Shown: positions 1-64,000 of the stretch, piece after piece | How the letters are laid out: each line of letters opens with the position of its first letter | Position numbering within the stretch: position 1 is the first letter of the stretch | From: Candidatus Acidulidesulfobacter diazotrophicus | Lineage (GTDB): Bacteria; SZUA-79; Acidulodesulfobacterales; Acidulodesulfobacteraceae | Direction of reading: 5' to 3' | DNA: 64,000 bases | Assembly: GCA_004195025.1 (NCBI GenBank) | Contig: SGBB01000001.1 | Span: 186,001-250,000 of the forward strand | The notes under the pieces: generated by a model | Database searches by the model: none | What the model saw: only the letters and a program-made list of their open reading frames with translations | What the model was told of the DNA's origin: nothing | Position numbers and translations under genes: made by a program

Positions 1-158
1 ATAAAAATATAAATTATGTGTACGTACGTTAAATATACAATACATACAATATAATAAAAATATTTTGAATTTCAATTGAAATTTATTTAATGCACACTTT
101 AATTCATTCATTTAATTCATTCAATAGATAAATAAATTTATATAATTATATAAATATT

Positions 159-947
159 ATGGCAAAAGTTATTTGTATTTCAAATCAAAAAGGCGGCGTA
201 GGCAAAACTACTACCGCCGTTAATGTTGCGGCATGTCTTGCAGCATACGAAAAAAAAGTTTTATTAATAGACGCAGATCCCCAAGCAAATGCTACAAGCG
301 GTTTAAATATTCAATCAAATAAAAATGACAAAAATTTTTTTACTATATACGATTGCCTGATAGACCCTAAAAACGTTAAAAAAGCAATAAAGCCCACCGA
401 AATGAAAAATTTATTTATCATACCTTCATGTTCAGACCTTGCAGGCATTGAAGTTGAAATTGTAGATATGCAAAATCGGGAGTATATATTAAAGAAAAAT
501 ATAATAGAAAAAATTTCTGCAGATTATGACTATATATTTATAGATACGCCTCCGTCGCTCGGGCTTTTAACTATTAATGCTCTTGTAGCATCAAACAGCG
601 CGCTTATTCCTATGCAATGCGAATATTATTCTCTTGAAGGAATATCAAGATTAATGAATACTATAAAAATAATAAATCAAAAATTAAATAAAGAATTGGC
701 AATTGAAGGCGTGTTATTTACAATGTATGATTCAAGAATGAATTTGACTCATCAGATAATAAACGAAGTCAAGAAATATTTTGGAGATAAAATATACGAA
801 AATGTTATACCTAGAAACATAAAATTACCTGAAAGTTCGAGTTTTGGCAAGCCTATTATTTTATATGATATAAATTCTAAAGGAGCAAACAGCTATTTAG
901 AATTAACGAAAGAAATTCTAAGCAGAGACGTAAATAGAGCGGCGTAA
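159..947 (+). CDS. parA: ParA/Soj chromosome-partitioning ATPase
   Basis: This is a deviant Walker-type ATPase that binds DNA when loaded with ATP and works with ParB to segregate the replication-origin region. The N-terminus carries the ParA signature KGGVGKTT at about residues 11-18, including the extra signature lysine. The Walker A' region (LLIDADPQ) and the Walker B region (YIFIDTPPSLG) follow. At 262 residues it has the usual length of a chromosomal Soj protein and lacks the long N-terminal DNA-binding extension of plasmid ParA. parB follows 49 bases downstream on the same strand, so the two form an operon. ParAB next to ATP synthase genes is a known chromosomal arrangement. Confidence 0.95.
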   Translation: MAKVICISNQKGGVGKTTTAVNVAACLAAYEKKVLLIDADPQANATSGLNIQSNKNDKNFFTIYDCLIDPKNVKKAIKPTEMKNLFIIPSCSDLAGIEVEIVDMQNREYILKKNIIEKISADYDYIFIDTPPSLGLLTINALVASNSALIPMQCEYYSLEGISRLMNTIKIINQKLNKELAIEGVLFTMYDSRMNLTHQIINEVKKYFGDKIYENVIPRNIKLPESSSFGKPIILYDINSKGANSYLELTKEILSRDVNRAA

Positions 948-996
948 ACATAAATAGGCTGCAATTATATAAGTATATAATTATATAAACTAAAAT

Positions 997-1956
997 ATGA
1001 CAGAAAATAATAAAACACTGAAAATTAAAAAAAATGTTCTCGGAAGGGGGCTTGGTGCATTGCTGTCAAATAATGACGACAATGAAATGTCAAACTATAA
1101 AATATTTGAAATAGACTTAAATAAAATAAAAACAGGAACATACCAGCCAAGAATCTATTTTGACAAAGAAAAATTAGAAGAATTAAAAAATTCAATAAAA
1201 GAAAATGGAATAATACAGCCGCTAATCATTTCAAAATCTTTAGAAAAATCCGATACGAACGAAAACGAAAATATTTATGATTTAATTGCAGGCGAAAGAA
1301 GATATAGAGCCGCAAAAGAACTTAATTTTAAAACCGTTCCCGCAATAATTAAAGATTTTACGGGTTCAAAGGCTATTGAAATAGCTTTGATTGAAAATAT
1401 ACAGCGTCAGGATTTAAATGTTATAGAAGAAGCAGGATGCTATAAGAGATTAATTGAAGAATATAGTTTAACGCACGAAGAATTATCAAAAAAAATAGGA
1501 AAAGACAGAGCAACTATCACAAATATATTAAGATTATTGTCTCTTAACAATAATATAAAAGAAAAAATAATAAACGGAAATATTTCGCCGTCGCATGCAA
1601 GAAATTTAATCGGACTGCCTGATTCTGAGATAAATTTGCTTGCCGATAAAATTGAAAAGGAAAAATTAACCGTTAGAGAAGTAGAAGAATATGCGCAAAA
1701 AATAAAAAACAAAAAAAAATATATTACGCCGAATAAACATATAAATGATAAAAATGCAGCGGGCATAAAGCATAACGCAAATGATTTTGCTTTGTATTCT
1801 CAAATCAAAAAATACGAAGAAGAAATTTTTGAGAATTTACAGGCTAAGGTAAAAATAAATTATCATAATAAAAACAATAAAATAAAAGGCAATCTTGAAA
1901 TAAGTTTTAATTCTGCAGAAGAACTTGAAAAACTAATTAAAGTATTAACCGATTAA
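997..1956 (+). CDS. parB: ParB/Spo0J chromosome-partitioning protein
   Basis: This is a CTP-dependent DNA clamp that loads at parS sites and stimulates ParA. The N-terminus has the ParA-contact motif LGRGLGALL. The ParB nuclease-like domain follows, with the box motifs TYQPR, ENGIIQPL, GERRYRAA and ENIQRQDLN at roughly residues 45-145. A helix-turn-helix region (SLTHEELSKKIGKDRATI) and a lysine-rich linker lead to a C-terminal dimerisation segment. It lies in an operon with parA. I recognised no near-consensus parS palindrome in the window, so its binding sites are probably elsewhere or diverged. Confidence 0.94.
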   Translation: MTENNKTLKIKKNVLGRGLGALLSNNDDNEMSNYKIFEIDLNKIKTGTYQPRIYFDKEKLEELKNSIKENGIIQPLIISKSLEKSDTNENENIYDLIAGERRYRAAKELNFKTVPAIIKDFTGSKAIEIALIENIQRQDLNVIEEAGCYKRLIEEYSLTHEELSKKIGKDRATITNILRLLSLNNNIKEKIINGNISPSHARNLIGLPDSEINLLADKIEKEKLTVREVEEYAQKIKNKKKYITPNKHINDKNAAGIKHNANDFALYSQIKKYEEEIFENLQAKVKINYHNKNNKIKGNLEISFNSAEELEKLIKVLTD

Positions 1957-2063
1957 CTAAAATATTAACATGCCTGACATATCCAATCAATTCATCAATT
2001 AAAATCAATTTTTAAAATAAATATTTTTTTAATATCTGACTATAAAATATCAAATGGATTACT

Positions 2064-2112
2064 ATTTAACTATGTTTGTCTATGGGCTATGGTTTGTCTA
2101 TGATAGTTAAAT
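2064..2112. repeat. Inverted repeat enclosing a tandem pair, parB-atpF' gap
   Basis: The gap between parB and the ATP synthase genes (1957-2333) has no gene. It holds 10-base arms ATTTAACTAT (2064-2073) and ATAGTTAAAT (2103-2112). Between them are two near-identical copies of a motif resembling CTATGGTTTGTCTATG. The rest of the gap is plain AT-rich sequence. It may be a protein-binding site or an RNA hairpin, but I cannot assign a role. Confidence 0.5.
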
Positions 2113-2333
2113 TTTGTTTCAATTATATAAAAATTTTATTGAAAAATATAAAAACAATATTGTAATATAAATGTTTTTAATATAATATAAATAAAATTTT
2201 GAATAAATTTTGAATAAATAATTTTTCTTGACTTCAATTAGTTTTTTATGATATTAAAAAGTATTTACAAGTACTAATAAAATATTTATTAAAAAACAAT
2301 TAAATACACTATTATTATTTACCATTACTTACA

Positions 2334-2762
2334 ATGCAGCAATTAATAATTACATGGCAGGGTTTACTGTTTGAAGCCGTTGCTTTTCTTGTTTTTACTT
2401 ATCTGATAAATCTTTTTCTATTTAAACCTATCAGAAATATAATTAAAAAAAGACAGGAACTGCTTAATTCAAATATCGGCAAACAAAAAGATTACGAGAG
2501 TTCTGTCGAAGATATTCTAAAAAATATTGAAGATGAAAAAAAAGAATATAAACTATTCTTAAATAAATTAAGAGAAGATTACCATAAAACGGCTGTTAAA
2601 GCAGCAAACGAAATTTTAGATTCGACAAAAAAAGAAGCAATGCAGAAATTTGATGAAAAAATAAACGAAATTGAAAAATCAAAAGAGTCTATTTTAGATT
2701 CTATAAAATCGGAATCGGCTTCTATTTCTAAATTAATAGCTAATAAAATAATAATGGAATAA
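2334..2762 (+). CDS. atpF': ATP synthase F0 subunit b' (peripheral stalk)
   Basis: This is a b-type stator subunit with one N-terminal membrane helix (about residues 8-30, ending in the conserved FLFKPI element) and a long charged coiled coil. At 142 residues and directly before a second b-type gene, it is the divergent b' partner, as in lineages whose peripheral stalk is a b/b' heterodimer. It links the membrane ring stator to F1 through delta. It starts the cluster b'-b-delta-alpha-gamma-beta-epsilon. The a and c subunits (atpB, atpE) are not in this window. Confidence 0.85.
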   Translation: MQQLIITWQGLLFEAVAFLVFTYLINLFLFKPIRNIIKKRQELLNSNIGKQKDYESSVEDILKNIEDEKKEYKLFLNKLREDYHKTAVKAANEILDSTKKEAMQKFDEKINEIEKSKESILDSIKSESASISKLIANKIIME

Positions 2763-2772
2763 AATAAAAATA

Positions 2773-3246
2773 ATGGAATTATTTTGGCGACTATTTGACA
2801 CTCTTATTCTTATCGCAGGTCTGGCGTATATATTAATTAAATATATAGCCCCTTTTTTTGACAAAAGAAAAAAAGAAATTATAGAGGCTTTAAACCAGGC
2901 TGAAGAATCCGAAGAGAAAGCTAAGGCGTTATTGGCTAATGCAAAAAAACAGCTTGACGATGTTAAAAAAGAAATGGAACTGCTTAAAGAAAAAGCAAAA
3001 ACCGAAGCATTGATAGAAAAAGAAAGAATTATCGAAGAAACTAAAAAAACTGCGGCAAAAATTTACGAAAGATATGAAGTTTTAGCTCAGACGGAGCTAA
3101 ATAGACAGAAACGAGAAATATATGAAGAAGCCGTGAGAATGTCGGTGGAATTAGCGCAGAAAATTATACTTGATGAATTAACCCCTGAACTTCAGGAAAA
3201 AATAAATAAAAAATTGATTGAAAATATAGGTGAAGCAATTGCTTAA
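2773..3246 (+). CDS. atpF: ATP synthase F0 subunit b
   Basis: This is the second b-type peripheral-stalk subunit. A short membrane helix (about residues 5-27, LFDTLILIAGLAYILIKY) is followed by a FDKRKKEI element and a long, strongly charged, alanine-containing coiled coil. The length of 157 residues is normal. It begins 10 bases after b'. Its last 17 bases overlap the delta gene, which suggests translational coupling. Confidence 0.88.
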   Translation: MELFWRLFDTLILIAGLAYILIKYIAPFFDKRKKEIIEALNQAEESEEKAKALLANAKKQLDDVKKEMELLKEKAKTEALIEKERIIEETKKTAAKIYERYEVLAQTELNRQKREIYEEAVRMSVELAQKIILDELTPELQEKINKKLIENIGEAIA

Positions 3247-3805
3247 TAATATTGTTTCAAAAAGATATGCAAATGCATTGATAGACATATCCTTTGAAGA
3301 AAAAAAGATTGAAGATATATATTCACAATTTAAAAAATTTATAGATTACTATAACGATAACGGAAATTTAGATTTTAAGGAATATATAGGTCTTCCGTTT
3401 ATTGATAAAAAAGAAAGAATAGATACAATAAATATTTTAAGCAAAGACTTATCTCTGGATGAAATTTTAAATAATTTTCTTTCTTTATTAGTTGAAAACG
3501 AAAGAATTAATATTTTAAATAATATATTTAAAGAATTTATAAAAATAAAAAATGAAAAAGATGGCATAGTCAAGATGACGATAATTTCCAGTCAAAAGCT
3601 CAAAGATGACGAATTAACGGTATTAAAAGAAAAAATTGAAAAAATATTAAACAAAAAAATAATTTTGGAAGAAAATATTTCAGCCAATACAATAGGCGGA
3701 TTTTTAATAAATATTAACGGAAAAATATTTGATGGAAGTTTGATGACTCAAATTAAAAATATATCTGCATTTTTAAAACAAGGAGCTTTTGTATATGGGA
3801 ATTAA
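3230..3805 (+). CDS. atpH: ATP synthase F1 subunit delta
   Basis: Delta (the OSCP homologue) joins the peripheral stalk to the top of F1. The N-terminus has the family motif [11 protein letters not shown]. The C-terminal part has the conserved pattern [22 protein letters not shown]. The predicted start is a GTG inside the end of atpF. No ATG fits closer to the conserved N-terminus, so the 17-base overlap is probably real. The end overlaps the start of atpA by 11 bases. The length of 191 residues is slightly above average. Confidence 0.88.
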
Positions 3806-5306
3806 AGCCTCGGAAATTACCGATATTATTAAAAAAAGAATAGAAACATATAAGAAAAGCGTAGATACAAGCGAAGTTGGAATTGTTCTTTCAGTTGGCG
3901 ACGGAGTGGCGAAAATATACGGATTAAATAATGTAATGTCCGGCGAAATGCTTGAGTTTACTCCTGATATTTTCGGATATGTTCTTGACCTTGAAGAAGA
4001 TAACGTCGGCGTAGCAATTCTTGGAGAAGATTACAGGGTTAAAGAAGGCGATGTAGTTAAAAGAACAGGTAAAATTGCTCAGGTTCCCGTCGGAAAAGAA
4101 ATAATCGGCAGAGTGCTTGACGGTTTAGGAAGACCTATTGACGGAAAAGGACCTCTTAATGCTACATTGTATTCGCCTATTGAAAAAAAGGCGGTAGGTA
4201 TAGTTCAAAGAAAAAAAGTTAATGAGCCGATGTATACGGGAATGAAAGTTATAGATGCGCTTATTCCTATCGGACGCGGACAAAGAGAGCTTATAATCGG
4301 AGATAGACAAACGGGAAAAACCGCCATTGCTATAGATACAATTATTAATCAAAAAAATTCAGGAATATATTGCATATATGTCGCTATCGGACAAAAACAA
4401 TCTAGCGTATCCGTTATTTACGACAAATTGTTTCAGGAAGGAGCAATGGAATATACTACGATAATTGCAGCCAATGCAAGCGACCCTGCAACTCTTCAGT
4501 ATTTTGCCCCTTATACCGGAGCTAGTATGGGAGAATATTTTAGAGATAATAAAATGCATTGTCTTATTATATACGACGATCTTTCAAAGCATGCTGTAGC
4601 ATACAGGCAGCTTTCCTTACTTCTCAGAAGACCTCCGGGAAGAGAAGCTTATCCTGGCGATGTTTTTTATTTACATTCCAGATTATTGGAAAGATCGGCT
4701 AAATTAAACGATGAACTTGGAGGAGGATCGCTTACGGCTTTGCCTATCATTGAAACTCAGGCGGGGGACGTATCGGCTTATATTCCTACAAATGTTATTT
4801 CAATTACAGACGGGCAGATATTCTTAGAAACTGACCTGTTTTATGCAGGAATTAGACCTGCCGTTAATGCAGGTTTATCTGTTTCAAGAGTAGGCGGCGA
4901 CGCGCAAATAAAAGCAATGAAGCAAGTTGCCGGAGGTTTAAGACTTTCATTAGCTCAATATAGAGAATTAGCTGCATTTGTTCAATTCGGCGCAGATCTA
5001 GATAAAGTTACGCAAGATATGATTGCGCACGGCATCATGATGTCCGAATTGCTAAAGCAGGAGCAATATAAACCTATGCCGGTTGAAAAAGAAGTAATTA
5101 TATTATTTGCGGCTAACAACGGATATTGCAAAGATTATAAAACTTCATCTCTAAAGAAATATGAGCAGGAACTTTTATCGTATATTGACAATAATAATTC
5201 CGATATCTTAGAGGGTATTAGAGAAAAAAAACAAATTGACGATGATATAAAACAAAAGCTGATGTCGGCGTTAGATAAATTTAAACCTTTATTTGCAGAA
5301 GATTAA
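3795..5306 (+). CDS. atpA: ATP synthase F1 subunit alpha
   Basis: This is the non-catalytic nucleotide-binding subunit of the F1 hexamer. It has the beta-barrel N-terminal domain, the Walker A loop GDRQTGKT near residue 170, the alpha-specific run [15 protein letters not shown] and the signature [13 protein letters not shown]. The ATG at 3795 is preferred over an upstream TTG at 3789 because an AGGAG sequence sits 9 bases before it. The resulting length of 503 residues is standard. A gap of about 130 bases follows before atpG. Confidence 0.96.
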
Positions 5307-5436
5307 TTGCATAAATTTAAAAATTTTTTAATATTAAAATATTAATTTATTTACATTTTATTGTAAATTTATTAATTCCAGTCTTGTAGATTAATAATAG
5401 CTGATTCATAATAAAAGATAACTTATAAAAAAATAT

Positions 5437-6303
5437 ATGCCAAATTTAAAATCTATAAAAAGAAAAATAGCAAGCGTCAAAAATACTCGCCAGATAACAA
5501 AAGCAATGAAAATGGTTGCCGGCGCAAAATTAAAAAAAGCTCAGCTTGCTATGAATGAGTTTAAGCCATATGCTTCAACTTACGAGAAAATTATCCAGAA
5601 TATAGCAAATAATACAATATTGCATAATAACCCTTTGTTTGAAGTAAGAGAACATGTTAAAAACATAGGCTATCTAATTATATCCTCAGACAGAGGTTTG
5701 TGCGGTTCTTTTAATATTAACATATTTAAAGAAGCATTAGACAGCATAAAAAGTAAAAAATTAGATAATCAGAATATAAAATTGTACATTGCCGGAAAAA
5801 AAGGAACAGATTTTTTAAAAAGATACAATTATAATATTAAGCATAATGCGTCGGCAACCGTTAAAAATGCAGAAAATGATTTTATAAGCGAATTATCCGA
5901 TATTGTTTCAAAAGATTTTATAAATGGCGAGATAGACGAGCTGTATTTTATTTCAAACAGATACGTTTCTACATTAACTCAAAAGACGGACAGCATAAAA
6001 ATACTTCCGATTGAAAAAAACAAAGAACCTATTAATTCAGGCGGGTATATAATTGAACCTGATTCTAACGAAGAAGAGGTTTTAACCAAAATATTTAATG
6101 ATTTTATATATACGGAAATAAATATCAGATTATTAGAGTCAAATGCAGGCGAACAGGCATCAAGAATGAATGCTATGGATAACGCTACAAGAAACGCAGG
6201 AAAAATGATCAATAAATTAACGCTTACATATAACAAAGCAAGACAAACGGCAGTTACTCTTGAAATATTAGATTTAGTGAATGGAGCTAATGCGCTAAAA
6301 TAA
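5437..6303 (+). CDS. atpG: ATP synthase F1 subunit gamma
   Basis: This is the central rotor shaft of F1. The N-terminal helix motif (IKRKIASVKNTRQITKAMKMVAGAK pattern) and the C-terminal motif (RMNAMDNATRNAGKMI) are the two conserved coiled-coil ends of gamma. The middle holds the ISSDRGLCGSFN motif. The length of 288 residues is normal and there is no plant-type redox insertion. atpD follows 18 bases downstream. Confidence 0.95.
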   Translation: MPNLKSIKRKIASVKNTRQITKAMKMVAGAKLKKAQLAMNEFKPYASTYEKIIQNIANNTILHNNPLFEVREHVKNIGYLIISSDRGLCGSFNINIFKEALDSIKSKKLDNQNIKLYIAGKKGTDFLKRYNYNIKHNASATVKNAENDFISELSDIVSKDFINGEIDELYFISNRYVSTLTQKTDSIKILPIEKNKEPINSGGYIIEPDSNEEEVLTKIFNDFIYTEINIRLLESNAGEQASRMNAMDNATRNAGKMINKLTLTYNKARQTAVTLEILDLVNGANALK

Positions 6304-6321
6304 TTCCATGGAGGTTTTTAG

Positions 6322-7728
<1,407 letters not shown>

Positions 7729-7937
7729 AGATATATTTTAAATAAAAAAATATTAATTTTGATATAAAACTAATAAAAATATAAAATGATAAGAATATAA
7801 TTTTATTTAATTATCAAAAATAAAATTAAAATTAAAAAGCAGCAAAAAAATATCATTAACTATTGTAAAAATTTAGATTTAATCAGGTTAATTAGTATAA
7901 ATAGATAGATAATTTATAATAAAATTTGAATAATAAT

Positions 7938-8180
7938 ATGCCGTTAAAATTAAAAATAGTAAATACCAAAAAAATTTTATTCGACGATGAAGTAGATTAT
8001 TGTGAAATTCCAGCTAAATGCGGCATTGAAGGTATTTTGCCTGGACATATTAATTTTATTTCTTTTTTAAAAGAGGGTAAAATTAAATATAAAATTCAAG
8101 ATAGTCAAAATGAAATTGAAGTGAAAGAAGGTTTTGCGGAACTTAGCGATAATGTAATAAGCATATTATTAAAAGGATAA
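7938..8180 (+). CDS. atpC: ATP synthase F1 subunit epsilon, short form
   Basis: Epsilon sits on gamma and can inhibit ATP hydrolysis. Only the N-terminal beta-sandwich is present. The motif GIEGILPGHINFIS (normally EGxxGVLPGH) is visible, and the reading frame ends just after the last strand. Typical epsilon is about 130-140 residues, so the C-terminal two-helix inhibitory domain is missing. Short forms are known in green sulfur bacteria. The ATG at 7938 gives 80 residues; an in-frame TTG at 7926 would add four. serS starts 5 bases after the stop. Confidence 0.85.
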   Translation: MPLKLKIVNTKKILFDDEVDYCEIPAKCGIEGILPGHINFISFLKEGKIKYKIQDSQNEIEVKEGFAELSDNVISILLKG

Positions 8181-8185
8181 TTAAT

Positions 8186-9451
8186 ATGCTTGACATAAAG
8201 CTGATAAGAGAACAAAAAGATTTTGTCAAAAATGAAATAGCAAAACTTTTTATTGAAGCGCCGATTGATGAGATTTACGAGTTAGACGAAATAAGAAGAA
8301 ACAAATTATTTATTGTAGAGAATCTTAGAAATAAAAGAAAAGTTTTATCTGCCGAAATTGCAAAAGAAAAAGATGCCGCAGTTTTACAATCAAAAAAAGA
8401 AGAAGTAAAAGAGATTAATGAACAAATAAAAGAAGAAGAAGATTTATTAAAAGGCATAGAAGAAAAATTTAATCGCCTTATGCTTGAAGTTCCAAATCTT
8501 CCTGAATCCGAAGTGCCGATCGGCAAAGATGATTCTGAAAATATTCCCGTCTCTTATTTTAACGAAAAAAAGCAATTTAGTTTTACGCCGACAACGCACT
8601 ATGACATCGGAGAGAAAAAGAAGTTTATTGATTTTAACCGCGGTGCAAAAATATCGGGAACAAGATTTTATATATTAAGAAATTCATTCGCTAAACTTCA
8701 AAGGGCCGTGATTAATTTTATGCTTGATACCCATGTCTATGAGCATGGATATGAAGAAATATACCCCCCGTTTATGGTTAATAAAGAATGTTTAATAGGC
8801 ACGGGACAGCTCCCTAAATTTGCAGATAATTTGTATATGGATAGCGATTCCGATATGTGGTTTGTTCCGACTGCAGAGGTTCCGATTACAAACATGTACC
8901 GCAATGAGATACTGAACAGCAACGAATTGCCCATATATCACGCTGCTTATACTGCATGTTTCAGAAAAGAAAAAATGTCCGCGGGGAAAGATTCGCGCGG
9001 CATTAAAAGAGGACATCAATTTGATAAAGTTGAACTTGTAAAAATTGTAAAGCCTGAAGACGCAAGAGAAGAGCTTTTTAAACTTATTGCAGATGCACAG
9101 GATATTTTAAACAGATTAGACTTGCCTCATAGACTTGTTAAAATATGCACAGGCGATTTAAGTTTTTCCGCAGCCGAAAAATACGATATTGAAGTTTACG
9201 CCCCAGGAATAAACGAATGGTTAGAAGTAAGTTCCTGCTCCAATTTTAATACTTTTCAGGCAAGACGCGCAAATATAAAATTTAAACGCGAAAATGATTC
9301 CAAACCGGAATTTGCCGCTACATTAAACGGTTCGGGCTTAGCGCTTCCAAGAGTTATGATAGCAATAATAGAAAATTATCAGACGATAGACGGAAACGTG
9401 AGAATTCCTGAAGCGCTAAAACAATATTTCGGTTCCGAAGAATTTATCTAA
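8186..9451 (+). CDS. serS: Seryl-tRNA synthetase
   Basis: This class II synthetase charges tRNA-Ser. The N-terminal long helical arm (about residues 25-105) is followed by the class II core with motif 2 (FRKEKMSAGKDSRGIKRGHQF) and motif 3 (LNGSGLALPRVMIAIIENYQ). The TAEVP serine-binding motif is present. The length of 421 residues is normal. It lies directly behind atpC. A run of eight C residues follows the stop codon. Confidence 0.97.
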   Translation: MLDIKLIREQKDFVKNEIAKLFIEAPIDEIYELDEIRRNKLFIVENLRNKRKVLSAEIAKEKDAAVLQSKKEEVKEINEQIKEEEDLLKGIEEKFNRLMLEVPNLPESEVPIGKDDSENIPVSYFNEKKQFSFTPTTHYDIGEKKKFIDFNRGAKISGTRFYILRNSFAKLQRAVINFMLDTHVYEHGYEEIYPPFMVNKECLIGTGQLPKFADNLYMDSDSDMWFVPTAEVPITNMYRNEILNSNELPIYHAAYTACFRKEKMSAGKDSRGIKRGHQFDKVELVKIVKPEDAREELFKLIADAQDILNRLDLPHRLVKICTGDLSFSAAEKYDIEVYAPGINEWLEVSSCSNFNTFQARRANIKFKRENDSKPEFAATLNGSGLALPRVMIAIIENYQTIDGNVRIPEALKQYFGSEEFI

Positions 9452-9455
9452 TTAT

Positions 9456-9463
9456 CCCCCCCC
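9456..9463. repeat. Eight-base C tract
   Basis: Eight consecutive C residues lie four bases after the serS stop codon. In this AT-rich, C-poor setting such a homopolymer is conspicuous. It is followed further on by a tandem array of 5-base AT-rich units (about 9543-9580). Both are upstream of ftsK. No coding sequence is involved. Confidence 0.6.
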
Positions 9464-9670
9464 TTATAATAATAAATTTCTTCAAAAGAAAATTCAAAGG
9501 TCATTTTGCTTCATCATACCTGAAAAATTAATTAATTATTTTATTTAAATTAAATTAAATTAAATTAAATTAAATTAAAATATAATATAATATAATAATT
9601 TATATTTATAAAAATATAATTGAACATATGGTAAAATTAAGATTACTATAAAATTATTTAATTATTAAAT

Positions 9671-12292
9671 ATGGAACGTTATAAAAAATTTTTAAGCGCT
9701 ATTGTTGTAATATTATTTGCAATTTATTGCCTTTTATCCTTACTTTCCTATAATATCTACCAAATATCTTCAAACTCTTATTCTATAGCCGCAAAACATA
9801 GTATAAATTTAGGCGGAGAATTAGGTTCTTATCTGTCTATGTGGATGCTTCAATTCTTCGGATACGGCTACTTTTTGCTGATATTAATTTTCTTAATTTT
9901 AGGCACTGTTTTATTAATAACAAAAAAGGACTATAAATTTTATACAGGATTAATATTATTTTATATCAATTCATTAATTTTTTTAAACTTAATAATTTCT
10001 GATTCCTCGTATCACAGATTTAATATATCGGGAGGCGGATTAATAGGAGAAGAATTATCGGGTTTTGGAAAGAGATGGCTCGGAGAAATAGGCGTAATAC
10101 TTATTATTTTGCTTATATATACAATAGTTTTTTTATTACTGTTCGATAATTACGATTTAAAAAAAGCGTTGGAGTTATTTGCAGATACAAAGAATAAATT
10201 AAAAACAAAAATTAACGGCATATTAAAAATTAAAATCAATAACATTGATAACAATGAAAAAGAATTTATAAATAATAATCATACTGCAATTAAAAAATCA
10301 TTTATCAATAATTTGAAAGAAAAATATCTTACGATAATAAACATTATCAAATTAAAATTAAAAATTAATACAAATATAAAAAACAATAAAAAAGACTATA
10401 ATGATTTAAAATCAGGCGGTAAATTTAATTTAGATATTAAAAACGGCGACATAAATAATGAATATAATAGCGAAGAATATCAACAATATGAGAGCGTATT
10501 GAATAAATCAAATAAATCAAATGAATTAAATGAACAAAAATATGATCCGATTAAAATACTGAGCAGCGATATTGATGACAAAAAACAATTAGAAACTGGA
10601 TTGGCGCAATTAAAATCAACGGATACGACAAATAATATAAAAAATGAAAAATCAGGCAATGATTTTAATAATGATAAGATTAATGATATAAATAGTAAAA
10701 ACTATGGAAACAATGTAAGCAATAACAATATTGAAAATAAAAATGATATAACAAAATCTCAAGATAATCCCTATAATGATTTTAATAAGAATAAAGATTT
10801 AAATAATAAAAACCATGAAAACAATATTGACAATATAAAAAACGACATATTAGAATCTAATGATAATCGCGGGTTAAATTTTCAAATAATAAATAAAGAA
10901 AATGAAATTCCGCCGCTATCAATTTTGCCTATTAAAGTATTGGACAGCAAACAGAAAATAGATAAAATTGAACTAACGCAAAATGCAAAAATAATAGAAA
11001 AGAAATTATCCGATCTGGGCATTAAAGGGCGCATCACAGGAATTGAACCCGGCCCTATTATTACAATGTATGAATTTGAACCTGAAAGCGGAGTTAAGGT
11101 CGGTAAAATTCAAACTGTTTCGGAAGATTTGACAATGGCTTTAAAATCAAGATCTGTAAGGATAACTGGAGTTATTCAAGGTAAATCTGCCGTGGGCATT
11201 GAAGTTCCCAACAGCAAAAGGGAAACAGTTTATTTTTCTGAATTAATTAATTCTGCCGAATTTAAAAATTCTAAATCATTGTTGTCTATCGTACTTGGCA
11301 AAGGACCTAAAGGAAATAATGCAGTTTTTGATCTGGCGCAGTGCCCTCATTTGCTTGTCGCAGGCTCAACAGGCTCAGGCAAAAGCGTTTTTTTAAATAC
11401 GCTTATTACAAGCATTTTATTTAAAGCAACTTACGAAGAAGTTAATTTTTTAATGATTGACCCAAAAAGGTTAGAATTGACATTCTATGAAGGATTACCT
11501 CATCTTGTCACCGATGTTGTGTGCGATCCGAAAAAAGCAGCTGCGGCCTTAAGCTGGGCGGTGAGGGAAATGGAAGAAAGGTATAAAAATATGCAGGAAG
11601 CTAAAGTCAGAAATATTGAGCAGTACAATAGATATTTAAAGCAAAATCATAAGCCAATATTACCTTTTTTAGTGATTATTATAGACGAATTAAGCGATCT
11701 TATGCTTGTCAGTCCTAAAGATGTAGAGACTTCAATTATGAGATTATCCCAGATGGCAAGAGCCTGCGGAATACACCTTGTTATAGCGACTCAAAGACCT
11801 TCGGTCAATGTTATAACGGGAATAATTAAGGCAAATATGCCTTCGAGGATAGCGTTTTTAGTGTCTTCAAAAGTAGATTCAAGAACTATTTTAGATTCGA
11901 ACGGCGCAGAAGAATTGCTTGGCAGCGGAGATATGCTGTTTATGCCACCGGGTCAGGGAAAATTGTTAAGAATACACGGCGCATATGTAAGCGAAAAAGA
12001 AATAAAAAAAGTGATTGATTCTATCATAGAAAAACATTTGCCTTCTCAAAAAAAAGAATCCTTAATAAATGAGTTTGAAAAATCTAATAATTTTGATAGA
12101 ATTACAGAAAATAGTCAAGATGAAGATTTATATAATGAGCTATTAGATTTAATAGATGACAGCGAAATGGAATATGTTTCCATATCATTTGTTCAAAGAA
12201 GATTTAGAATTGGTTTTAACAGGGCTGCAAGACTTATTGAAAGATTGCAGGGCGAAGGAATTCTAAACAATAAAGGGAGAGTAAATAAGTGA
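9671..12292 (+). CDS. ftsK: FtsK/SpoIIIE DNA translocase
   Basis: This septal DNA pump moves chromosome ends and dimer-resolution sites during division. Four N-terminal membrane helices occupy about residues 8-160. Residues about 170-410 form a very long hydrophilic linker dominated by Asn, Lys, Asp and Ile, unlike the Pro/Gln-rich linker of E. coli. The motor domain follows with Walker A (AGSTGSGKSVFLN, near residue 570), Walker B (LVIIIDELSDLM) and ATQRPSVNVITG. A C-terminal winged-helix gamma domain (ISFVQRRFRIGFNRAARL) reads the orienting sequences. It overlaps lolA by four bases. Confidence 0.95.
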   Translation: MERYKKFLSAIVVILFAIYCLLSLLSYNIYQISSNSYSIAAKHSINLGGELGSYLSMWMLQFFGYGYFLLILIFLILGTVLLITKKDYKFYTGLILFYINSLIFLNLIISDSSYHRFNISGGGLIGEELSGFGKRWLGEIGVILIILLIYTIVFLLLFDNYDLKKALELFADTKNKLKTKINGILKIKINNIDNNEKEFINNNHTAIKKSFINNLKEKYLTIINIIKLKLKINTNIKNNKKDYNDLKSGGKFNLDIKNGDINNEYNSEEYQQYESVLNKSNKSNELNEQKYDPIKILSSDIDDKKQLETGLAQLKSTDTTNNIKNEKSGNDFNNDKINDINSKNYGNNVSNNNIENKNDITKSQDNPYNDFNKNKDLNNKNHENNIDNIKNDILESNDNRGLNFQIINKENEIPPLSILPIKVLDSKQKIDKIELTQNAKIIEKKLSDLGIKGRITGIEPGPIITMYEFEPESGVKVGKIQTVSEDLTMALKSRSVRITGVIQGKSAVGIEVPNSKRETVYFSELINSAEFKNSKSLLSIVLGKGPKGNNAVFDLAQCPHLLVAGSTGSGKSVFLNTLITSILFKATYEEVNFLMIDPKRLELTFYEGLPHLVTDVVCDPKKAAAALSWAVREMEERYKNMQEAKVRNIEQYNRYLKQNHKPILPFLVIIIDELSDLMLVSPKDVETSIMRLSQMARACGIHLVIATQRPSVNVITGIIKANMPSRIAFLVSSKVDSRTILDSNGAEELLGSGDMLFMPPGQGKLLRIHGAYVSEKEIKKVIDSIIEKHLPSQKKESLINEFEKSNNFDRITENSQDEDLYNELLDLIDDSEMEYVSISFVQRRFRIGFNRAARLIERLQGEGILNNKGRVNK

Positions 12293-12963
12293 AAAAATTA
12301 TCAATTTATTTTAATTTATGTCTAATAGTTTTATCGGTTTTTATTATTTTATTTACGGCAAACATTAAAAAAACCTACGCATCAGGAAATAACGCGATTA
12401 TAAAAAAAATAGAATTAAAATATTCAAGTATAAATTCTATTACCGCAAATTTTATACAGAAAGAAATTTTAAGAGGTTATTCTCAATCTATCACTTCAAA
12501 GGGCTCCTTTTTTTATAAGAGACCCGATGGATTAGCATGGATATATACATTGCCTTATAAACAAAAAGAGATATATATAAATAAAAGGCTGTATATAATT
12601 AACGGCAAACTTAAGCAGGTGCTTGTTTATAATATGAATAACAATGCAGCGGGAGGTTTTCCGCTCAATGTGATTTCATTATTGGGGAAAATAAGAAAAT
12701 ATTTTAAAATAATTAATATAAAACAAAATAATAAAACAAATTCATTTCAAATAGAAATGAAACCGCTAAAATTTCAACTTGCCAAGCTGATATATATAAA
12801 TTTTGAAAAAAGCGGCTATAATATAAATTCTATCTTAATTATTACGGCACAGGGCAGGATGGAAACTTATTATTCAAATGAAAAATTTAACGGAAGTATA
12901 AAAAACAGCATATTTAGCAATAAATTTCCTTCATCTTATAAAATAATTAATGAAAAGGAGTAA
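12289..12963 (+). CDS. lolA: LolA-like outer-membrane lipoprotein carrier
   Basis: This is the likely periplasmic chaperone that takes lipoproteins from LolCDE to the outer membrane. An N-terminal hydrophobic signal segment (about residues 8-30) ends near TYASG. The domain has the LolA pattern: SINSITANFIQKE, then GSFFYKRPDGLAWIY, and alternating beta strands. It starts with GTG overlapping the ftsK stop, so it is translationally coupled. Its presence argues for an outer membrane. The assignment rests on pattern and neighbours, as LolA is poorly conserved. Confidence 0.8.
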   Translation: MKKLSIYFNLCLIVLSVFIILFTANIKKTYASGNNAIIKKIELKYSSINSITANFIQKEILRGYSQSITSKGSFFYKRPDGLAWIYTLPYKQKEIYINKRLYIINGKLKQVLVYNMNNNAAGGFPLNVISLLGKIRKYFKIINIKQNNKTNSFQIEMKPLKFQLAKLIYINFEKSGYNINSILIITAQGRMETYYSNEKFNGSIKNSIFSNKFPSSYKIINEKE

Positions 12964-12966
12964 ATT

Positions 12967-13452
12967 ATGCCTTCTTTAGATATAGTTTCAAAAGCGGATC
13001 TCCAAGAAGTTGATAATGCTATAAATCAAACTTCAAAAGAAATATTAAGCAGATATGATTTTAAAGGTTCTAAAAACGAAATAACAAGAGAAGAAAATAT
13101 TGTTAAAATATTGGCGGACGGCGATTTTAAGCTTGAGGCAGTCATAGACATATTTAAAGGTCGCCTGATTAAACGGGGGTTGTCAATTAAATATTTAGAT
13201 TTTAAAAAAAAGGAAGATGCTTCTAAAGGAATGGTGAGGCAAGAGATAGAAATTAAAGAGGGTATAGATAAAGAACCTTCTAAACTTATAATTCAAGAAA
13301 TAAAAAAAATATCTCCAAAGGCTACGGTTGAAAATTTAAAAGATCATTTAAGAGTCAGTTCAAAATCAAAAGATGATTTGCAAAAAATTATTTCTCATTT
13401 AAAAACTTTTGAAATTAATATAGAATTATCTTTCGTAAATTTTAGAGAATAG
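12967..13452 (+). CDS. yajQ: YajQ-family nucleotide-binding protein (UPF0234)
   Basis: This is a small two-domain protein of the YajQ family, members of which have been reported to bind nucleotides or cyclic di-GMP. It opens with PSLDIVSKADLQEVDNA and contains SRYDFKGSK, both family signatures. It ends in the typical ISHLKTFEINIELSFVNFRE pattern. The length of 161 residues matches the family. It follows lolA by three bases with an AAGGAG ribosome site inside the end of lolA. Confidence 0.93.
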   Translation: MPSLDIVSKADLQEVDNAINQTSKEILSRYDFKGSKNEITREENIVKILADGDFKLEAVIDIFKGRLIKRGLSIKYLDFKKKEDASKGMVRQEIEIKEGIDKEPSKLIIQEIKKISPKATVENLKDHLRVSSKSKDDLQKIISHLKTFEINIELSFVNFRE

Positions 13453-13546
13453 CCTAAATTGTAATCAGTATATTGCTTATTGATTAAATAGTAGGCAATA
13501 TTTTCATATTAACAATAGGATTTATACAATTTTATGTTTATATAAA

Positions 13547-13562
13547 TGGCATATTTTTTGCT
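13547..13562 (+). promoter_or_regulatory. Sigma54 (-24/-12) promoter of glnB-glnA
   Basis: The sequence TGGCAT-ATTTT-TTGCT matches the sigma54 consensus TGGCAC-N5-TTGCW with one mismatch. The invariant GG and GC are exactly ten bases apart. It lies 23 bases upstream of the glnB ATG and just before its AAGGAG ribosome site. Nitrogen control of glnB-glnA by sigma54 and an NtrC-type activator is well established in other bacteria. Confidence 0.8.
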
Positions 13563-13566
13563 TTAA

Positions 13567-13923
<357 letters not shown>

Positions 13924-13972
13924 ATAAAAATTAATAAAAAAGTTAATAAAAATAATTATTATCGGAGGAAAA

Positions 13973-15385
13973 ATGAACGAGAATGAAGTAATGCAATTTA
14001 TTAAAGAAAACGAAGTTCAAATGGTTGATGTAAAGTTTTGCGATTTATTAGGCACATGGCAGCATTTTACAGTGCCGATAAGTGAAGTATCTGAAGATTC
14101 TTTCAAAGAAGGCTTCGGTTTTGACGGCTCAAGCATAAGAGGATGGCAATCTATTGAAGCATCTGATATGCTTATTATCCCTGATTCTAAAACCGCATTT
14201 GTAGACCCCTTTATGGAAGTAAAAACTCTTTCTTTGATATGTAATATTAAAGACCCTATAACAGGAAAATTTTATGATAGAGACCCTCGTTATATCGCCC
14301 AAAAAGCTGAAAAATATTTAAAATCTACAGGTATTGCAGATACCTCATATTTTGGTCCTGAAGCTGAATTTTTTATATTTGACGATATAAGATATGATCA
14401 AACCTCAAATTCAGGATATTATTTTATAGATTCAGAAGAAGGAATATGGAATAGCGGAAAAGATGAAATGCCAAATTTAGGACATAAACCGCGCCATAAA
14501 GAAGGATATTTTCCTGTTTCTCCGATTGATACACAGAGCGATATTAGAAATGAAATGGTTTTAGAGCTTCAAAATGCGGGAATCAGAATTGAAGCCGCTC
14601 ATCATGAAGTTGCTACAGGAGGACAGGCTGAAATTGACATGAGATTTGCCCCTTTAACTTTAATGGGCGATTACTTTATGACTTACAAGTATATAGTAAA
14701 AAATGTTGCTCGAAGATACGACAAAACGGTAACTTTTATGCCTAAGCCTCTTTTTGGCGATAACGGTTCAGGGATGCATATTCATCAAAGTCTCTGGAAA
14801 AACGGTAAACCTCTTTTTGCAGGCACGGGGTACGCAGGCTTATCCGAAATAGCGCTTCATTACATAGGCGGAATTCTAAAACATGCCAAAGCCCTTTGCG
14901 CTTTTACAAATGCAACCACAAATTCATATAAAAGATTGGTTCCCGGTTTTGAAGCCCCCGTTAATTTTGTCTATTCTTCTAGAAACAGGAGCGCAGCAGT
15001 CAGAATACCGATGTATTCAAATAATCCTAATACGAAAAGAGTAGAATACAGGACTCCTGATCCTTCTGCAAACGGTTATATTGCATTTTCAGCATTATTA
15101 TTAGCAGGTCTTGACGGAATAATTAATAAAATTGATCCAGGAAAACCTGTTGACAAAGATTTATTTACATTATCTAAAAAAGAGTTAAAATCCATTCCTA
15201 CTGCTCCCGGGTCTCTAGAAGAAGCCTTAGACAGTCTTGCAAAAGACCACAAATTCTTGCTTCAGGGAGATGTATTTACCGAAGAAATGATTCAAACATG
15301 GATTGATTATAAAATGGAACATGATGTAAATCCAGTACGTATGACCCCTGTTCCATACGAATTTCATCTTTATTACGACATTTGA
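13973..15385 (+). CDS. glnA: Glutamine synthetase type I
   Basis: It makes glutamine from glutamate, ammonia and ATP. The conserved motifs are [34 protein letters not shown] and [23 protein letters not shown]. At 470 residues it aligns end to end with the GS-I-beta group, including the C-terminal [13 protein letters not shown]. The tyrosine that GlnE adenylylates (DKNLYDLP in E. coli) is replaced by Phe at residue 398 (DKDLFTLS). The enzyme therefore probably escapes adenylylation control. A GGAGG ribosome site precedes the ATG, and a long hairpin follows the gene. Confidence 0.96.
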
Positions 15386-15423
15386 TTTGATTGATGATTT
15401 AGTGTTATTTAATGAAATTATAT

Positions 15424-15470
15424 TTAGCTGCTGCGATAAACTTTAATAATTGATTTATCGCAGCAGCTAA
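15424..15470 (+). terminator. Hairpin behind glnA
   Basis: This is a perfect 17-base-pair stem, TTAGCTGCTGCGATAAA (15424-15440) with its complement at 15454-15470, and a 13-base loop. It lies 39 bases after the glnA stop. No immediate U-run follows, so it may act as an mRNA-stabilising or weak intrinsic terminator. Confidence 0.6.
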
Positions 15471-15589
15471 ATAATATATTTTTAAATTTAACTGCTCCTT
15501 AATCATTTCTATTAAAAATATTTGCGCTTAGCTCATCTCAATTAATGTCAATAATTTTTTACACTTTTTATGTTCAATTATAAATAAAA

Positions 15590-15611
15590 AAGCCCTTAAA
15601 ATTAAGGGCTT
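15590..15611 (-). terminator. Intrinsic terminator of ssb
   Basis: The palindrome AAGCCCTTAAAATTAAGGGCTT, read on the minus strand, is followed by TTTTTTATTTAT. This is a classic GC-stem plus U-run terminator. It lies just downstream of the minus-strand ssb stop. Confidence 0.8.
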
Positions 15612-15648
15612 ATAAATAAAATATTTACAAAAGGATAGAAGGTGCAAA

Positions 15649-16164
15649 CTAAAAAGGAACATCTTCGTCGTCTGATGAATTGTTAAATGATTGCCCCGCC
15701 TGTTCATAATCCGTATTATTATTCTGATTAGTAGATCGTCCTTTACCTTGAGCACTGTCTTGATTGTAAGATTTTGATGAACCCGATGAACTGCGCTGTT
15801 GGTCTGCCTGCATATCTATATCGCCGCCCTGACCTCTATTACCCAGCATAATTATGCTATTTGCGACAATATCGGTGCGGTAGCGTTTTATTCCTTCTTT
15901 GTCCATATAATCACTATTTCTTATTTTGCCTTCAACATAAACTTGTTTTCCTTTAGATAAGTAATTTGCTAAAGTCTCGGCTAATTTTCCAAACAAAATA
16001 ACATTATGCCACGTAGTTTTTTCAGTTTTTTCGCCATTTTTATCTGAGTACACTTCGCCTGTAGCCAAAGTAAACTTTAAAATACCCAAGCCATCCTGAG
16101 TATAGCTTAACTCGGGATCCTTGCCTAAATTGCCTATCAATTGCACTTTGTTTAAACTTGCCAT
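15649..16164 (-). CDS. ssb: Single-stranded DNA-binding protein
   Basis: This SSB coats single-stranded DNA in replication and repair. The N-terminal OB fold starts NKVQLIGNLGKDPEL and contains TTWHNVILFGKLAE and GKQVYVEGKIRNSDY. A glycine-, glutamine- and serine-rich disordered tail leads to the acidic tip DDEDVPF, which recruits partner proteins. The length of 171 residues is normal. It is monocistronic on the minus strand with a GGAGG ribosome site upstream and a terminator downstream. Confidence 0.96.
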   Translation of the reverse strand: MASLNKVQLIGNLGKDPELSYTQDGLGILKFTLATGEVYSDKNGEKTEKTTWHNVILFGKLAETLANYLSKGKQVYVEGKIRNSDYMDKEGIKRYRTDIVANSIIMLGNRGQGGDIDMQADQQRSSSGSSKSYNQDSAQGKGRSTNQNNNTDYEQAGQSFNNSSDDEDVPF

Positions 16165-16747
16165 AAACCCTCCTGTAATTAATTAATTAATTTTATCATA
16201 ATTAAGATAAATATAAATATAAATATAAATATTAATATTAATTTTAAAAAAATAATGCAAAATACAGAATAAAATAAAGATGACGATAATTAATTATAAT
16301 AATAACTAATTATCATAAAGAATTTTATTATTATTAATTGTCTTTATTGATAATAAAATAGAAAAAGTGAATAATCAAGTTACAATTATTTGAATTTTTT
16401 GTTTAAAATATATTACAAATTTATTAAATTTTCATTATTACATTAAATAATATTGTATAATATATTTGTTTATAAATTGATAAAATTATAAAATTTTATA
16501 ATGTAAGCGATAAAATAACATATAATTTACTTAGACAAAAAATATTTTATTCAATGTAATATTTAAAAATATTACATTTATTGATGTTCATATTATATTG
16601 TCATTGGCTGTATATTATATATATAATAGATAAAACGCCGAACGAAAACGAAAATTAAAGAAATCATCGGTCAAAACTAACTTTTCAAAATGGAATAAAG
16701 TACAATTTTAAATACTTAAAAATAAAAATTTATTTTTATGATTATAT
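16165..16747. other. Divergent intergenic region, no gene seen
   Basis: These 583 bases separate minus-strand ssb from plus-strand plsC. They are extremely AT-rich, with short tandem units (ATAAAT, TTAA). I found no convincing ORF or RNA gene. It must hold the promoters of both flanking genes, but the composition prevents a confident choice. Confidence 0.5.
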
Positions 16748-17527
16748 ATGATTACAAAAGATACACTATATAGCGTTTTTTATTGGTTTATTATAATTTT
16801 TAATACTATATTTTTTGGAACAGCCGCTATAATACTTTCATTTTTTGATTCTTCCGGAAAAAAAACGCAAAAAATCGCAGAACTTTGGGCTAAAACAATT
16901 TTATATCTGCTTAATATTAAAATAGAAACGAGCGGTCTGGAAAATATAAGCGGCGGTTCTTCTTATTTAATAGTCTCTAACCATCAGAGCTATTTTGATA
17001 TTTTTATATTGCTTGCTTCGCTGAATATAGAATTTAAATTTATCGCAAAATCATCTTTATTTAATATCCCTTTCTTAGGCTGGAGTATGAAAAGATTGGG
17101 CTATATTTCAATAGACAGAAAAAATTTAAAAAAAACATTAGCCTTATTTAATTCAATTAATCACAAAATACAATCCTCAGAAAATAATTCTAAAAATAAT
17201 ATTGACGCCGATATTAAAAATACCGATAAAATAAAAAGTATGTCTATTCTTATTTTCCCCGAAGGAACACGTTCTTCCGACGGAAAATTAAAAAATTTCA
17301 AAACCGCCGGATTAAAAAGGCTTATTGAGATATTAAATCTGCCGGTTCTTCCTGTGGCAATCAGCGGTACATTTGATATTTTAAAAAAAGGTTCGTTGAC
17401 AATACATGGAGGAAAAAAAGTAAATATTAAAATATTAAAACCTATTTTAATTTATGAAAACGGCACAAAACTTGCGCATAAAATTATTGAAGATATTGCT
17501 GAAAAGATAAATAAAGAACTTTTATAG
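16748..17527 (+). CDS. plsC: 1-acyl-sn-glycerol-3-phosphate acyltransferase
   Basis: It acylates lysophosphatidate in phospholipid synthesis at the inner membrane. An N-terminal membrane helix (about residues 8-32) precedes the acyltransferase motifs NHQSYFDIF (catalytic HX4D), the GWSMKRLGYISIDR region and FPEGTRSSDGKLKNFKTAG. The length of 259 residues is slightly longer than average because of a polar Asn/Asp insertion around residues 145-165. Seven tandem TCATAAA units follow the gene. Confidence 0.88.
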   Translation: MITKDTLYSVFYWFIIIFNTIFFGTAAIILSFFDSSGKKTQKIAELWAKTILYLLNIKIETSGLENISGGSSYLIVSNHQSYFDIFILLASLNIEFKFIAKSSLFNIPFLGWSMKRLGYISIDRKNLKKTLALFNSINHKIQSSENNSKNNIDADIKNTDKIKSMSILIFPEGTRSSDGKLKNFKTAGLKRLIEILNLPVLPVAISGTFDILKKGSLTIHGGKKVNIKILKPILIYENGTKLAHKIIEDIAEKINKELL

Positions 17528-17544
17528 CGTAAATTATTGTAAAA

Positions 17545-17593
17545 TCATAAATCATAAATCATAAATCATAAATCATAAATCATAAATCATAAA
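17545..17593. repeat. Seven tandem TCATAAA units
   Basis: There are seven perfect head-to-tail copies of the 7-base unit TCATAAA between plsC and the RNase J gene. A second simple array of AATA units follows at about 17660-17683, directly before the RNase J ribosome site. These are length-variable microsatellites, and the second lies close enough to affect expression. Confidence 0.85.
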
Positions 17594-17710
17594 TATATAA
17601 ATATTTTAAACTTAACATTTTTACAGGTATTGATCAAGCATTGATTATGCTAATTTTATAAATAAATAAATAAATAAATAAATACAACAATGAGAGGTGA
17701 TTTAAACATT

Positions 17711-19402
17711 ATGAGTAATGCAGATAATCCGGATAGTAAAAAAAAATTAAAAATTATTCCTTTAGGGGGATTAGGCGAAATCGGTCTTAATATGATGATT
17801 TACGAGACCCTCAATGATATTATCATAGTTGACTGCGGATTAATGTTCCCGGAAGATTATATGCTTGGAATAGATATGGTAATCCCTGATTTTAATTATT
17901 TATACAATAAAAAAGAAAAAATACGAGGTCTGCTGCTGACGCACGGACACGAAGATCATATAGGCGCTATTCCTTATCTTTTAAGAGAATTTAATATTCC
18001 TATATTTGGAACCCCGTTTACGTTAGGTATCCTTGAAGAAAAATTAAAAGAACATGATTTGCCGACTAAATTTTATTTATTTACAGTTAAAACCGGCGGC
18101 ACAATTACGCTGGGAGATTTTAGCGTCGAATTTATAAGCGTGGCGCATTCGATAATTGACGGAGCCTGTCTTGCTATTACTACCCCTTTCGGAGTTATTA
18201 TTCATACGGGAGATTTTAAATTAGATCAATCTTTGGAGCAGTCCCAGGCTACAAATTTTAACAGACTTGCGTATTACGGAGATAAAGGCGTTTTAGCACT
18301 TCTTTCCGATTCTACAAATGTTGAAAAAGACGGTTTTACAATTTCTGAAAAAGATATTAAAAAAACATTCAGAAATGCTTTTAGAGACCATAAAGGAAGA
18401 ATAATAATCGCTCTTTTTGCGTCTAATATTCACAGGACTTCTCAGCTGTTAGATCTAGCGAGAGAATTTAACAAAAAGGTTTTAATGAGCGGCAGAAGTT
18501 TAATAACTTATACCAGAGTTGCAAAAAAATTAGGTTATTTAAACTATTATGAAGATACTTTAATTGACGAAGAAGCATTACCGTATTTTGAACCTGAAGA
18601 GTTGTTAATTTTAACAACGGGAACGCAGGGCGAACCTATGTCGGCTCTTTCCAGAATTTCGGTTGACGACCATAAGTACATAAAAATAAAAAATAACGAT
18701 CTTGTTATTTTGTCGTCAAAGTTTATACCCGGCAATGAAAAAGCAATAACGAAAATTATAAATAATCTATATAAAAAAGGCGCAGAAGTTTTATATGAAA
18801 AGATATCAGAAATTCATGTTTCAGGACATGCGAGCAAAGAAGAGCTTAAACTGATGATGAATGTGACAAAGCCGCAATATTTTATACCTATACATGGAGA
18901 AATAAGGCATCTTTATCAGCATAAAAAAGTAGCAGCCGATCTGGGTATAAATCTTGCGAATATATTTACGATAGAAAACGGCGATGTTTTAGTTTTTGAT
19001 GCATGTAATTGTTTGACTAAAGGTAATAAAGTCTATTCAGGCCGGATATTTGTTGACGGCAAAGGAATAGGCGACGTTGAAACGGGAACATTAAAAGAAC
19101 GAGCCCATTTGTCGGAAAATGGAATGATAATAATCGTATTAGTTGTTGATTCTAAGACTTCAAATATTATTTCAGGTCCTGAAATAACATCAAAAGGATT
19201 TGTCTTTGAAGATTATTTTAAAAGTCTCTATAAAGATTTAAACGGTCAAGTTTTGAATATTATACGTTCAAATCAGGAAGAAGAAGGTGAAGATATAGAC
19301 TGGGTAAAAGTTAAAGATGAAATCAGAAGAGTTATTAAGAAATATTTGAATAAAACAATAGATAGGCAGCCTTTTATTTTCCCTATGATTATAGAAATTT
19401 AG
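17711..19402 (+). CDS. rnj: Ribonuclease J
   Basis: This metallo-beta-lactamase/beta-CASP nuclease handles mRNA turnover and rRNA maturation, with endo- and 5' exonuclease activity. The N-terminus has LGGLGEIGLNM and the zinc motif THGHEDHIGAIPYLL. The beta-CASP part has SDSTNVEKDG, the FASNIHR motif and HVSGHASKEEL. A C-terminal domain follows. The ATG at 17711 is chosen because GAGGTGA lies 11 bases upstream; an ATG at 17690 sits on that ribosome site and would add seven residues. The length is then 563 residues, normal for RNase J. Confidence 0.92.
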   Translation: MSNADNPDSKKKLKIIPLGGLGEIGLNMMIYETLNDIIIVDCGLMFPEDYMLGIDMVIPDFNYLYNKKEKIRGLLLTHGHEDHIGAIPYLLREFNIPIFGTPFTLGILEEKLKEHDLPTKFYLFTVKTGGTITLGDFSVEFISVAHSIIDGACLAITTPFGVIIHTGDFKLDQSLEQSQATNFNRLAYYGDKGVLALLSDSTNVEKDGFTISEKDIKKTFRNAFRDHKGRIIIALFASNIHRTSQLLDLAREFNKKVLMSGRSLITYTRVAKKLGYLNYYEDTLIDEEALPYFEPEELLILTTGTQGEPMSALSRISVDDHKYIKIKNNDLVILSSKFIPGNEKAITKIINNLYKKGAEVLYEKISEIHVSGHASKEELKLMMNVTKPQYFIPIHGEIRHLYQHKKVAADLGINLANIFTIENGDVLVFDACNCLTKGNKVYSGRIFVDGKGIGDVETGTLKERAHLSENGMIIIVLVVDSKTSNIISGPEITSKGFVFEDYFKSLYKDLNGQVLNIIRSNQEEEGEDIDWVKVKDEIRRVIKKYLNKTIDRQPFIFPMIIEI

Positions 19403-19619
19403 AAATATAAAAATTATATATCAATAAATAATTATTTTAAATATATAAATATTATTATGACAGGCTATCGTTTTTTATTATTTTAATTTATTTTTAAAAA
19501 TATTAGAAAGTAAAAATATAAGAAAGTTTTAAAATAAAAAAATAGCGGTATAATATAATATAATATGTATTAGATAACTTATAAAGTACAAGATGTATAT
19601 AATAAGGGAGGTGATTGTA

Positions 19620-19685
19620 ATGGCATGCGCTTCAAAAAAAGGAGAGGGCACTAAAACGAAACCGCCGAAAACAAAAAGTAAATAA
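19620..19685 (+). CDS. Candidate 21-residue basic peptide
   Basis: A 21-codon ORF starts at ATG 19620. It is preceded by a near-perfect ribosome site, AAGGGAGGTGATT, ending six bases before the start. The peptide starts MACASKK, has two adjacent prolines and ends KTKSK, with seven lysines in total. A hairpin follows within 12 bases. It stands alone between RNase J and cydA. I know no family for it. The ribosome site and tight terminator-like hairpin are the only evidence that it is translated. Confidence 0.45.
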   Translation: MACASKKGEGTKTKPPKTKSK

Positions 19686-19696
19686 ACTAAATTATA

Positions 19697-19737
19697 TATG
19701 CCTCCATTTATTGATAATTAATAAATTGGAGGCATAT
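19697..19737 (+). terminator. Hairpin after the 21-codon ORF
   Basis: The arms ATATGCCTCCA-TTTATT and AATAAA-TTGGAGGCATAT form a stem of about 17 base pairs with one bulge. The right arm is followed by AT-rich sequence rather than a clean U-run. The remaining bases to cydA (to 20039) are AT-rich with no other feature seen. Confidence 0.5.
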
Positions 19738-20039
19738 TATATATTTGCATGCATATTATAATTTTGTAAGATTGCTAAGATTACATAATATGTTTATATT
19801 TATTATTTATTATTTTGACAATATAAAAATACATTGCAAAAAATAATAAAATTAAAACAATAAAGATTAAATAGAAATAGGCAAATAATTAATTATATGT
19901 ATTGTTTATAATTATTTATGGCAGGCGCATAAGTGTAATTAGCTGTTTAAATTTATTATGGCAAACAAAAATGTGCATCGTATAAAATAATATTATTTTT
20001 TAGCCAAAAAAATTAATTATTAATGGAGGTTAATTATTT

Positions 20040-21422
20040 ATGGATGCATTACTTCTTGCCAGAATTCAATTTGGGCTAACTGCGTTTTTTCATTTTTTAT
20101 ATCCTCCCTTAAGTATCGGATTAATCACTTTACTTGTTATTACGGAAGGAATTTATGTTTATTCAAAGAATGAAGATTATCTTAGGATTACAAGATTTTT
20201 TGTGAAGATATTTACAATTAATTTTTTAGTTGGAGTTGCAACTGGTATAGTTTTAGAATTTCAATTCGGAACAAACTGGTCTCAATTTTCAGCTTATGTA
20301 GGAACCATATTTGGAGCCCCGCTTGCTATTGAAGGACTCTTTGCTTTTTTTATGGAATCTATTTTTGTAGGCGTTATGCTATTTGGCTGGAACAGATTGT
20401 CGCCTAAAGCGCACTGGGTTGTAACTATACTTACCGCATTAGGGGCTGTTCTTTCAGGTTTTTGGATTATAGTTGCAAATTCATGGATGCAATCTCCTGC
20501 CGGTTATAAAATTGTAAATGGAAAACCTGTAATGACAAACTTCCTGCATGTTGTTTTTAATCCATATTTTCTCGCGGAATTTACCCATACTATTATGGGA
20601 TCATGGGAATACGGCGCATTCTTTATGGCAGGAGTAGCTTCATGGTTTTTACTTAAAAATAATAAAGATATGGTTATGAGAAAAGCATTAAAAGTTGCAA
20701 TAATTGCAGGGATATTCATTTCTGTTACTCAAATTATTTTAGGAGATATAAGCGCTAGGGAAGTTGTTAAATATCAGCCGACAAAACTTGCCATGATGGA
20801 AGCCTTATGGAAAACCCAAAAAAATGCGCCTGAACTTTTATTTGCTATACCGAATCAGGCAAAACAAATAAACAATTTTGCAATTAAAATTCCTTATCTT
20901 TTAAGTTTGTTGGCTACAGGAAATCCATTTAGTAAAGTTATGGGGCTTGACAGCTCAATAAAATATATTGCTCATAAAGATCATATCACAAATTTAAAGC
21001 CGTCAATGTCAATGTTTCCTGTTGCTGCGGTTTATGCCACATTTCATATAATGATGTATATAGGATTTTATTTGGCGGGGGTTATGCTGCTTGCTATAAT
21101 ATTATACTGGAAAGATAAATTGTATGATAATAAGCTTTTTCTAAAATTACTATGGTATTCAACTTTTTTACCGCTTTTAGCATTAGAGCTTGGATGGTGC
21201 ACTACGGAGATAGGCAGACAGCCGTTTACGGTTTACGGATTATTGGAAACCCAAAATTCTGTTTCTCCAAATGTGTCGGTTTTTGAAGTCGGGTTATCAT
21301 TAGTAATGTTTATAACAATTTATCTAATACTGCTTTCTTTTGCTTTATTTTTGTTTAAAAAAGAACTTAAAGAAAGAGCGGAAGGTAAAGACGAACTTAA
21401 TGCTAAACCAAAAGAGGTATAA
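20040..21422 (+). CDS. cydA: Cytochrome bd ubiquinol oxidase subunit I
   Basis: This is the quinol-oxidising, haem-bearing subunit of the bd terminal oxidase in the inner membrane, which is efficient at low oxygen. It is polytopic with about nine membrane helices. The N-terminus has the haem-ligand motif ARIQFGLTAFFHFLYPP. The middle has the GxWExG-like GSWEYGAFFMAG, and the C-terminal part has GRQPFTVYGLLET (usually GRQPW). The length of 460 residues fits the short-Q-loop type. GGAGG precedes the ATG. cydB starts two bases after the stop. Confidence 0.95.
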   Translation: MDALLLARIQFGLTAFFHFLYPPLSIGLITLLVITEGIYVYSKNEDYLRITRFFVKIFTINFLVGVATGIVLEFQFGTNWSQFSAYVGTIFGAPLAIEGLFAFFMESIFVGVMLFGWNRLSPKAHWVVTILTALGAVLSGFWIIVANSWMQSPAGYKIVNGKPVMTNFLHVVFNPYFLAEFTHTIMGSWEYGAFFMAGVASWFLLKNNKDMVMRKALKVAIIAGIFISVTQIILGDISAREVVKYQPTKLAMMEALWKTQKNAPELLFAIPNQAKQINNFAIKIPYLLSLLATGNPFSKVMGLDSSIKYIAHKDHITNLKPSMSMFPVAAVYATFHIMMYIGFYLAGVMLLAIILYWKDKLYDNKLFLKLLWYSTFLPLLALELGWCTTEIGRQPFTVYGLLETQNSVSPNVSVFEVGLSLVMFITIYLILLSFALFLFKKELKERAEGKDELNAKPKEV

Positions 21423-21424
21423 TT

Positions 21425-22450
21425 ATGAGTCTTCAATTTTTACAAATACTATGGTTTATACTAATTGCGGTTATAATTTTAGGTTGGTCTGTTATGGATG
21501 GGTTTGATTACGGTGTAGGCAGCCTCCTGACATTCGTAGCTAAGACCGATACCGAAAAAAAAATTATAATAAATACTATAGGTCCTGTCTGGGAAGGAAA
21601 TCAGGTGTGGTTAATTCTTGGAGGAGGCGCTATATTTGCTGCTTTTCCGCAGGTATATGCTTCGGTATTCAGCGGTTTTTATCTTGCAATGATGCTCGTT
21701 GTCTGGCTGATAATATTTAGGGCAGTTTCATTTGAATTTAGAAACAGAGTTGAAAATGCAAGCTGGAAAAAGCGCTGGGATATTGTTATATCAGTAACTG
21801 GTCTCGGAATAGGATTTTTGCTAGGAGTAGCCTTAGCTAATGTATTAAGAGGTGTTCCTTTAAACAAAAATCATATAGATTTTGAATCGCTATTTAGTTT
21901 GTTGAATATTTTTGCTATTGTCGGCGGACTTATTTCTTTATCTATGTTTTTGATGCACGGTTCAACTTATCTTGTTATGAAAACAGAAGGTAAACTTCAG
22001 CATAGAGCAAGGAATTACGGAACAAAATTCGCCTATGCATTTATTATATTTACAGTTATTTTTCTGTTGATTTCTCCAATATTTGCGCATAGATTACTTA
22101 ATAATAGTTTAGGTATTTTAGGAGACTTTGTACCTGGTGTGATGATAATCGGAGCTATAGGAGTAATATTAGCTATGAAATCAAACAGCGATATAAAACC
22201 TTTTATGATGTCTGTTTTAAGCATAATCGGTACGGTGGCGAGCGTTGCGGTAGGTTTATTTCCGGATATGCTTCCTTCAACTATTAATCCAAAGTATAGC
22301 CTGACATTGTTTAATTCATCGTCAAATGAACTTACGTTAATAGTAATGCTTATAGCTATATTGATCGGTTTGCCTTTAGTTGTAATATATGCAGCTTATG
22401 CATATAAAAAATTCGGATTGAAAGTAAAGTTGGATGATGACAGTTATTAA
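21425..22450 (+). CDS. cydB: Cytochrome bd ubiquinol oxidase subunit II
   Basis: This is the partner of CydA, an integral membrane protein of 341 residues with about nine helices. The N-terminus shows the family pattern LGWSVMDGFDYGVGSLL followed by GPVWEGNQVWLILGGGAIFAAFPQVYA. It forms an operon with cydA. No cydX-like ORF or cydDC genes are visible next to it. A bidirectional terminator follows about 150 bases downstream. Confidence 0.95.
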   Translation: MSLQFLQILWFILIAVIILGWSVMDGFDYGVGSLLTFVAKTDTEKKIIINTIGPVWEGNQVWLILGGGAIFAAFPQVYASVFSGFYLAMMLVVWLIIFRAVSFEFRNRVENASWKKRWDIVISVTGLGIGFLLGVALANVLRGVPLNKNHIDFESLFSLLNIFAIVGGLISLSMFLMHGSTYLVMKTEGKLQHRARNYGTKFAYAFIIFTVIFLLISPIFAHRLLNNSLGILGDFVPGVMIIGAIGVILAMKSNSDIKPFMMSVLSIIGTVASVAVGLFPDMLPSTINPKYSLTLFNSSSNELTLIVMLIAILIGLPLVVIYAAYAYKKFGLKVKLDDDSY

Positions 22451-22598
22451 TAATATAATTATATTATTAATATACAATATAAGCATAATAGAAGATGTTA
22501 ATAAATTAATTTTGATATTAAATTATTAACATCAAATAAAACTACACAATATAATAGAACTATAAAAAAATAAAACCACAAAAATATAAAAAATATAA

Positions 22599-22653
22599 AA
22601 AAACCATGTATGTATGCATAATACGTATAACTATGCATACATACATGGTTTTT
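22599..22653. terminator. Bidirectional terminator between cydB and 22870 gene
   Basis: A perfect 22-base-pair inverted repeat (22599-22620 and 22632-22653) has an A-run on its left edge and a T-run on its right edge. It can terminate both the plus-strand cydAB operon and the convergent minus-strand gene at 22870. The rest of the gap is AT-rich with nothing else seen. Confidence 0.75.
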
Positions 22654-22869
22654 AAAGTTTTATGCACTGCTAATTAGACTAAAATTTGCTATTTTTTATT
22701 AAGCAGGCAAAAGAACATTTTAAAATTCACTTTTAAACTAATAAATTAAATTTTAACAGTAAGTAAAATTAATAAAAAAATTAAAAACTAACCTGGAAAT
22801 TTAATATATTTAATATTATTTATCAATTTTGAATTAATTTAATATAATTAATATAAAGTATTAATTATA

Positions 22870-23130
22870 TTATTGACCTTCGTCTTCAAAATCGTCCAGA
22901 TCCTCCCCTTTATTCTTTTTTGACTGCCTTGACTTAGTCTTTTCAACCCTGTTGTCTATTCTCTTAATGACCCCGTTAAATAATCCTTCAACAGCATAAA
23001 TTACCTCTTTATTGGCGTTGCCTATATGTTCCACGACATCAGCAGGAATTCTGTCATAAAATGCATTAACAATTCTATGCCTAAAATCGGATCTTTTTTC
23101 CCTGAATGATTTTTCATCTTTTAACAACAT
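22870..23130 (-). CDS. Hypothetical 86-residue charged protein
   Basis: I do not recognise this family. It is highly charged: an N-terminal half rich in Arg and Glu (EKRSDFRHRIVNAFYDRIPADVVEHI), then a predicted helix with a NANKEVIYAVEGLFNGVI segment, then a basic KSRQSKK stretch and an acidic tail (EDLDDFEDEGQ). There is no signal peptide or membrane helix. A strong GGAGGTG ribosome site lies eight bases before the ATG, so it is probably a real and well-translated gene. It might be a nucleoid- or membrane-peripheral accessory protein, but this is a guess. Confidence 0.7.
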   Translation of the reverse strand: MLLKDEKSFREKRSDFRHRIVNAFYDRIPADVVEHIGNANKEVIYAVEGLFNGVIKRIDNRVEKTKSRQSKKNKGEDLDDFEDEGQ

Positions 23131-23465
23131 AATTAAACACCTCCAAATTAATTATTGCAAATAAATTAAAATGTAATTAATTATTTATATATGAAAATTT
23201 ATATTAAATAGTAAAACATATATAAATAAAAACATTTATTAATATTAAAGAAATTGTAAAGCAAATAAAATTTTCATTAAATAACCTATTTAAATAACTG
23301 CTAAAATTAAATAACTGCTAAATAAAAAATAAATTAACCCAAAATAAATTTAACCGTAATTAGTTTTTTAGATATTAAGCCGATGCATCCTTTATTTATT
23401 ATTATATACCAAATCCTAAAAAAAAACAATTTATTGCCATAACCATCCCCGGCTAACCCCAGTTA

Positions 23466-23490
23466 AAACCGCGGCTAAAGCCGGCGGTTT
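23466..23490. repeat. GC-rich hairpin downstream of the IclR gene
   Basis: The sequence AAACCGCGGC-TAAA-GCCGGCGGTTT folds into a nearly perfect GC-rich stem in an otherwise AT-rich gap (23131-23590). It could terminate the minus-strand IclR gene, though the U-run is poor. About 60 bases to its right, 23549-23567 carries a single copy of the terminal sequence CCAAAATTGCCGATAGAAA, which also bounds the element at 61096-61333. Confidence 0.5.
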
Positions 23491-23590
23491 GCAAATATTT
23501 TAACTAGCGTTGCGCAGGGTTTTTTAACTCAATTCCATTCGTGAAAATCCAAAATTGCCGATAGAAATTATTAAAAATTCCCTGCAAAGT

Positions 23591-24448
23591 CTAATCATTT
23601 TTGTTGTCTTCAATTTTCTTTTTAATTTCATATCCAAGTTTGGCAGATATAGTTTTGCCTGCTTCAATGGTCATCGGAATAATTACATTATTTAACAGTT
23701 CTTTAGTAGTTCTTATCAGAGGCGCTGAAACAGATATTCCTCCAATAATGTGATCCGTATAATCTCTTAAGGGAACGCCGATGCAAATAATGCCGTTGTC
23801 TAATTCTTCGTTGTCTATGGCATAGCCTTGCTTTTTAACCCTTTCTAATTCTTCATATAATTTATTTTTATCTATTATAGTGTTTTTGGTATAAGGCTTT
23901 AGTTCCGCAGGCAATAATTTTTCGATAGCATCTTTAGACTCAAATGCTGCCTGACATTTACCTATGGCTGTTGCATATATAGGGAGCATATTGCCTACCC
24001 TGGAAGCAACTTTTAACACTTGATCCGCCTCAATTATATCTAAATATATAACATTTTTTTCTCTTATTACTCCCACGTACGCGGATTCTTTTACTTTATT
24101 GACGAGCTCTTTTAACACCGGTTCCGCAATACTTAGGAGTCTTAGATGATGAATAAAAGATTGTCCCAATTCTAGACTTTTTAAACCAAGCCTATAGTTT
24201 TCGGTAAAAGAATCTTGTTCTATATATCCTGTATATTCTAAAGTTGCAAGAAGCCTGAATATTTTATTTTTATGGAGTTTCAGTATTTTGCTCAATTCGC
24301 TGACCCCTAATTCTGATCTGTCGCCTTTAAAGGCTTCAAGGAGTTCAAATGCATTTAAAACTGTTTTGATAATATAGTTGGTCTTGTCTTTTTTTCCCTT
24401 ATGGATTGTTTCTTTAAGTTTTTTAGTATCTTTTACAGATGTAACCAT
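23591..24448 (-). CDS. IclR-family transcriptional regulator
   Basis: An N-terminal winged helix-turn-helix (about residues 25-95, with LGVSELSKILKLHKNKIFRLLATLEYTGYI) is followed by the IclR effector domain. That domain shows the motifs GNMLPIYATAIGKCQAAF and RKQGYAIDNEELDNGIICIGVPLRD, then GGISVSAP near the end. The length of 285 residues is slightly above the family norm because of a basic N-terminal extension. It stands alone. Its target is not evident from the neighbours. Confidence 0.9.
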   Translation of the reverse strand: MVTSVKDTKKLKETIHKGKKDKTNYIIKTVLNAFELLEAFKGDRSELGVSELSKILKLHKNKIFRLLATLEYTGYIEQDSFTENYRLGLKSLELGQSFIHHLRLLSIAEPVLKELVNKVKESAYVGVIREKNVIYLDIIEADQVLKVASRVGNMLPIYATAIGKCQAAFESKDAIEKLLPAELKPYTKNTIIDKNKLYEELERVKKQGYAIDNEELDNGIICIGVPLRDYTDHIIGGISVSAPLIRTTKELLNNVIIPMTIEAGKTISAKLGYEIKKKIEDNKND

Positions 24449-24817
24449 TTTATCTTTATCCTCTTGTGATTTATCAATTAAATTAGTTAAATAATTTTAA
24501 GCAATTTATAAAAAGCTAAAATATATATTGTATAAATTATAATTTATACAATATATATAAGTATAAGACAAATTTTTAAAAATAATACTTGTTATATCTT
24601 ATTACAAAAAATAAAATTATCAATGCTATTATAATATAATTTAAATTAAAATTTAACAAAAAAATATAAAAGAGTTATAATTTAAGTATAAAGAGAAAGA
24701 GTTACAATTTAAAAATAAAATAAGTTTAAAATAAGTTTAAAATAAGTTTAATAGATATATAAATATTATAATATTATTAAAATAAGAGTTTAGAATTGCT
24801 AATGAGAATCTATATTA

Positions 24818-24970
24818 ACTTAACTTCACCATAATTATCGGCAGCATGTTGATATTACTATATTTATGGGACAATAAAAATATATATTGGAACTACAAAA
24901 AAAAATAAAATGCAACAATATCAATAAGTTATAATTTTATAATAATAAAAGCGGTGAAGTTGGGTTAAGT
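24818..24970. mobile_element. MITE-like element, copy A
   Basis: This 153-base non-coding element is bounded by inverted ends: ACTTAACTTCACC on the left and GGTGAAGTTGGGTTAAGT on the right. Its interior is clearly related along its length to the element at 46017-46171 (shared blocks CCATAATTA, TTGATATT, TATTTATGGG, ACTACAAAA, GTTATAATTTTA). No transposase is encoded. The remainder of the gap (24449-25023) is featureless AT-rich sequence. Confidence 0.75.
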
Positions 24971-25023
24971 AATATAAATAATTATTAAATTTTTTAAATA
25001 ATATACAAATCAATAAATAAATC

Positions 25024-26061
25024 ATGGAAAATAATTTTAAAGAAATAAGTCTATTTAAAAAAGAACCCGACTATACTCAATGTTTAATATGCGCCCATAG
25101 ATGCAAAATCAAAGAAAATAGACTTGGGGTATGCAAAACCATAACAAATAAAGAAGGAAAACTATATACTATAAATTATGGAATAATTGTTGCAGAAAGT
25201 TTGGATCCTATAGAAAAAAAGCCCCTTTTCCATTTTTTACCGGGGAGTTCTTCTTATTCTATTGCTTCGCCCGGATGCAACTTTAGATGCCTCGGATGTC
25301 AAAATGCTGATATTTCGCAAACATACAGAGACGAGAATTATGAAGAATTTTTGAGCTATTTTAATAACATAAAAAGAACTATGCCAGAAGAAATTGTCAA
25401 AAAAGCTTTAAAATCCGGCGCTTCTTCTATTTCTTACACATATACCGATCCCGCAGTATTTTTTGACTACAGTTTGGAAACCATGCGTCTTGCTCATAAA
25501 TCAGGATTAAAAAATATTTTTGTAACAAACGGATATTATACGCATGAATCTGCGGAAGCTGCAAAAGATTTGTTGGACGCCGCTAATATTGATATTAAAT
25601 TTTTCAAAGATGAAAATTATAGAAGAGTATGCGGAGGCACGTTAAAACCTGTCTTAGAATCTATAAAAGAATTTTATTCATTGGGAGTTCATATAGAATT
25701 AACGACATTATTAATTGACGATTATAATAATAATGATGAAGAGATTAAATCAATAACCGATTTTATTTATTCTGTTAACTCTGATATCCCGTGGCACATC
25801 TCTAGATTTTTCCCGTTATATAAAATGAAAGACGGACATATAACAAATGAAAAAAGTTTGGCTAATGCCTATAATATCGGCAAAAAAGCAGGATTAAATT
25901 ATATCTATATAGGTAATTTGATTTCCGAAAAATTTGAAAATACATATTGTCCGTCATGTAAAAAACTGTTGATTGAAAGACGAGGCTATAATATAATTGA
26001 AAACAATATTATTGAAAGTAAATGTAAATTTTGCGGTTTTAAAATTTTCGGAGTATTTTAA
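25024..26061 (+). CDS. amrS: AmmeMemoRadiSam-system radical SAM protein
   Basis: This belongs to the radical SAM branch formerly annotated as pyruvate-formate-lyase-activating-like. The N-terminus has a cysteine set (CLICAHRCKIKENRLGVC) and the PIEKKPLFHFLPGS motif. The radical SAM cluster motif is GCNFRCLGCQN. The typical VKKALKSGASSISYTYTDPAVF follows. A C-terminal zinc-ribbon-like pair (CPSCKK ... CKFCG) completes it. The usual partners AmmeMemo-A and -B are not adjacent. Its substrate is unknown. The length of 345 residues fits. Confidence 0.85.
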   Translation: MENNFKEISLFKKEPDYTQCLICAHRCKIKENRLGVCKTITNKEGKLYTINYGIIVAESLDPIEKKPLFHFLPGSSSYSIASPGCNFRCLGCQNADISQTYRDENYEEFLSYFNNIKRTMPEEIVKKALKSGASSISYTYTDPAVFFDYSLETMRLAHKSGLKNIFVTNGYYTHESAEAAKDLLDAANIDIKFFKDENYRRVCGGTLKPVLESIKEFYSLGVHIELTTLLIDDYNNNDEEIKSITDFIYSVNSDIPWHISRFFPLYKMKDGHITNEKSLANAYNIGKKAGLNYIYIGNLISEKFENTYCPSCKKLLIERRGYNIIENNIIESKCKFCGFKIFGVF

Positions 26062-26086
26062 TAATTAGATATTATAAATATAAAAA

Positions 26087-26521
26087 ATGGACAATAAGAA
26101 TAATAAAGTATGGAAAATAGATACCTTGTCATTTTCTGGATTATTAAAATGGGAACAGATTGATTTGCTGGTTGAAAAAGTAAAAAATTCAAATGAAAAA
26201 TGGTATTATAACTATACGCAGATTGACAACCCTACAACGGAAATGACTGCTGAAGAAGCCGGCAATTTTTTAAATGAACGCTCTTCTGAAATTAAAGAGC
26301 TGGATAAAATTTGCGGATGGTTTTATGTTTATACCATGGATAATCCTGAAATAATTAAAATATACCATCCGAGGATGTCAGGAGGCAGCAGCTGTTCTAT
26401 TATAACCCCTCCGCCATGGATTATTGTTTCGATTGAAAAACCTGAAGAAATAGCGAATATTGAAAGTTATAAACCTGTTATAAAAAAAAGCAAAAAAGGA
26501 ATTTTTAGATATTTTAGCTAA
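26087..26521 (+). CDS. Hypothetical 144-residue protein
   Basis: I do not recognise the family. It is soluble, mixed alpha/beta, rich in Trp and Tyr. A KWYYNYTQID segment, a region resembling GWFYVYTMDNPEIIKIYHP and a conspicuous Gly-Ser/Cys/Pro run (MSGGSSCSIITPPPW) are visible. It follows the radical SAM gene by 25 bases and could be co-transcribed. It is the last gene before the tRNA-Gln island. Confidence 0.6.
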   Translation: MDNKNNKVWKIDTLSFSGLLKWEQIDLLVEKVKNSNEKWYYNYTQIDNPTTEMTAEEAGNFLNERSSEIKELDKICGWFYVYTMDNPEIIKIYHPRMSGGSSCSIITPPPWIIVSIEKPEEIANIESYKPVIKKSKKGIFRYFS

Positions 26522-26681
26522 TTAAATTATCAAATAATTGCCGTAAAGCCCCTTATTTTATTTATAGTAATGAAAATATAAGGCAGCGGTTTTAGGTTTT
26601 ATTAGTTAAATTAATGGTTGCGCAATATTGTCGTATGTTATATAATTGCACAATCTAACTATTAATTAATATATATACAAT

Positions 26682-26755
26682 TGGGGGATCGTCTAGCGGC
26701 AGGACCTGGGACTCTGACTCCCATTACGGAGGTTCGAATCCTTCTCCCCCAGCCA
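26682..26755 (+). tRNA. tRNA-Gln (anticodon CUG)
   Basis: The cloverleaf is complete: acceptor TGGGGGA/TCCCCCA, anticodon stem TGGGA/TCCCA with loop CTCTGAC (anticodon CTG), T loop GGTTCGAATCC, discriminator G and encoded CCA at 26753-26755. It is the left-hand insertion site of the island. Its 3' part plus 35 downstream bases recurs at 45824-45904. Confidence 0.95.
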
Positions 26756-26790
26756 TTCAAAAACCGCAGTAAAAAAGCCGTTCCGGCGAT
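26709..26790. repeat. Left attachment-site repeat (attL-like)
   Basis: These 82 bases run from the anticodon stem of tRNA-Gln to 35 bases past CCA. They recur almost unchanged at 45824-45904, and a 34-base part recurs at 47653-47686. A tRNA 3' end duplicated at the far end of an accessory block is the footprint of site-specific integration. Confidence 0.85.
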
Positions 26791-26855
26791 TTTCCTCTTG
26801 ATAACGAATGCTAATTTGATAAAATTAAACAAATATATAAAAAATATTGATAAAA

Positions 26856-27886
26856 ATGAAAAAATTGCTGCAATACCTAAAAGAAAAACTATGGTTTCCC
26901 GAGCTTAAACTTGGACTGGCTATCGCTTTAAACCTCGTTATTATCGGGTTGATTTCCATTTACATAGATGAAGTTTGTAAATCTCCCTTTAAACCAATCA
27001 TATTGCTTTTTATTTTTATTTCCATAATTCTCCTCTATATTTCTTTAATCTGGACAAATTATGAGAGAAAACGGTTTTCTTTAATAACTGTCCCGCACGA
27101 GAGGCAATGTGAAGAAGGGTCTTTTAGGGCATTAATTGTCGCATTATCTAAGAATAGTATCACCGATGTTATAGTTGAATCGGCATCCGATGGGGACAAT
27201 CAGGCTGGAATAAAAAACTTTTTATATATACAGATAAAGATAAAGACGGTGAAAGGGATAATACGTCACCCTTCGGAACTTTCGATATCTTTGATAAATT
27301 AGAAGTTGATAAAAATTTTAAAAAAATATTCTCGAATCAACCTTTTAAGAACTGGGAAATGCCGCTCAGGTCTATTATTAGAAATATCAAAAAGCCGGAC
27401 TCTAAAAAAGGATTAAAACAGCTCTGGATCGTCGGGTCAAAAGATTCATTTAATCAGATAAAAGATTTCATAAAATTAGTATATTCTTTCTTTGAAGACA
27501 GTTTTGATATTTATGTTTATAATTCTAACAAAAATGAATTAGAAGATTACTTAATAGATAAAAACTATATACTGGAAATTATTAATCCGAAAGAGGTAAA
27601 CTCTAATACGCCAGATAACGATAAGCTTTCCACCTCGAATATGGAATATTGCGCTGTCGATTATAATAATTTCTCGGATGCTTACAGATTTTATGAAAAT
27701 ATAATAAAGAAAGTTGCGGAACAAGGTGAAATTAAAGACCATGAGATTGCCATCGACGTAACTTCCGGAAATAAAATCATTGCAATCGCCGGAGCAGTTG
27801 CAACCCTCAAATATAAAACCCGCATTATTTACCTGCATAATAATAATCAGGTAATTAATCTAATTAAAAGAATGTTCAATGAATGA
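26856..27886 (+). pseudogene. Membrane CARF effector read in two frames
   Basis: The first frame encodes two membrane helices (about residues 17-39 and 47-66) and then the start of a CARF domain (FRALIVALSKN). The second frame is open from 27179 and continues it. It reads LFIYTDKDKDGERDN, NWEMPLR, LWIVGSKDSF and the CARF signature IAIDVTSGNKIIAIAGA, and stops at 27886. The frames meet at ATA AAA AAC (27210-27218), a heptamer A AAA AAC positioned for a -1 shift. Such a shift joins the frames cleanly (GIKK then LFIYTD). Either this is programmed frameshifting or a single-base indel has broken the gene. The family would be a cyclic-oligoadenylate-gated membrane protein of type III CRISPR systems. 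I classify it as a pseudogene provisionally. Confidence 0.65.
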
Positions 27887-27899
27887 TTAATAATACAAT

Positions 27900-27923
27900 A
27901 CGGAAGTTTAGCCCGTTTTTTTT
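27900..27923 (+). terminator. Weak terminator candidate after the CARF gene
   Basis: A short stem ACGG/CCGT with a loop is followed directly by a run of eight T residues, 14 bases after the CARF stop codon. The stem is short, so confidence is low. Confidence 0.35.
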
Positions 27924-28044
27924 AAGGGATTCTTTTTATTTTCCCATTTCTATGTTCATATCATGCAGCAATATTTAGATCAAAATTTCGGACGGTTTTT
28001 TGTCATCGCAATTGTTTGGTTCTTCCGTGGAAGCATCTTCCTTA

Positions 28045-28797
28045 TTAGAGGTTATTCTTTTTTGCGTTTAATAAGTTTTGTTCGATATAATAATCGGTAA
28101 AAAAACCGATAAGTTTTTTATAATCGCCGGTATTGTAAAAATCAATCATGATTTCGTTGAATATTTGTTTGTCTCTACTTTTAATATTAAAGATAAAATA
28201 TCCATTTGAAAGCAAAATGCCGTTTGCCATAAGTCTTGCCGTCCGCTTGTTTCCGTCCCAGAAAAACTGGCTGCGGCATAGAAAGCCAAAAAGGGCTATT
28301 GCTTTTATAACGGGATGCGCTATATCGTCAATTAACGCACATCCGTCCGAAAATATACCGTCGAGCTTTTCGGCTTCTGGGGGCAAATAATCCGTTCCGC
28401 CTATTTTTATATTGCCTGTCCTGAATTCCCCCCATGAGAGCGATTCTTCGAAAGAAACAAAGCTGTTTAATTTACAAATGGTTTCTTTATTAAGTTTAAA
28501 TTCATTGTTTTTAACTATGCTTAATAAATACTCTACAGATTTATTCTGATTTAATACCTGTAATTCGTCGCTTATCTTATGCCCGCCTACCGTTACCCCC
28601 TCCAACAGCGTTTCAACTTCAGGATAAGTCATAGGATTCCCTTCTAAGTAAACTACGTTGTAAATATATTCCGTCTTTTCTTTTTTGGCCAGAAAAAAAG
28701 ACAAATCTTTATCCGGATTAAAATATTTATCAATCTTTTGTTCGTAAAGCGACAAGTCATTTATATTTAAAGATGTAATATCTGAAATATTTTCCAT
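28045..28797 (-). CDS. Fic-family protein with altered active-site motif
   Basis: Fic proteins usually transfer AMP or another phospho-group to a target protein. The Fic core is at about residues 100-240. The motif reads QFFWDGNKRTAR at 177-188, so the usual catalytic His of HPFxDGN is Gln. The rest of the motif and the following helix are intact. An N-terminal YLEGNPMTYPEV segment (about residues 50-61) resembles the inhibitory-helix region of class II Fic proteins but lacks the normal Ser/Thr. It stands alone between the CARF gene and the CRISPR array. It may have changed chemistry or act as a regulator. Confidence 0.85.
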   Translation of the reverse strand: MENISDITSLNINDLSLYEQKIDKYFNPDKDLSFFLAKKEKTEYIYNVVYLEGNPMTYPEVETLLEGVTVGGHKISDELQVLNQNKSVEYLLSIVKNNEFKLNKETICKLNSFVSFEESLSWGEFRTGNIKIGGTDYLPPEAEKLDGIFSDGCALIDDIAHPVIKAIALFGFLCRSQFFWDGNKRTARLMANGILLSNGYFIFNIKSRDKQIFNEIMIDFYNTGDYKKLIGFFTDYYIEQNLLNAKKNNL

Positions 28798-29016
28798 GTT
28801 TCATAATCCATTTTAATATTTATAAGTTTACCTTATTTTACCACATCTTTTGCAGTTTTTTTATAACTTTTTCTTATTTTACTTTTAATGTCCGATTTGT
28901 TCGTAAGCCTTGCGTGGAATTGCAACATTTTTTTATACTCTAAGTTAAGGATACTTTATTTTATTTCTTTCTTTATTTTTTATTTTATAATTTACCTTTT
29001 ATGAATTGCCGAATAA

Positions 29017-29413
29017 GTCGCAATCCCTTCAAGCAGGTCAATTATTCCAATATTTTATGCTAACAAGAAATGATTTTTTAGTAGCAGAGTCGCAATCCCT
29101 TCAAGCAGGTCAATTATTCCAATAGATTAATATGTCAATAGAATTTTACAGAGCGGAAATGTCGCAATCCCTTCAAGCAGGTCAATTATTCCAATAGTTG
29201 CCTATCCTGGCAACGGAAACATTAAAGCGCAGTCGCAATCCCTTCAAGCAGGTCAATTATTCCAATATGAAAATTGCCTGCAACAAACCGACGCTTTGGT
29301 TGAGTCGCAATCCCTTCAAGCAGGTCAATTATTCCAATCATAAATGACATTCCTGTATTTATAACGAATATCCTTCCAGTCGCAATCCCTTCAAGCAGGT
29401 CAATTATTCCAAT
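29017..29413 (-). CRISPR. CRISPR array, six 35-base repeats
   Basis: There are six identical repeats at 29017-29051, 29089-29123, 29161-29195, 29232-29266, 29304-29338 and 29379-29413. The spacers are 37, 37, 36, 37 and 40 bases. Read on the minus strand the repeat ends GGGATTGCGAC, so the crRNA 5' tag would be ATTGCGAC, close to the usual type III/I-D tag ATTGAAAC. That orientation puts the leader at 29414-29660, next to cas2, and transcription on the minus strand like the cas genes. No spacer match was seen inside the window by eye. Confidence 0.97.
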
Positions 29414-29660
29414 AGCGACTTGTTCAACAATATGTATTTCAACGATGTCAAAGACCAATTTCGCGAACCTAAGGGGCAAGAAATAAAATTCAAATCCTTT
29501 TCTCTTAAAATCCTTTTCAAATACCTGTTTTTACTGATTCGCAAACCTCTTAATAATAACAAGATATCTGAATCCCCTACTTGCCCTTAAATAACAACTA
29601 CTTGTGATGGTTTTTAACGATTTATATAAAAAATTAAAATATGGTCGGCGAAAATGCAAA

Positions 29661-29942
29661 TTAAATTATATAAAAACTCTTTTCCTCAATATCCACATTA
29701 ACTTTTGGACCATATTTCATTTTTTTCTGCCAATCAGTTTCACATATATCGAAATAAACTATATAATCTTCTTCGGTAATTATTTTATTAACCCTCATTC
29801 TTATTCGCTCTAAAGCCTTATCGTTGGCTTCGCATTCGAAAACCGATTTCTGAACCCTTTCTCCGTATTCATTCATTATCTTTGCAATCTTATTAAGCCT
29901 TTTTTCATTTTTTATATCGTATATTATAAGCCATTTTTTCAT
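29661..29942 (-). CDS. cas2: CRISPR adaptation protein Cas2 (first of two)
   Basis: This is a small ferredoxin-fold protein that bridges Cas1 dimers during spacer acquisition. It has the Cas2 N-terminal pattern WLIIYDIKNEKRLNKIAKIMNEYGERVQKSVFEC with the metal-site Asp of YDI. The length of 93 residues is normal. It is the cas gene nearest the array. It is clearly distinct from the second cas2 (29994-30269), so the pair is not a recent duplication. Confidence 0.93.
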   Translation of the reverse strand: MKKWLIIYDIKNEKRLNKIAKIMNEYGERVQKSVFECEANDKALERIRMRVNKIITEEDYIVYFDICETDWQKKMKYGPKVNVDIEEKSFYII

Positions 29943-29993
29943 ATTAAAACATTTTATAATTAAGATACTATGCGTTAATATATTAAAATAATA

Positions 29994-30269
29994 TCACAAA
30001 ATCTCAAATGTTTCAATTTTTGCCATATCTCCCGTTCCGTCAAACTTAACATTTTTTAAGCAACCGTTGCAAAGAGGATAAACATAAAGTTTATCCATAG
30101 AAACATCGACTACCGCAAGAATATCTTTTAATAATTTATTCAACATATCTCTGGATATTTCGCACTGAAAAAAAGATTTTTGTATCCTTATGCCGTAATT
30201 TTGTAAAACTTTCGCCGTTTTTCTAAGTCTTTTGGGATTAGTTATATCATAACATATCATATAAATCAT
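29994..30269 (-). CDS. cas2: CRISPR adaptation protein Cas2 (second of two)
   Basis: The N-terminus MIYMICYDITNPKRLRKTAK and the motif YGIRIQKSFFQCE are Cas2 hallmarks. The C-terminal half has a distinctive LYVYPLCNGCLKNVKF segment. The length is 91 residues. It lies nine bases after cas1 and 51 bases before the other cas2. A single adaptation module normally needs one Cas2, so one of the two may have another role or may be a remnant of another module. Confidence 0.93.
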   Translation of the reverse strand: MIYMICYDITNPKRLRKTAKVLQNYGIRIQKSFFQCEISRDMLNKLLKDILAVVDVSMDKLYVYPLCNGCLKNVKFDGTGDMAKIETFEIL

Positions 30270-30278
30270 TTTTATATT

Positions 30279-31340
30279 TCATCTCTGCGTTAAAGGTTTA
30301 TAATTGCTCTCTTCTCCGTTTATCACCATCCTAAAATGCTTTGCCTGCTCAAAAAATAAATCCTTATACGTGATATTTTTTTCTAACAATGGATAATAAG
30401 CCTCGGTATCCAATTTTCGTTCGAACTGAGCCAATACCTTTCTTATTCCGTCTTTTGTCAATAAAACCCCTCTTGCTTCCGGGGAAATAAACTTATTATC
30501 GTCTTTTTCTTCATCGCCGTCCGCCTCTACTTCGAGCGGGAACTCTTCACTGTTCTTTGAAAATATCGTTTCTTCAAAATCTTCTTTTTCTAAAACCCCT
30601 AAATTAAATATTGCGGCAGTCAGCGTATCGGCTATAGGGGTTCTATACTCTTCCATTAAATCGAGGGCAAGAGCCTTGCGGCCATAATCAAGACTGTGAA
30701 AGTATCCGACATAACTGTCAAGACCTGCCGATTCCAATGCGGCATCTATTCTAAAAAGCACAAGGGTATATAGCAAACTTAAAATCGCGTTAACGCTGTC
30801 TTTCGGCGGACGCCTGTTTCTGCCGTTAAATTTTGCCCATTCAGGATCTATTGCATATTTAAATACATCAAAAAAATATTTAGACCCGAGTCCCTCATAA
30901 CCGCGCAATTGTTCTATATCCTTTGATTCCGATACGGCATCCGTGATGTTTTTCATATTATCGATATTTTTGGTTATGGAAGGGTCGCTATCTCTTTTTC
31001 TTTTGATTCTCTGCATAAAACTATACTGATTTTGAAGTTTGGAGGAAACTATGGACTTTGCTATCTTCAAACAAAAATCGGCATCATCTAATAATTTATA
31101 TTGCTTCTGCCTTAAAAAGACATTTTTGCTTTTGCCGTCCTGAAATGTAATTTTACCGTTAAATTTTCCGTTATTACCGAGAAAAACGGCGTCTATGTTA
31201 TGATACATTATCATTCTTAAGGCGGGAGAGGTAATTTCTATATTGCCCATTATGATAAGTTGTTCAGTTTTAAAGGGGAATATTGTTTTATATATGTCGT
31301 CGCCCTTCTTAAGTTGAAGGACATCGCCGTATTTTACCAA
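30279..31340 (-). CDS. cas1: CRISPR integrase Cas1, N-terminus interrupted
   Basis: This is the spacer integrase. The alpha-helical catalytic domain is intact, with Glu in RGYEGLGSKYFF and His in VGYFHSLDYGRKALALDLMEEYR. The C-terminal region carries an acidic insertion (EVEADGDEEKDDNKF). The open frame as annotated begins at TTG 31340. Upstream in frame the normal Cas1 N-terminus (TIYIVSDYGKL) is still legible, but its ATG at 31376 is followed at once by TAA. The first beta strand is therefore lost unless a non-ATG start is used. The related N-terminal sequence at 32349-32387 has TCG at that codon. Confidence 0.88.
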   Translation of the reverse strand: MVKYGDVLQLKKGDDIYKTIFPFKTEQLIIMGNIEITSPALRMIMYHNIDAVFLGNNGKFNGKITFQDGKSKNVFLRQKQYKLLDDADFCLKIAKSIVSSKLQNQYSFMQRIKRKRDSDPSITKNIDNMKNITDAVSESKDIEQLRGYEGLGSKYFFDVFKYAIDPEWAKFNGRNRRPPKDSVNAILSLLYTLVLFRIDAALESAGLDSYVGYFHSLDYGRKALALDLMEEYRTPIADTLTAAIFNLGVLEKEDFEETIFSKNSEEFPLEVEADGDEEKDDNKFISPEARGVLLTKDGIRKVLAQFERKLDTEAYYPLLEKNITYKDLFFEQAKHFRMVINGEESNYKPLTQR

Positions 31341-31428
31341 TTTCCCGTAATCGGAGACAATGTAAATAGTTTACATAATCTGATTATAACCTAAACAGTA
31401 TTTTATTGCTTTAAGCCAATTTAAAAAC

Positions 31429-31942
31429 TTAATTTAGAACACCGATAATCTTTTTCTGAATTATATCACAATTGGCATCTACCCGCCGCATTATATTTTC
31501 AGATAGGCTATAAGATAATTTTAATAATTTTAAATTCTCTATTTCGCTTCTAAGCGCTTCCGGTAATTTTTCGACCTGTCGTATAATATTCTTTTTAAAC
31601 TGAAAATAAGAATAGCCTATCTCATCGCAAAGTTTTTCCAAGTGTCTTGGGAAAATAACCGAATGTTCGTAATGTCCGCCTATCTTCATCGCCATTTTGT
31701 CCGCTAAATCATAAACCTGAGTGCAAAGAACATCCATGGCCGCTTTCGGGCAAAAGTCCGCCGAAATAAGCCTGGCATACTTTATGTTCAAAGACCCCGC
31801 CTTGCAGCGGCAGGCTAAACGAAAGGCTTTGAGAAGCATCAGGCAAATATTGAAAGCTCATCTTCCCCGACGAATCCTGTTCAAGCACGCCGACAGGCCT
31901 GCCGTTTAATCTTACGGAAAGTTGTTTATTTGTTTGAGCCAT
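31429..31942 (-). pseudogene. hipA: HipA toxin remnant with internal deletion
   Basis: HipA is a serine/threonine kinase toxin of about 440 residues. Here the N-terminal part (31942 to about 31740) reads SVRLNGRPVGVLEQD, FQYLPDASQSLSFSLPL and QAYFGGLLPES. It then joins, in another frame, the extreme C-terminal part MDVLCTQVYDLADKMAMKIGGHY, FPRHLEKLCDEIGYS. The whole central kinase region, including the ATP-binding and catalytic motifs, is missing. The toxin is therefore dead. hipB directly upstream is intact, overlapping by zero bases (hipB ends at 31943). Confidence 0.85.
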
Positions 31943-32167
31943 TTAACCCTCTAAATTATCGGGTATTTTGGCATCTAATTTAATTCCAAGCATAGCGGCC
32001 ACAAGAATAGCTTTCTCAAACTCTACGGTAGGTTTCCCCTTTTCTAAGTCAACGATAAAACGCACGCCGGTGCCGCTTGCGCCTGCAAGCTCGGACTGGT
32101 TCATGCCCTGTACCTTCCGCGCCTTTCTAATTAATTCTCCGAATTCTTTCGAGTTTGAGAAAATCAT
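31943..32167 (-). CDS. hipB: HipB-like XRE antitoxin
   Basis: This is a 74-residue Cro/C1-type helix-turn-helix protein. It has the typical HipB pattern FGELIRKARKVQGMNQSELAGASGTGVRFIVDLEKGKPTVEF. It would bind the hipBA promoter and neutralise HipA. Since hipA is deleted, HipB may persist as an orphan regulator. The unit sits between cas1 and the effector cas genes. Confidence 0.88.
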   Translation of the reverse strand: MIFSNSKEFGELIRKARKVQGMNQSELAGASGTGVRFIVDLEKGKPTVEFEKAILVAAMLGIKLDAKIPDNLEG

Positions 32168-32348
32168 AAATTATAAATGTTAAATATATTTATAATAAAA
32201 TATTTATTTATAAATTTACCGTTAGGTAAATTTTAGTATATATTTTTATGAAATACAAGTATTTTTACCGAACGGGAAAACATTAATATGCGGATTAACG
32301 ATTAAAGCCGAACCTGCATTTAAGTTTTTGCCTTGGTTTAGGGACATC

Positions 32349-32387
32349 CATCTTTCCGTAATCGGAAACAATGTAAATCGTCGACAT
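32349..32387 (-). pseudogene. Fragment of a cas1 N-terminus
   Basis: On the minus strand, ATG at 32387 starts MSTIYIVSDYGKM, the canonical Cas1 beginning. It is near-identical at the DNA level to 31341-31376 upstream of the real cas1. It then diverges into unrelated sequence. The fragment lies on the other side of hipBA, so the repeat pair brackets the toxin-antitoxin genes. The rest of the 312-base gap (32168-32479) shows nothing else. Confidence 0.6.
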
Positions 32388-32479
32388 AACTTACTTTCAA
32401 AATCTACATATAAAACCGAGGATTAAATGAGAAAATCATAAAACATAGTATTTTACACTATCGAAAAAATCGCTCTTCG

Positions 32480-33889
32480 TCAGTTAATCTTTAGTTTTTC
32501 TTTTATCTGTTTTCTAATGTTAATTAAATCAGAAGGTTTTATAATACTGCAATTTAGTAATTTTGCGCGCTTAATAAGGGCTTCTTTTATTTCGTCGGGG
32601 TTATCTTTATCCATTATATTTTCAGAAGCTGTGCTTGTAAGAAAGCTCTTTGTCGTCAAACGTCCAAGGTCAACCTGAAGAGCCGATATTTTGTAAAGTA
32701 TATCCGTTTCCGAATCATGCCCCTGATTTAACGATTTACATTCAACCATGTATAAATTATTATTATAAGCAAAAAGAATGTCAAACTCGTTTTCGGCTTC
32801 CTTGCCTTTTGAAACATTTTTGACTCTTACGTTAATACCGATATCGTTAAAAATACCCTGTTCTTTCAACTCATAGAGTTCATTAAAGCAAAACCTCTCA
32901 AGCCATCCGCCGGTAAGAAACTCAAACTCGTGTTTAGCAATTTCACCATTAATATTTACGTTTAAATTTTTATTTCCGTCAACGTAATGACGGACGGTAA
33001 CCGGTTCGGTTATTTCTACGGCAATATTCACTTTTAAGTTTTTATTTTCGCTTATATAAGGAGCGACCGTAAGGCATTGTTTTAGATAGTGAAAATTAAA
33101 TAATTCTTCTATTAATTTAATAGTAAATTCATGATTTTCGGCGGCAAAAGTACAACGAATATCTATAGGACATGGTTTATTTTTTTTATTAAAAGGAAGG
33201 CTTAATATTTTTAACTCATGAAACAGGGATGCCAAAAAATTCTTTAGGCTATTGTAATTTTGCATTATGAATCTCGAGATATCCGCCGTATGAAACGCAA
33301 GCTTTACCGGTTCATAAGAATTGTTAAATCCATCGTTAAAAATATAGTCGTTTTGAGATATAAGCCGTATACCGTTAGATTCAAGATACTGTATTATATT
33401 CAGCCTTCTAATTACATCACTTGAGGGTTCGCAATTTTTCGAGCCGGTGCAGTTTTCGCTTAAGTCCACAATTTTATTGGAATAAATCGGAATATATACG
33501 ATATTTGTTTTTATTGCAGACCGATTAGCTTTGGATTTAACGGCATTAAATAGCCCTAAAGACATCATTTTAGTGCCGCCGGTAACGTTTGCAATTATTT
33601 CGTCAAACTGGTTGCCGTGTTGATTTTTGTAATCCTTAAACCAGTTTTCTATTTTTTCTTCGACGTCTGCCGGCGATTCGGGATTAACGTTTATAATATA
33701 TAAATTTCCTCTTTCTTCGGAAAAATCAAAATCTTTGGAGATTCTCTTTAATCCGCTGGCTATAAAATCTATCTTCTCACCCATTCTATCGGTAGAAACC
33801 ATAAGAAGAGCATCCGGTTTAAAATAGTCGATGCAAAGAACATTCTGGATGGTTTGTTCACTTACAATCGTAATTAAAAGCTTTTTCAT
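32480..33889 (-). CDS. Card1/Can2-like CARF-nuclease effector
   Basis: This is a type III ancillary nuclease (DUF1887-like) that would be switched on by cyclic oligoadenylate. The N-terminal CARF domain (about residues 1-145) has the ligand-loop motif NVTGGTKMMS at 101-110. The C-terminal part carries the family motif FLTGGWLERF at about 324-333. A PD-(D/E)xK restriction-like core follows, with Asp370 (NEFDIL) and E383-x-K385 (VECKS). At 469 residues it is longer than characterised Card1/Can2 because of a middle region (about 230-320). It overlaps the upstream RAMP gene by four bases (ATGA), so it is co-translated with the complex. The known members use cA4. Confidence 0.83.
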   Translation of the reverse strand: MKKLLITIVSEQTIQNVLCIDYFKPDALLMVSTDRMGEKIDFIASGLKRISKDFDFSEERGNLYIINVNPESPADVEEKIENWFKDYKNQHGNQFDEIIANVTGGTKMMSLGLFNAVKSKANRSAIKTNIVYIPIYSNKIVDLSENCTGSKNCEPSSDVIRRLNIIQYLESNGIRLISQNDYIFNDGFNNSYEPVKLAFHTADISRFIMQNYNSLKNFLASLFHELKILSLPFNKKNKPCPIDIRCTFAAENHEFTIKLIEELFNFHYLKQCLTVAPYISENKNLKVNIAVEITEPVTVRHYVDGNKNLNVNINGEIAKHEFEFLTGGWLERFCFNELYELKEQGIFNDIGINVRVKNVSKGKEAENEFDILFAYNNNLYMVECKSLNQGHDSETDILYKISALQVDLGRLTTKSFLTSTASENIMDKDNPDEIKEALIKRAKLLNCSIIKPSDLINIRKQIKEKLKIN

Positions 33890-36018
33890 ATCAACTTATT
33901 ATCCCTCTCTCCTATTACATCTTGTGGGCTTGGAAGGATGCTCCGTTTAAACTCCTTCAACTCCATATATTTAGTTTTATCATCCGGGGGCTTGCTGTCA
34001 AAATCCAACATTATTTCAAGATCTTTCAACCTATCAACATCCCAGAGGGATTCTTTGCCAGTTTCTCCTATGTTTTTCAGAATATATTTATCAAAGAGAA
34101 CTATATAATCAGAAATGTCCCTTGAGCCAGCTGAATCCTTTGAAGGTTCGGTTTCCCAGCCGGCAAAAAGGGTGTTGTATCTTTTTTTTATATCGTAAAC
34201 GGCAAGCTTCGGCGTTATTTTTACAGAGCCAAATCCAAGCGGCTTGCCCATACCGATTTTATGGCATAGGCCGTTTTTAAGTTTTATGGCAAACATTAAC
34301 GCTCCAAGTTCTATCTCGGATAGGTTCTCGAACCTTATGCGGCCGCTAAATTTAGCGCCTGATTCTATCGGCTTAATTTTAGTGTATTGCGTTTTATGTT
34401 TTTTAATTTCTTCTTCATCCGTTTCTATATATTCTTTGTTTTTTACGCTTTTATGCCAATACATTTTATAGCCCCTGATTTCAGTGGAACCGGGGTCGCT
34501 GTTGTAATCTTTAATTCCAGTAGATCCTTTATCCTGTTTTAAATATAACTGAAAAGACGTCGGCTTTGGCCCGGAAAGTATCTTTGGCGTAATTGCATTG
34601 TTTGCAATTTTATTTTTAGAATTTTCTTCTATATACGCATCTTCAAAAAATACCCTTCCGGCAAAATCTGTTTCGTTTCCGAAAATTGCCGTCGGGATAT
34701 CTATGCTTCCATTTTCATATTTTTGGTTTGAAGTAAAATCTTTAAGTTTATGACTGTAAGCAAGCCTGAACATTCCGGTATGCCCGATAGAAATTACTTT
34801 ATTATCTTTATCGGTTATATAAAAACAGGGAACCTCTTTATTTTCAGGCTTTTCAATCTCTTTAATTAAATCTATTGCTTTATCGCTTCTATTTATATCA
34901 TTTTTATAGTCATCTATTATATCTTCGCCCAACTGAATCGGCTTTTCATCATCGGAAGGCTTGCCTATAATCCAGTCTAAGTGCTTTTTTGACTTAGTAC
35001 CATCCTTATGCTTCCCGCTCACAAAACCGCTGCGAATAAGATATCCCTCGTTCTCTTTGCATTCATCCGCTTTAAGGCAGATATCCGTAACTTTGGCATA
35101 TTTGATATAAACGTCATGATGCTTGTGCTGCTGCTCAACAACGTCCTGCCTATTAAAAGAAATAGGCTTAATAAATTGTTTCTCATTATTATCATGTTTA
35201 ATAATGCCGTCCACGACTTCCCTCTCTACCCTGTAAAACAATGAAGGCATAATCTCGTATTTTTTGTGGCCATTTTTTCTAATACAGCCAGCCTTTAAAT
35301 TCGGATATTCTATAACATTACCGTTAGATTTAATCATTTGCTTCACATAAGCATCCCTTAAATCTTCCGATTTATCCATAAACGACCTGTAATGGAATTT
35401 CCTATCGCCCTCAAAAAAGTTAAACCTGCCGTAACTAACGATTTCAACAATATTCCTTATAAGTCCCCTTAACGAACTGCCGGGTATTCTATGTTTATCT
35501 GCGGGAGAAAAAAAGTCTGGGTTTTTATCGGAACATTCTTTGTCATCTTTTAACTCGCCATTCGTATCCCTAATGTAAATCGGGGTTTTAGTCTCGATTT
35601 CAATATCTATATGCCCAGTTTTAAGCTCTTCATGAAATTTATCGAATGAAGGAACCTCTTGAATATTAGAGTACATTTTAACCACGTTGGCATTGAGCGG
35701 AATAAAATTATAAGGCGCATTTGCGATTAAAATATGAGAATTTTGCAGTTGATTGTTATTGTTGTTTTTACAAGACGACCGCTCTTTCATCTGTGAAGCG
35801 GGTTTGGTATTATTCAATTCACAATCCACTCCATCAATAATAATCCTGACAATGGCGCCATTTTCTCGTTCTAAAACAACTTCTTTCCCATTTGCATCTT
35901 TTGGAATTTTAAATTTTCCAGACACGGGCATGGACTTGCCGTCGTCCAAGGTTACCGTATAGCAAACCCCTTTTTTTATATCTTTACCGATTATTTTTGC
36001 ATTTTCCTTTGAAATCAT
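33886..36018 (-). CDS. Large TIGR03986-type RAMP (Cas7-like)
   Basis: This 710-residue RAMP-superfamily protein is a predicted backbone subunit. It has an N-terminal beta-rich domain of about 70 residues, then a polar linker, then the RAMP core with RIPGSSLRGLIRNIVEIVSYG at about residue 180. The C-terminal part has LGALMFAIKL and the Gly-rich GMGKPLGFGSVKI. The pattern matches the TIGR03986 family found in type III-D loci. By position and size it may be the counterpart of the large insertion-bearing Cas7 of type III-Dv. Long loops around residues 230-440 are the insertions. It is the second-last gene of the operon. Confidence 0.75.
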   Translation of the reverse strand: MISKENAKIIGKDIKKGVCYTVTLDDGKSMPVSGKFKIPKDANGKEVVLERENGAIVRIIIDGVDCELNNTKPASQMKERSSCKNNNNNQLQNSHILIANAPYNFIPLNANVVKMYSNIQEVPSFDKFHEELKTGHIDIEIETKTPIYIRDTNGELKDDKECSDKNPDFFSPADKHRIPGSSLRGLIRNIVEIVSYGRFNFFEGDRKFHYRSFMDKSEDLRDAYVKQMIKSNGNVIEYPNLKAGCIRKNGHKKYEIMPSLFYRVEREVVDGIIKHDNNEKQFIKPISFNRQDVVEQQHKHHDVYIKYAKVTDICLKADECKENEGYLIRSGFVSGKHKDGTKSKKHLDWIIGKPSDDEKPIQLGEDIIDDYKNDINRSDKAIDLIKEIEKPENKEVPCFYITDKDNKVISIGHTGMFRLAYSHKLKDFTSNQKYENGSIDIPTAIFGNETDFAGRVFFEDAYIEENSKNKIANNAITPKILSGPKPTSFQLYLKQDKGSTGIKDYNSDPGSTEIRGYKMYWHKSVKNKEYIETDEEEIKKHKTQYTKIKPIESGAKFSGRIRFENLSEIELGALMFAIKLKNGLCHKIGMGKPLGFGSVKITPKLAVYDIKKRYNTLFAGWETEPSKDSAGSRDISDYIVLFDKYILKNIGETGKESLWDVDRLKDLEIMLDFDSKPPDDKTKYMELKEFKRSILPSPQDVIGERDNKLI

Positions 36019-36052
36019 ATCCTATATCTCCAAAACAATTAAAATTAGACGG

Positions 36053-36691
36053 TCATGACAGTTGAACAAAATCGACAAATCTGGAATCTACGTAAGACGC
36101 CTGACAGCCGTAAGGTCCGCCAAACCCTACATAATTGCAGGTTCTGACGGCAATTCTATTTTTGCCGTTATCTACCGCAAATCCGCCGTTTTTATTTAAA
36201 TCCGGCAAGGTTATTTTTACGCCCCTGTCTTCTTTGACGGTTATAAAGCCATTGATTCTTTTGCCGACCTTCGTTCCAAATAAAACCTGATTTGAATATA
36301 TAGCATACACACCGCCGCCACATTTGTCCTCATGGTTAAACTCGCGGTCGCTTCTGAAGCGCCCCTTATGCATAACGCTGCCGCATTTAATAGTCCGCCA
36401 GACTAACAGTTCTTCGTTTGCGTTAAAAATCCTCATCTTTTGAATATAAACTATATCGGGATTTTGACCTGGCTCGATATTTAATTCTTTCATATTTTCT
36501 TCATCAAATTGAAACGTGGCGTTTTCATGGCCGTTTATATCATGCCTGCCGATTAATATGCCATTGTCCAGATAAAATACGGCAAAAGACGGCTGCGTCA
36601 TATATTCGGCAATTTTGGAAAAATCCTCGAAATTGTCAACCTGATCAATTTTTGAAAATATCTTAACGGCTTTACGCATATCTGAATTCAT
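36053..36691 (-). CDS. csx19: Csx19-like subunit (TIGR03984 type)
   Basis: This 212-residue protein has the Csx19 pattern: a beta-rich N-terminus (FAVFYLDNGILIGRHD), then IVYIQKMRIFNANEELLVWR, then an Arg-rich GRFRSDREF. The C-terminal half (GFITVKEDRGVKITLP, TCNYVGFGGPYG) is beta-rich and may be lineage-specific. Csx19 occurs in type III-D operons and is a structural part of the III-Dv complex. Its presence supports the subtype call. It lies between the double-Cas7 gene and the large RAMP gene. Confidence 0.7.
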   Translation of the reverse strand: MNSDMRKAVKIFSKIDQVDNFEDFSKIAEYMTQPSFAVFYLDNGILIGRHDINGHENATFQFDEENMKELNIEPGQNPDIVYIQKMRIFNANEELLVWRTIKCGSVMHKGRFRSDREFNHEDKCGGGVYAIYSNQVLFGTKVGKRINGFITVKEDRGVKITLPDLNKNGGFAVDNGKNRIAVRTCNYVGFGGPYGCQASYVDSRFVDFVQLS

Positions 36692-36712
36692 AGTTTTAAT
36701 TGTTTAATTCGG

Positions 36713-38197
36713 TTATTTTTTACTATCGGCTATATGTTTATTAATAATTGCTTCATATTTTTTTAATTCGGCTTCCGGCATTTCATTCAAATTATCCACA
36801 AAACCCTGCATTTCTTTTTTGACATCCTCCGGAATCTTATGAATTTCAAAAAATCTAATTTCCTCATTCTGCGGTTTATCGCCGATTTTTCTGTCCGATA
36901 AATTTTTTATAATCGCGCCTTTTCCGATAAATACTCCCCTGCCTATGTTTTTTTCGCCGCCTATCGCAAGATTGCCCGTCCAGAGGTCTTTCAACAGCAG
37001 AAGCATTAAGCCCTTATCCATATCCGTAGCCTTTTTAACTGTAATAACGAAGTTCTTAATATTCGACTCCTTCCCTATGGGAAAAACCGGCATGCTGTCG
37101 AAAAGCGCGGCGTTTATAACGCCGCCAGTAAATCTGTCTATTTTAATCCTGCTCTGAACTTCGCCGCAAACATCCTTGATTTCTACTTCCTCGACTATTA
37201 CCCTTGAAGGAATATCTACTTTTACTCCTTCTCTTACATTGGAGTTCCCAAAAAGGGCATCTATGAATATTTGCGATTTTTCAGATTCTCCCCTGCCATC
37301 CGCAATAGCCCTTATTATTCGCTCCGCCCTTGCCCTTAAGGCGCCTTTGATGGACGTCCCGGAAATCACATATTTTCCGGCAGATTTTAAATGAGAGGCA
37401 TCAGGCGCAGCGGGGTCGTCCGAATAACTTCTTATTATTAGAGAATTTTTAATGGCAAGCGAAACTTTTATGACAAAATCGTTCCCGTTAATATCGATAT
37501 TATTATACCAATTTATTAAGTCGGAATTATCTTTACAGTCTTTTGAGCTGTCCATAAAAGAATCGTTTAGCCATAACAGAATATCCTCTTTTTTATTAAA
37601 GCCTAAGAAAATTATCCTTCCGTCTTTTAATGCCGCCCTTCCAAGACCGGAGTTTGTTTTTGCTCCAAGGTTAATGCCGCCCTTTAATATTTTTAAAATG
37701 ATGCCGCCAACATTTTCAATCTCTTTAATAGAAACATCCCGGAGATCGGAAAATAAATCTATTTCTATTTTCAGCTTAAATTTAGCGCCTGCCCCGACAA
37801 CTTCATAGTCGAACTTCGAATTATTTTCGGCCATTCCGGTTTTTCCGCTTATTTTTACGCCGTCTCTCACTTCTATCGAATAACTATCTTCTGCAAGTGT
37901 TAAATCTGAACATGATAATATGGAAGCCGTTGTTTTTTCGTCGTCATAATCCCCGAATATCGAGCTAAATTGCGCATCGCTTATAAATTTTTCTACGCCA
38001 GAATTGAGGATTTCGTGAAATCTTTGTTTTAAAACTCCGACAAACGAAGTCGCAGGGATAAACGGAGCGCCTTTCTTGTCTTTTATAACATCGATATCGG
38101 TATTGTAATCTTCTCCGCAGCCTATAAGCAAAGGAGACGAGAGTTCTATATTGCCGCCTATAATAAGTTTTCCTAAAAGATGCTTATTCCTTTCCAT
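36713..38197 (-). CDS. Double Cas7 fusion (Cas7-2x type)
   Basis: Two RAMP/Cas7 units lie in one 494-residue chain. Unit 1 (about 1-205) has SPLLIGCGEDYNTDIDVIKD, PFIPATSFVGVLKQRF and the Gly-rich GAKTNSGLGRAAL. Unit 2 (about 235-440) has PDASHLKSAGKYVISGTSIKGALRARAERI, DRFTGGVINAALFD and LAIGGEKNIGRGVF. Each unit keeps an Asp at the place used for target-RNA cutting in Csm3/Cas7 (TDIDV; APDASHL). A double Cas7 is a hallmark of type III-Dv. Its end overlaps nothing, but its start overlaps the stop of csx10 by 14 bases. Confidence 0.85.
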   Translation of the reverse strand: MERNKHLLGKLIIGGNIELSSPLLIGCGEDYNTDIDVIKDKKGAPFIPATSFVGVLKQRFHEILNSGVEKFISDAQFSSIFGDYDDEKTTASILSCSDLTLAEDSYSIEVRDGVKISGKTGMAENNSKFDYEVVGAGAKFKLKIEIDLFSDLRDVSIKEIENVGGIILKILKGGINLGAKTNSGLGRAALKDGRIIFLGFNKKEDILLWLNDSFMDSSKDCKDNSDLINWYNNIDINGNDFVIKVSLAIKNSLIIRSYSDDPAAPDASHLKSAGKYVISGTSIKGALRARAERIIRAIADGRGESEKSQIFIDALFGNSNVREGVKVDIPSRVIVEEVEIKDVCGEVQSRIKIDRFTGGVINAALFDSMPVFPIGKESNIKNFVITVKKATDMDKGLMLLLLKDLWTGNLAIGGEKNIGRGVFIGKGAIIKNLSDRKIGDKPQNEEIRFFEIHKIPEDVKKEMQGFVDNLNEMPEAELKKYEAIINKHIADSKK

Positions 38198-39815
38198 TTT
38201 TACCGCCCCCAGTCTTTTTCTTATTCTTTCTCTTTAACTGGGTAAAAAAATTAACCAGATATATTTTTTGAAACATTATCAAACAATCTTCCATTAAGAT
38301 ATCGTTAATATTTAAGAAGTTAAATTTTTTCATAAACTTGGATATACCGTATTTTTCATCTTCATATATTTTTTTTATCTTTTCATCAATATGCTTCCCG
38401 TCTTTAAATTTTTCCAAAAAATCGTATAGGGATTCCTCGCCGGTGTAAGCATCCTTAATCTTATCTTTAGCGGTCTTCCTGAGTTTTTCCAATTTATCGT
38501 TAAAATTCCTTAGATTTCTCATACCTTTGGCAAACTCTCTCAATTTACCGGAAAGGGCGCCGGATATAATGCCATTTTTATCGCTTCCCTGAGCTTTTTC
38601 TATTGCCGAAATTACTAGTTCGTCTTTTATAACGTTTATTATTTTATCTTTAATAACATTTTTAGCAATATTTGTGGCGTTAACACATTTATCGCGCTTT
38701 AAAGTGCCGCCGATTTCATCGTTTTTTATTTCTAAGTCTTTTTTAATGTTTAAATTAAAAGAAACCGTGCCGAATCCTTCATTCGTTCTTTCTCCTATGC
38801 CGTAAATCTCAAAATCTCTAAAATTTTCAGGAAGCGTATCGTATTTTATTAAAAATGAAGAACCTGCCAAAAATACGTTTTCCATCGGCTTTCTGGCAGC
38901 CCATTTCCCTACAAAATTTTCGGCCGTGCCTTTTCTTATCGCCGACTTAATTATCTTGACATCAGAGCCTAAAGCCTTTTCTAAATCGCTTATATCGGCC
39001 GTTGAAAAACCTTTGTCGTTATAAACTATAGCGTCGGACAACATAGTCATAATGCATACCTTATCGTTTTCGAGCATAAAATATTTATCATTATCCGTAT
39101 TCCCCGCAATATCCTCCATGCCGGATATGCGCAATTCGGCATATCCATATTGCGCGGTTCTCGACCTTCCGAGATATGCTTTCAAAATCTTTAATTTACC
39201 GTCACCTGAAGGTTCGCTTATTTCGCTTATGAAATTCAAAAAACTTCTCAGGTTTTCTTCGTTTCCTATAATGTAAGATATAAAGGTCTGAAACGGGCAT
39301 ATCCATTCGTAGTTAAAGATTTCATTGTCTTTTTTATCGTTATTAATTGCGCCGTGAAAGCTCACTCCGGTATCTACGCTCACGGTTTTAATGAAACCGT
39401 CTTTTAAAATGCGGCCAAACTTGCGGACAGGCTGGAATTTATTTTTCATTTTATCGCTGCCTGATTTCCCATCTTCGCAGGATTGCATAAAATACTCTAT
39501 ACATTGGCCGCTTTCGTCGTGTTTTTTCTTCTGTATGGACAACGGCAATTGGTATGAAGGCAAAACGCCGCCATCGGATTCTATTCCTTTAAAAGCATTA
39601 CTGAATATAAGACCTCCTCGTAGAAAAAATTCGTAAAATAAATTATCGGCAGATTTATTTTTTTTAATATATTTGTTGGCAAATAATCCAATAATAGAGG
39701 TTCCGGTTAAATACAGCTTTGTTTCAGCCATATTCTGGTCGCCTGGAACGTCGGTCATTACCACAGGGGATTTAAGACTAATCGTTAATTTAACTCGTTT
39801 ATTGTACTCTGCCAT
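38184..39815 (-). CDS. csx10: Csx10 (Cas5-like) with long helical C-terminus
   Basis: This is a Cas5-type subunit that would cap the crRNA 5' tag. Csx10 features are the LYLTGTSIIGLFANKYI helix, SYQLPLSIQKKK, the signature AYLGRSRTAQYGYAEL and the Gly-rich GIGERTNEGFGTV. The last 160 or so residues are lysine-rich and helical and might supply the missing Cas11 small subunit. No separate cas11 is present. The ATG at 39815 is preferred because the protein then starts at MAEYNKRVKL and follows the cas7 stop. An in-frame ATG at 39884 would add 23 residues and overlap cas7. Confidence 0.82.
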   Translation of the reverse strand: MAEYNKRVKLTISLKSPVVMTDVPGDQNMAETKLYLTGTSIIGLFANKYIKKNKSADNLFYEFFLRGGLIFSNAFKGIESDGGVLPSYQLPLSIQKKKHDESGQCIEYFMQSCEDGKSGSDKMKNKFQPVRKFGRILKDGFIKTVSVDTGVSFHGAINNDKKDNEIFNYEWICPFQTFISYIIGNEENLRSFLNFISEISEPSGDGKLKILKAYLGRSRTAQYGYAELRISGMEDIAGNTDNDKYFMLENDKVCIMTMLSDAIVYNDKGFSTADISDLEKALGSDVKIIKSAIRKGTAENFVGKWAARKPMENVFLAGSSFLIKYDTLPENFRDFEIYGIGERTNEGFGTVSFNLNIKKDLEIKNDEIGGTLKRDKCVNATNIAKNVIKDKIINVIKDELVISAIEKAQGSDKNGIISGALSGKLREFAKGMRNLRNFNDKLEKLRKTAKDKIKDAYTGEESLYDFLEKFKDGKHIDEKIKKIYEDEKYGISKFMKKFNFLNINDILMEDCLIMFQKIYLVNFFTQLKRKNKKKTGGGKNGKE

Positions 39816-39843
39816 TTTATGATTCGGTCCGCCAATTAAGTTA

Positions 39844-40509
39844 TTATTCAAAGGGTTTAAATCGTAATATATCGCCGTTTTCATCTTTTATATAAATTTT
39901 AACCTCGCCGAAACCCCTGTTTCTCTTAGAGCCTATTTTTTTAGTAGCTGCACAAATATAAAGCAACTGGTCTATATATTTTTCATTGATTAAAAACGAA
40001 TTGCCAAAAACCATATTTTTATCAAGAACCCTAGTTGTTCTTAGCGAATGCCTTTTTGTTTTTCCAAGTTCCTGGTCAATGGATGTTTGCATCCTTACAT
40101 TCGTAAAATATGAAATAACGTCATCTTTAGAAATATTAAATACGTTAAATCCGGCGGTATTTTCCCCTCTCCCCGAAAAAAGCGAACCGAAAAATTCTCT
40201 GGTTTTTTCGTAATCCTCAATATAAAGATTTGGAACGATAAAATTCGCGGCAGATTGCCAATCGTTTCTGCCTTGTTTACCAAAAATATCATCTATATTA
40301 ATTTCTAATTTAATATTTGCTCTTTTAAAAATATTGGATAAAATCTCGCCGGATTCCCTTAGAACACCTTTTAGTCTTTTTGCCGGAATATATGGCAGGC
40401 CGACATCGTCAAAAACAATATCTGTATCGATGATAGCCCCGTAACCCCTATCCGAAGCTATCGATGCATCGGATAGCAGTTCCATAGAAAGCTGGTATTG
40501 TTTAGCCAT
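39844..40509 (-). CDS. cas7: Single Cas7-type RAMP subunit
   Basis: This 221-residue backbone subunit of the Csm3/Cmr4 kind has SDASIASDRGYGAIIDTDIVFDD followed by GLPYIPAKRLKGVLRESGEIL, and the Gly-rich KKIGSKRNRGFGEVKI near the end. The Asp of IDTDIV lies where Csm3 has its target-cleavage residue. The FFGSLFSGRGEN and SLRTTRVLD segments form the thumb region. It overlaps cas10 by eight bases and is immediately followed by csx10. Confidence 0.85.
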   Translation of the reverse strand: MAKQYQLSMELLSDASIASDRGYGAIIDTDIVFDDVGLPYIPAKRLKGVLRESGEILSNIFKRANIKLEINIDDIFGKQGRNDWQSAANFIVPNLYIEDYEKTREFFGSLFSGRGENTAGFNVFNISKDDVISYFTNVRMQTSIDQELGKTKRHSLRTTRVLDKNMVFGNSFLINEKYIDQLLYICAATKKIGSKRNRGFGEVKIYIKDENGDILRFKPFE

Positions 40510-42001
40510 TTAATCTTCCTCTTTTTATTATGTAGTCCGGTAAAATTTCGATAAGCTCTATAAGGTCTAAATAAGGCGTTCTTTGTCCATTATAAAAATC
40601 GTCCGAATAATCTGTTCCCAAGATAGATTTGGGTATCAAAAAACTTTTTTTATTTAAATCATCCGAACTTGCTTCAGTGCTTGCCCTCATCGACATATGA
40701 TGTAAAAAATTTTTTCTCTCAGACGTAGTCTTGCTTAAAATCGCCCTTAACTCTTTTATTTTGGATTCGGCCAATTCACTCATATCATGCAATGGTTCGA
40801 TTAGTTTTTCCAGTTCGTCAATATTATAAGGACGCATATACATTTTGCCATAGTTATTTTCATAATGATTTTGTCTTATTTCGCTAAGTTCTCCAGAAAT
40901 TCCGCTATAAAACATCTGAAAATCTATATAAGAACCTTCATTTTTATCCTTTTTCATCTTGTCTTTTGCATTGGTTAATAATTCTTCGGCTATTTTCTGG
41001 ATTCTGTAAATAGGATATTTTGCATGCGCTATTGCAACACCGGCACATGCGGATATCGGCTCCCCATCGGAAACTTTTTTATTTTCGAAAAATTTCAAAA
41101 ATTTATATGCAAAATAAACGCCCATACTTCCATGGCAAATAAAACCAACATCGTCGCCGCCTAAAACAATAGGGCGAAGAGGAAGTATCCTTTTACCTTT
41201 TTCAGACTCTATGTTGATTTCTTTTTCTATCTCGCTGAATTCGCCGTCTATTATTTTTAATAAATCATCAAAAGATTCTTCTACTGCTTTCCTTAGCGTA
41301 ATCGAAAGTTTTTTCTTTTTCTCTAATGTCTCCTGACTCATAAACCTGTCAGACATGCTGTTGCCATCGATAGCCACAAAGGCTATGTGGGAATCTTCGT
41401 TTTTCTTATGCCCTAATTTATCCAGCTCGTCGGTAAAACAATACTTATCGCCTAAATTATTTTTCTTTAAAATATCCTGCATTTTATTGTTGCCGGCTTT
41501 GGCATTTTTTAATTTCGAAAAAGAAGAATATGAAATATAAGAAGTATCTTCGTATACTTCCGCAGATAAGCCCGTTCTGTTGCATTCAGCCGTGACACCG
41601 TGCGAAGGAATATTTGATATGGGTATAAAAATATTTTTTGATTCTTGAAGTTTCCTATAAGTTTTATCCAGGTTGCTTCCGTCAAATTCGCAATCCATGC
41701 CAATACCCAGATCTATTCCGGGATAGCATTCCAGTACATTGAGGGTAAATTCTTTTAGCGTTTCGGCAACAGTATCCTTATCGTCGTCAAAAACAAGTAT
41801 AGCATTTCCGCCGGCCTCATAGCCGTTTTCCAATGCTTTTTCGAAACAGATATTATATTTTCCGTTATTTTTATATTTATACTGGTTAAAAAGTCCTTCT
41901 ATAATTGACGATGCACCTATATTTTCTTTAAGTTTGTTTGAGGCATAAATATATTTTTGTATCGACATTACATCTATGATTACGCTTATTTGTTTACCCA
42001 T
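40502..42001 (-). CDS. cas10: Cas10 without HD domain, cyclase motif intact
   Basis: This is the large subunit and signal synthase of the type III complex. The protein starts directly with the first palm domain (SIQKYIYASNKLKENIGASSII at about 13-33). There is no N-terminal HD nuclease. The second palm has IDGNSMSDRF at 211-220 and the catalytic GGDD at 281-284. The C-terminal helical domain follows. At 499 residues it is short for Cas10. Loss of HD with a retained GGDD is typical of type III-D. It should make cyclic oligoadenylate but not cut DNA. Confidence 0.92.
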   Translation of the reverse strand: MGKQISVIIDVMSIQKYIYASNKLKENIGASSIIEGLFNQYKYKNNGKYNICFEKALENGYEAGGNAILVFDDDKDTVAETLKEFTLNVLECYPGIDLGIGMDCEFDGSNLDKTYRKLQESKNIFIPISNIPSHGVTAECNRTGLSAEVYEDTSYISYSSFSKLKNAKAGNNKMQDILKKNNLGDKYCFTDELDKLGHKKNEDSHIAFVAIDGNSMSDRFMSQETLEKKKKLSITLRKAVEESFDDLLKIIDGEFSEIEKEINIESEKGKRILPLRPIVLGGDDVGFICHGSMGVYFAYKFLKFFENKKVSDGEPISACAGVAIAHAKYPIYRIQKIAEELLTNAKDKMKKDKNEGSYIDFQMFYSGISGELSEIRQNHYENNYGKMYMRPYNIDELEKLIEPLHDMSELAESKIKELRAILSKTTSERKNFLHHMSMRASTEASSDDLNKKSFLIPKSILGTDYSDDFYNGQRTPYLDLIELIEILPDYIIKRGRLNG

Positions 42002-42965
42002 TTGCGTTCACCTCGACCATTCCCAGTCCGAAGCTGACGTTTTTCCCGATGCCGAAAAGTTCCGCCGCTTTAAGAAGCGATAGTTCCGCTTCGGAAAACA
42101 GCCCCTTCACCGTTGCAGTCCCGACCAAGCCGCCCATCTTCATGCTCTGTTTCTGCCTTGCCGAATACCTTGAGTAATCAGTCCATTTTAAATCTGCGTT
42201 AAATTCCTTATCTTTCGTTATGGAATCTACAAAATCGCCGTCAAACCCTTTATGGCTGCCATTATCCCTGCCAACGGAATTTTCGTCCCCGCCGCCGAAA
42301 AAATCGCTAAGAATATTAATTCTGCGCACCGCGGCATGGATAAGGTCTTTATATGTTATGAGCGATAAATATTTTCCGTTATGCTGGATTCTAACCGGCG
42401 TTAAAAAATTAATCTTGACGGTTTTTAACCCGCCCCCCTCCGAAGCGTTTAAATCATGTGCGCCGACAGGGTTTATATCCCAGACTTCCGGCTCGGCGTT
42501 CTTGCAGGAATAATTTGCCTTGTCCATAATGGGTACGCCCCGGCAGATTACATCGTCGATATCGAACCTGAACCGTTCTTTTAGTATTCCTGATTTCCCG
42601 ATATTAATCATGGTCAGAAGTATGTAAGGAAAATACTTTACGCCCATTCCAATTAAGACTACATCGAGCATAAGCCTGTCAACGGCCGTGCCTGCGGCAG
42701 CGCCGGAATACACTATATAAGGATGCGTCGCTTTATTTCTTCCCTCGAGAATCCCGTTGTTTTTCTCTATAGGGGTTTCGAATACCGAAGAGTAAATACA
42801 GGAAGCCTTTAAGATGCAGTCAGGACATTCACAGTTTTTGAGAACGCAGGTAATTTTTCTTAATTGAAATCCTATGTTGTTGCGGAATATAAAAGATGGC
42901 AGGGAGCGGAATGCAACCCTTTTCTCAAAAACTAAGCTAAATGAATATCTGTTGTATTCGAGCAT
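41994..42965 (-). CDS. cas6: Cas6 crRNA-processing endoribonuclease
   Basis: It cleaves the pre-crRNA in each repeat. Two RAMP folds are suggested. The N-terminal part has a four-Cys cluster (CVLKNCECPDCILKASC), which is unusual for Cas6 and reminiscent of the Cas6-like PF10040 group. The C-terminal part has the family motif MKMGGLVGTATVKG followed by LLKAAELFGIGKNVSFGLGMVEV, the Gly-rich RNA-binding loop. The length of 323 residues is at the upper end. It overlaps cas10 by eight bases and is second in the operon. Confidence 0.85.
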   Translation of the reverse strand: MLEYNRYSFSLVFEKRVAFRSLPSFIFRNNIGFQLRKITCVLKNCECPDCILKASCIYSSVFETPIEKNNGILEGRNKATHPYIVYSGAAAGTAVDRLMLDVVLIGMGVKYFPYILLTMINIGKSGILKERFRFDIDDVICRGVPIMDKANYSCKNAEPEVWDINPVGAHDLNASEGGGLKTVKINFLTPVRIQHNGKYLSLITYKDLIHAAVRRINILSDFFGGGDENSVGRDNGSHKGFDGDFVDSITKDKEFNADLKWTDYSRYSARQKQSMKMGGLVGTATVKGLFSEAELSLLKAAELFGIGKNVSFGLGMVEVNANG

Positions 42966-43014
42966 TTTAAGGCCTATAAATTTATAATCAGATTATATTT
43001 TATAGTTGCAGCTC

Positions 43015-43329
43015 CTAATGTTTTGCGACTATTACCTCTAACATTTCGTTTTTAAACCTGACTTCGTGGAAATTATGAACAACCACATGAAAGGCGACTA
43101 AATAAACGGGAATTGCGGTCGCGCCGGTTAATACTACCGAGTCTTTATCCTTAATATCCGCGCTGCCGTCTTTAAATCTCCGCCTTATATTCTTAACATG
43201 CTCCGAAATGTTATCTCCGATAAGGTTCAGGTTGTCCTGATTCAATTCGAACGACTTCCTGCCCCCAAAGCTTTCGATTTTTATTCCGAGGTATATCTCC
43301 TTGTTTTCTAAGCTTAAATCTAGTTCCAT
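43015..43329 (-). CDS. Small Csx3-like candidate ring nuclease
   Basis: This is a 104-residue protein and the first gene of the effector operon. The second half (SVVLTGATAIPVYLVAF, then VVVHNF, ending EVIVAKH) has the layout of Csx3 (Crn3): a strand with a Gly loop, P-x-x-L, a helix, a His-containing segment and a C-terminal VxVxxH. The first half is more variable. Csx3 degrades cA4 and would damp the Card1-like and membrane CARF effectors. Conservation is weak and the catalytic residues cannot be assigned by eye, so other ring-nuclease families remain possible. Confidence 0.4.
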   Translation of the reverse strand: MELDLSLENKEIYLGIKIESFGGRKSFELNQDNLNLIGDNISEHVKNIRRRFKDGSADIKDKDSVVLTGATAIPVYLVAFHVVVHNFHEVRFKNEMLEVIVAKH

Positions 43330-43401
43330 ATCTTAAAGTGTTAAATTTTATTATCGCCTAAATTATTTATTTCTTGACTAGATAATACATGGATTCGCTA
43401 T

Positions 43402-43425
43402 ATGCCTGCTTTGTATAGCAGGCAT
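43402..43425 (-). promoter_or_regulatory. Hairpin in the cas operon leader
   Basis: The arms ATGCCTGCT and AGCAGGCAT enclose a six-base loop. It lies between the predicted transcription start (about 43440) and the first ATG (43329), so it would be in the 5' UTR. No U-run follows on the minus strand, so it is not a standard terminator in that direction. Confidence 0.5.
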
Positions 43426-43446
43426 TCTTTATTTACAATATTTACA

Positions 43447-43475
43447 ATTAAATTACTTCGTCCGCTTAATGTCAA
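43447..43475 (-). promoter_or_regulatory. Sigma70-type promoter of the cas operon
   Basis: Read on the minus strand: TTGACA (43475-43470), 17 bases, TTTAAT (43452-43447). The -35 box is perfect, the spacing is ideal and the -10 box has four of six consensus bases. It lies 118 bases before the first ATG of the operon. Confidence 0.7.
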
Positions 43476-43481
43476 GCAAAA

Positions 43482-43536
43482 AAATATTTCCGAAAATATT
43501 TCTATTTTAAAAACAATATTTCCGAAATATTGTTTT
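43482..43536. promoter_or_regulatory. Two palindromic operator-like sites
   Basis: Site 1 (43482-43501) is a near-palindrome around ATATTTCCGAAAATAT. Site 2 (43510-43536) is a perfect palindrome with 13-base arms, AAAACAATATTTC and its complement. Both share the core ATATTTCCGAAA. Their centres are about 31-32 bases apart (three helical turns). They sit immediately upstream of the -35 box of the cas promoter, a place suited to an activator or cooperative repressor. Confidence 0.6.
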
Positions 43537-43586
43537 TATAGCGCATAATTTATTTTCCCTGCATAATAATAATCAGATAATAATTC

Positions 43587-43607
43587 CCGGCTAAATTGTT
43601 TAGCCGG
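43587..43607. repeat. Short perfect hairpin beside the IS
   Basis: CCGGCTAAA-TTG-TTTAGCCGG forms a perfect nine-base-pair stem eight bases from the left end of the insertion sequence. It may be a terminator remnant or a target preference. No U-run is next to it. Confidence 0.5.
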
Positions 43608-43615
43608 ATTATATT

Positions 43616-45101
43616 CCTAACTTCTCTCCCTTTTTTATACACTACATCCAAGTAGTTTTAAAATAACCCCCTGTTCTTTAGTAAGCGCAACGGTTTTAGA
43701 CCAGTTAAAATTTTCTTTGATGGACGATAGCTCTACTTTATAGACCGGGGATAGTTTTTCTAATGCGTCTGTTGCCGATATGCCGGAGGGAGCCAATTTG
43801 TTTTTTATGTAAGAAAGTAGGGAATAGGCTATATAACAGATTTTTACGTGAGCTTTAATATGACTCATTCTGTATTTTCTTATAGGGTTAAGATTAATAG
43901 AGCTTTTTAACTCTTTAAATGCTTTTTCCACGATATCTTTTTCGTAATATATTTTTATAACTTCAATGTTTGAAAGTTTCGTCGTATGGTAAATCAGTGA
44001 ATATCCCATATATCTTGCTTCATTAGAATCGAATCTGCCGGATTCTATCGCATGGTTTCTTTTGATAAGCTCTATTTCAGGATTATAAACGGCAATAAGT
44101 TTACCTTCCATAAAATCAAAATCCTTTGCATAGACTTTAGTGTTTTTTAGTTTTATAAGACAGTCTGGTGTATAAATCTTTTCTCTGTCTATATTGAGAT
44201 AATTTTTTTTAATCTTTGCGTTAAGCCTTAAACCTGTTATTATTTTTTGATTTATATTTCTTAAATCCGATATTGTTTCGTAGCTTATCATGCCTCTATC
44301 TACTACGATGAAATTAAACTTTTTTAAACGGGTTTCTGATAAAAGATCCTGAAATATATTCATATTGTTTATATTGCCTTCATATGTTTTATGCATTATA
44401 GGAAAGCCTTCTTCCTTGGTAACCGCCAAAGCTATCTGAAGCAGTTTGTCGTATTTTCCGTCTTTGCCTTTTCTTGCTTTCCAGAAAGCTTCGCTTCCCG
44501 AGAAATAGGTGTCGGTTATATCGAGTATTAATGCATTTTTTTCTTTGCGGGTTGACAATTTTTCGAATATCTTTTTTTCTATTTCTTCGAAATCTAATTC
44601 TTCAAGTTCATCTAATGCTTTATATAAATCTTTGTCTATTAAATTTTTAATGCCTAAAAGTTCTTTCAGGGTGGTTTGTTCTAAATATTCAGGAAGTCTG
44701 TAAATAGATTTGCGGCAGATAATATGCGTATAAACTAAAAGTAAAATATATTTTGCATAGTTGCCTAAAACTTCCGTTAATCCGAGTTCTTTAGAAATAT
44801 CATGGAGTATTTTATAGTCCAGATACTTTTTTACGGATTTTATTTCTATGCCGCTTGAATCCACTCTTCTTACAACTTCTCCTGCCACCTCTTTGCCGAT
44901 ATATCTTATTACCTTCTGTTTTACTTTTTTACCTTCGCGGTAATTTTCGACCTCGGCAAGATAAACGGCATTTTTCTTTTTTATTTTTCTTATAAAAGAC
45001 ATAGTGTATATATTATACACTACACAAATAAAATGTCAATAGAAAAATAGTTAAAATAAAGGATTTTTTATGTGGTGTATAAAAAAGTGGGAGAAGTTAG
45101 G
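43616..45101 (-). mobile_element. IS1634-like insertion sequence
   Basis: This is a 1486-base element with related inverted ends. The left end reads CCTAACTTCTCTCCC and continues TTTTTTATACACTACA; the right end, read inward, is CCTAACTTCTCCCAC and continues TTTTTTATACACCACA. It holds one transposase gene covering almost all of its length. The ends match at most positions over 31 bases. I could not define a target duplication with certainty. It lies just upstream of the cas operon control region, with both genes on the minus strand. Confidence 0.85.
43635..45002 (-). CDS. IS1634-family DDE transposase
   Basis: This transposase of about 455 residues has the fold of the IS4/IS1634 group. The catalytic acidic residues fit LILDITDTYFSG (first Asp), FIVVDRGMIS (second Asp) and the YYEKDIVEKAFKELKS motif, which is the Y-(2)-R/K-(3)-E(6)-K type element with Glu. 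The frame is intact, so it may still be active. ATG at 45002 is preferred. A longer in-frame start lies at 45020. Confidence 0.85.
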   Translation of the reverse strand: MSFIRKIKKKNAVYLAEVENYREGKKVKQKVIRYIGKEVAGEVVRRVDSSGIEIKSVKKYLDYKILHDISKELGLTEVLGNYAKYILLLVYTHIICRKSIYRLPEYLEQTTLKELLGIKNLIDKDLYKALDELEELDFEEIEKKIFEKLSTRKEKNALILDITDTYFSGSEAFWKARKGKDGKYDKLLQIALAVTKEEGFPIMHKTYEGNINNMNIFQDLLSETRLKKFNFIVVDRGMISYETISDLRNINQKIITGLRLNAKIKKNYLNIDREKIYTPDCLIKLKNTKVYAKDFDFMEGKLIAVYNPEIELIKRNHAIESGRFDSNEARYMGYSLIYHTTKLSNIEVIKIYYEKDIVEKAFKELKSSINLNPIRKYRMSHIKAHVKICYIAYSLLSYIKNKLAPSGISATDALEKLSPVYKVELSSIKENFNWSKTVALTKEQGVILKLLGCSV

Positions 45102-45207
45102 TATATGACAAAATTTGATTACCATAAAATTTCACATTTATTTTAATATAATATAATTATACACAGATATTGTTGCATATTTGTATAAAATATGTAAAAA
45201 TAATACT

Positions 45208-45480
45208 ATGGATTTTGAATGGGACGAGTCTAAAAGCAACGCAAATAAAAGTAAACACGGTATAGATTTTGAGACCGCAAAAAATATATTTTTAGACGAA
45301 AACCGTGTTGAAATTATGGCCCCGTATCCGATAGAGAATAGATTTATCAATATAGGAAAACTTAACGGAAAATTATGGACGGTTATTCATACAATCAGGG
45401 GAGATGCCGTAAGAATTATCTCCGCAAGACGTTCAAGAAAAAAAGAGGTAAAATTATATGAAAAAAAAGACGACAGCTAA
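45208..45480 (+). CDS. brnT: BrnT-family toxin
   Basis: This is a RelE-like ribonuclease toxin. It has the BrnT pattern MDFEWDESKSNANKSKHGIDFETAKNIF, then RFINIGKLNGKLWTVIHT and RIISARRSRKKEVKLYE. The ATG at 45208 gives 90 residues, the usual size; upstream non-ATG starts are unlikely. It overlaps brnA by 23 bases. It lies inside the island, next to the right-hand attachment copy. Confidence 0.9.
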   Translation: MDFEWDESKSNANKSKHGIDFETAKNIFLDENRVEIMAPYPIENRFINIGKLNGKLWTVIHTIRGDAVRIISARRSRKKEVKLYEKKDDS

Positions 45481-45715
45481 AACCGCGGAAGAATTCGATA
45501 GCCGTTTCGACGAAGGCGAAGATATTACGGATATTATAGACATTTCTAAAGCCGTTATATCACGCGGAGGCAAAAAAGTCCGCCTTACAATCGACGTGTC
45601 CGAATCCCTCGTTAAAGAAATAGACGATATAAGAATGAAAATAGGCGTTGACAGGGGAGCTTTAGTTAAAATATGGCTTTATGAAAGGGTTAAGCAGGAA
45701 AAAGGCGCAAAGTAA
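45458..45715 (+). CDS. brnA: BrnA-family antitoxin
   Basis: This is the antitoxin partner of BrnT, of the ribbon-helix-helix type. The C-terminal half (KKVRLTIDVSESLVKEIDDIRMKIGVDRGALVKIWLYERV) is a typical RHH DNA-binding region. The acidic N-terminal part (EFDSRFDEGEDITDIIDISKAV) would contact the toxin. The length is 85 residues. It is translated from inside the end of brnT. Confidence 0.9.
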   Translation: MKKKTTAKTAEEFDSRFDEGEDITDIIDISKAVISRGGKKVRLTIDVSESLVKEIDDIRMKIGVDRGALVKIWLYERVKQEKGAK

Positions 45716-45823
45716 TTTATATTTTTGTATCCGCAGGTTTCATTATTTACTACTATATTACTACCATGATTTTTATATTAACTAATTAAGCAATAATATC
45801 AAGCAGTTATAAACTTATCATTA

Positions 45824-45904
45824 GGACTCTGACTCCCATTACGGAGGTTCGAATCCTTCTCTCCAGCCATTCAAAAACCGTAGTAAATAAGCCGTTCCGG
45901 CGAT
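45824..45904. repeat. Second attachment copy (3' half of tRNA-Gln)
   Basis: This copy repeats 26709-26790: the anticodon stem-loop, T arm, acceptor 3' strand, CCA and downstream flank. One base is missing in the acceptor C-run, with a C-to-T change beside it and a few flank changes. The 5' half of the tRNA is missing, so it is not a functional gene. It marks the right border of the 19-kb CRISPR segment. Confidence 0.9.
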
Positions 45905-46016
45905 ATCGTATCTCTTCTCTTGCAGTATCGAAAACTTATATAGTTAATTGGACATTGTTTTTTTGATTTATATTATTGATTATGAAAGAAGATGCGCATA
46001 AATACGGACGTATTCC

Positions 46017-46171
46017 TAACCCAACTTCACCATAATTACCGGCAACCTATTGATATTGCTGTATTTATGGGGGCAACAAAAATGTCTATGGGGACTACAA
46101 AATAAAAAATAAAATGTATTAATATTAATGGGTTATAATTTTAGAATAATAAAAATGGTGAAGTTGGGCTA
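46017..46171. mobile_element. MITE-like element, copy B
   Basis: This 155-base non-coding element has 17-base inverted ends TAACCCAACTTCACCAT and ATGGTGAAGTTGGGCTA, with one mismatch. Its interior is related to copy A at 24818-24970. It lies between the second attachment copy and the radical SAM gene, inside the second island segment. Confidence 0.8.
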
Positions 46172-46278
46172 AATCGTCTTAACATGAATTGAGAGAAACT
46201 TGAAATTAATTAATAATAAGATAAAATAAAAATTAACGAGTTATTTTAAAATTATTTATATTATTATCGATTACAGAA

Positions 46279-47295
46279 ATGGACAAATATTCAAGTAAAG
46301 GAGAAAATGAATTTTATATTCAGTGGCATTTTATTGAAAGCTGCAATTTAAGATGCGTTCATTGTTATCAAGAAGATTATGTGTCTAAGGGTCCTGACTT
46401 AGAACAGCTTAGATTAATTTTTTCAAGACTTGACGAAGCAATGGCTAAATGGAATACGAAGGGAGTAATTTCTCTGACAGGCGGCGAACCGTTTTTGAAA
46501 CCGACAAACCTGTTTTATTTAGCAAGCCTTATTGAAAATTCGTCCAATTTTAAAGATATTGCTATTTTATCTAACGGAACTCTGATAGACGATAATCTGA
46601 TAGCAGAAATTAAAAAATATAAAAAGATAACCGAAATACAAATATCGCTTGACGGAGCGGATGCCAAAACCCATGAAGCTATCAGGGGCGAAGGGACGTT
46701 TTTAAAAACGGTAAATTCAATTAAAAAATTAAAAGAGGCAGGAATAAAAACCTCAATAATGTTTACTTTAAACAGTAAGAATATCGGGTCTGCCGTAAAT
46801 ATGTCCGATCTGGCTTATGAGCTTAATGCTGATACGCTTACTGTTGAAAGAATGACAACGATGAGTGAAGCGGAGAAGAATGAATTTTTTATACAGCCCC
46901 AGGATTTAAAAAAAGTTTATAGCGATGTTTATGTTAAATCAAAAAAAGTTTTTTCGGATAGAAAAACAAAACTTGCGGTTTCAAGACCGTTATGGAATCT
47001 GGTAGATGAAAATATCGGAGGATACTGTCCCGTCGGGCTGTCTTCAATTTGTATCCTTCACGACGGAACGGTTCTTCCGTGCAGGCGGCTTTATCTGCCT
47101 ATCGGAAACATTATAGACGACGGATTGTTTAAGATATGGTACACTTCAAAAGTATTATGGGAAATGAGAAAAAAGAATAATTTATCGAAAGAATGTTTAA
47201 AATGTTCGCATTTTGAAAGATGCGGCGGCTGCAAAGCGATGAGCTATTATTACCATAATGATTTTAACGCAAAAGATCCCCAGTGCTGGATTTAA
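46279..47295 (+). CDS. Radical SAM/SPASM maturase-like protein
   Basis: This is a PqqE/AlbA-like radical SAM enzyme that probably modifies a peptide or protein. The cluster motif is CNLRCVHC at residues 22-29, followed by TGGEPFLKP. A C-terminal SPASM region has CPVGLSSICILHDGTVLPCRR and CLKCSHFERCGGCKAMSYYY, with Cys residues for extra iron-sulfur clusters. The length of 338 residues is compact. A PqqD-like gene follows by 57 bases. I found no precursor peptide ORF. The product could be a RiPP or a cofactor-bearing enzyme. Confidence 0.85.
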   Translation: MDKYSSKGENEFYIQWHFIESCNLRCVHCYQEDYVSKGPDLEQLRLIFSRLDEAMAKWNTKGVISLTGGEPFLKPTNLFYLASLIENSSNFKDIAILSNGTLIDDNLIAEIKKYKKITEIQISLDGADAKTHEAIRGEGTFLKTVNSIKKLKEAGIKTSIMFTLNSKNIGSAVNMSDLAYELNADTLTVERMTTMSEAEKNEFFIQPQDLKKVYSDVYVKSKKVFSDRKTKLAVSRPLWNLVDENIGGYCPVGLSSICILHDGTVLPCRRLYLPIGNIIDDGLFKIWYTSKVLWEMRKKNNLSKECLKCSHFERCGGCKAMSYYYHNDFNAKDPQCWI

Positions 47296-47352
47296 TTAAA
47301 AAACCTATATAACTGTTTTTTTAATAAAAACATTAACTAAAAATTCACAACG

Positions 47353-47628
47353 ATGAAAATATATAAACTTTCCGAAAACTTTAGCCTGCATAACGATGAA
47401 AACGGCTATATGCTTTTTAATACCGTAGACGGTAATATATACAAGCTAAACGAGGTATCTTTTAAAATTTTATCGCTATGTGACGGCAATAAAACCGATA
47501 AAGATATAAAAGATATTATTCTCAACTTGTTTGACGTTTCAGCCGAAATATTTAACAATGATTTTGACAATATAACAAAAGTGTTTTTCGACAAACATTT
47601 CATAACCTGTACTTTTGCGGATAATTAA
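47353..47628 (+). CDS. PqqD-like recognition protein
   Basis: This 91-residue protein has the PqqD/RRE layout: an N-terminal beta hairpin (FSLHNDENGYMLFNTVDGNIYKLNEVSFKIL) followed by helices (SLCDGNKTDKDIKDIILNLF). Such domains bind the leader of a RiPP precursor and present it to the radical SAM enzyme. It is directly behind the SPASM gene. No precursor is evident between the two genes or just downstream. Confidence 0.75.
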   Translation: MKIYKLSENFSLHNDENGYMLFNTVDGNIYKLNEVSFKILSLCDGNKTDKDIKDIILNLFDVSAEIFNNDFDNITKVFFDKHFITCTFADN

Positions 47629-47652
47629 ACAATAAAATCAATTAAAATATAA

Positions 47653-47686
47653 CCCCCAGCCATTCTAAAACCGTAGTAAATAAGCC
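47653..47686. repeat. Third, shorter attachment copy
   Basis: The sequence CCCCCAGCCATTCTAAAACC continuing GTAGTAAATAAGCC repeats the last bases of tRNA-Gln (acceptor and CCA) and part of the downstream flank. It fits better with copy 2 than with copy 1 in the flank (GTAGTAAATAAGCC). It closes a second segment of about 1.8 kb holding the radical SAM and PqqD-like genes. The rest of the gap to 48112 is AT-rich with nothing else seen. Confidence 0.75.
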
Positions 47687-48112
47687 TTTTTAGCTATTAA
47701 CATTCAATCCTAAATTGTCATAATTTTCATAAAAATTATAAAAATATATCACAAAAAAATTTAGTATGTCCGCTTTAACGGTCGATGACAATAAGCGGTT
47801 TTATCTCATGAAGGGATTAGGGTGATGAAAGTTAACCTGATTAATTGATTATAAATGCAATTAAAATTTATCGTAAATAAGAAAACAGTAATAAACGTAA
47901 TATGATGATAAATTAAGAATTAATTTTAATATGCAAAATAATAATTACCAATATAAATAAAATGTTGACAATATTAGTATTTTGCGATAACTTATAAACA
48001 AGGATAAATTATAATCAAAAAGTGTCTTGATTTACTCCAAAAAAAATATTATTACAAAATTAAAGTTAGAGAATAAATTAAATCAATTAATTTATTTATA
48101 TGGAGGATAAAA

Positions 48113-48829
48113 ATGAAAAATTTTAAGGCTGCATTATTAACACAAAAATTTATTATGGTCGTCATCTCCGTCATTGCAATAATCGGCATGACTTTTGCTT
48201 TGTCGGGTTGCGCTAAAAAATCATCTAAACCGGTTAATTCGTCTGCAAATGTTGTAAAAAAACCAACTGCAGGGAGTTTTAACCAAGTGTTGGCAAAAAA
48301 GGCTTATGAGTCGTTAAACCCCCATCATGTCGGTCCAAAACCAAACGCGGTAGCAATTGTTGGGGTTCCTCAGATTATGGCGCCTGTACTCTATAAAGAA
48401 TATGTCGTTAACCATAATCCAAAACACTATTATCTTTTGGATGTCAGAGAGCAAGCAGCATTTAAAAATATGGGTCATATAGCCGGTGCCCATAACATTC
48501 CGTTGCAGGTACTTTTTACTCCAAAGTATTTAAAAATGCTCCCGAAAAATAGAACTATTATTAGTATTTGCTATGTTGGTCAATGGGAGTCAATGGCGGC
48601 AGCATTGCTAAAAGTAATGGGTTATCATGTTATGATATTAAGATTCGGTATGTCTTCATGGAATCCCAAAATAGATTTGCTTCATAGAAATAAAATAGCA
48701 TTCGGAAACTATCCGCTTGTTCATTTAGCAGGTAATAATGCGGCAACGGCTAAAAAAAATTCAATTAAAAAAGGCAGTAACAGTAAGTCAAAGAAGAAAT
48801 TGAATAAAATGGGCGCTGGCTGTTTATAA
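48113..48829 (+). CDS. Rhodanese-domain lipoprotein
   Basis: This is a sulfur-carrier or sulfurtransferase domain on a lipid anchor. The signal peptide ends in a lipobox with Cys33 (ALSGC). The rhodanese domain (about 85-200) has YYLLDVREQAAFKNMGHIAGAHNIPL and the active-site loop starting at Cys153 (SICYVGQWES). A basic Ser/Lys tail ends CL. It would face the periplasm. A GGAGG ribosome site precedes the ATG. In a sulfur-cycling organism it could handle sulfane sulfur; that role is inferred. Confidence 0.82.
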   Translation: MKNFKAALLTQKFIMVVISVIAIIGMTFALSGCAKKSSKPVNSSANVVKKPTAGSFNQVLAKKAYESLNPHHVGPKPNAVAIVGVPQIMAPVLYKEYVVNHNPKHYYLLDVREQAAFKNMGHIAGAHNIPLQVLFTPKYLKMLPKNRTIISICYVGQWESMAAALLKVMGYHVMILRFGMSSWNPKIDLLHRNKIAFGNYPLVHLAGNNAATAKKNSIKKGSNSKSKKKLNKMGAGCL

Positions 48830-48874
48830 TATTAAAATTTAACAATATTAATGTTTTTTACGTGTGTTTTACTA

Positions 48875-48968
48875 AATGTACAACTCCTAACCGAATATGA
48901 GCATAGAAAAATCAAACGCAAGTGCGGTATAGCTCATTATCTAAATTATAAGTTAGGAGTTGTACATT
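48875..48968. repeat. 94-base inverted-repeat element
   Basis: Perfect 17-base arms AATGTACAACTCCTAAC and its complement enclose 60 bases that can form an inner stem (GAGCATA with TATAGCTC). It lies 46 bases behind the rhodanese gene and might serve as a terminator or be a small mobile element. Confidence 0.7.
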
Positions 48969-48994
48969 ATATATTTTAATATAGTTGTTTTAGT

Positions 48995-49224
48995 CTTTAA
49001 TTCTTCCATAGAAATTTATTTTTTGGATTCACACTTACACTGGAATGACTTAGAGACTTAGTTCCTGTCGGAATAGATCAATTGCCTCATAGATTCACAC
49101 TTACACTGGAATGACTTAGAGAGGATTTGCAGTTTCACCCGTCGGGTGTCATTCCTGCGAAAGCAGGAATCCAGTATTGCTTATAATTGAAATATCATTG
49201 ATAGTTTCTATGGAAGAATTAAAG
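48995..49224. mobile_element. MITE-like element with 20-base ends and target duplication
   Basis: The ends CTTTAATTCTTCCATAGAAA (48995-49014) and its exact complement (49205-49224) bound 230 non-coding bases. Flanking TTAGT at 48990-48994 and 49225-49229 is a target duplication. Inside are two copies of a motif starting ATTCACACTTACACTGGAAT and one palindrome ATTCCTGCGAAAGCAGGAAT, also found at 61258-61278. Confidence 0.85.
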
Positions 49225-49299
49225 TTAGTCTTTCCTTTTACGTTTTAAATAAATAATTATTATAATTATAGTTTTTATATAATCTAATAACAAATAACA

Positions 49300-49686
49300 T
49301 CATAGCTGTACCGTAAACGACCCTATTTTAATCATTAAAACTGCTCTTATCCATGAATATTTTTCTTTAACTTTATTAAATATTTCACCGGAATATATAA
49401 ATTCACCTTTTCCAGAAATACTTACGCCCTGACCTGCTCCAAATTTACCTGCAACCTGTTTTGAACCAATTAAAACTTCTATTTGATTTTTAAGCTTTAA
49501 ATTTTCTTCGGTTTTTTCCAACCCTCCTGCAGGTATTAAAATTGTCTCATCGTCAATTAAACCTAAATTTTTAACATATTCTCCCCATGTTGCGGATAAA
49601 TGTACGCCGTCAGCACCGCAAGTTCCTAATACTACCATTTCAGTCTTATCTAATGCTTCTTTGACAACGTTATTAATTTTAGCCAT
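49300..49686 (-). CDS. Pyridoxamine 5'-phosphate oxidase-like flavoprotein
   Basis: This is a 128-residue split-barrel protein of the FMN-binding PNPOx-like group. It has VVLGTCGADGVHLSATWGEY at the start, a DDETILIPAGG strand-loop and QIEVLIGSKQVAGKFGAGQGVSISGKGEF. The substrate is unknown. GGAGAA precedes the ATG. It is divergent from the membrane-protein gene at 50076 and downstream of the small element cluster. Confidence 0.8.
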   Translation of the reverse strand: MAKINNVVKEALDKTEMVVLGTCGADGVHLSATWGEYVKNLGLIDDETILIPAGGLEKTEENLKLKNQIEVLIGSKQVAGKFGAGQGVSISGKGEFIYSGEIFNKVKEKYSWIRAVLMIKIGSFTVQL

Positions 49687-49917
49687 AGTTTTTCTCCTTA
49701 TTTATTTTATTGTATTTTAATTAATATCTATATGTTTTAAATAATTTATTTTAGCTATAATTAATTTGCTACAGTTAATTTATTGTATTTTAACTAATTT
49801 ATTATTTATTTTTAATTAATGCCAAGATAAAATTTTTTCAACTTGCTTGTTATATATTATATCTTACTTTTTCCCTATATATATTATTATTAGATACGGG
49901 ATATTAAAACTTGATGT

Positions 49918-49970
49918 ATTTTATACAACTTTTTATATATAATAATTATATATAAAAAATTGTATAAAAT
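49918..49970. repeat. 53-base palindrome in a divergent intergenic region
   Basis: Two 26-base arms around one central base are complementary except for one position. It lies between the divergent genes starting at 49686 and 50076. The rest of this 389-base gap is AT-rich without other features. It may form a cruciform or bind a dimeric regulator. Confidence 0.7.
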
Positions 49971-50075
49971 ATCACGAGCGAGTAATACTATCAACGCTAA
50001 ATGTGTAATGAATAAAACACCTAACGAAAATTAAAAAAATGTTTTTGAAATAATTTGAGAAAATAAAATTATATT

Positions 50076-50507
50076 ATGTTAAATTACTTTATTTTAATAT
50101 TTATTAATATAAATCCGATTTTTGGCGGTAAATTTTTGGCTGCTTCATATATAACTGTTGCAAAATTAAATCCTTTTTTATCTGTTTTAATCATAATAAT
50201 TTCTGAGGTTATTGTATGTATTTTAATTTTTTATTTTGCCCAATATTTAAGAAAATTTAATTTTTTCAAGAATAGATTAAATAAAATTAATGATAAATGG
50301 GTAAAAAAAGGCGCTTATATCGGTTTTTTTGCAGGGCAATTATTTATGGGCACTTTATTTATTTCTTTGATTTTAGGATTAGTAGAAAATAGAAAAAATG
50401 ATGTTTTGTTTTTTTATATACCGTTAATAGTTAGTACTGTTTGTTATACTATGATTTATTATTATTTAAGTTCTCACGGTATAAATTTAATGAAAAATTT
50501 GCTATAA
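50076..50507 (+). CDS. Small integral membrane protein
   Basis: This 143-residue protein has about four hydrophobic helices (roughly residues 3-22, 32-60, 80-105 and 112-135) and a basic loop (KFNFFKNRLNKINDKWVKKGAY) between helices 2 and 3. The layout resembles small export or DedA-like membrane proteins, but no signature is strong enough to assign. It stands alone. Confidence 0.6.
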   Translation: MLNYFILIFININPIFGGKFLAASYITVAKLNPFLSVLIIIISEVIVCILIFYFAQYLRKFNFFKNRLNKINDKWVKKGAYIGFFAGQLFMGTLFISLILGLVENRKNDVLFFYIPLIVSTVCYTMIYYYLSSHGINLMKNLL

Positions 50508-50694
50508 GAATTAAAATGATAAAATGCTGACCCCAGAAAGGTATTATTAATTTATTAATTTTAAGATAAAACTTTAAAGATAAAACAATGTTGTTTATTA
50601 TAGACAAAGAAAAAAATAGGATATAATATTATAACATATATAAGCTTGTCATTTCTATTATACGATTTACAAAATAATTCAAATTATAAAAAAT

Positions 50695-53600
50695 ATGTTA
50701 AAAATAAATACAAATTCCGTAAAATTTAAAATATATTTTCTTTTTATCGTATTGAACCTTATTGTCTTTTTAATAGGGGTATTCTTAACGGCTCATAGTA
50801 TATCCATATATAGCGAAAAATTTCTAAAGGAACGGTTAAAGTGGCAGTCAATGAAGACAACGATGGAGTTTAACAGCGATAGGAAATTTATGCTCGAAAA
50901 GGCTAACGATATCGTTGCGCATAGCTTTAAAACCTCTTTTATCAAAAAAATATTTCCGTCAAAAGAGATATCAAGTATTATTCTGATAAAATTAAAAAAC
51001 GGGCGGATAATTTCTTTAAAAAAAATAAAGTATAGATACAATAAATATGAAAGAAGTATGAATTTAAGCGATAATATAAGATTTTATAAGATTATTAATG
51101 CAAACAATATGTATATGTATAGCGGGTTTGGAAGAGATAAATCGGATAAACTCATTTCGTTGAGAGTAATTTATTGGATTATACATAAAAAATCGGGTTT
51201 TATAATTATTCTAAACAAAATAATCACAAGCAATTTTTTAAGAAGTATTCGCATAAAAAACCATATGATTGCCAATGTAGGTGTTTATTACGGAGCCGAG
51301 CGGTCGGCAGTTTCGGTATTTAAAAATAATAGATATTTAGGCATAGGTCAAAAGGTCACAAAAAAGCAGAAGATGGTTTTAAAAAACGGTGAAAGTGTTT
51401 ATACATCGGCGTTTGCAGGCGGTATCCCGTTTTATATTTACAATAAGCCGATTTTAAACTATGACGGTAAAATAATAGGAATTTTAGGCGCTGGAATAAA
51501 AAAATACAGGTGGTTTTGGTCTATTGCGAGGTTCTATATTCCGATACTCTTTTTTATCGGTTTATTAATTTTTATAATCCTAATTTTTATACTTTATAAT
51601 AAAAAGTTAACAGACCCGTTTTATAGCCTTTTGAAAATTATTACAAAAATAGATCCGAATAACCCTCAAAAGTTAGATTTGATAAATATGTATCAAAATA
51701 AAGAAAGTGAATTTTATGGGCTCGCAAAAGCTATTACGGCTTTAAACGACAAGATAATGGAAAGGCAAGAAGAAAATTACCTTATAGTTTCAAGCATAAA
51801 TGAATTTTCTAAAAACATTTCAGCTCAGGATGATATAAATTCATTAACCATTAAACTTATAAATTTAATTGTAGAAAAAATGGGTTATAGTTACTCCTGG
51901 TTTGGTGTTTTAGATGAATCTAATAAAGAGGTAAAAATAATAAGTGCCTATAATAATGGTTCTAATTATGCAAAAAATCTTATTCTTAAATATGATAACT
52001 CAAAATATTCAGAAAATTTAGTCGCAAAGGCAATAAAATCTAAAAGCTACGCTGTAATAAACAATGTTGAAACTGATTTGACCCTTCCTTTATATAAAGA
52101 AAGGCTTTTAGAATATAAATTTTTATCCTTAGGAGCATTTCCAATAATTTGCGGTACTGATTTAATTGGTATTTTAGCTGTTTATTCTGCTAAAAATGAC
52201 GCCTTTGACAGCATTAAAGCAGGAGCAATTCTTAGCTTAACTAATTATGTTGCTTATGTATTGACTTATTTAAAAAATTTTACAAGGTCGCTAATCTTGT
52301 CCGAAATAGCTGAGAGTATAATGCTTGCTATTATTACAAAGAATAAAAAGGACGTTGAAAATCAGCAAAACTTACTTGCAACCTTTGATGAAAAGGAATT
52401 TCTAAACAGCATGGAAGACAATATGGAAACTGATTTTGTTGAGTTTATAATATATGACAGAGCAAAAAATGAAATAAAAGACGCCATGTTTTCAAAGGGG
52501 TGGGACGATAATATAGGCGTGAGTTCAATAGCCCCTATCCCTACCGTATTTGTACAAAAAAAAATTGCAAATAGCATGCTTGATGCTTATGATTACCAAA
52601 ATGATGAATTTGCGACGGATATTTTTAAAAATATGATGGTCAGGGATATAATTATTTATGCTTTTGAAGGACCTAAAGATATAAAGTATCTGGCTGTAAC
52701 AGGCGTTAAAAACAGGAGAAAGATATTTAGCAGCGGTGATATGGATTTTTTCAGAGATGCAATAAACCTTTTTGCATCTTATAATGAGGTCAATATTCTT
52801 TTTGAAAGTCTCGAAACATTACTCAACTTATTGGAGAATAGGGAAAATTTGATAAGTAAAATGGTTGCATTCGGGGTCGTTTCCATCGATTTAACTAATA
52901 AAACCGTTAATATTTATAACGATTATTTTGCGCAGGTTTTTAATATAGACAAGTTTCTGACCCATATTAGTTTAAATGAGTTTTTTGAAAGCATCAAAGT
53001 CCAATTTGAGGATGATACTTTTGCCGATGATATATTTCAGCCATATATAGCGAATATGTATGCAACCGCAATTGAAAGCGTGAAAATCAACCTTAAAAGC
53101 GGAATTATATTAAATATGAAGTCTAATCTGTTTTTGACAAAAGACAATAAAGTTATAAGGCTCCTTATATTTGAGAATATTACCGATTCGGAGAATTATA
53201 TAAAAACTCTTAAAAAGATGAATAATAAGCTTAATTTGTTATATGATCTCGCGAATCAATTATCCACTGTTTTTACATTAGAATATGCTTTAAAAATATT
53301 TGCGCAGGGTTTATATTTAGTGAAAAATGAAAAAGGTGGCGCCGTAAGTTCGCTTCATATAAATATATTCGATACTGTCAACAAACAAACCGTCACATCT
53401 TTAATATGCGCAATAAAAGATGAAGGAGATGAAGAAAAGGATGATAGCACTATGCTGCCGGGCAAAATTATCATCAATACGAATAATATTAATTATGACG
53501 ATTATATTCCTAATTGTAAGCTTTTAAAAAATGGTAAAATAAATATAGATATAATGGTTAACGATTGTGAATTTAAGGGCAGCGATGGCAGTTATACCTG

Positions 53601-54291
53601 TTTTTCGCTTAAAGTTAGCAATGAAATTGTCGGAACGGTTTCTGTCGACTCAAAAGATAAAGATTTCTTTACGGATGAAATAAACGGTTTTATAAAAGAG
53701 ATAATAAATATAGCGTCGCCAGTTTTCGCAAAATTAATATTGATTAAAACAAACAAAGAGCTTGCCGTTACCGACCCGTTAACAGGGGTTTATAACAGGA
53801 GATATATGTATGAGTTTGCTAAGATGGAAATAGCAAGGGCATACAGGAATTCAACCGATTTTTCTATGGCAATCGTAGACATAGATAAATTTAAAAACAT
53901 AAACGATAGTTATGGTCATCAAATAGGCGACGATATGTTAGTGAAATTTACCAAAGATTTAAAAAATGTTTTAATGAGGCAGCAGGATATTATTACAAGA
54001 TACGGCGGGGATGAATTTATTATAATACTCCCGGATACCGGCAAACAAAATGCGATAAATCTTATGGAAAAACTCAGAGATTATTTCAAAAATAAGGTTT
54101 ATGTTTTTGAAAATGATATTAATATAAACATTACGATATCTGTCGGTGTTGCATCGGCAGAATATTTGCTTGAGCTAAAAGTTATTGATAGCGATTATGA
54201 CGCAGAGGCACTTTTAAACGGTATTTTAAGATCTGCGGATGAAAATCTTTACAGAGCAAAAGAATTGGGAAGAAACAGAGTAGTCGGCTAA
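50695..54291 (+). CDS. Large membrane sensor diguanylate cyclase (GGDEF)
   Basis: It makes cyclic di-GMP from GTP in response to unknown signals. The 1198-residue protein has a membrane helix at about 10-32, a Cache-like extracellular sensor region to about 275, a second membrane helix (about 278-302) and a HAMP-like segment. GAF-type regions follow (about 360-530, and again near 850-1010, with a less clear stretch between). The GGDEF domain has DPLTGVYNRRYM, then DIDKFKNINDSYGH, and the catalytic GGDEF at 1104-1108. An inhibitory I-site RxxD (R1095-D1098) is present five residues ahead. No EAL domain is present. Confidence 0.88.
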   Translation: MLKINTNSVKFKIYFLFIVLNLIVFLIGVFLTAHSISIYSEKFLKERLKWQSMKTTMEFNSDRKFMLEKANDIVAHSFKTSFIKKIFPSKEISSIILIKLKNGRIISLKKIKYRYNKYERSMNLSDNIRFYKIINANNMYMYSGFGRDKSDKLISLRVIYWIIHKKSGFIIILNKIITSNFLRSIRIKNHMIANVGVYYGAERSAVSVFKNNRYLGIGQKVTKKQKMVLKNGESVYTSAFAGGIPFYIYNKPILNYDGKIIGILGAGIKKYRWFWSIARFYIPILFFIGLLIFIILIFILYNKKLTDPFYSLLKIITKIDPNNPQKLDLINMYQNKESEFYGLAKAITALNDKIMERQEENYLIVSSINEFSKNISAQDDINSLTIKLINLIVEKMGYSYSWFGVLDESNKEVKIISAYNNGSNYAKNLILKYDNSKYSENLVAKAIKSKSYAVINNVETDLTLPLYKERLLEYKFLSLGAFPIICGTDLIGILAVYSAKNDAFDSIKAGAILSLTNYVAYVLTYLKNFTRSLILSEIAESIMLAIITKNKKDVENQQNLLATFDEKEFLNSMEDNMETDFVEFIIYDRAKNEIKDAMFSKGWDDNIGVSSIAPIPTVFVQKKIANSMLDAYDYQNDEFATDIFKNMMVRDIIIYAFEGPKDIKYLAVTGVKNRRKIFSSGDMDFFRDAINLFASYNEVNILFESLETLLNLLENRENLISKMVAFGVVSIDLTNKTVNIYNDYFAQVFNIDKFLTHISLNEFFESIKVQFEDDTFADDIFQPYIANMYATAIESVKINLKSGIILNMKSNLFLTKDNKVIRLLIFENITDSENYIKTLKKMNNKLNLLYDLANQLSTVFTLEYALKIFAQGLYLVKNEKGGAVSSLHINIFDTVNKQTVTSLICAIKDEGDEEKDDSTMLPGKIIINTNNINYDDYIPNCKLLKNGKINIDIMVNDCEFKGSDGSYTCFSLKVSNEIVGTVSVDSKDKDFFTDEINGFIKEIINIASPVFAKLILIKTNKELAVTDPLTGVYNRRYMYEFAKMEIARAYRNSTDFSMAIVDIDKFKNINDSYGHQIGDDMLVKFTKDLKNVLMRQQDIITRYGGDEFIIILPDTGKQNAINLMEKLRDYFKNKVYVFENDININITISVGVASAEYLLELKVIDSDYDAEALLNGILRSADENLYRAKELGRNRVVG

Positions 54292-54706
54292 CCAGATATG
54301 TTGTTTGAATATAATTGAAATATTTGGTTTTAACCTTTATAATTTCTTCATTTTTAATCATTCCATCCAGCCAAAAATAACGGCATTCTTTATCTTTTTT
54401 AATAGCTTTTCTTTCGGTGATATTGATTATAATACGGATTATATACAATTATGATTTGCGTTGTTGCCAGCGTTATAATTTTTTTGTTATAATAAAACCT
54501 ATTTATTTTATATCAAGTTTAATTTAATATTATAGCTATTTAATATAATATAATAGATTAATAAAGAATTTTTTATGGTGTTTATAACAAATATCTATAA
54601 TTATTATAATAATTATTTTTTTTGTTGTAAGTCATGTGAATTATATACAGTTATGGCTATTATTTAATGCTGTATTAATTTATTTTTTTTATTCAGGGTA
54701 TATATT
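54292..54706. other. Intergenic region, no gene seen
   Basis: These 415 AT-rich bases lie between the diguanylate cyclase and the cation transporter. A minus-strand ORF overlapping the end of the cyclase gene has no ribosome site or recognisable features. I see no RNA gene or repeat. Confidence 0.4.
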
Positions 54707-55597
54707 TTGAAAGCTTTTTTAAATAGAGAAAAAGTATTTATTAAGCTGCGTTTAATATCTTATATAGGTATCGCGGTAAACTTTTTTTTAACCGTATTAA
54801 AATTTGTTGTAGGAATTACAGGTCATTCAGAAGCTCTTGTTGCAGACGGATTTAATTCTCTTGCAGATATTTTTGCAGGTCTTGTTGTTTATATATCTTT
54901 TAAAATTTCAAAAAAACCGCAGGATAAAGAACATCCTTACGGTCATGCAAAAGCTGAAATGATAGCTACTTTTATAGTAGCAATAATTTTATTCGGTTTT
55001 GCATTTTTTGTAGTTATCGTATCGGCATTAAAATTGTATTACGGTGTTTCGGAAAAACCTGCTATAGATACTTTATTCGTCGCATTAGCAACTATTATTA
55101 TAAAAGAGATTCTTTATTTATGGACGTTAAAATGGGGGAACCTGTTAAAATCAACAGGACTTATCGCAACGGCTTATGACCACAAAAGTGATGTGCTGGC
55201 ATCAGCTGCGGTAGTAGTAGGTATAGTTTTCGCAAGATTAGGCTACACTTTTATGGATCCTATTGCAGGTCTCATAGTTAGTCTATTTATTTTTAGATTG
55301 GCTATAAAATTGATTAAAGAATCGGTAGGCAATCTTATGGATGAAAGCCCTTCCGCTTCTATTGTCAAAAGGATTCGGAAAGTTATAATAAATATTAAAG
55401 GAGTGGAAGACATAACAGACCTTAAAGTAAGAAAATCAGGTCCGTATATATATGTGGATGTTAATATAGAGGTTGATTCGGCATTAACGGTAAAAATGGC
55501 GCATGACATCGCTGAGACGGCTAAAAATGATCTTATTATGTCAAATCCTTATATTAATGATGTTATGGTTCATATAAATCCTTATGACAAAAAATAA
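54707..55597 (+). CDS. CDF-family cation efflux transporter
   Basis: This divalent-metal/proton antiporter has six membrane helices and a C-terminal cytoplasmic domain (KGVEDITDLKVRKSGPYIYVDVNIEV). The helix 2 motif is EALVADGFNSLADI and the helix 5 motif is TAYDHKSDVLAS. The transport site is thus Asn-Asp plus Asp-Asp. The usual zinc/iron His (HHRSD) is replaced by Asp, a pattern linked with manganese-type CDFs. The start is TTG at 54707, with no ATG nearby. The length of 296 residues is normal. Confidence 0.88.
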   Translation: MKAFLNREKVFIKLRLISYIGIAVNFFLTVLKFVVGITGHSEALVADGFNSLADIFAGLVVYISFKISKKPQDKEHPYGHAKAEMIATFIVAIILFGFAFFVVIVSALKLYYGVSEKPAIDTLFVALATIIIKEILYLWTLKWGNLLKSTGLIATAYDHKSDVLASAAVVVGIVFARLGYTFMDPIAGLIVSLFIFRLAIKLIKESVGNLMDESPSASIVKRIRKVIINIKGVEDITDLKVRKSGPYIYVDVNIEVDSALTVKMAHDIAETAKNDLIMSNPYINDVMVHINPYDKK

Positions 55598-55642
55598 ATA
55601 AATAGATAACCTAAAATAATTAATAGAGAAAGAGGTGTCAAA

Positions 55643-56194
55643 ATGGATATTTATTTACAAATAAAAAATAGAAAGGGAGAAATATTCAAAATTGTCAATC
55701 TTGGCAGAGAAGAGTATTTTTTGTTTTATAAAGAGCATCTTAAAAAAATAATTAAAGAAAGCGACTGCCCTATTTTTTTCAATGATCTTAAAGCAGGAAA
55801 TTATATGGATTCGAAACAAGTTAAATTGTTAATTAGTGAAATCAAAAATATCGCAAAAAAATTAGATAAAGATCTTGAAAATTATAAAACCTTGATTGAA
55901 AAAAGAATTAAAATTGAAAATGATATATTTAATCATTCTTCAATTAAAAACATTATGATAATAGGAAAAGAAAGATTAAAAGAAGCGGAAAATGAATTTG
56001 ATCAAAAAGAATTACAGGAGCAGCTTGAATATATAGATGAAAATATTAAAAAGCTTAAAGAAACAGAAGAATATTTAAATATAGAAAGGGAAAAACTGCA
56101 GTTTTTGTTTGATATTGAACTTTTGTTTGATACTTTAATGGAAGCTAAAAATTATTCATCCGGAATTTATCTAAAAACAAGCGGAACCGATTAA
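55643..56194 (+). CDS. Hypothetical coiled-coil protein
   Basis: I do not recognise this 183-residue protein. The N-terminal 60 residues look globular (LGREEYFLFYKEHLKKII, PIFFNDLKAGNYM). Residues about 65-160 are a charged coiled coil (IKNIAKKLDKDLENYKTLIEKR and following). A GAGGTG ribosome site is present. It follows the transporter by 45 bases and may be co-transcribed. Confidence 0.65.
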   Translation: MDIYLQIKNRKGEIFKIVNLGREEYFLFYKEHLKKIIKESDCPIFFNDLKAGNYMDSKQVKLLISEIKNIAKKLDKDLENYKTLIEKRIKIENDIFNHSSIKNIMIIGKERLKEAENEFDQKELQEQLEYIDENIKKLKETEEYLNIEREKLQFLFDIELLFDTLMEAKNYSSGIYLKTSGTD

Positions 56195-56294
56195 ATATAT
56201 TAAATTAAATATTTTATAAAATAATTCTTAATTATTGCTCATTCTATAAAATTATTTGACTGACTTACGATACTTATTATTTTATTTTATTTTT

Positions 56295-57755
56295 TTAAAT
56301 ATTTTTTTTTGAAATATTAAATTCTTTTATTTTTTTTCTTAAAGTGTTTCTATTTATGCCTAACAGGTTAGAAGCTTTTATTTGATTATATTTAGATAGA
56401 ATAAGAATTTCTTCTATAACTATTTTTTCTGTTGTGCCTATTATTGTTTTATAAACATCCGTCAAATTTGTATCTTTAATTTTTTCAAGATAATTTTTTA
56501 TCCTTTGCCTTATTATATCTTCAAATGGGGTTGAATCAGTATTTTTTTTGTCCGAAAATTTTAAATTGTTTATGTTTTCAGGGCTAATTATATCATAGAA
56601 GTCTTCGGGAGTGAGTGTTGAATGATAAGACATAATCATTGTTCTTCTAATGGCATTTTCCAGCTCCCTAATATTACCGGGAAAATTATAAGATTGCAAA
56701 AAAAGTAGAGCTTCCTCATTTAATTGTTTACCTGAAATACCTAATTCTTTAGCAAACTTTTCTATAAAGAAACTTGCAAGGATAGGAATATCCGATTTTC
56801 TATCCCTTAAAGGAGGAAGAGTGATTTCTATAACATTAAGCCTGTAATAAAGGTCTTCCCTAAATTTAGATTCTTTTATCATTGATTTTAAATTTCTGTT
56901 AGTTGCCGCAATAATTCTTACATCTATTTTAATCGGTTTATTGGTTGAGCCTATAGGCTCAACTTCTTTTTCCTGGATGACCCTTAGTAATTTTGCCTGC
57001 AGATCAAGGGGCATATCGCCGATTTCATCTAGAAAAATTGTGCCGCCGTTTGCCTGCAGAAACTTCCCTTCTTTTCTTTCATTTGCACCGGTAAAAGACC
57101 CCTTTTCATGGCCAAAAAGTTCCGATTCAAGCAAATCAAAAGGGACGGAAGGAGTATTCACGACAATGAACGGCTTTTTGCTGCGCAAACTATTTAAGTG
57201 TATTGCTCGTGCGACTAATTCTTTACCTGTCCCTGATTCTCCAAGAATTAAAACAGTCAAGCTATTATGTGATAACTTACCTATAGTTTTAAATATCTCT
57301 TGCATTACTTTAGATTTTCCAACCAATAAAGAATCAAGAATATCAATGTTTTTTGCAGCGGCATTGTCTTTAGGCAACGCATCTATTTCATCTTTCTGTA
57401 TTTTTTTAATAATGCCTACTATTTCATCAACATCAAATGGCTTAGTTATATAATCATAAGCGCCTTTTTTCATAGCATCTATAGCATTTATCATGGTATT
57501 TTGGGCGGTCATTATAATAATATTTGGCGGATTTGCAAGTTCTCTTGAATAAGACAGTATTTCCATGCCGTTAATTTTAGGTATTCTTATATCAAGAAAA
57601 ATGGTAAAATAATTGTGTTCGTTTATAAGCTGAAGCGCAAGTTGTCCTTCCGATGCGGTATCAATGATAAATTCATTTTCTAATAATTTTTTTAATACAA
57701 AAACTATGCTCTCTTCATCGTCTACAATTAAAATTCTTTTTTCTTTTTTAGTCAT
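56295..57755 (-). CDS. NtrC-family sigma54 response regulator
   Basis: A 486-residue activator with three domains. The receiver domain (1-115) has the phospho-acceptor Asp in TIFLDIRIPKINGMEIL. The AAA+ domain (about 145-385) has Walker A GESGTGKE, the sigma54-contact loop GSFTGA (usual form GAFTGA) and Walker B TIFLDEIGDMP. The C-terminal Fis-type HTH has NQIKASNLLGINRNTLRKKIKEF. No histidine kinase gene is adjacent. It is a candidate activator for the sigma54 promoter at glnB, though other targets are equally possible. Confidence 0.93.
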   Translation of the reverse strand: MTKKEKRILIVDDEESIVFVLKKLLENEFIIDTASEGQLALQLINEHNYFTIFLDIRIPKINGMEILSYSRELANPPNIIIMTAQNTMINAIDAMKKGAYDYITKPFDVDEIVGIIKKIQKDEIDALPKDNAAAKNIDILDSLLVGKSKVMQEIFKTIGKLSHNSLTVLILGESGTGKELVARAIHLNSLRSKKPFIVVNTPSVPFDLLESELFGHEKGSFTGANERKEGKFLQANGGTIFLDEIGDMPLDLQAKLLRVIQEKEVEPIGSTNKPIKIDVRIIAATNRNLKSMIKESKFREDLYYRLNVIEITLPPLRDRKSDIPILASFFIEKFAKELGISGKQLNEEALLFLQSYNFPGNIRELENAIRRTMIMSYHSTLTPEDFYDIISPENINNLKFSDKKNTDSTPFEDIIRQRIKNYLEKIKDTNLTDVYKTIIGTTEKIVIEEILILSKYNQIKASNLLGINRNTLRKKIKEFNISKKNI

Positions 57756-57816
57756 ATAAATTAAAATAAATTAACAAATTAATAATTATTAGTATTAATT
57801 AGTATCACAATACTAA

Positions 57817-59034
57817 TTAAATAAAATATATATTAACGTTTTCGAAGGCTTTAATTTCGGTAGTTTCTTCAGGTATAGAAATAATAGAATTAACGTGTCC
57901 GAAAGAGCTAATCATTGCAGGGCCTATTTTTTTATATACTTCAGAATATAAACATCCATTCTCAAGAAATGTTCTTGCAGGTAAAAATTCTCTTCTTTTA
58001 TGTTTTTTATTGAAATCCGAACTTATTTTTGATACTGCTCTTGAGGCAAAAAAATTATAAGGATTATTAAAATTTAATTGTTTTTCTATAAAAGGTTTTA
58101 TAAAAACAATTAAACATACAAAAAATGCTACAGGATTTCCTGGAACCATAAAAATAGGAGTTTTATCTATAAGACCAAAAGAAAATGGTTTCGCAGGTTT
58201 TATAGCAACCTGTCTGAATTTAATTTTTAAACCTAGTTCCATTAAAGCTTTTTCTGTAAAATCTTTTTCCCCAAATGAAGCTCCAGCCGATGTAATTATA
58301 ATTTTGCTTTCAATGAGCGCAGATTCTATCTCCTTTTTTATTACGGATAGTTTATCTTTGCATATTACATTTTTTAATATGCGGCATCCATTATTTGACA
58401 TAAACGATTCTGTGAGTATTCCATTTGAATTAATAACTTTACCGTATTTATATTTTTGATTTAAAGATATGATTTCATTGCCCGTTGAAATTATAGATAC
58501 GGGAATATTGTCGTACGCTCTAATTTGTTTTACATTGCAGGCGGCAAGCAATGCCGCCTGCGTATATGAAAGTTTCGTATTTTTAGGAATAATAATGTCG
58601 CCTTTTTTAATATCCTCGCCTTTCAATCTGACGTTTAAACCATTTTTTACAGATGAGTCTAAAAATAGAAAATCATTTTCTATTTTTGATTTTTCCACGG
58701 GAAGTACGGCATCAAAATTAGCAGGCATATACCCGCCCGTCATTATTTTAACTGTTTGACCGGTATCAATTTTATGTTTATTTAAACTTCCGGCATATAT
58801 GGTATTTTTATTTATTGTTAATTTTATCACATGTTCTGAATTTGCTTGCTTAATAAAATCAGAGTTTAATGCAAATCCGTCCATAGCGGAATTATTTTCA
58901 GAGGGGAAGTCTATTTTTGATTTGATATCTGATGCGCAAACTCTATTAATACTGTCTAAAGATGTAATTAAAGATGTATTAATTTTAATTTTAGTCGATA
59001 ATATGATATTTAAAGCATCGTCAAAATTGATCAT
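57817..59034 (-). CDS. moeA: Molybdopterin molybdenumtransferase MoeA
   Basis: It inserts molybdate into adenylylated molybdopterin to complete the molybdenum cofactor. The motifs are DFPSENNSAMDGFAL (usually PxxxxSxMDGYA), IMTGGYMPANFDAVLPVE, NVRLKGEDIKKGD and SAGASFGEKDFTEKAL. The C-terminal part has FMVPGNPVAFFVCL. The length of 405 residues is standard. Its presence implies molybdo- or tungsto-enzymes, but none is encoded in the window. Confidence 0.93.
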   Translation of the reverse strand: MINFDDALNIILSTKIKINTSLITSLDSINRVCASDIKSKIDFPSENNSAMDGFALNSDFIKQANSEHVIKLTINKNTIYAGSLNKHKIDTGQTVKIMTGGYMPANFDAVLPVEKSKIENDFLFLDSSVKNGLNVRLKGEDIKKGDIIIPKNTKLSYTQAALLAACNVKQIRAYDNIPVSIISTGNEIISLNQKYKYGKVINSNGILTESFMSNNGCRILKNVICKDKLSVIKKEIESALIESKIIITSAGASFGEKDFTEKALMELGLKIKFRQVAIKPAKPFSFGLIDKTPIFMVPGNPVAFFVCLIVFIKPFIEKQLNFNNPYNFFASRAVSKISSDFNKKHKRREFLPARTFLENGCLYSEVYKKIGPAMISSFGHVNSIISIPEETTEIKAFENVNIYFI

Positions 59035-59059
59035 AAATTTATTTATATATTTTATATAT

Positions 59060-60853
59060 TTAGTTTATTTTTAAAACTTGGCCGGGATAAATTGAATTTT
59101 GATTTTTTAGATTATTGTAAGCCATTATAGATTTTACCGATGAATGATATTTAGCCGCTATTGCATACAAAGAGTCCCCAAATTTTACCTTATATTTAAT
59201 AAGCGTTTTATCAATATTTTTATTGTTAGAAGCGGAAGTGCTTGAGCTATTGCTATAATTACCCGTAAGATATATTTTTTCTCCTACGCGAATATTTGAA
59301 CTATTATTAATATTATTTATATTTTTAATTGTTTGCAGCGAAATATTGTAAGTATTTGCAATGCTCCATAATGTCATGCCTGGTTTGACTGTTATATATT
59401 TTTTTTGCAAATTTGCGGGTTTCACAAAATTATTATTGCCGCTGCCGGGAATAAGTAATTTCTCGCCTACATTAATTAAAGAATAGGAACTTAAATGATT
59501 AGCTTCTTCCAGAGTATTTAGCGAAACTCCGTATCTAAGGGCAATAGAATCTAAAGTATCTCCTGGCTGCACGGTATAATAGCCTCCCTGCGGTTTATTG
59601 TAAGATATGTTGATTACTTTAGGGGTTTTCGGTATATATTGTTTTATATCTTTAAAATTATTTTCAAAAACTTTTAATTTATCGGCAGGTATGTTTAATA
59701 AGAAATTAGGATCATTCGGAGGCGTAGATCCTCTTAATATGTCAGGATTTAGCTTCCATAAATTATTTTCCGGTATCTCGGCGCATTTTGCAAGAGCATA
59801 TAAGCTAACTGAAAAAGGCACTTTGACCTGCGCAAATTTTATAGGTTTTCTATATTTTAAATTTTTAAATCCGAAATTCTGAGGATCTTTTGCAATTATT
59901 GCTGCAGCAATAATTTTTGGAACATATCTTCTTGTTTGTCCTGGCAAAAGATAAGGTTTATTTTGAGAGATTGTCCAGAAATTACCGCCGGGATACAGAG
60001 ACAGTGCCCTTTCAATCGTCATCTGACCTGAATTATATGCTGCTGCCGCTAAATACCATGATCCAAATGTATTAAATAAATTTTTTAAATATTTTCCTGC
60101 CGCATAAGTAGACTCTATAGGATTTCTTCTTTCGTCAACCCACCAGTTAATTGTTAAACCAAATATTCTTGCCGTTGAAGGAATAAATTGCCACATGCCG
60201 CTTGCGCCTGCGTAAGAATAAGCCGTAGGAGAAAAGCCGCTCTCCACCATTGCCAGATATGCAAGGTCATTTGGCAGACCAAGTTTTTTGAATACCGATT
60301 TTATCATAGGAATATATCTTTCGGATCTTTCAAGCATTGTTTTAAAAACATTTCTTCCCGTATTTTGATAAAAGTGGATATAATGTATAATTTCTTTATT
60401 AATAATCATAGGGAAAATACGGGAAGCATTGGGAGAAATTTTATTATCGCTGCTTAAAAGACCTGAATTGCTCAGCACAGTATTTTTAATTTTATGAGTA
60501 TTAATTTTTCGGTAATTAATTTTTTTATGTATTTTCTTATATATATTGTTTGCTTTTATTTTAGCGCTTTTTTTAATATTATTGTATGCGACTTTCAGTT
60601 TATCCGGCGTAACCGTAAGCAGAATAGAATTTTTTTTGTGTTTTGATTTGTTATGTTTTGAAGAAGTGATTTTAGAAACATTGTCAAAATTAATCTGAAT
60701 TATAGGAGACGCAGCAGCATGAATCTTTGCCGTCGAACCGTATGAATTATTAGAAGCAATAAAGAGATAAGAAAGAATAGCTAAAGTAAGTATCAATAAT
60801 AAAGCATTTGATATAAATACTTTTAATAATATATAGTTTAATTTTAAACCCAT
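59060..60853 (-). CDS. mltD: MltD-like lytic murein transglycosylase with LysM domains
   Basis: It cuts peptidoglycan at MurNAc-GlcNAc bonds. An N-terminal membrane anchor or signal (about residues 8-32) is followed by a basic linker. The SLT domain (about 170-300) has catalytic Glu in LAMVESGFSPTAYSYAGASGMWQFIPSTA and AAAYNSGQMTIERAL. Three LysM repeats follow at about 427-470, 485-530 and 552-597 (YTVQPGDTLDSIALRYGV, ITVKPGMTLWSIANTYNI, YKVKFGDSLYAIAAKYHS). GGGAGA precedes the ATG. The length of 597 residues is slightly above E. coli MltD. Confidence 0.92.
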   Translation of the reverse strand: MGLKLNYILLKVFISNALLLILTLAILSYLFIASNNSYGSTAKIHAAASPIIQINFDNVSKITSSKHNKSKHKKNSILLTVTPDKLKVAYNNIKKSAKIKANNIYKKIHKKINYRKINTHKIKNTVLSNSGLLSSDNKISPNASRIFPMIINKEIIHYIHFYQNTGRNVFKTMLERSERYIPMIKSVFKKLGLPNDLAYLAMVESGFSPTAYSYAGASGMWQFIPSTARIFGLTINWWVDERRNPIESTYAAGKYLKNLFNTFGSWYLAAAAYNSGQMTIERALSLYPGGNFWTISQNKPYLLPGQTRRYVPKIIAAAIIAKDPQNFGFKNLKYRKPIKFAQVKVPFSVSLYALAKCAEIPENNLWKLNPDILRGSTPPNDPNFLLNIPADKLKVFENNFKDIKQYIPKTPKVINISYNKPQGGYYTVQPGDTLDSIALRYGVSLNTLEEANHLSSYSLINVGEKLLIPGSGNNNFVKPANLQKKYITVKPGMTLWSIANTYNISLQTIKNINNINNSSNIRVGEKIYLTGNYSNSSSTSASNNKNIDKTLIKYKVKFGDSLYAIAAKYHSSVKSIMAYNNLKNQNSIYPGQVLKIN

Positions 60854-61095
60854 AGAAAAATCTCCCGATAATTTCCATTAAAAAATTGATTAATTTAATT
60901 TAATTAAATTAAATTCTTAAATGCCCTAATATTATATATTATATTTATATATTATATTTATATTTATATTTTATATATAGATTAATCTACGGCAAATATT
61001 TTTTATTTATGCATTTACATAAATATAGATTATAAATTATATAGCAATAATATAAAAAAAGTCAAATTTTAATTATTTTAATTATATTTATATAT

Positions 61096-61333
61096 AACCC
61101 AAAATTGCCGATAGAAAATTTAATACGGATGACTGCTTCGCTCTCGGCTTATAGCCTCGTGAACAGAAACGGCATACGTTTCTATCTCCGGAACTTTCCC
61201 GCTGAAGCAGGTGTTGGGACTTTGATGGATTTTAAAAGTTCGCACTGCTTGTATGTCATTCCTGCGAAAGCAGGAATCTAATACCTTAATGCATTGCGGT
61301 ATATTTAACAATCTCTATCGGCAATTTTGGGTT
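61096..61333. mobile_element. MITE-like element with perfect 20-base ends
   Basis: Ends AACCCAAAATTGCCGATAGA (61096-61115) and its exact complement (61314-61333) bound 238 non-coding bases. The interior includes the palindrome ATTCCTGCGAAAGCAGGAAT, shared with 48995-49224. A lone copy of the end lies at 23549-23567. No target duplication is evident. The rest of 60854-61587 is AT-rich with no gene. Confidence 0.8.
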
Positions 61334-61587
61334 GTGTTAAATTCTTGACAATTTAAGTAAAATTTGATTTAGTAATATTTACATATTTAATATTATCATT
61401 TTCTAAATTAAATAAAAAATTAAAAGAAAAGCCTGTATCATTCATTAAATAAAAAATTAAAGATATAAAAAAATAGTCTATATAATAAAATCTTATGATA
61501 ACAAATAAAACAATCTTTACAATAATAAATAATAAATAAATATTATAAATATAATAATAATTAAAATAAAAAACAAGGGGTTTAAAG

Positions 61588-62730
61588 ATGCAGAAAAAGT
61601 ATTTGTTGGCACCAGGACCTACGCCAGTTCCTGAGCGCGCATTGGCGGAAATGGCGCTTCCTATTATTCATCACAGAGCACCCGAATATTCAGTCGTATT
61701 GCAAGAAGTGAGAGATAATCTAAAGTACTTATTTCAAACAAAAAATGAAGTTTTAATTTTTACTTCAAGCGGCACGGGAGCTATGGAAGGATGCGTTTCA
61801 AATTTACTTTCTAAAGGAGATCGCGCTATAGCCGTAAGAGGCGGGAAATTTGGCGAAAGATGGTTTGATATTTGCAAAGCATATTCTGTAGATGTTCAGG
61901 CAATTGATGTAGAATGGGGGCATGCTGTTTCTCCTAAGGCAATAGAAGATGCTTTAAATAAAGATCCTAAAATTAAAGCCGTGTATATCCAGGCATCTGA
62001 AACATCGACAGGAGTTTATCATCCCGTTAAGGAAATAGCCGAAATAGTTAAAAAAAGGGAGAATACAATACTTATCGTAGATGCTATAACGGCTCTAGGT
62101 GTAGTAAATATCCCGCAAGACGAATGGGGTATAGATGTCGTAGTCACAGGATCGCAAAAGGCTCTTATGCTTCCTCCTGGTCTTGCTTTTGCTTCTTTAA
62201 ATGAAAAAGCATGGTCTTTTGTTGAGAAATCGGATTTGCCGAAATATTATTTTAATTTTAAGAAAGAAAAAAAATCTTTGGAAAAAAATCAAAATGCATA
62301 TACTCCCAATGTTCAACTTATTGTCGGATTGCGTGAAATTTTAAAAGAAATTAAAGAGGAAGGGCTTGAACATGTTTTTAAAAGGCATGCAAATTTAGCT
62401 AACGCTACAAGAAAGGCGGTTCAGGCGCTAGGTCTTAAATTATATCCTTCTGATGAGCCGTCCAATGCGCTTACGGCTGCCTGGGCGCCTGATGGTATAG
62501 ATGCAGGAAAGATTACTAAATTAATTAGAGAGAAGTATGGTATTACTATAGCAGGCGGTCAGGATGCAGTAAAAGGCAAAATATTTAGAATTGCCCATTT
62601 AGGGTACGCAGGTTGTTTTGACGTAATAACCGTTATTTCTGCTTTAGAAGCCGTGTTAAAAGAGCTTGGCTATAAATTTGAAACGGGTACCGGGTTGAAA
62701 GCAGCTCAGGAAGCTCTGTTTGGCAACTAA
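61588..62730 (+). CDS. Class V aminotransferase, probably phosphoserine-forming
   Basis: This is a PLP enzyme of the alanine-glyoxylate/serine-pyruvate aminotransferase group. It opens YLLAPGPTPVPERAL, has TSSGTGAMEG for the cofactor phosphate, DAITALGVVNIPQDEWGIDVVVTGSQKALMLPPG with the PLP lysine, and ends normally. The length of 380 residues is typical. Adjacency to serA suggests a role in serine synthesis; such class V enzymes replace SerC in some anaerobes and archaea. Annotation as a generic aminotransferase is safe. Confidence 0.88.
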   Translation: MQKKYLLAPGPTPVPERALAEMALPIIHHRAPEYSVVLQEVRDNLKYLFQTKNEVLIFTSSGTGAMEGCVSNLLSKGDRAIAVRGGKFGERWFDICKAYSVDVQAIDVEWGHAVSPKAIEDALNKDPKIKAVYIQASETSTGVYHPVKEIAEIVKKRENTILIVDAITALGVVNIPQDEWGIDVVVTGSQKALMLPPGLAFASLNEKAWSFVEKSDLPKYYFNFKKEKKSLEKNQNAYTPNVQLIVGLREILKEIKEEGLEHVFKRHANLANATRKAVQALGLKLYPSDEPSNALTAAWAPDGIDAGKITKLIREKYGITIAGGQDAVKGKIFRIAHLGYAGCFDVITVISALEAVLKELGYKFETGTGLKAAQEALFGN

Positions 62731-63048
62731 TAAATAAGTACCAAGTTAAAAATTATAAAATTTAAATTATTTATTTATTATTTATATTATATAGATAAAA
62801 GTATCTTTATATGTATTATATATTGCATTAATTAATAATTTATTGATAATTGTATTTTTATTATTTTACTATTTTATTATTTATATAAATTAAATAACAA
62901 TAAATAAATAATAGTATTAATATTAAATCTGTATTTAATCAAATTTATTTTATTTCAAATTTATTTCACCAATTATATCTATGTTATTTTATTAAATTAA
63001 ATATTAAATTATACTAAAATATACTATATGATAGAGGAGACCGTTAAG
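62731..63048. other. Intergenic region, no gene seen
   Basis: About 318 very AT-rich bases separate the aminotransferase from serA. No ORF, hairpin or repeat stands out. The two genes may still share a transcript. Confidence 0.4.
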
Positions 63049-64000
63049 ATGCTTAAAGTTCTCGTCAGTGATAAGTTATCCAAAGAAGGTGTTGATATAT
63101 TATCTAAAACAGGTAAAATTCAGGTTGACGTTAAAGTCGGCTTAAAACCCGAAGAACTTAGATCTATAATACATGAATATCACGGGATAGTCATCAGGAG
63201 CGCAACAAAACTTACTAAAGATATAATTGAAGCGGCTAAAAATCTAAAAGTTATAGGCAGAGCAGGAAGCGGATTAGATAATGTAGATAAAGCTGCCGCA
63301 ACCGCTGCAGGAATTGTTGTGATGAATACCCCAGGAGGCAATACAGTTACCACGGCGGAACTTACTTTTGGAATGCTTCTTGCCATGTCAAGGCATATTC
63401 CCCAGTCTTTTTTATCTATTAAAGAAGGCAAATGGGAAAAAAGTAAATTTCAGGGCACTGAAGTATATGACAAGACATTAGGCATAATCGGTTTAGGCAA
63501 TATCGGACAAGCATTAAATAAAAGAGCAAAATGTTTTGGAATGAACGTTATAGGATACGACCCCTTCCTTTCAAAAGAAAAAGCTCAAGAACTTGAGATT
63601 AGCTATGTAAATTTAGACGAAATTTATGCAAAATCCGATTATATAAGCGTGCATACCCCGCTTTCCAAGGAAACAAAAGGTATGATAAATAAAGAAACCA
63701 TTGCAAAAATGAAAGACGGCGTGAGATTATTAAATATTGCAAGAGGCGGTATAATAAACGAGACTGATCTTTATGAAGCATTAAAGTCTAAAAAAGTTGC
63801 ATCATGCGCATTAGATGTTTTTGAAGTTGAACCTCCGGTCAATAATCCCCTTTTAACCTTAGACAATTTAATTGTCACTCCGCATTTAGGTGCATCTACC
63901 GAGGAAGCTCAGATTAATGTTGCGGTGGCTGTTTGTAATCAGATAGTTGATTATTTGCTTAACGGAACTATAAAAAATGCCGTCAACGTACCTTCCGTTA
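63049..64000 (+). CDS. serA: D-3-phosphoglycerate dehydrogenase, cut by window end
   Basis: This is the first enzyme of serine synthesis. The start ATG at 63049 has GAGGAGA 12-18 bases upstream. Recognisable features are GIVIRSATKLT, GRAGSGLDNVD, the NAD motif LGIIGLGNIGQAL and the conserved RGGIINETDLYEAL plus PHLGASTEEAQ with the catalytic His. About 317 codons are present without a stop. The C-terminal regulatory part lies beyond the window, so its domain type cannot be told. Confidence 0.92.
   Translation, partial: MLKVLVSDKLSKEGVDILSKTGKIQVDVKVGLKPEELRSIIHEYHGIVIRSATKLTKDIIEAAKNLKVIGRAGSGLDNVDKAAATAAGIVVMNTPGGNTVTTAELTFGMLLAMSRHIPQSFLSIKEGKWEKSKFQGTEVYDKTLGIIGLGNIGQALNKRAKCFGMNVIGYDPFLSKEKAQELEISYVNLDEIYAKSDYISVHTPLSKETKGMINKETIAKMKDGVRLLNIARGGIINETDLYEALKSKKVASCALDVFEVEPPVNNPLLTLDNLIVTPHLGASTEEAQINVAVAVCNQIVDYLLNGTIKNAVNVPSV

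What the first reader, a model, noticed from the sequence alone, without database searches (positions are those of the whole stretch)
32480..43329. Type III-D-like complex resembling an unfused counterpart of III-Dv
Gene order (minus strand) is Csx3-like, cas6, HD-less cas10, single cas7, tailed csx10, double cas7, csx19, large TIGR03986 RAMP, Card1/Can2-like. In III-Dv of Synechocystis, established work describes a Cas7-Cas5-Cas11 fusion, a Cas7-2x, an insertion-bearing Cas7 and Csx19. Here a free Cas7 is immediately followed by a Cas5-like protein with a helical tail, and then by a true double Cas7 and Csx19. This may record a step between ordinary III-D and the fused III-Dv and III-E forms.
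Basis: partly seen in the sequence, partly recalled or inferred. Interest (0 to 1): 0.85.

Follow-up and report, generated by a model that had tools for sequence, protein, structure and literature searches.

The report
Ordinary split-gene type III-D CRISPR operon
This is a complete, widespread kind of RNA-cutting bacterial immune system whose parts match the solved Synechocystis III-Dv machine except that one protein pair is not fused; it is not itself a special missing link, but comparing its relatives suggests that the fusion arose more than once.

Summary
In detail: csx3-like, cas6, HD-less cas10 (GGDD), single cas7, tailed csx10, double cas7, csx19, TIGR03986 and Card1 lie in that order on the minus strand. 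The csx10 tail is a Cas11 domain: modelled alone it matches residues 619-780 of the Synechocystis III-Dv Cas7-Cas5-Cas11 chain (Z 10.3, next row 4.0). The double Cas7 is an old pair shared with III-Dv. The three RNA-cutting aspartates are present.

As a grade, free Cas7, tailed Csx10 and double Cas7 stand between the fully separate Saccharolobus III-D and fused III-Dv. But this is the common form: of 63 readable scan loci 55 are split, 8 fused. The window lies deep among split systems; grouping it with III-Dv is rejected (AU p 2.9e-9). One origin for all Cas7-Cas5 fusions is also rejected (p 3.4e-9; p 1e-4 without the fused genes): at least two, probably three. A new member of a known kind, whose relatives point to repeated fusion.

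The parts
43015..43329 (-). csx3-like gene, 104 aa; candidate cyclic-oligoadenylate ring nuclease
   Evidence: PADLOC Csx3 E 1.3e-4; 28% identity to the annotated Csx3 at L011:1481-1786, Nostoc sp. ATCC 53789; weak
41994..42965 (-). cas6, 323 aa; crRNA processing
   Evidence: PADLOC Cas6 E 1.4e-67, Pfam CRISPR_Cas6 E 4e-17
40502..42001 (-). cas10, 499 aa, no HD domain found; cyclase
   Evidence: PADLOC Cas10d E 2e-103; PDB 8s9t_C E 3e-15; no HD family listed
41150..41161 (-). GGDD motif of Cas10 (residues 281-284)
   Evidence: residue number (the end coordinate printed there is one codon too far; recomputed by hand); motif present in 73 of 82 Cas10 rows held
39844..40509 (-). single free cas7, 221 aa
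   Evidence: Pfam RAMPs E 2e-14; PADLOC PDLC02091 residues 1-195 E 2.5e-45
40426..40428 (-). Cas7 D28, counterpart of Synechocystis D26 (cleavage site)
   Evidence: phmmer alignment; Asp in 84 of 88 rows, 3 gaps, 1 Glu
38184..39884 (-). csx10 (Cas5) with C-terminal Cas11 domain, 566 aa; start probably M24 at 39815
   Evidence: PADLOC Cas5_IIId E 1.3e-47; AlphaFold2 model pLDDT 83.6; 8s9t_A Z 31.6 over 25-559
38211..38672 (-). Cas11-like helical tail of csx10 (residues 405-558, eight helices)
   Evidence: tail modelled alone pLDDT 92.6; 8s9t_A 619-780, Z 10.3, rmsd 3.1, 144 residues; next row 4.0
36713..38197 (-). double cas7 (Cas7-2x), 494 aa
   Evidence: PADLOC Cas7_IIId E 6e-110; PDB 8s9t_D Cas7-2x E 5e-24
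38096..38098 (-). Cas7-2x unit 1 D34, counterpart of Synechocystis D33
   Evidence: alignments; coordinates
37400..37402 (-). Cas7-2x unit 2 D266, counterpart of Synechocystis D246
   Evidence: alignment of 35 double Cas7 proteins; coordinates
36053..36691 (-). csx19, 212 aa
   Evidence: TIGR03984 E 3.7e-24
33886..36018 (-). TIGR03986 Cas7 with insertion (Cas7-insertion), 710 aa
   Evidence: TIGR03986 E 2.8e-131; PDB Cas7-11 E 1e-19 and 8s9t_E E 2.6e-13
32480..33889 (-). card1/can2-like CARF nuclease, 469 aa
   Evidence: Pfam CARF_Card1 E 1e-18, Card1_endonuc E 7e-23; homologue (32% identity) next to TIGR03986 in the same-genus locus L108
30279..31340 (-). cas1, 353 aa
   Evidence: Pfam Cas_Cas1 E 1.8e-75
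29994..30269 (-). cas2, first copy
   Evidence: Pfam CRISPR_Cas2 E 9.8e-21
29661..29942 (-). cas2, second copy
   Evidence: Pfam CRISPR_Cas2 E 3.2e-22
29010..29417 (-). CRISPR array, 6 repeats of about 35 nt, 5 spacers; read on the minus strand the repeat ends GGGATTGCGAC
   Evidence: strand inferred from the repeat end and the cas gene strand

Best explanation
A complete, ordinary type III-D CRISPR-Cas operon of the split kind: free Cas7, Cas5 already joined to Cas11 (tailed Csx10), and Cas7-2x. Cas6 cuts the array transcript; one Cas10, one Cas7, one Csx10-Cas11, one Cas7-2x, one Csx19 and one Cas7-insertion assemble on one crRNA (about 303 kDa of protein if each is present once, csx10 counted from M24). 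Target RNA pairs with the crRNA and is cut at three places six nucleotides apart by the aspartates D28 of Cas7 and D34 and D266 of Cas7-2x. Pairing also turns on the Cas10 palm domain, which makes cyclic oligoadenylate; this activates the Card1-like nuclease, and the Csx3-like protein may break the messenger down. Shown here: the genes, folds, catalytic residues, order and relationships. Inferred from the solved Synechocystis complex and from what is known of Card1 and Csx3 (recalled): assembly, one copy of each subunit, cutting pattern and signalling. In evolution this gene set is the usual form from which the Cas7-Cas5 fusion was made at least twice, probably three times; the window's own branch did not lead to III-Dv.
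For: Gene families and order. Four effector subunits find the III-Dv chains by sequence: Cas10 8s9t_C E 3e-15, Cas7-2x 8s9t_D E 5e-24, Csx10 8s9t_A E 2e-5, TIGR03986 8s9t_E E 3e-13; the single Cas7 only weakly (E 0.02); Csx19 was not searched against PDB. Catalytic Asp columns. Cas11 tail. Same order in a second locus of the genome, in three cyanobacterial plasmids, and split genes in 55 of 63 readable scan loci. Trees.
Against: No experiment. Csx3 assignment is weak. Four of five spacers were tested and had no exact match in the viral collection, so no target is known. Fusion origins: with the fused genes left out, one origin for the non-cyanobacterial fusions is not rejected (p 0.139), so three origins are the best tree, not a proof; the TIGR03986-only tree is noisier (7 changes for the fused label); in the Cas10 tree the strongly supported branches alone force only one change, and its rooting rests on a single, very distant III-B outgroup.
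Confidence: 0.88

Rival explanations
1. The locus is a true transitional form on the line to III-Dv (and then III-E): its branch split off just before Cas7 fused to Cas5.
For: The same subunits in the same order as III-Dv with only the Cas7-Cas5 fusion missing; both halves match one fused-length PADLOC model; its TIGR03986 scores better against III-E than against III-Dv.
Against: Window plus III-Dv as one clade is rejected, p 2.9e-9; the wider window group plus III-Dv p 4.4e-7. Nearest kin are split systems of its own family, Cloacimonadota, Nitrospirota and Brocadiaceae. The nearest split kin of III-Dv in the Cas10 tree are Photobacterium and Persicobacter plasmid systems (89/94, long branches).
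Confidence: 0.04
2. The split is secondary: a fused Cas7-Cas5-Cas11 gene was broken in this lineage by a frameshift, since the two reading frames overlap by 41 nt out of frame.
For: Overlap of 41 nt in another frame.
Against: The overlap part of csx10 is disordered in the model; the same-genus locus L108 has a 47-nt gap and L009 and L110 a 4-nt overlap; the 8 rows of the window's supported group are all split.
Confidence: 0.03
3. All Cas7-Cas5 fusions go back to one event and the split systems between them are fissions.
For: Fused rows cluster (3-4 changes against about 11-14 for shuffled labels); the two non-cyanobacterial fused groups could be one clade (p 0.139).
Against: AU test p 3.4e-9 on five subunits and p 1e-4 on the three subunits outside the fusion, with LG+G4 and a long III-Dv branch; other type III systems keep Cas7 and Cas5 as separate genes (established knowledge; Saccharolobus III-D, PMC9945777, passages).
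Confidence: 0.08

Closest known systems
Ordinary bacterial III-D operons, e.g. plasmids of Nostoc sp. ATCC 53789, Anabaena cylindrica, Planktothrix agardhii (L011-L013)
   Same: Identical effector gene order cas10, cas7, tailed csx10, double cas7, csx19, TIGR03986; a DUF1887 CARF gene (the Card1 kind, recalled) beside it in Nostoc and Anabaena
   Different: Another branch of III-D; TIGR03986 identity 31-34%
Synechocystis PCC 6803 III-Dv (pSYSA, L122; PDB 8s9t)
   Same: Each of the six effector parts has a counterpart, including the Cas11 domain and the three catalytic aspartates
   Different: There cas7, cas5 and cas11 are one 791-aa protein; different clade; accessory proteins Csm6 and Csx1 (PMC11026444, passage)
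Saccharolobus solfataricus III-D (SsoCsm, PDB 8bmw)
   Same: Cas10, Cas5, Cas7 and Cas11 parts; chain M of 8bmw matches the Cas5 part of csx10, Z 14.2 over 31-380
   Different: There cas11 is a free gene and there are five cas7-like genes (PMC9945777, passages); here Cas11 is on Csx10 and two Cas7 are joined
III-E Cas7-11 (gRAMP)
   Same: TIGR03986 matches the last Cas7 domain (E 1e-19)
   Different: III-E is a single protein without Cas10 and Cas5 (PMC11026444, passage); in the TIGR03986 tree it groups with III-Dv, not with the window

Membership tests
Type III-D | csx10 (a Cas5 variant) present | tested here: met
   PADLOC Cas5_IIId E 1.3e-47; NCBIfam TIGR02674 (Csx10) E 9e-12 but 45 bits, below its curated cut-off of 177
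Type III-D | csx19 often present | tested here: met
   TIGR03984 85 bits, over its cut-off of 35
Type III-D | TIGR03986 Cas7 with insertion | tested here: met
   440 bits, over its cut-off of 161
Type III-D | HD-less Cas10 of the III-D family with GGDD | tested here: met
   PADLOC Cas10d E 2e-103, no HD family listed, GGDD at 281-284
Type III-Dv | Cas7-Cas5-Cas11 in one protein | tested here: not met
   cas7 and csx10-cas11 are separate genes here, in L009 and in L108
Type III-Dv | Cas11 domain on Cas5 | tested here: met
Type III-Dv | Cas7-2x with two catalytic Asp | tested here: met
Type III-Dv | falls in the III-Dv clade | tested here: not met
   AU p 2.9e-9 against window, L108 and III-Dv as one clade
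Type III-E | single Cas7-11 protein, no Cas10 or Cas5 | tested here: not met
   separate genes, Cas10 and Cas5 present
Cas11 (small subunit) for the csx10 tail | fold of a solved Cas11 domain | tested here: met
   III-Dv Cas11 domain 8s9t_A 619-780, Z 10.3, rmsd 3.1, 144 aligned, next row 4.0. Against: Foldseek alone gave E 0.59; no sequence match to PDB
III-D effector | one copy of each subunit per complex, three cuts 6 nt apart | not testable with these tools
   needs purified complex; reported for Synechocystis in PMC11026444 (passages and section 9)
Csx3 ring nuclease | Csx3 family membership | tested here: inconclusive
   PADLOC E 1.3e-4; PDB none

The most novel reading that the evidence does not exclude
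Joining Cas7 to Cas5-Cas11 is a repeated, easy step rather than the single event that made III-Dv: on a shared chassis of tailed Csx10 plus double Cas7, where the two genes touch (a 4-nt overlap in 30 of 73 loci called split by script, zero gap in the same frame in 4 of 73), it happened separately in cyanobacterial III-Dv, in a mixed group (Chitinophagales, Thermosyntropha, Parcubacteria, Hydrogenobaculum, Desulfuromonadales) and in Gelria/Syntrophomonadaceae. Systems defined only by this fusion would then not be one natural group, and fused and split kin would allow direct tests of what the fusion changes.
Probability: 0.8. Interest if true: 0.5.

Novelty: new member of a known kind. Interest (0 to 1): 0.33.

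Why it matters
It helps to fix the order of events in III-D: the paired Cas7 and the Cas5-Cas11 union are shared by split III-D and III-Dv, while the Cas7-Cas5 fusion came later and more than once. It also means that fused III-D systems cannot all be read as one rung on a single ladder to III-E. The window itself is a useful split counterpart for testing whether a free Cas7 changes copy number or crRNA length, since III-Dv is reported to have one copy of each subunit and a fixed crRNA length (PMC11026444, passages and Discussion).

Tried and rejected
Frameshift or sequencing error at the cas7/csx10 junction: rejected. Window as closest kin of III-Dv: rejected. Window as kin of III-E: phmmer gave its TIGR03986 a better score to III-E (1e-19) than to III-Dv (2.6e-13), and the better of two III-E proteins scored best against the profile of the window's wider group (136 bits against 104.5 for III-Dv), but the tree puts III-E with III-Dv (93/86, long branches); left open, not claimed. 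One of the two III-E proteins was used only as its longest stop-free stretch, 1262 aa, because its frame holds a TAG. Catalytic base of the Cas11 domain (Synechocystis R678): the aligned column holds R in the window but R in only 16 of 53 rows; no conclusion. Spacer targets: 4 of 5 spacers, cores of 23-25 nt, exact, no match in IMG/VR. Tail by sequence against PDB: only chance matches; Foldseek on the tail: best E 0.59; no free Cas11 (Csm2, Cmr5) was among the rows, which says nothing against one. L066 was first counted as split: its junction is a run of N, so it is counted as unreadable; L083 and L102 (overlapping frames from a first-start rule) and L100 (csx10 in two pieces) are counted as split. 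Of 11 plasmid records with TIGR03986 I opened 7. First alignment for the genome scan was too diverse. That repeated Cas7-Cas5 fusion is not in print I cannot say: I only did not see it in the listings and in the passages read; the 2020 classification paper is not held and supplements were not read. The 2025 classification (PMC12669027, passages) already describes III-I as an independent fusion product of another III-D variant.
Full report
WHAT IS THERE. Profile searches name them with good margins except csx3. Downstream in the same direction are cas1, two tandem cas2 genes and an array of six repeats and five spacers. Upstream lies a DDE transposase gene. The window is C1:186001-250000 of a 2.46-Mb draft genome that also holds a second III-D operon of the same layout on contig 14 with a large array (L009: 51 repeat copies found) and a III-B (Cmr) operon 6 to 8 kb before the window (L010).

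SUBUNITS AGAINST III-Dv. By sequence the window proteins find the Synechocystis III-Dv chains: Cas10 (E 3e-15), Cas7-2x (5e-24), Cas7-insertion (3e-13), Csx10 to Cas7-Cas5-Cas11 (2e-5), and the single Cas7 weakly to the N-terminus of Cas7-Cas5-Cas11 (0.02). Csx19 was named by its NCBIfam model only. PADLOC's model PDLC02091 (709 positions) is covered almost end to end by the two window genes. The three catalytic aspartates named in PMC11026444 (D26, D33, D246; section 9 read) align with D28 of the window Cas7 and D34 and D266 of its Cas7-2x; at the D28 column 84 of 88 Cas7 rows hold Asp, 3 a gap and 1 Glu. GGDD is present here and in 73 of 82 Cas10 rows.

THE TAIL IS CAS11. AlphaFold2 on csx10 with 39 rows gave pLDDT 83.6; residues 1-22 are disordered and 405-558 are eight helices. 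The full model matches 8s9t_A over 25-559, Z 31.6, rmsd 9.5, 475 residues. Modelled alone, the tail has pLDDT 92.6 and matches the Cas11 part of that chain (619-780), Z 10.3, rmsd 3.1, 144 residues, with the next row at 4.0. Against this: Foldseek alone gives E 0.59, no sequence match was found, Z 10 is not by itself high for helical folds (note), and no free Cas11 appeared among the rows. I take the specific match, at the right place of the right protein, as decisive.

THE DOUBLE CAS7 IS OLD. I cut 35 double Cas7 proteins at one alignment column, left out six beforehand (L109, whose gene is in two pieces, and the divergent L015, L016, L017, L060, L104) and built a tree of the 58 halves of the other 29, III-Dv included: all first halves and all second halves are separate, 100/100, in 100% of 200 bootstrap trees. 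The same two Cas7 lineages in the same order thus precede the parting of III-Dv and ordinary III-D; that they were joined once is the simplest reading.

HOW COMMON THE LAYOUT IS. A scan of one genome per species with TIGR03986 found 433 relatives; the best 80 were kept as 79 loci. I left out L029 and L038, which are the contigs already held as L108 and L110. Of the 77 examined, the script called 56 split, 8 fused and 13 unreadable; L066, called split, has a run of N at the junction, so 55, 8 and 14. The scan favours sequences near the window, so the ratio is not a census. Of 11 plasmid records with a match I opened seven: five are split, one (Nostoc edaphicum) is fused, and one (Tistrella) did not match my csx10 profile and was not scored. 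Synechocystis pSYSA came through a second plasmid search. Among 194 genomes of the phylum of G030 (a cyanobacterium), 24 matched PDLC02089; I took 12 of these 24 regions, 5 fused and 7 split.

PHYLOGENY. Five subunits joined (86 loci, 2203 columns, FastTree) place the window with its same-genus sister inside a supported all-split set of 8, then 25. With L066 in as split, the fused state needs 4 changes. In an IQ-TREE tree of 37 of these loci, chosen by hand (14 fused, 23 split; L066, the near-copy L159, the long branches L015 and L016 and further split loci left out), it needs 3, all forced by supported branches, and one clade of all fused systems is rejected, p 3.4e-9. Leaving out the cas7 and csx10 columns it still needs 3; one clade is rejected, p 1e-4; III-Dv plus the mixed fused group is rejected, p 1e-5; but the two non-cyanobacterial fused groups as one clade are not rejected, p 0.139 (these last two groups were named after the first tree was seen). 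So two origins are firm and three are the best estimate. Window plus L108 plus III-Dv as one clade is rejected, p 2.9e-9, and the wider window group plus III-Dv, p 4.4e-7. A Cas10 tree of 39 rows rooted on the genome's own III-B Cas10 (one very long outgroup branch) has split systems at the base and three separate fused groups, 3-4 changes over bootstrap trees, though its strongly supported branches alone force only one change. The TIGR03986 tree is noisier (7 changes for the fused label) and joins III-E to cyanobacterial III-Dv, 93/86, with long branches. All these trees use LG+G4 or FastTree, not a mixture model, and many rows depart in composition.

HOW FUSION COULD HAPPEN. In the 73 loci called split (L066 counted) cas7 and csx10 overlap by exactly 4 nt in 30 and abut with zero gap in the same frame in 4 (L154, L155, L037, L043). 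I read two of these: in L154 and L155 the stop TAA is followed at once by ATG. L037 and L043 lie in the group beside the fused Gelria/Syntrophomonadaceae pair. Loss of one stop codon would fuse such a pair. This is inference.

WHAT IS KNOWN. Saccharolobus III-D has a free cas11 gene and five cas7-like genes (PMC9945777, passages). III-Dv has Cas7-Cas5-Cas11 and Cas7-2x and is described as keeping the III-D1 gene organisation with subunits fused (PMC11026444: outline, passages, sections 9 and 13). A Csx10 variant of type III, and RAMP duplications and fusions in type III, were noted in 2011 (PMC3150331, passages). III-E is said to derive from III-D2, and III-I independently from another III-D variant (PMC12669027, passages; PMC8730458, passages). 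The window system is thus a known kind. I did not see it stated that the Cas7-Cas5 fusion itself arose repeatedly, but the key classification paper of 2020 was not held.

VERDICT. Observation confirmed; interpretation partly supported: an unfused counterpart of III-Dv in anatomy, an ordinary III-D system by descent. Interest 0.33 for the window; the comparative result behind it deserves more.

Noticed in passing
window 29661-30269: Two cas2 genes in tandem behind one cas1, both with good Cas2 matches.
   Followed up: no
L009 (G000 contig 14, 12000-30000): Second III-D operon of the same split layout in the same genome, with its own CARF nuclease and a long array (51 copies found); I recognised no cas6 among the ORFs listed, but ran no cas6 profile there (the window cas6 had no tblastn hit in it).
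   Followed up: partly
L010 (G000 contig 1, 166001-186000): A III-B (Cmr) operon with a 955-aa Cas10 and a Csx1-type CARF-HEPN gene 6 to 8 kb before the window, so the genome holds at least three type III systems.
   Followed up: partly
L031 7669-12262 and L040 7621-12328: Brocadiaceae III-D loci carry two TIGR03986 genes in tandem; the Kuenenia hertensis genome also has a III-E gRAMP whose frame holds one TAG.
   Followed up: partly
L154 4852-4857 and L155 3640-3645: cas7 stop TAA directly followed by csx10 ATG in the same frame, one codon from a fusion.
   Followed up: yes
L015, L016: Photobacterium and Persicobacter plasmid systems, split, sit next to III-Dv in the Cas10 tree (89/94) and in the FastTree, but on long branches; possible nearest split kin of III-Dv.
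   Followed up: partly
window 31429-31839: 136-aa ORF between cas1 and card1 without a PADLOC or Pfam match and without a tblastn hit in the loci held.
   Followed up: partly
window 43635-45480: DDE transposase gene upstream of csx3 and a BrnT-type toxin gene beyond it; the csx3-like protein ends where the Nostoc Csx3 runs on for another 11 residues.
   Followed up: no
window 28045-28797: Fic/DOC family gene next to the array.
   Followed up: no
window 45863-45896 and 47656-47689: A 34-nt direct repeat, 94% identical, on both sides of a radical-SAM/SPASM gene and a 91-aa ORF; could mark a moved piece.
   Followed up: no
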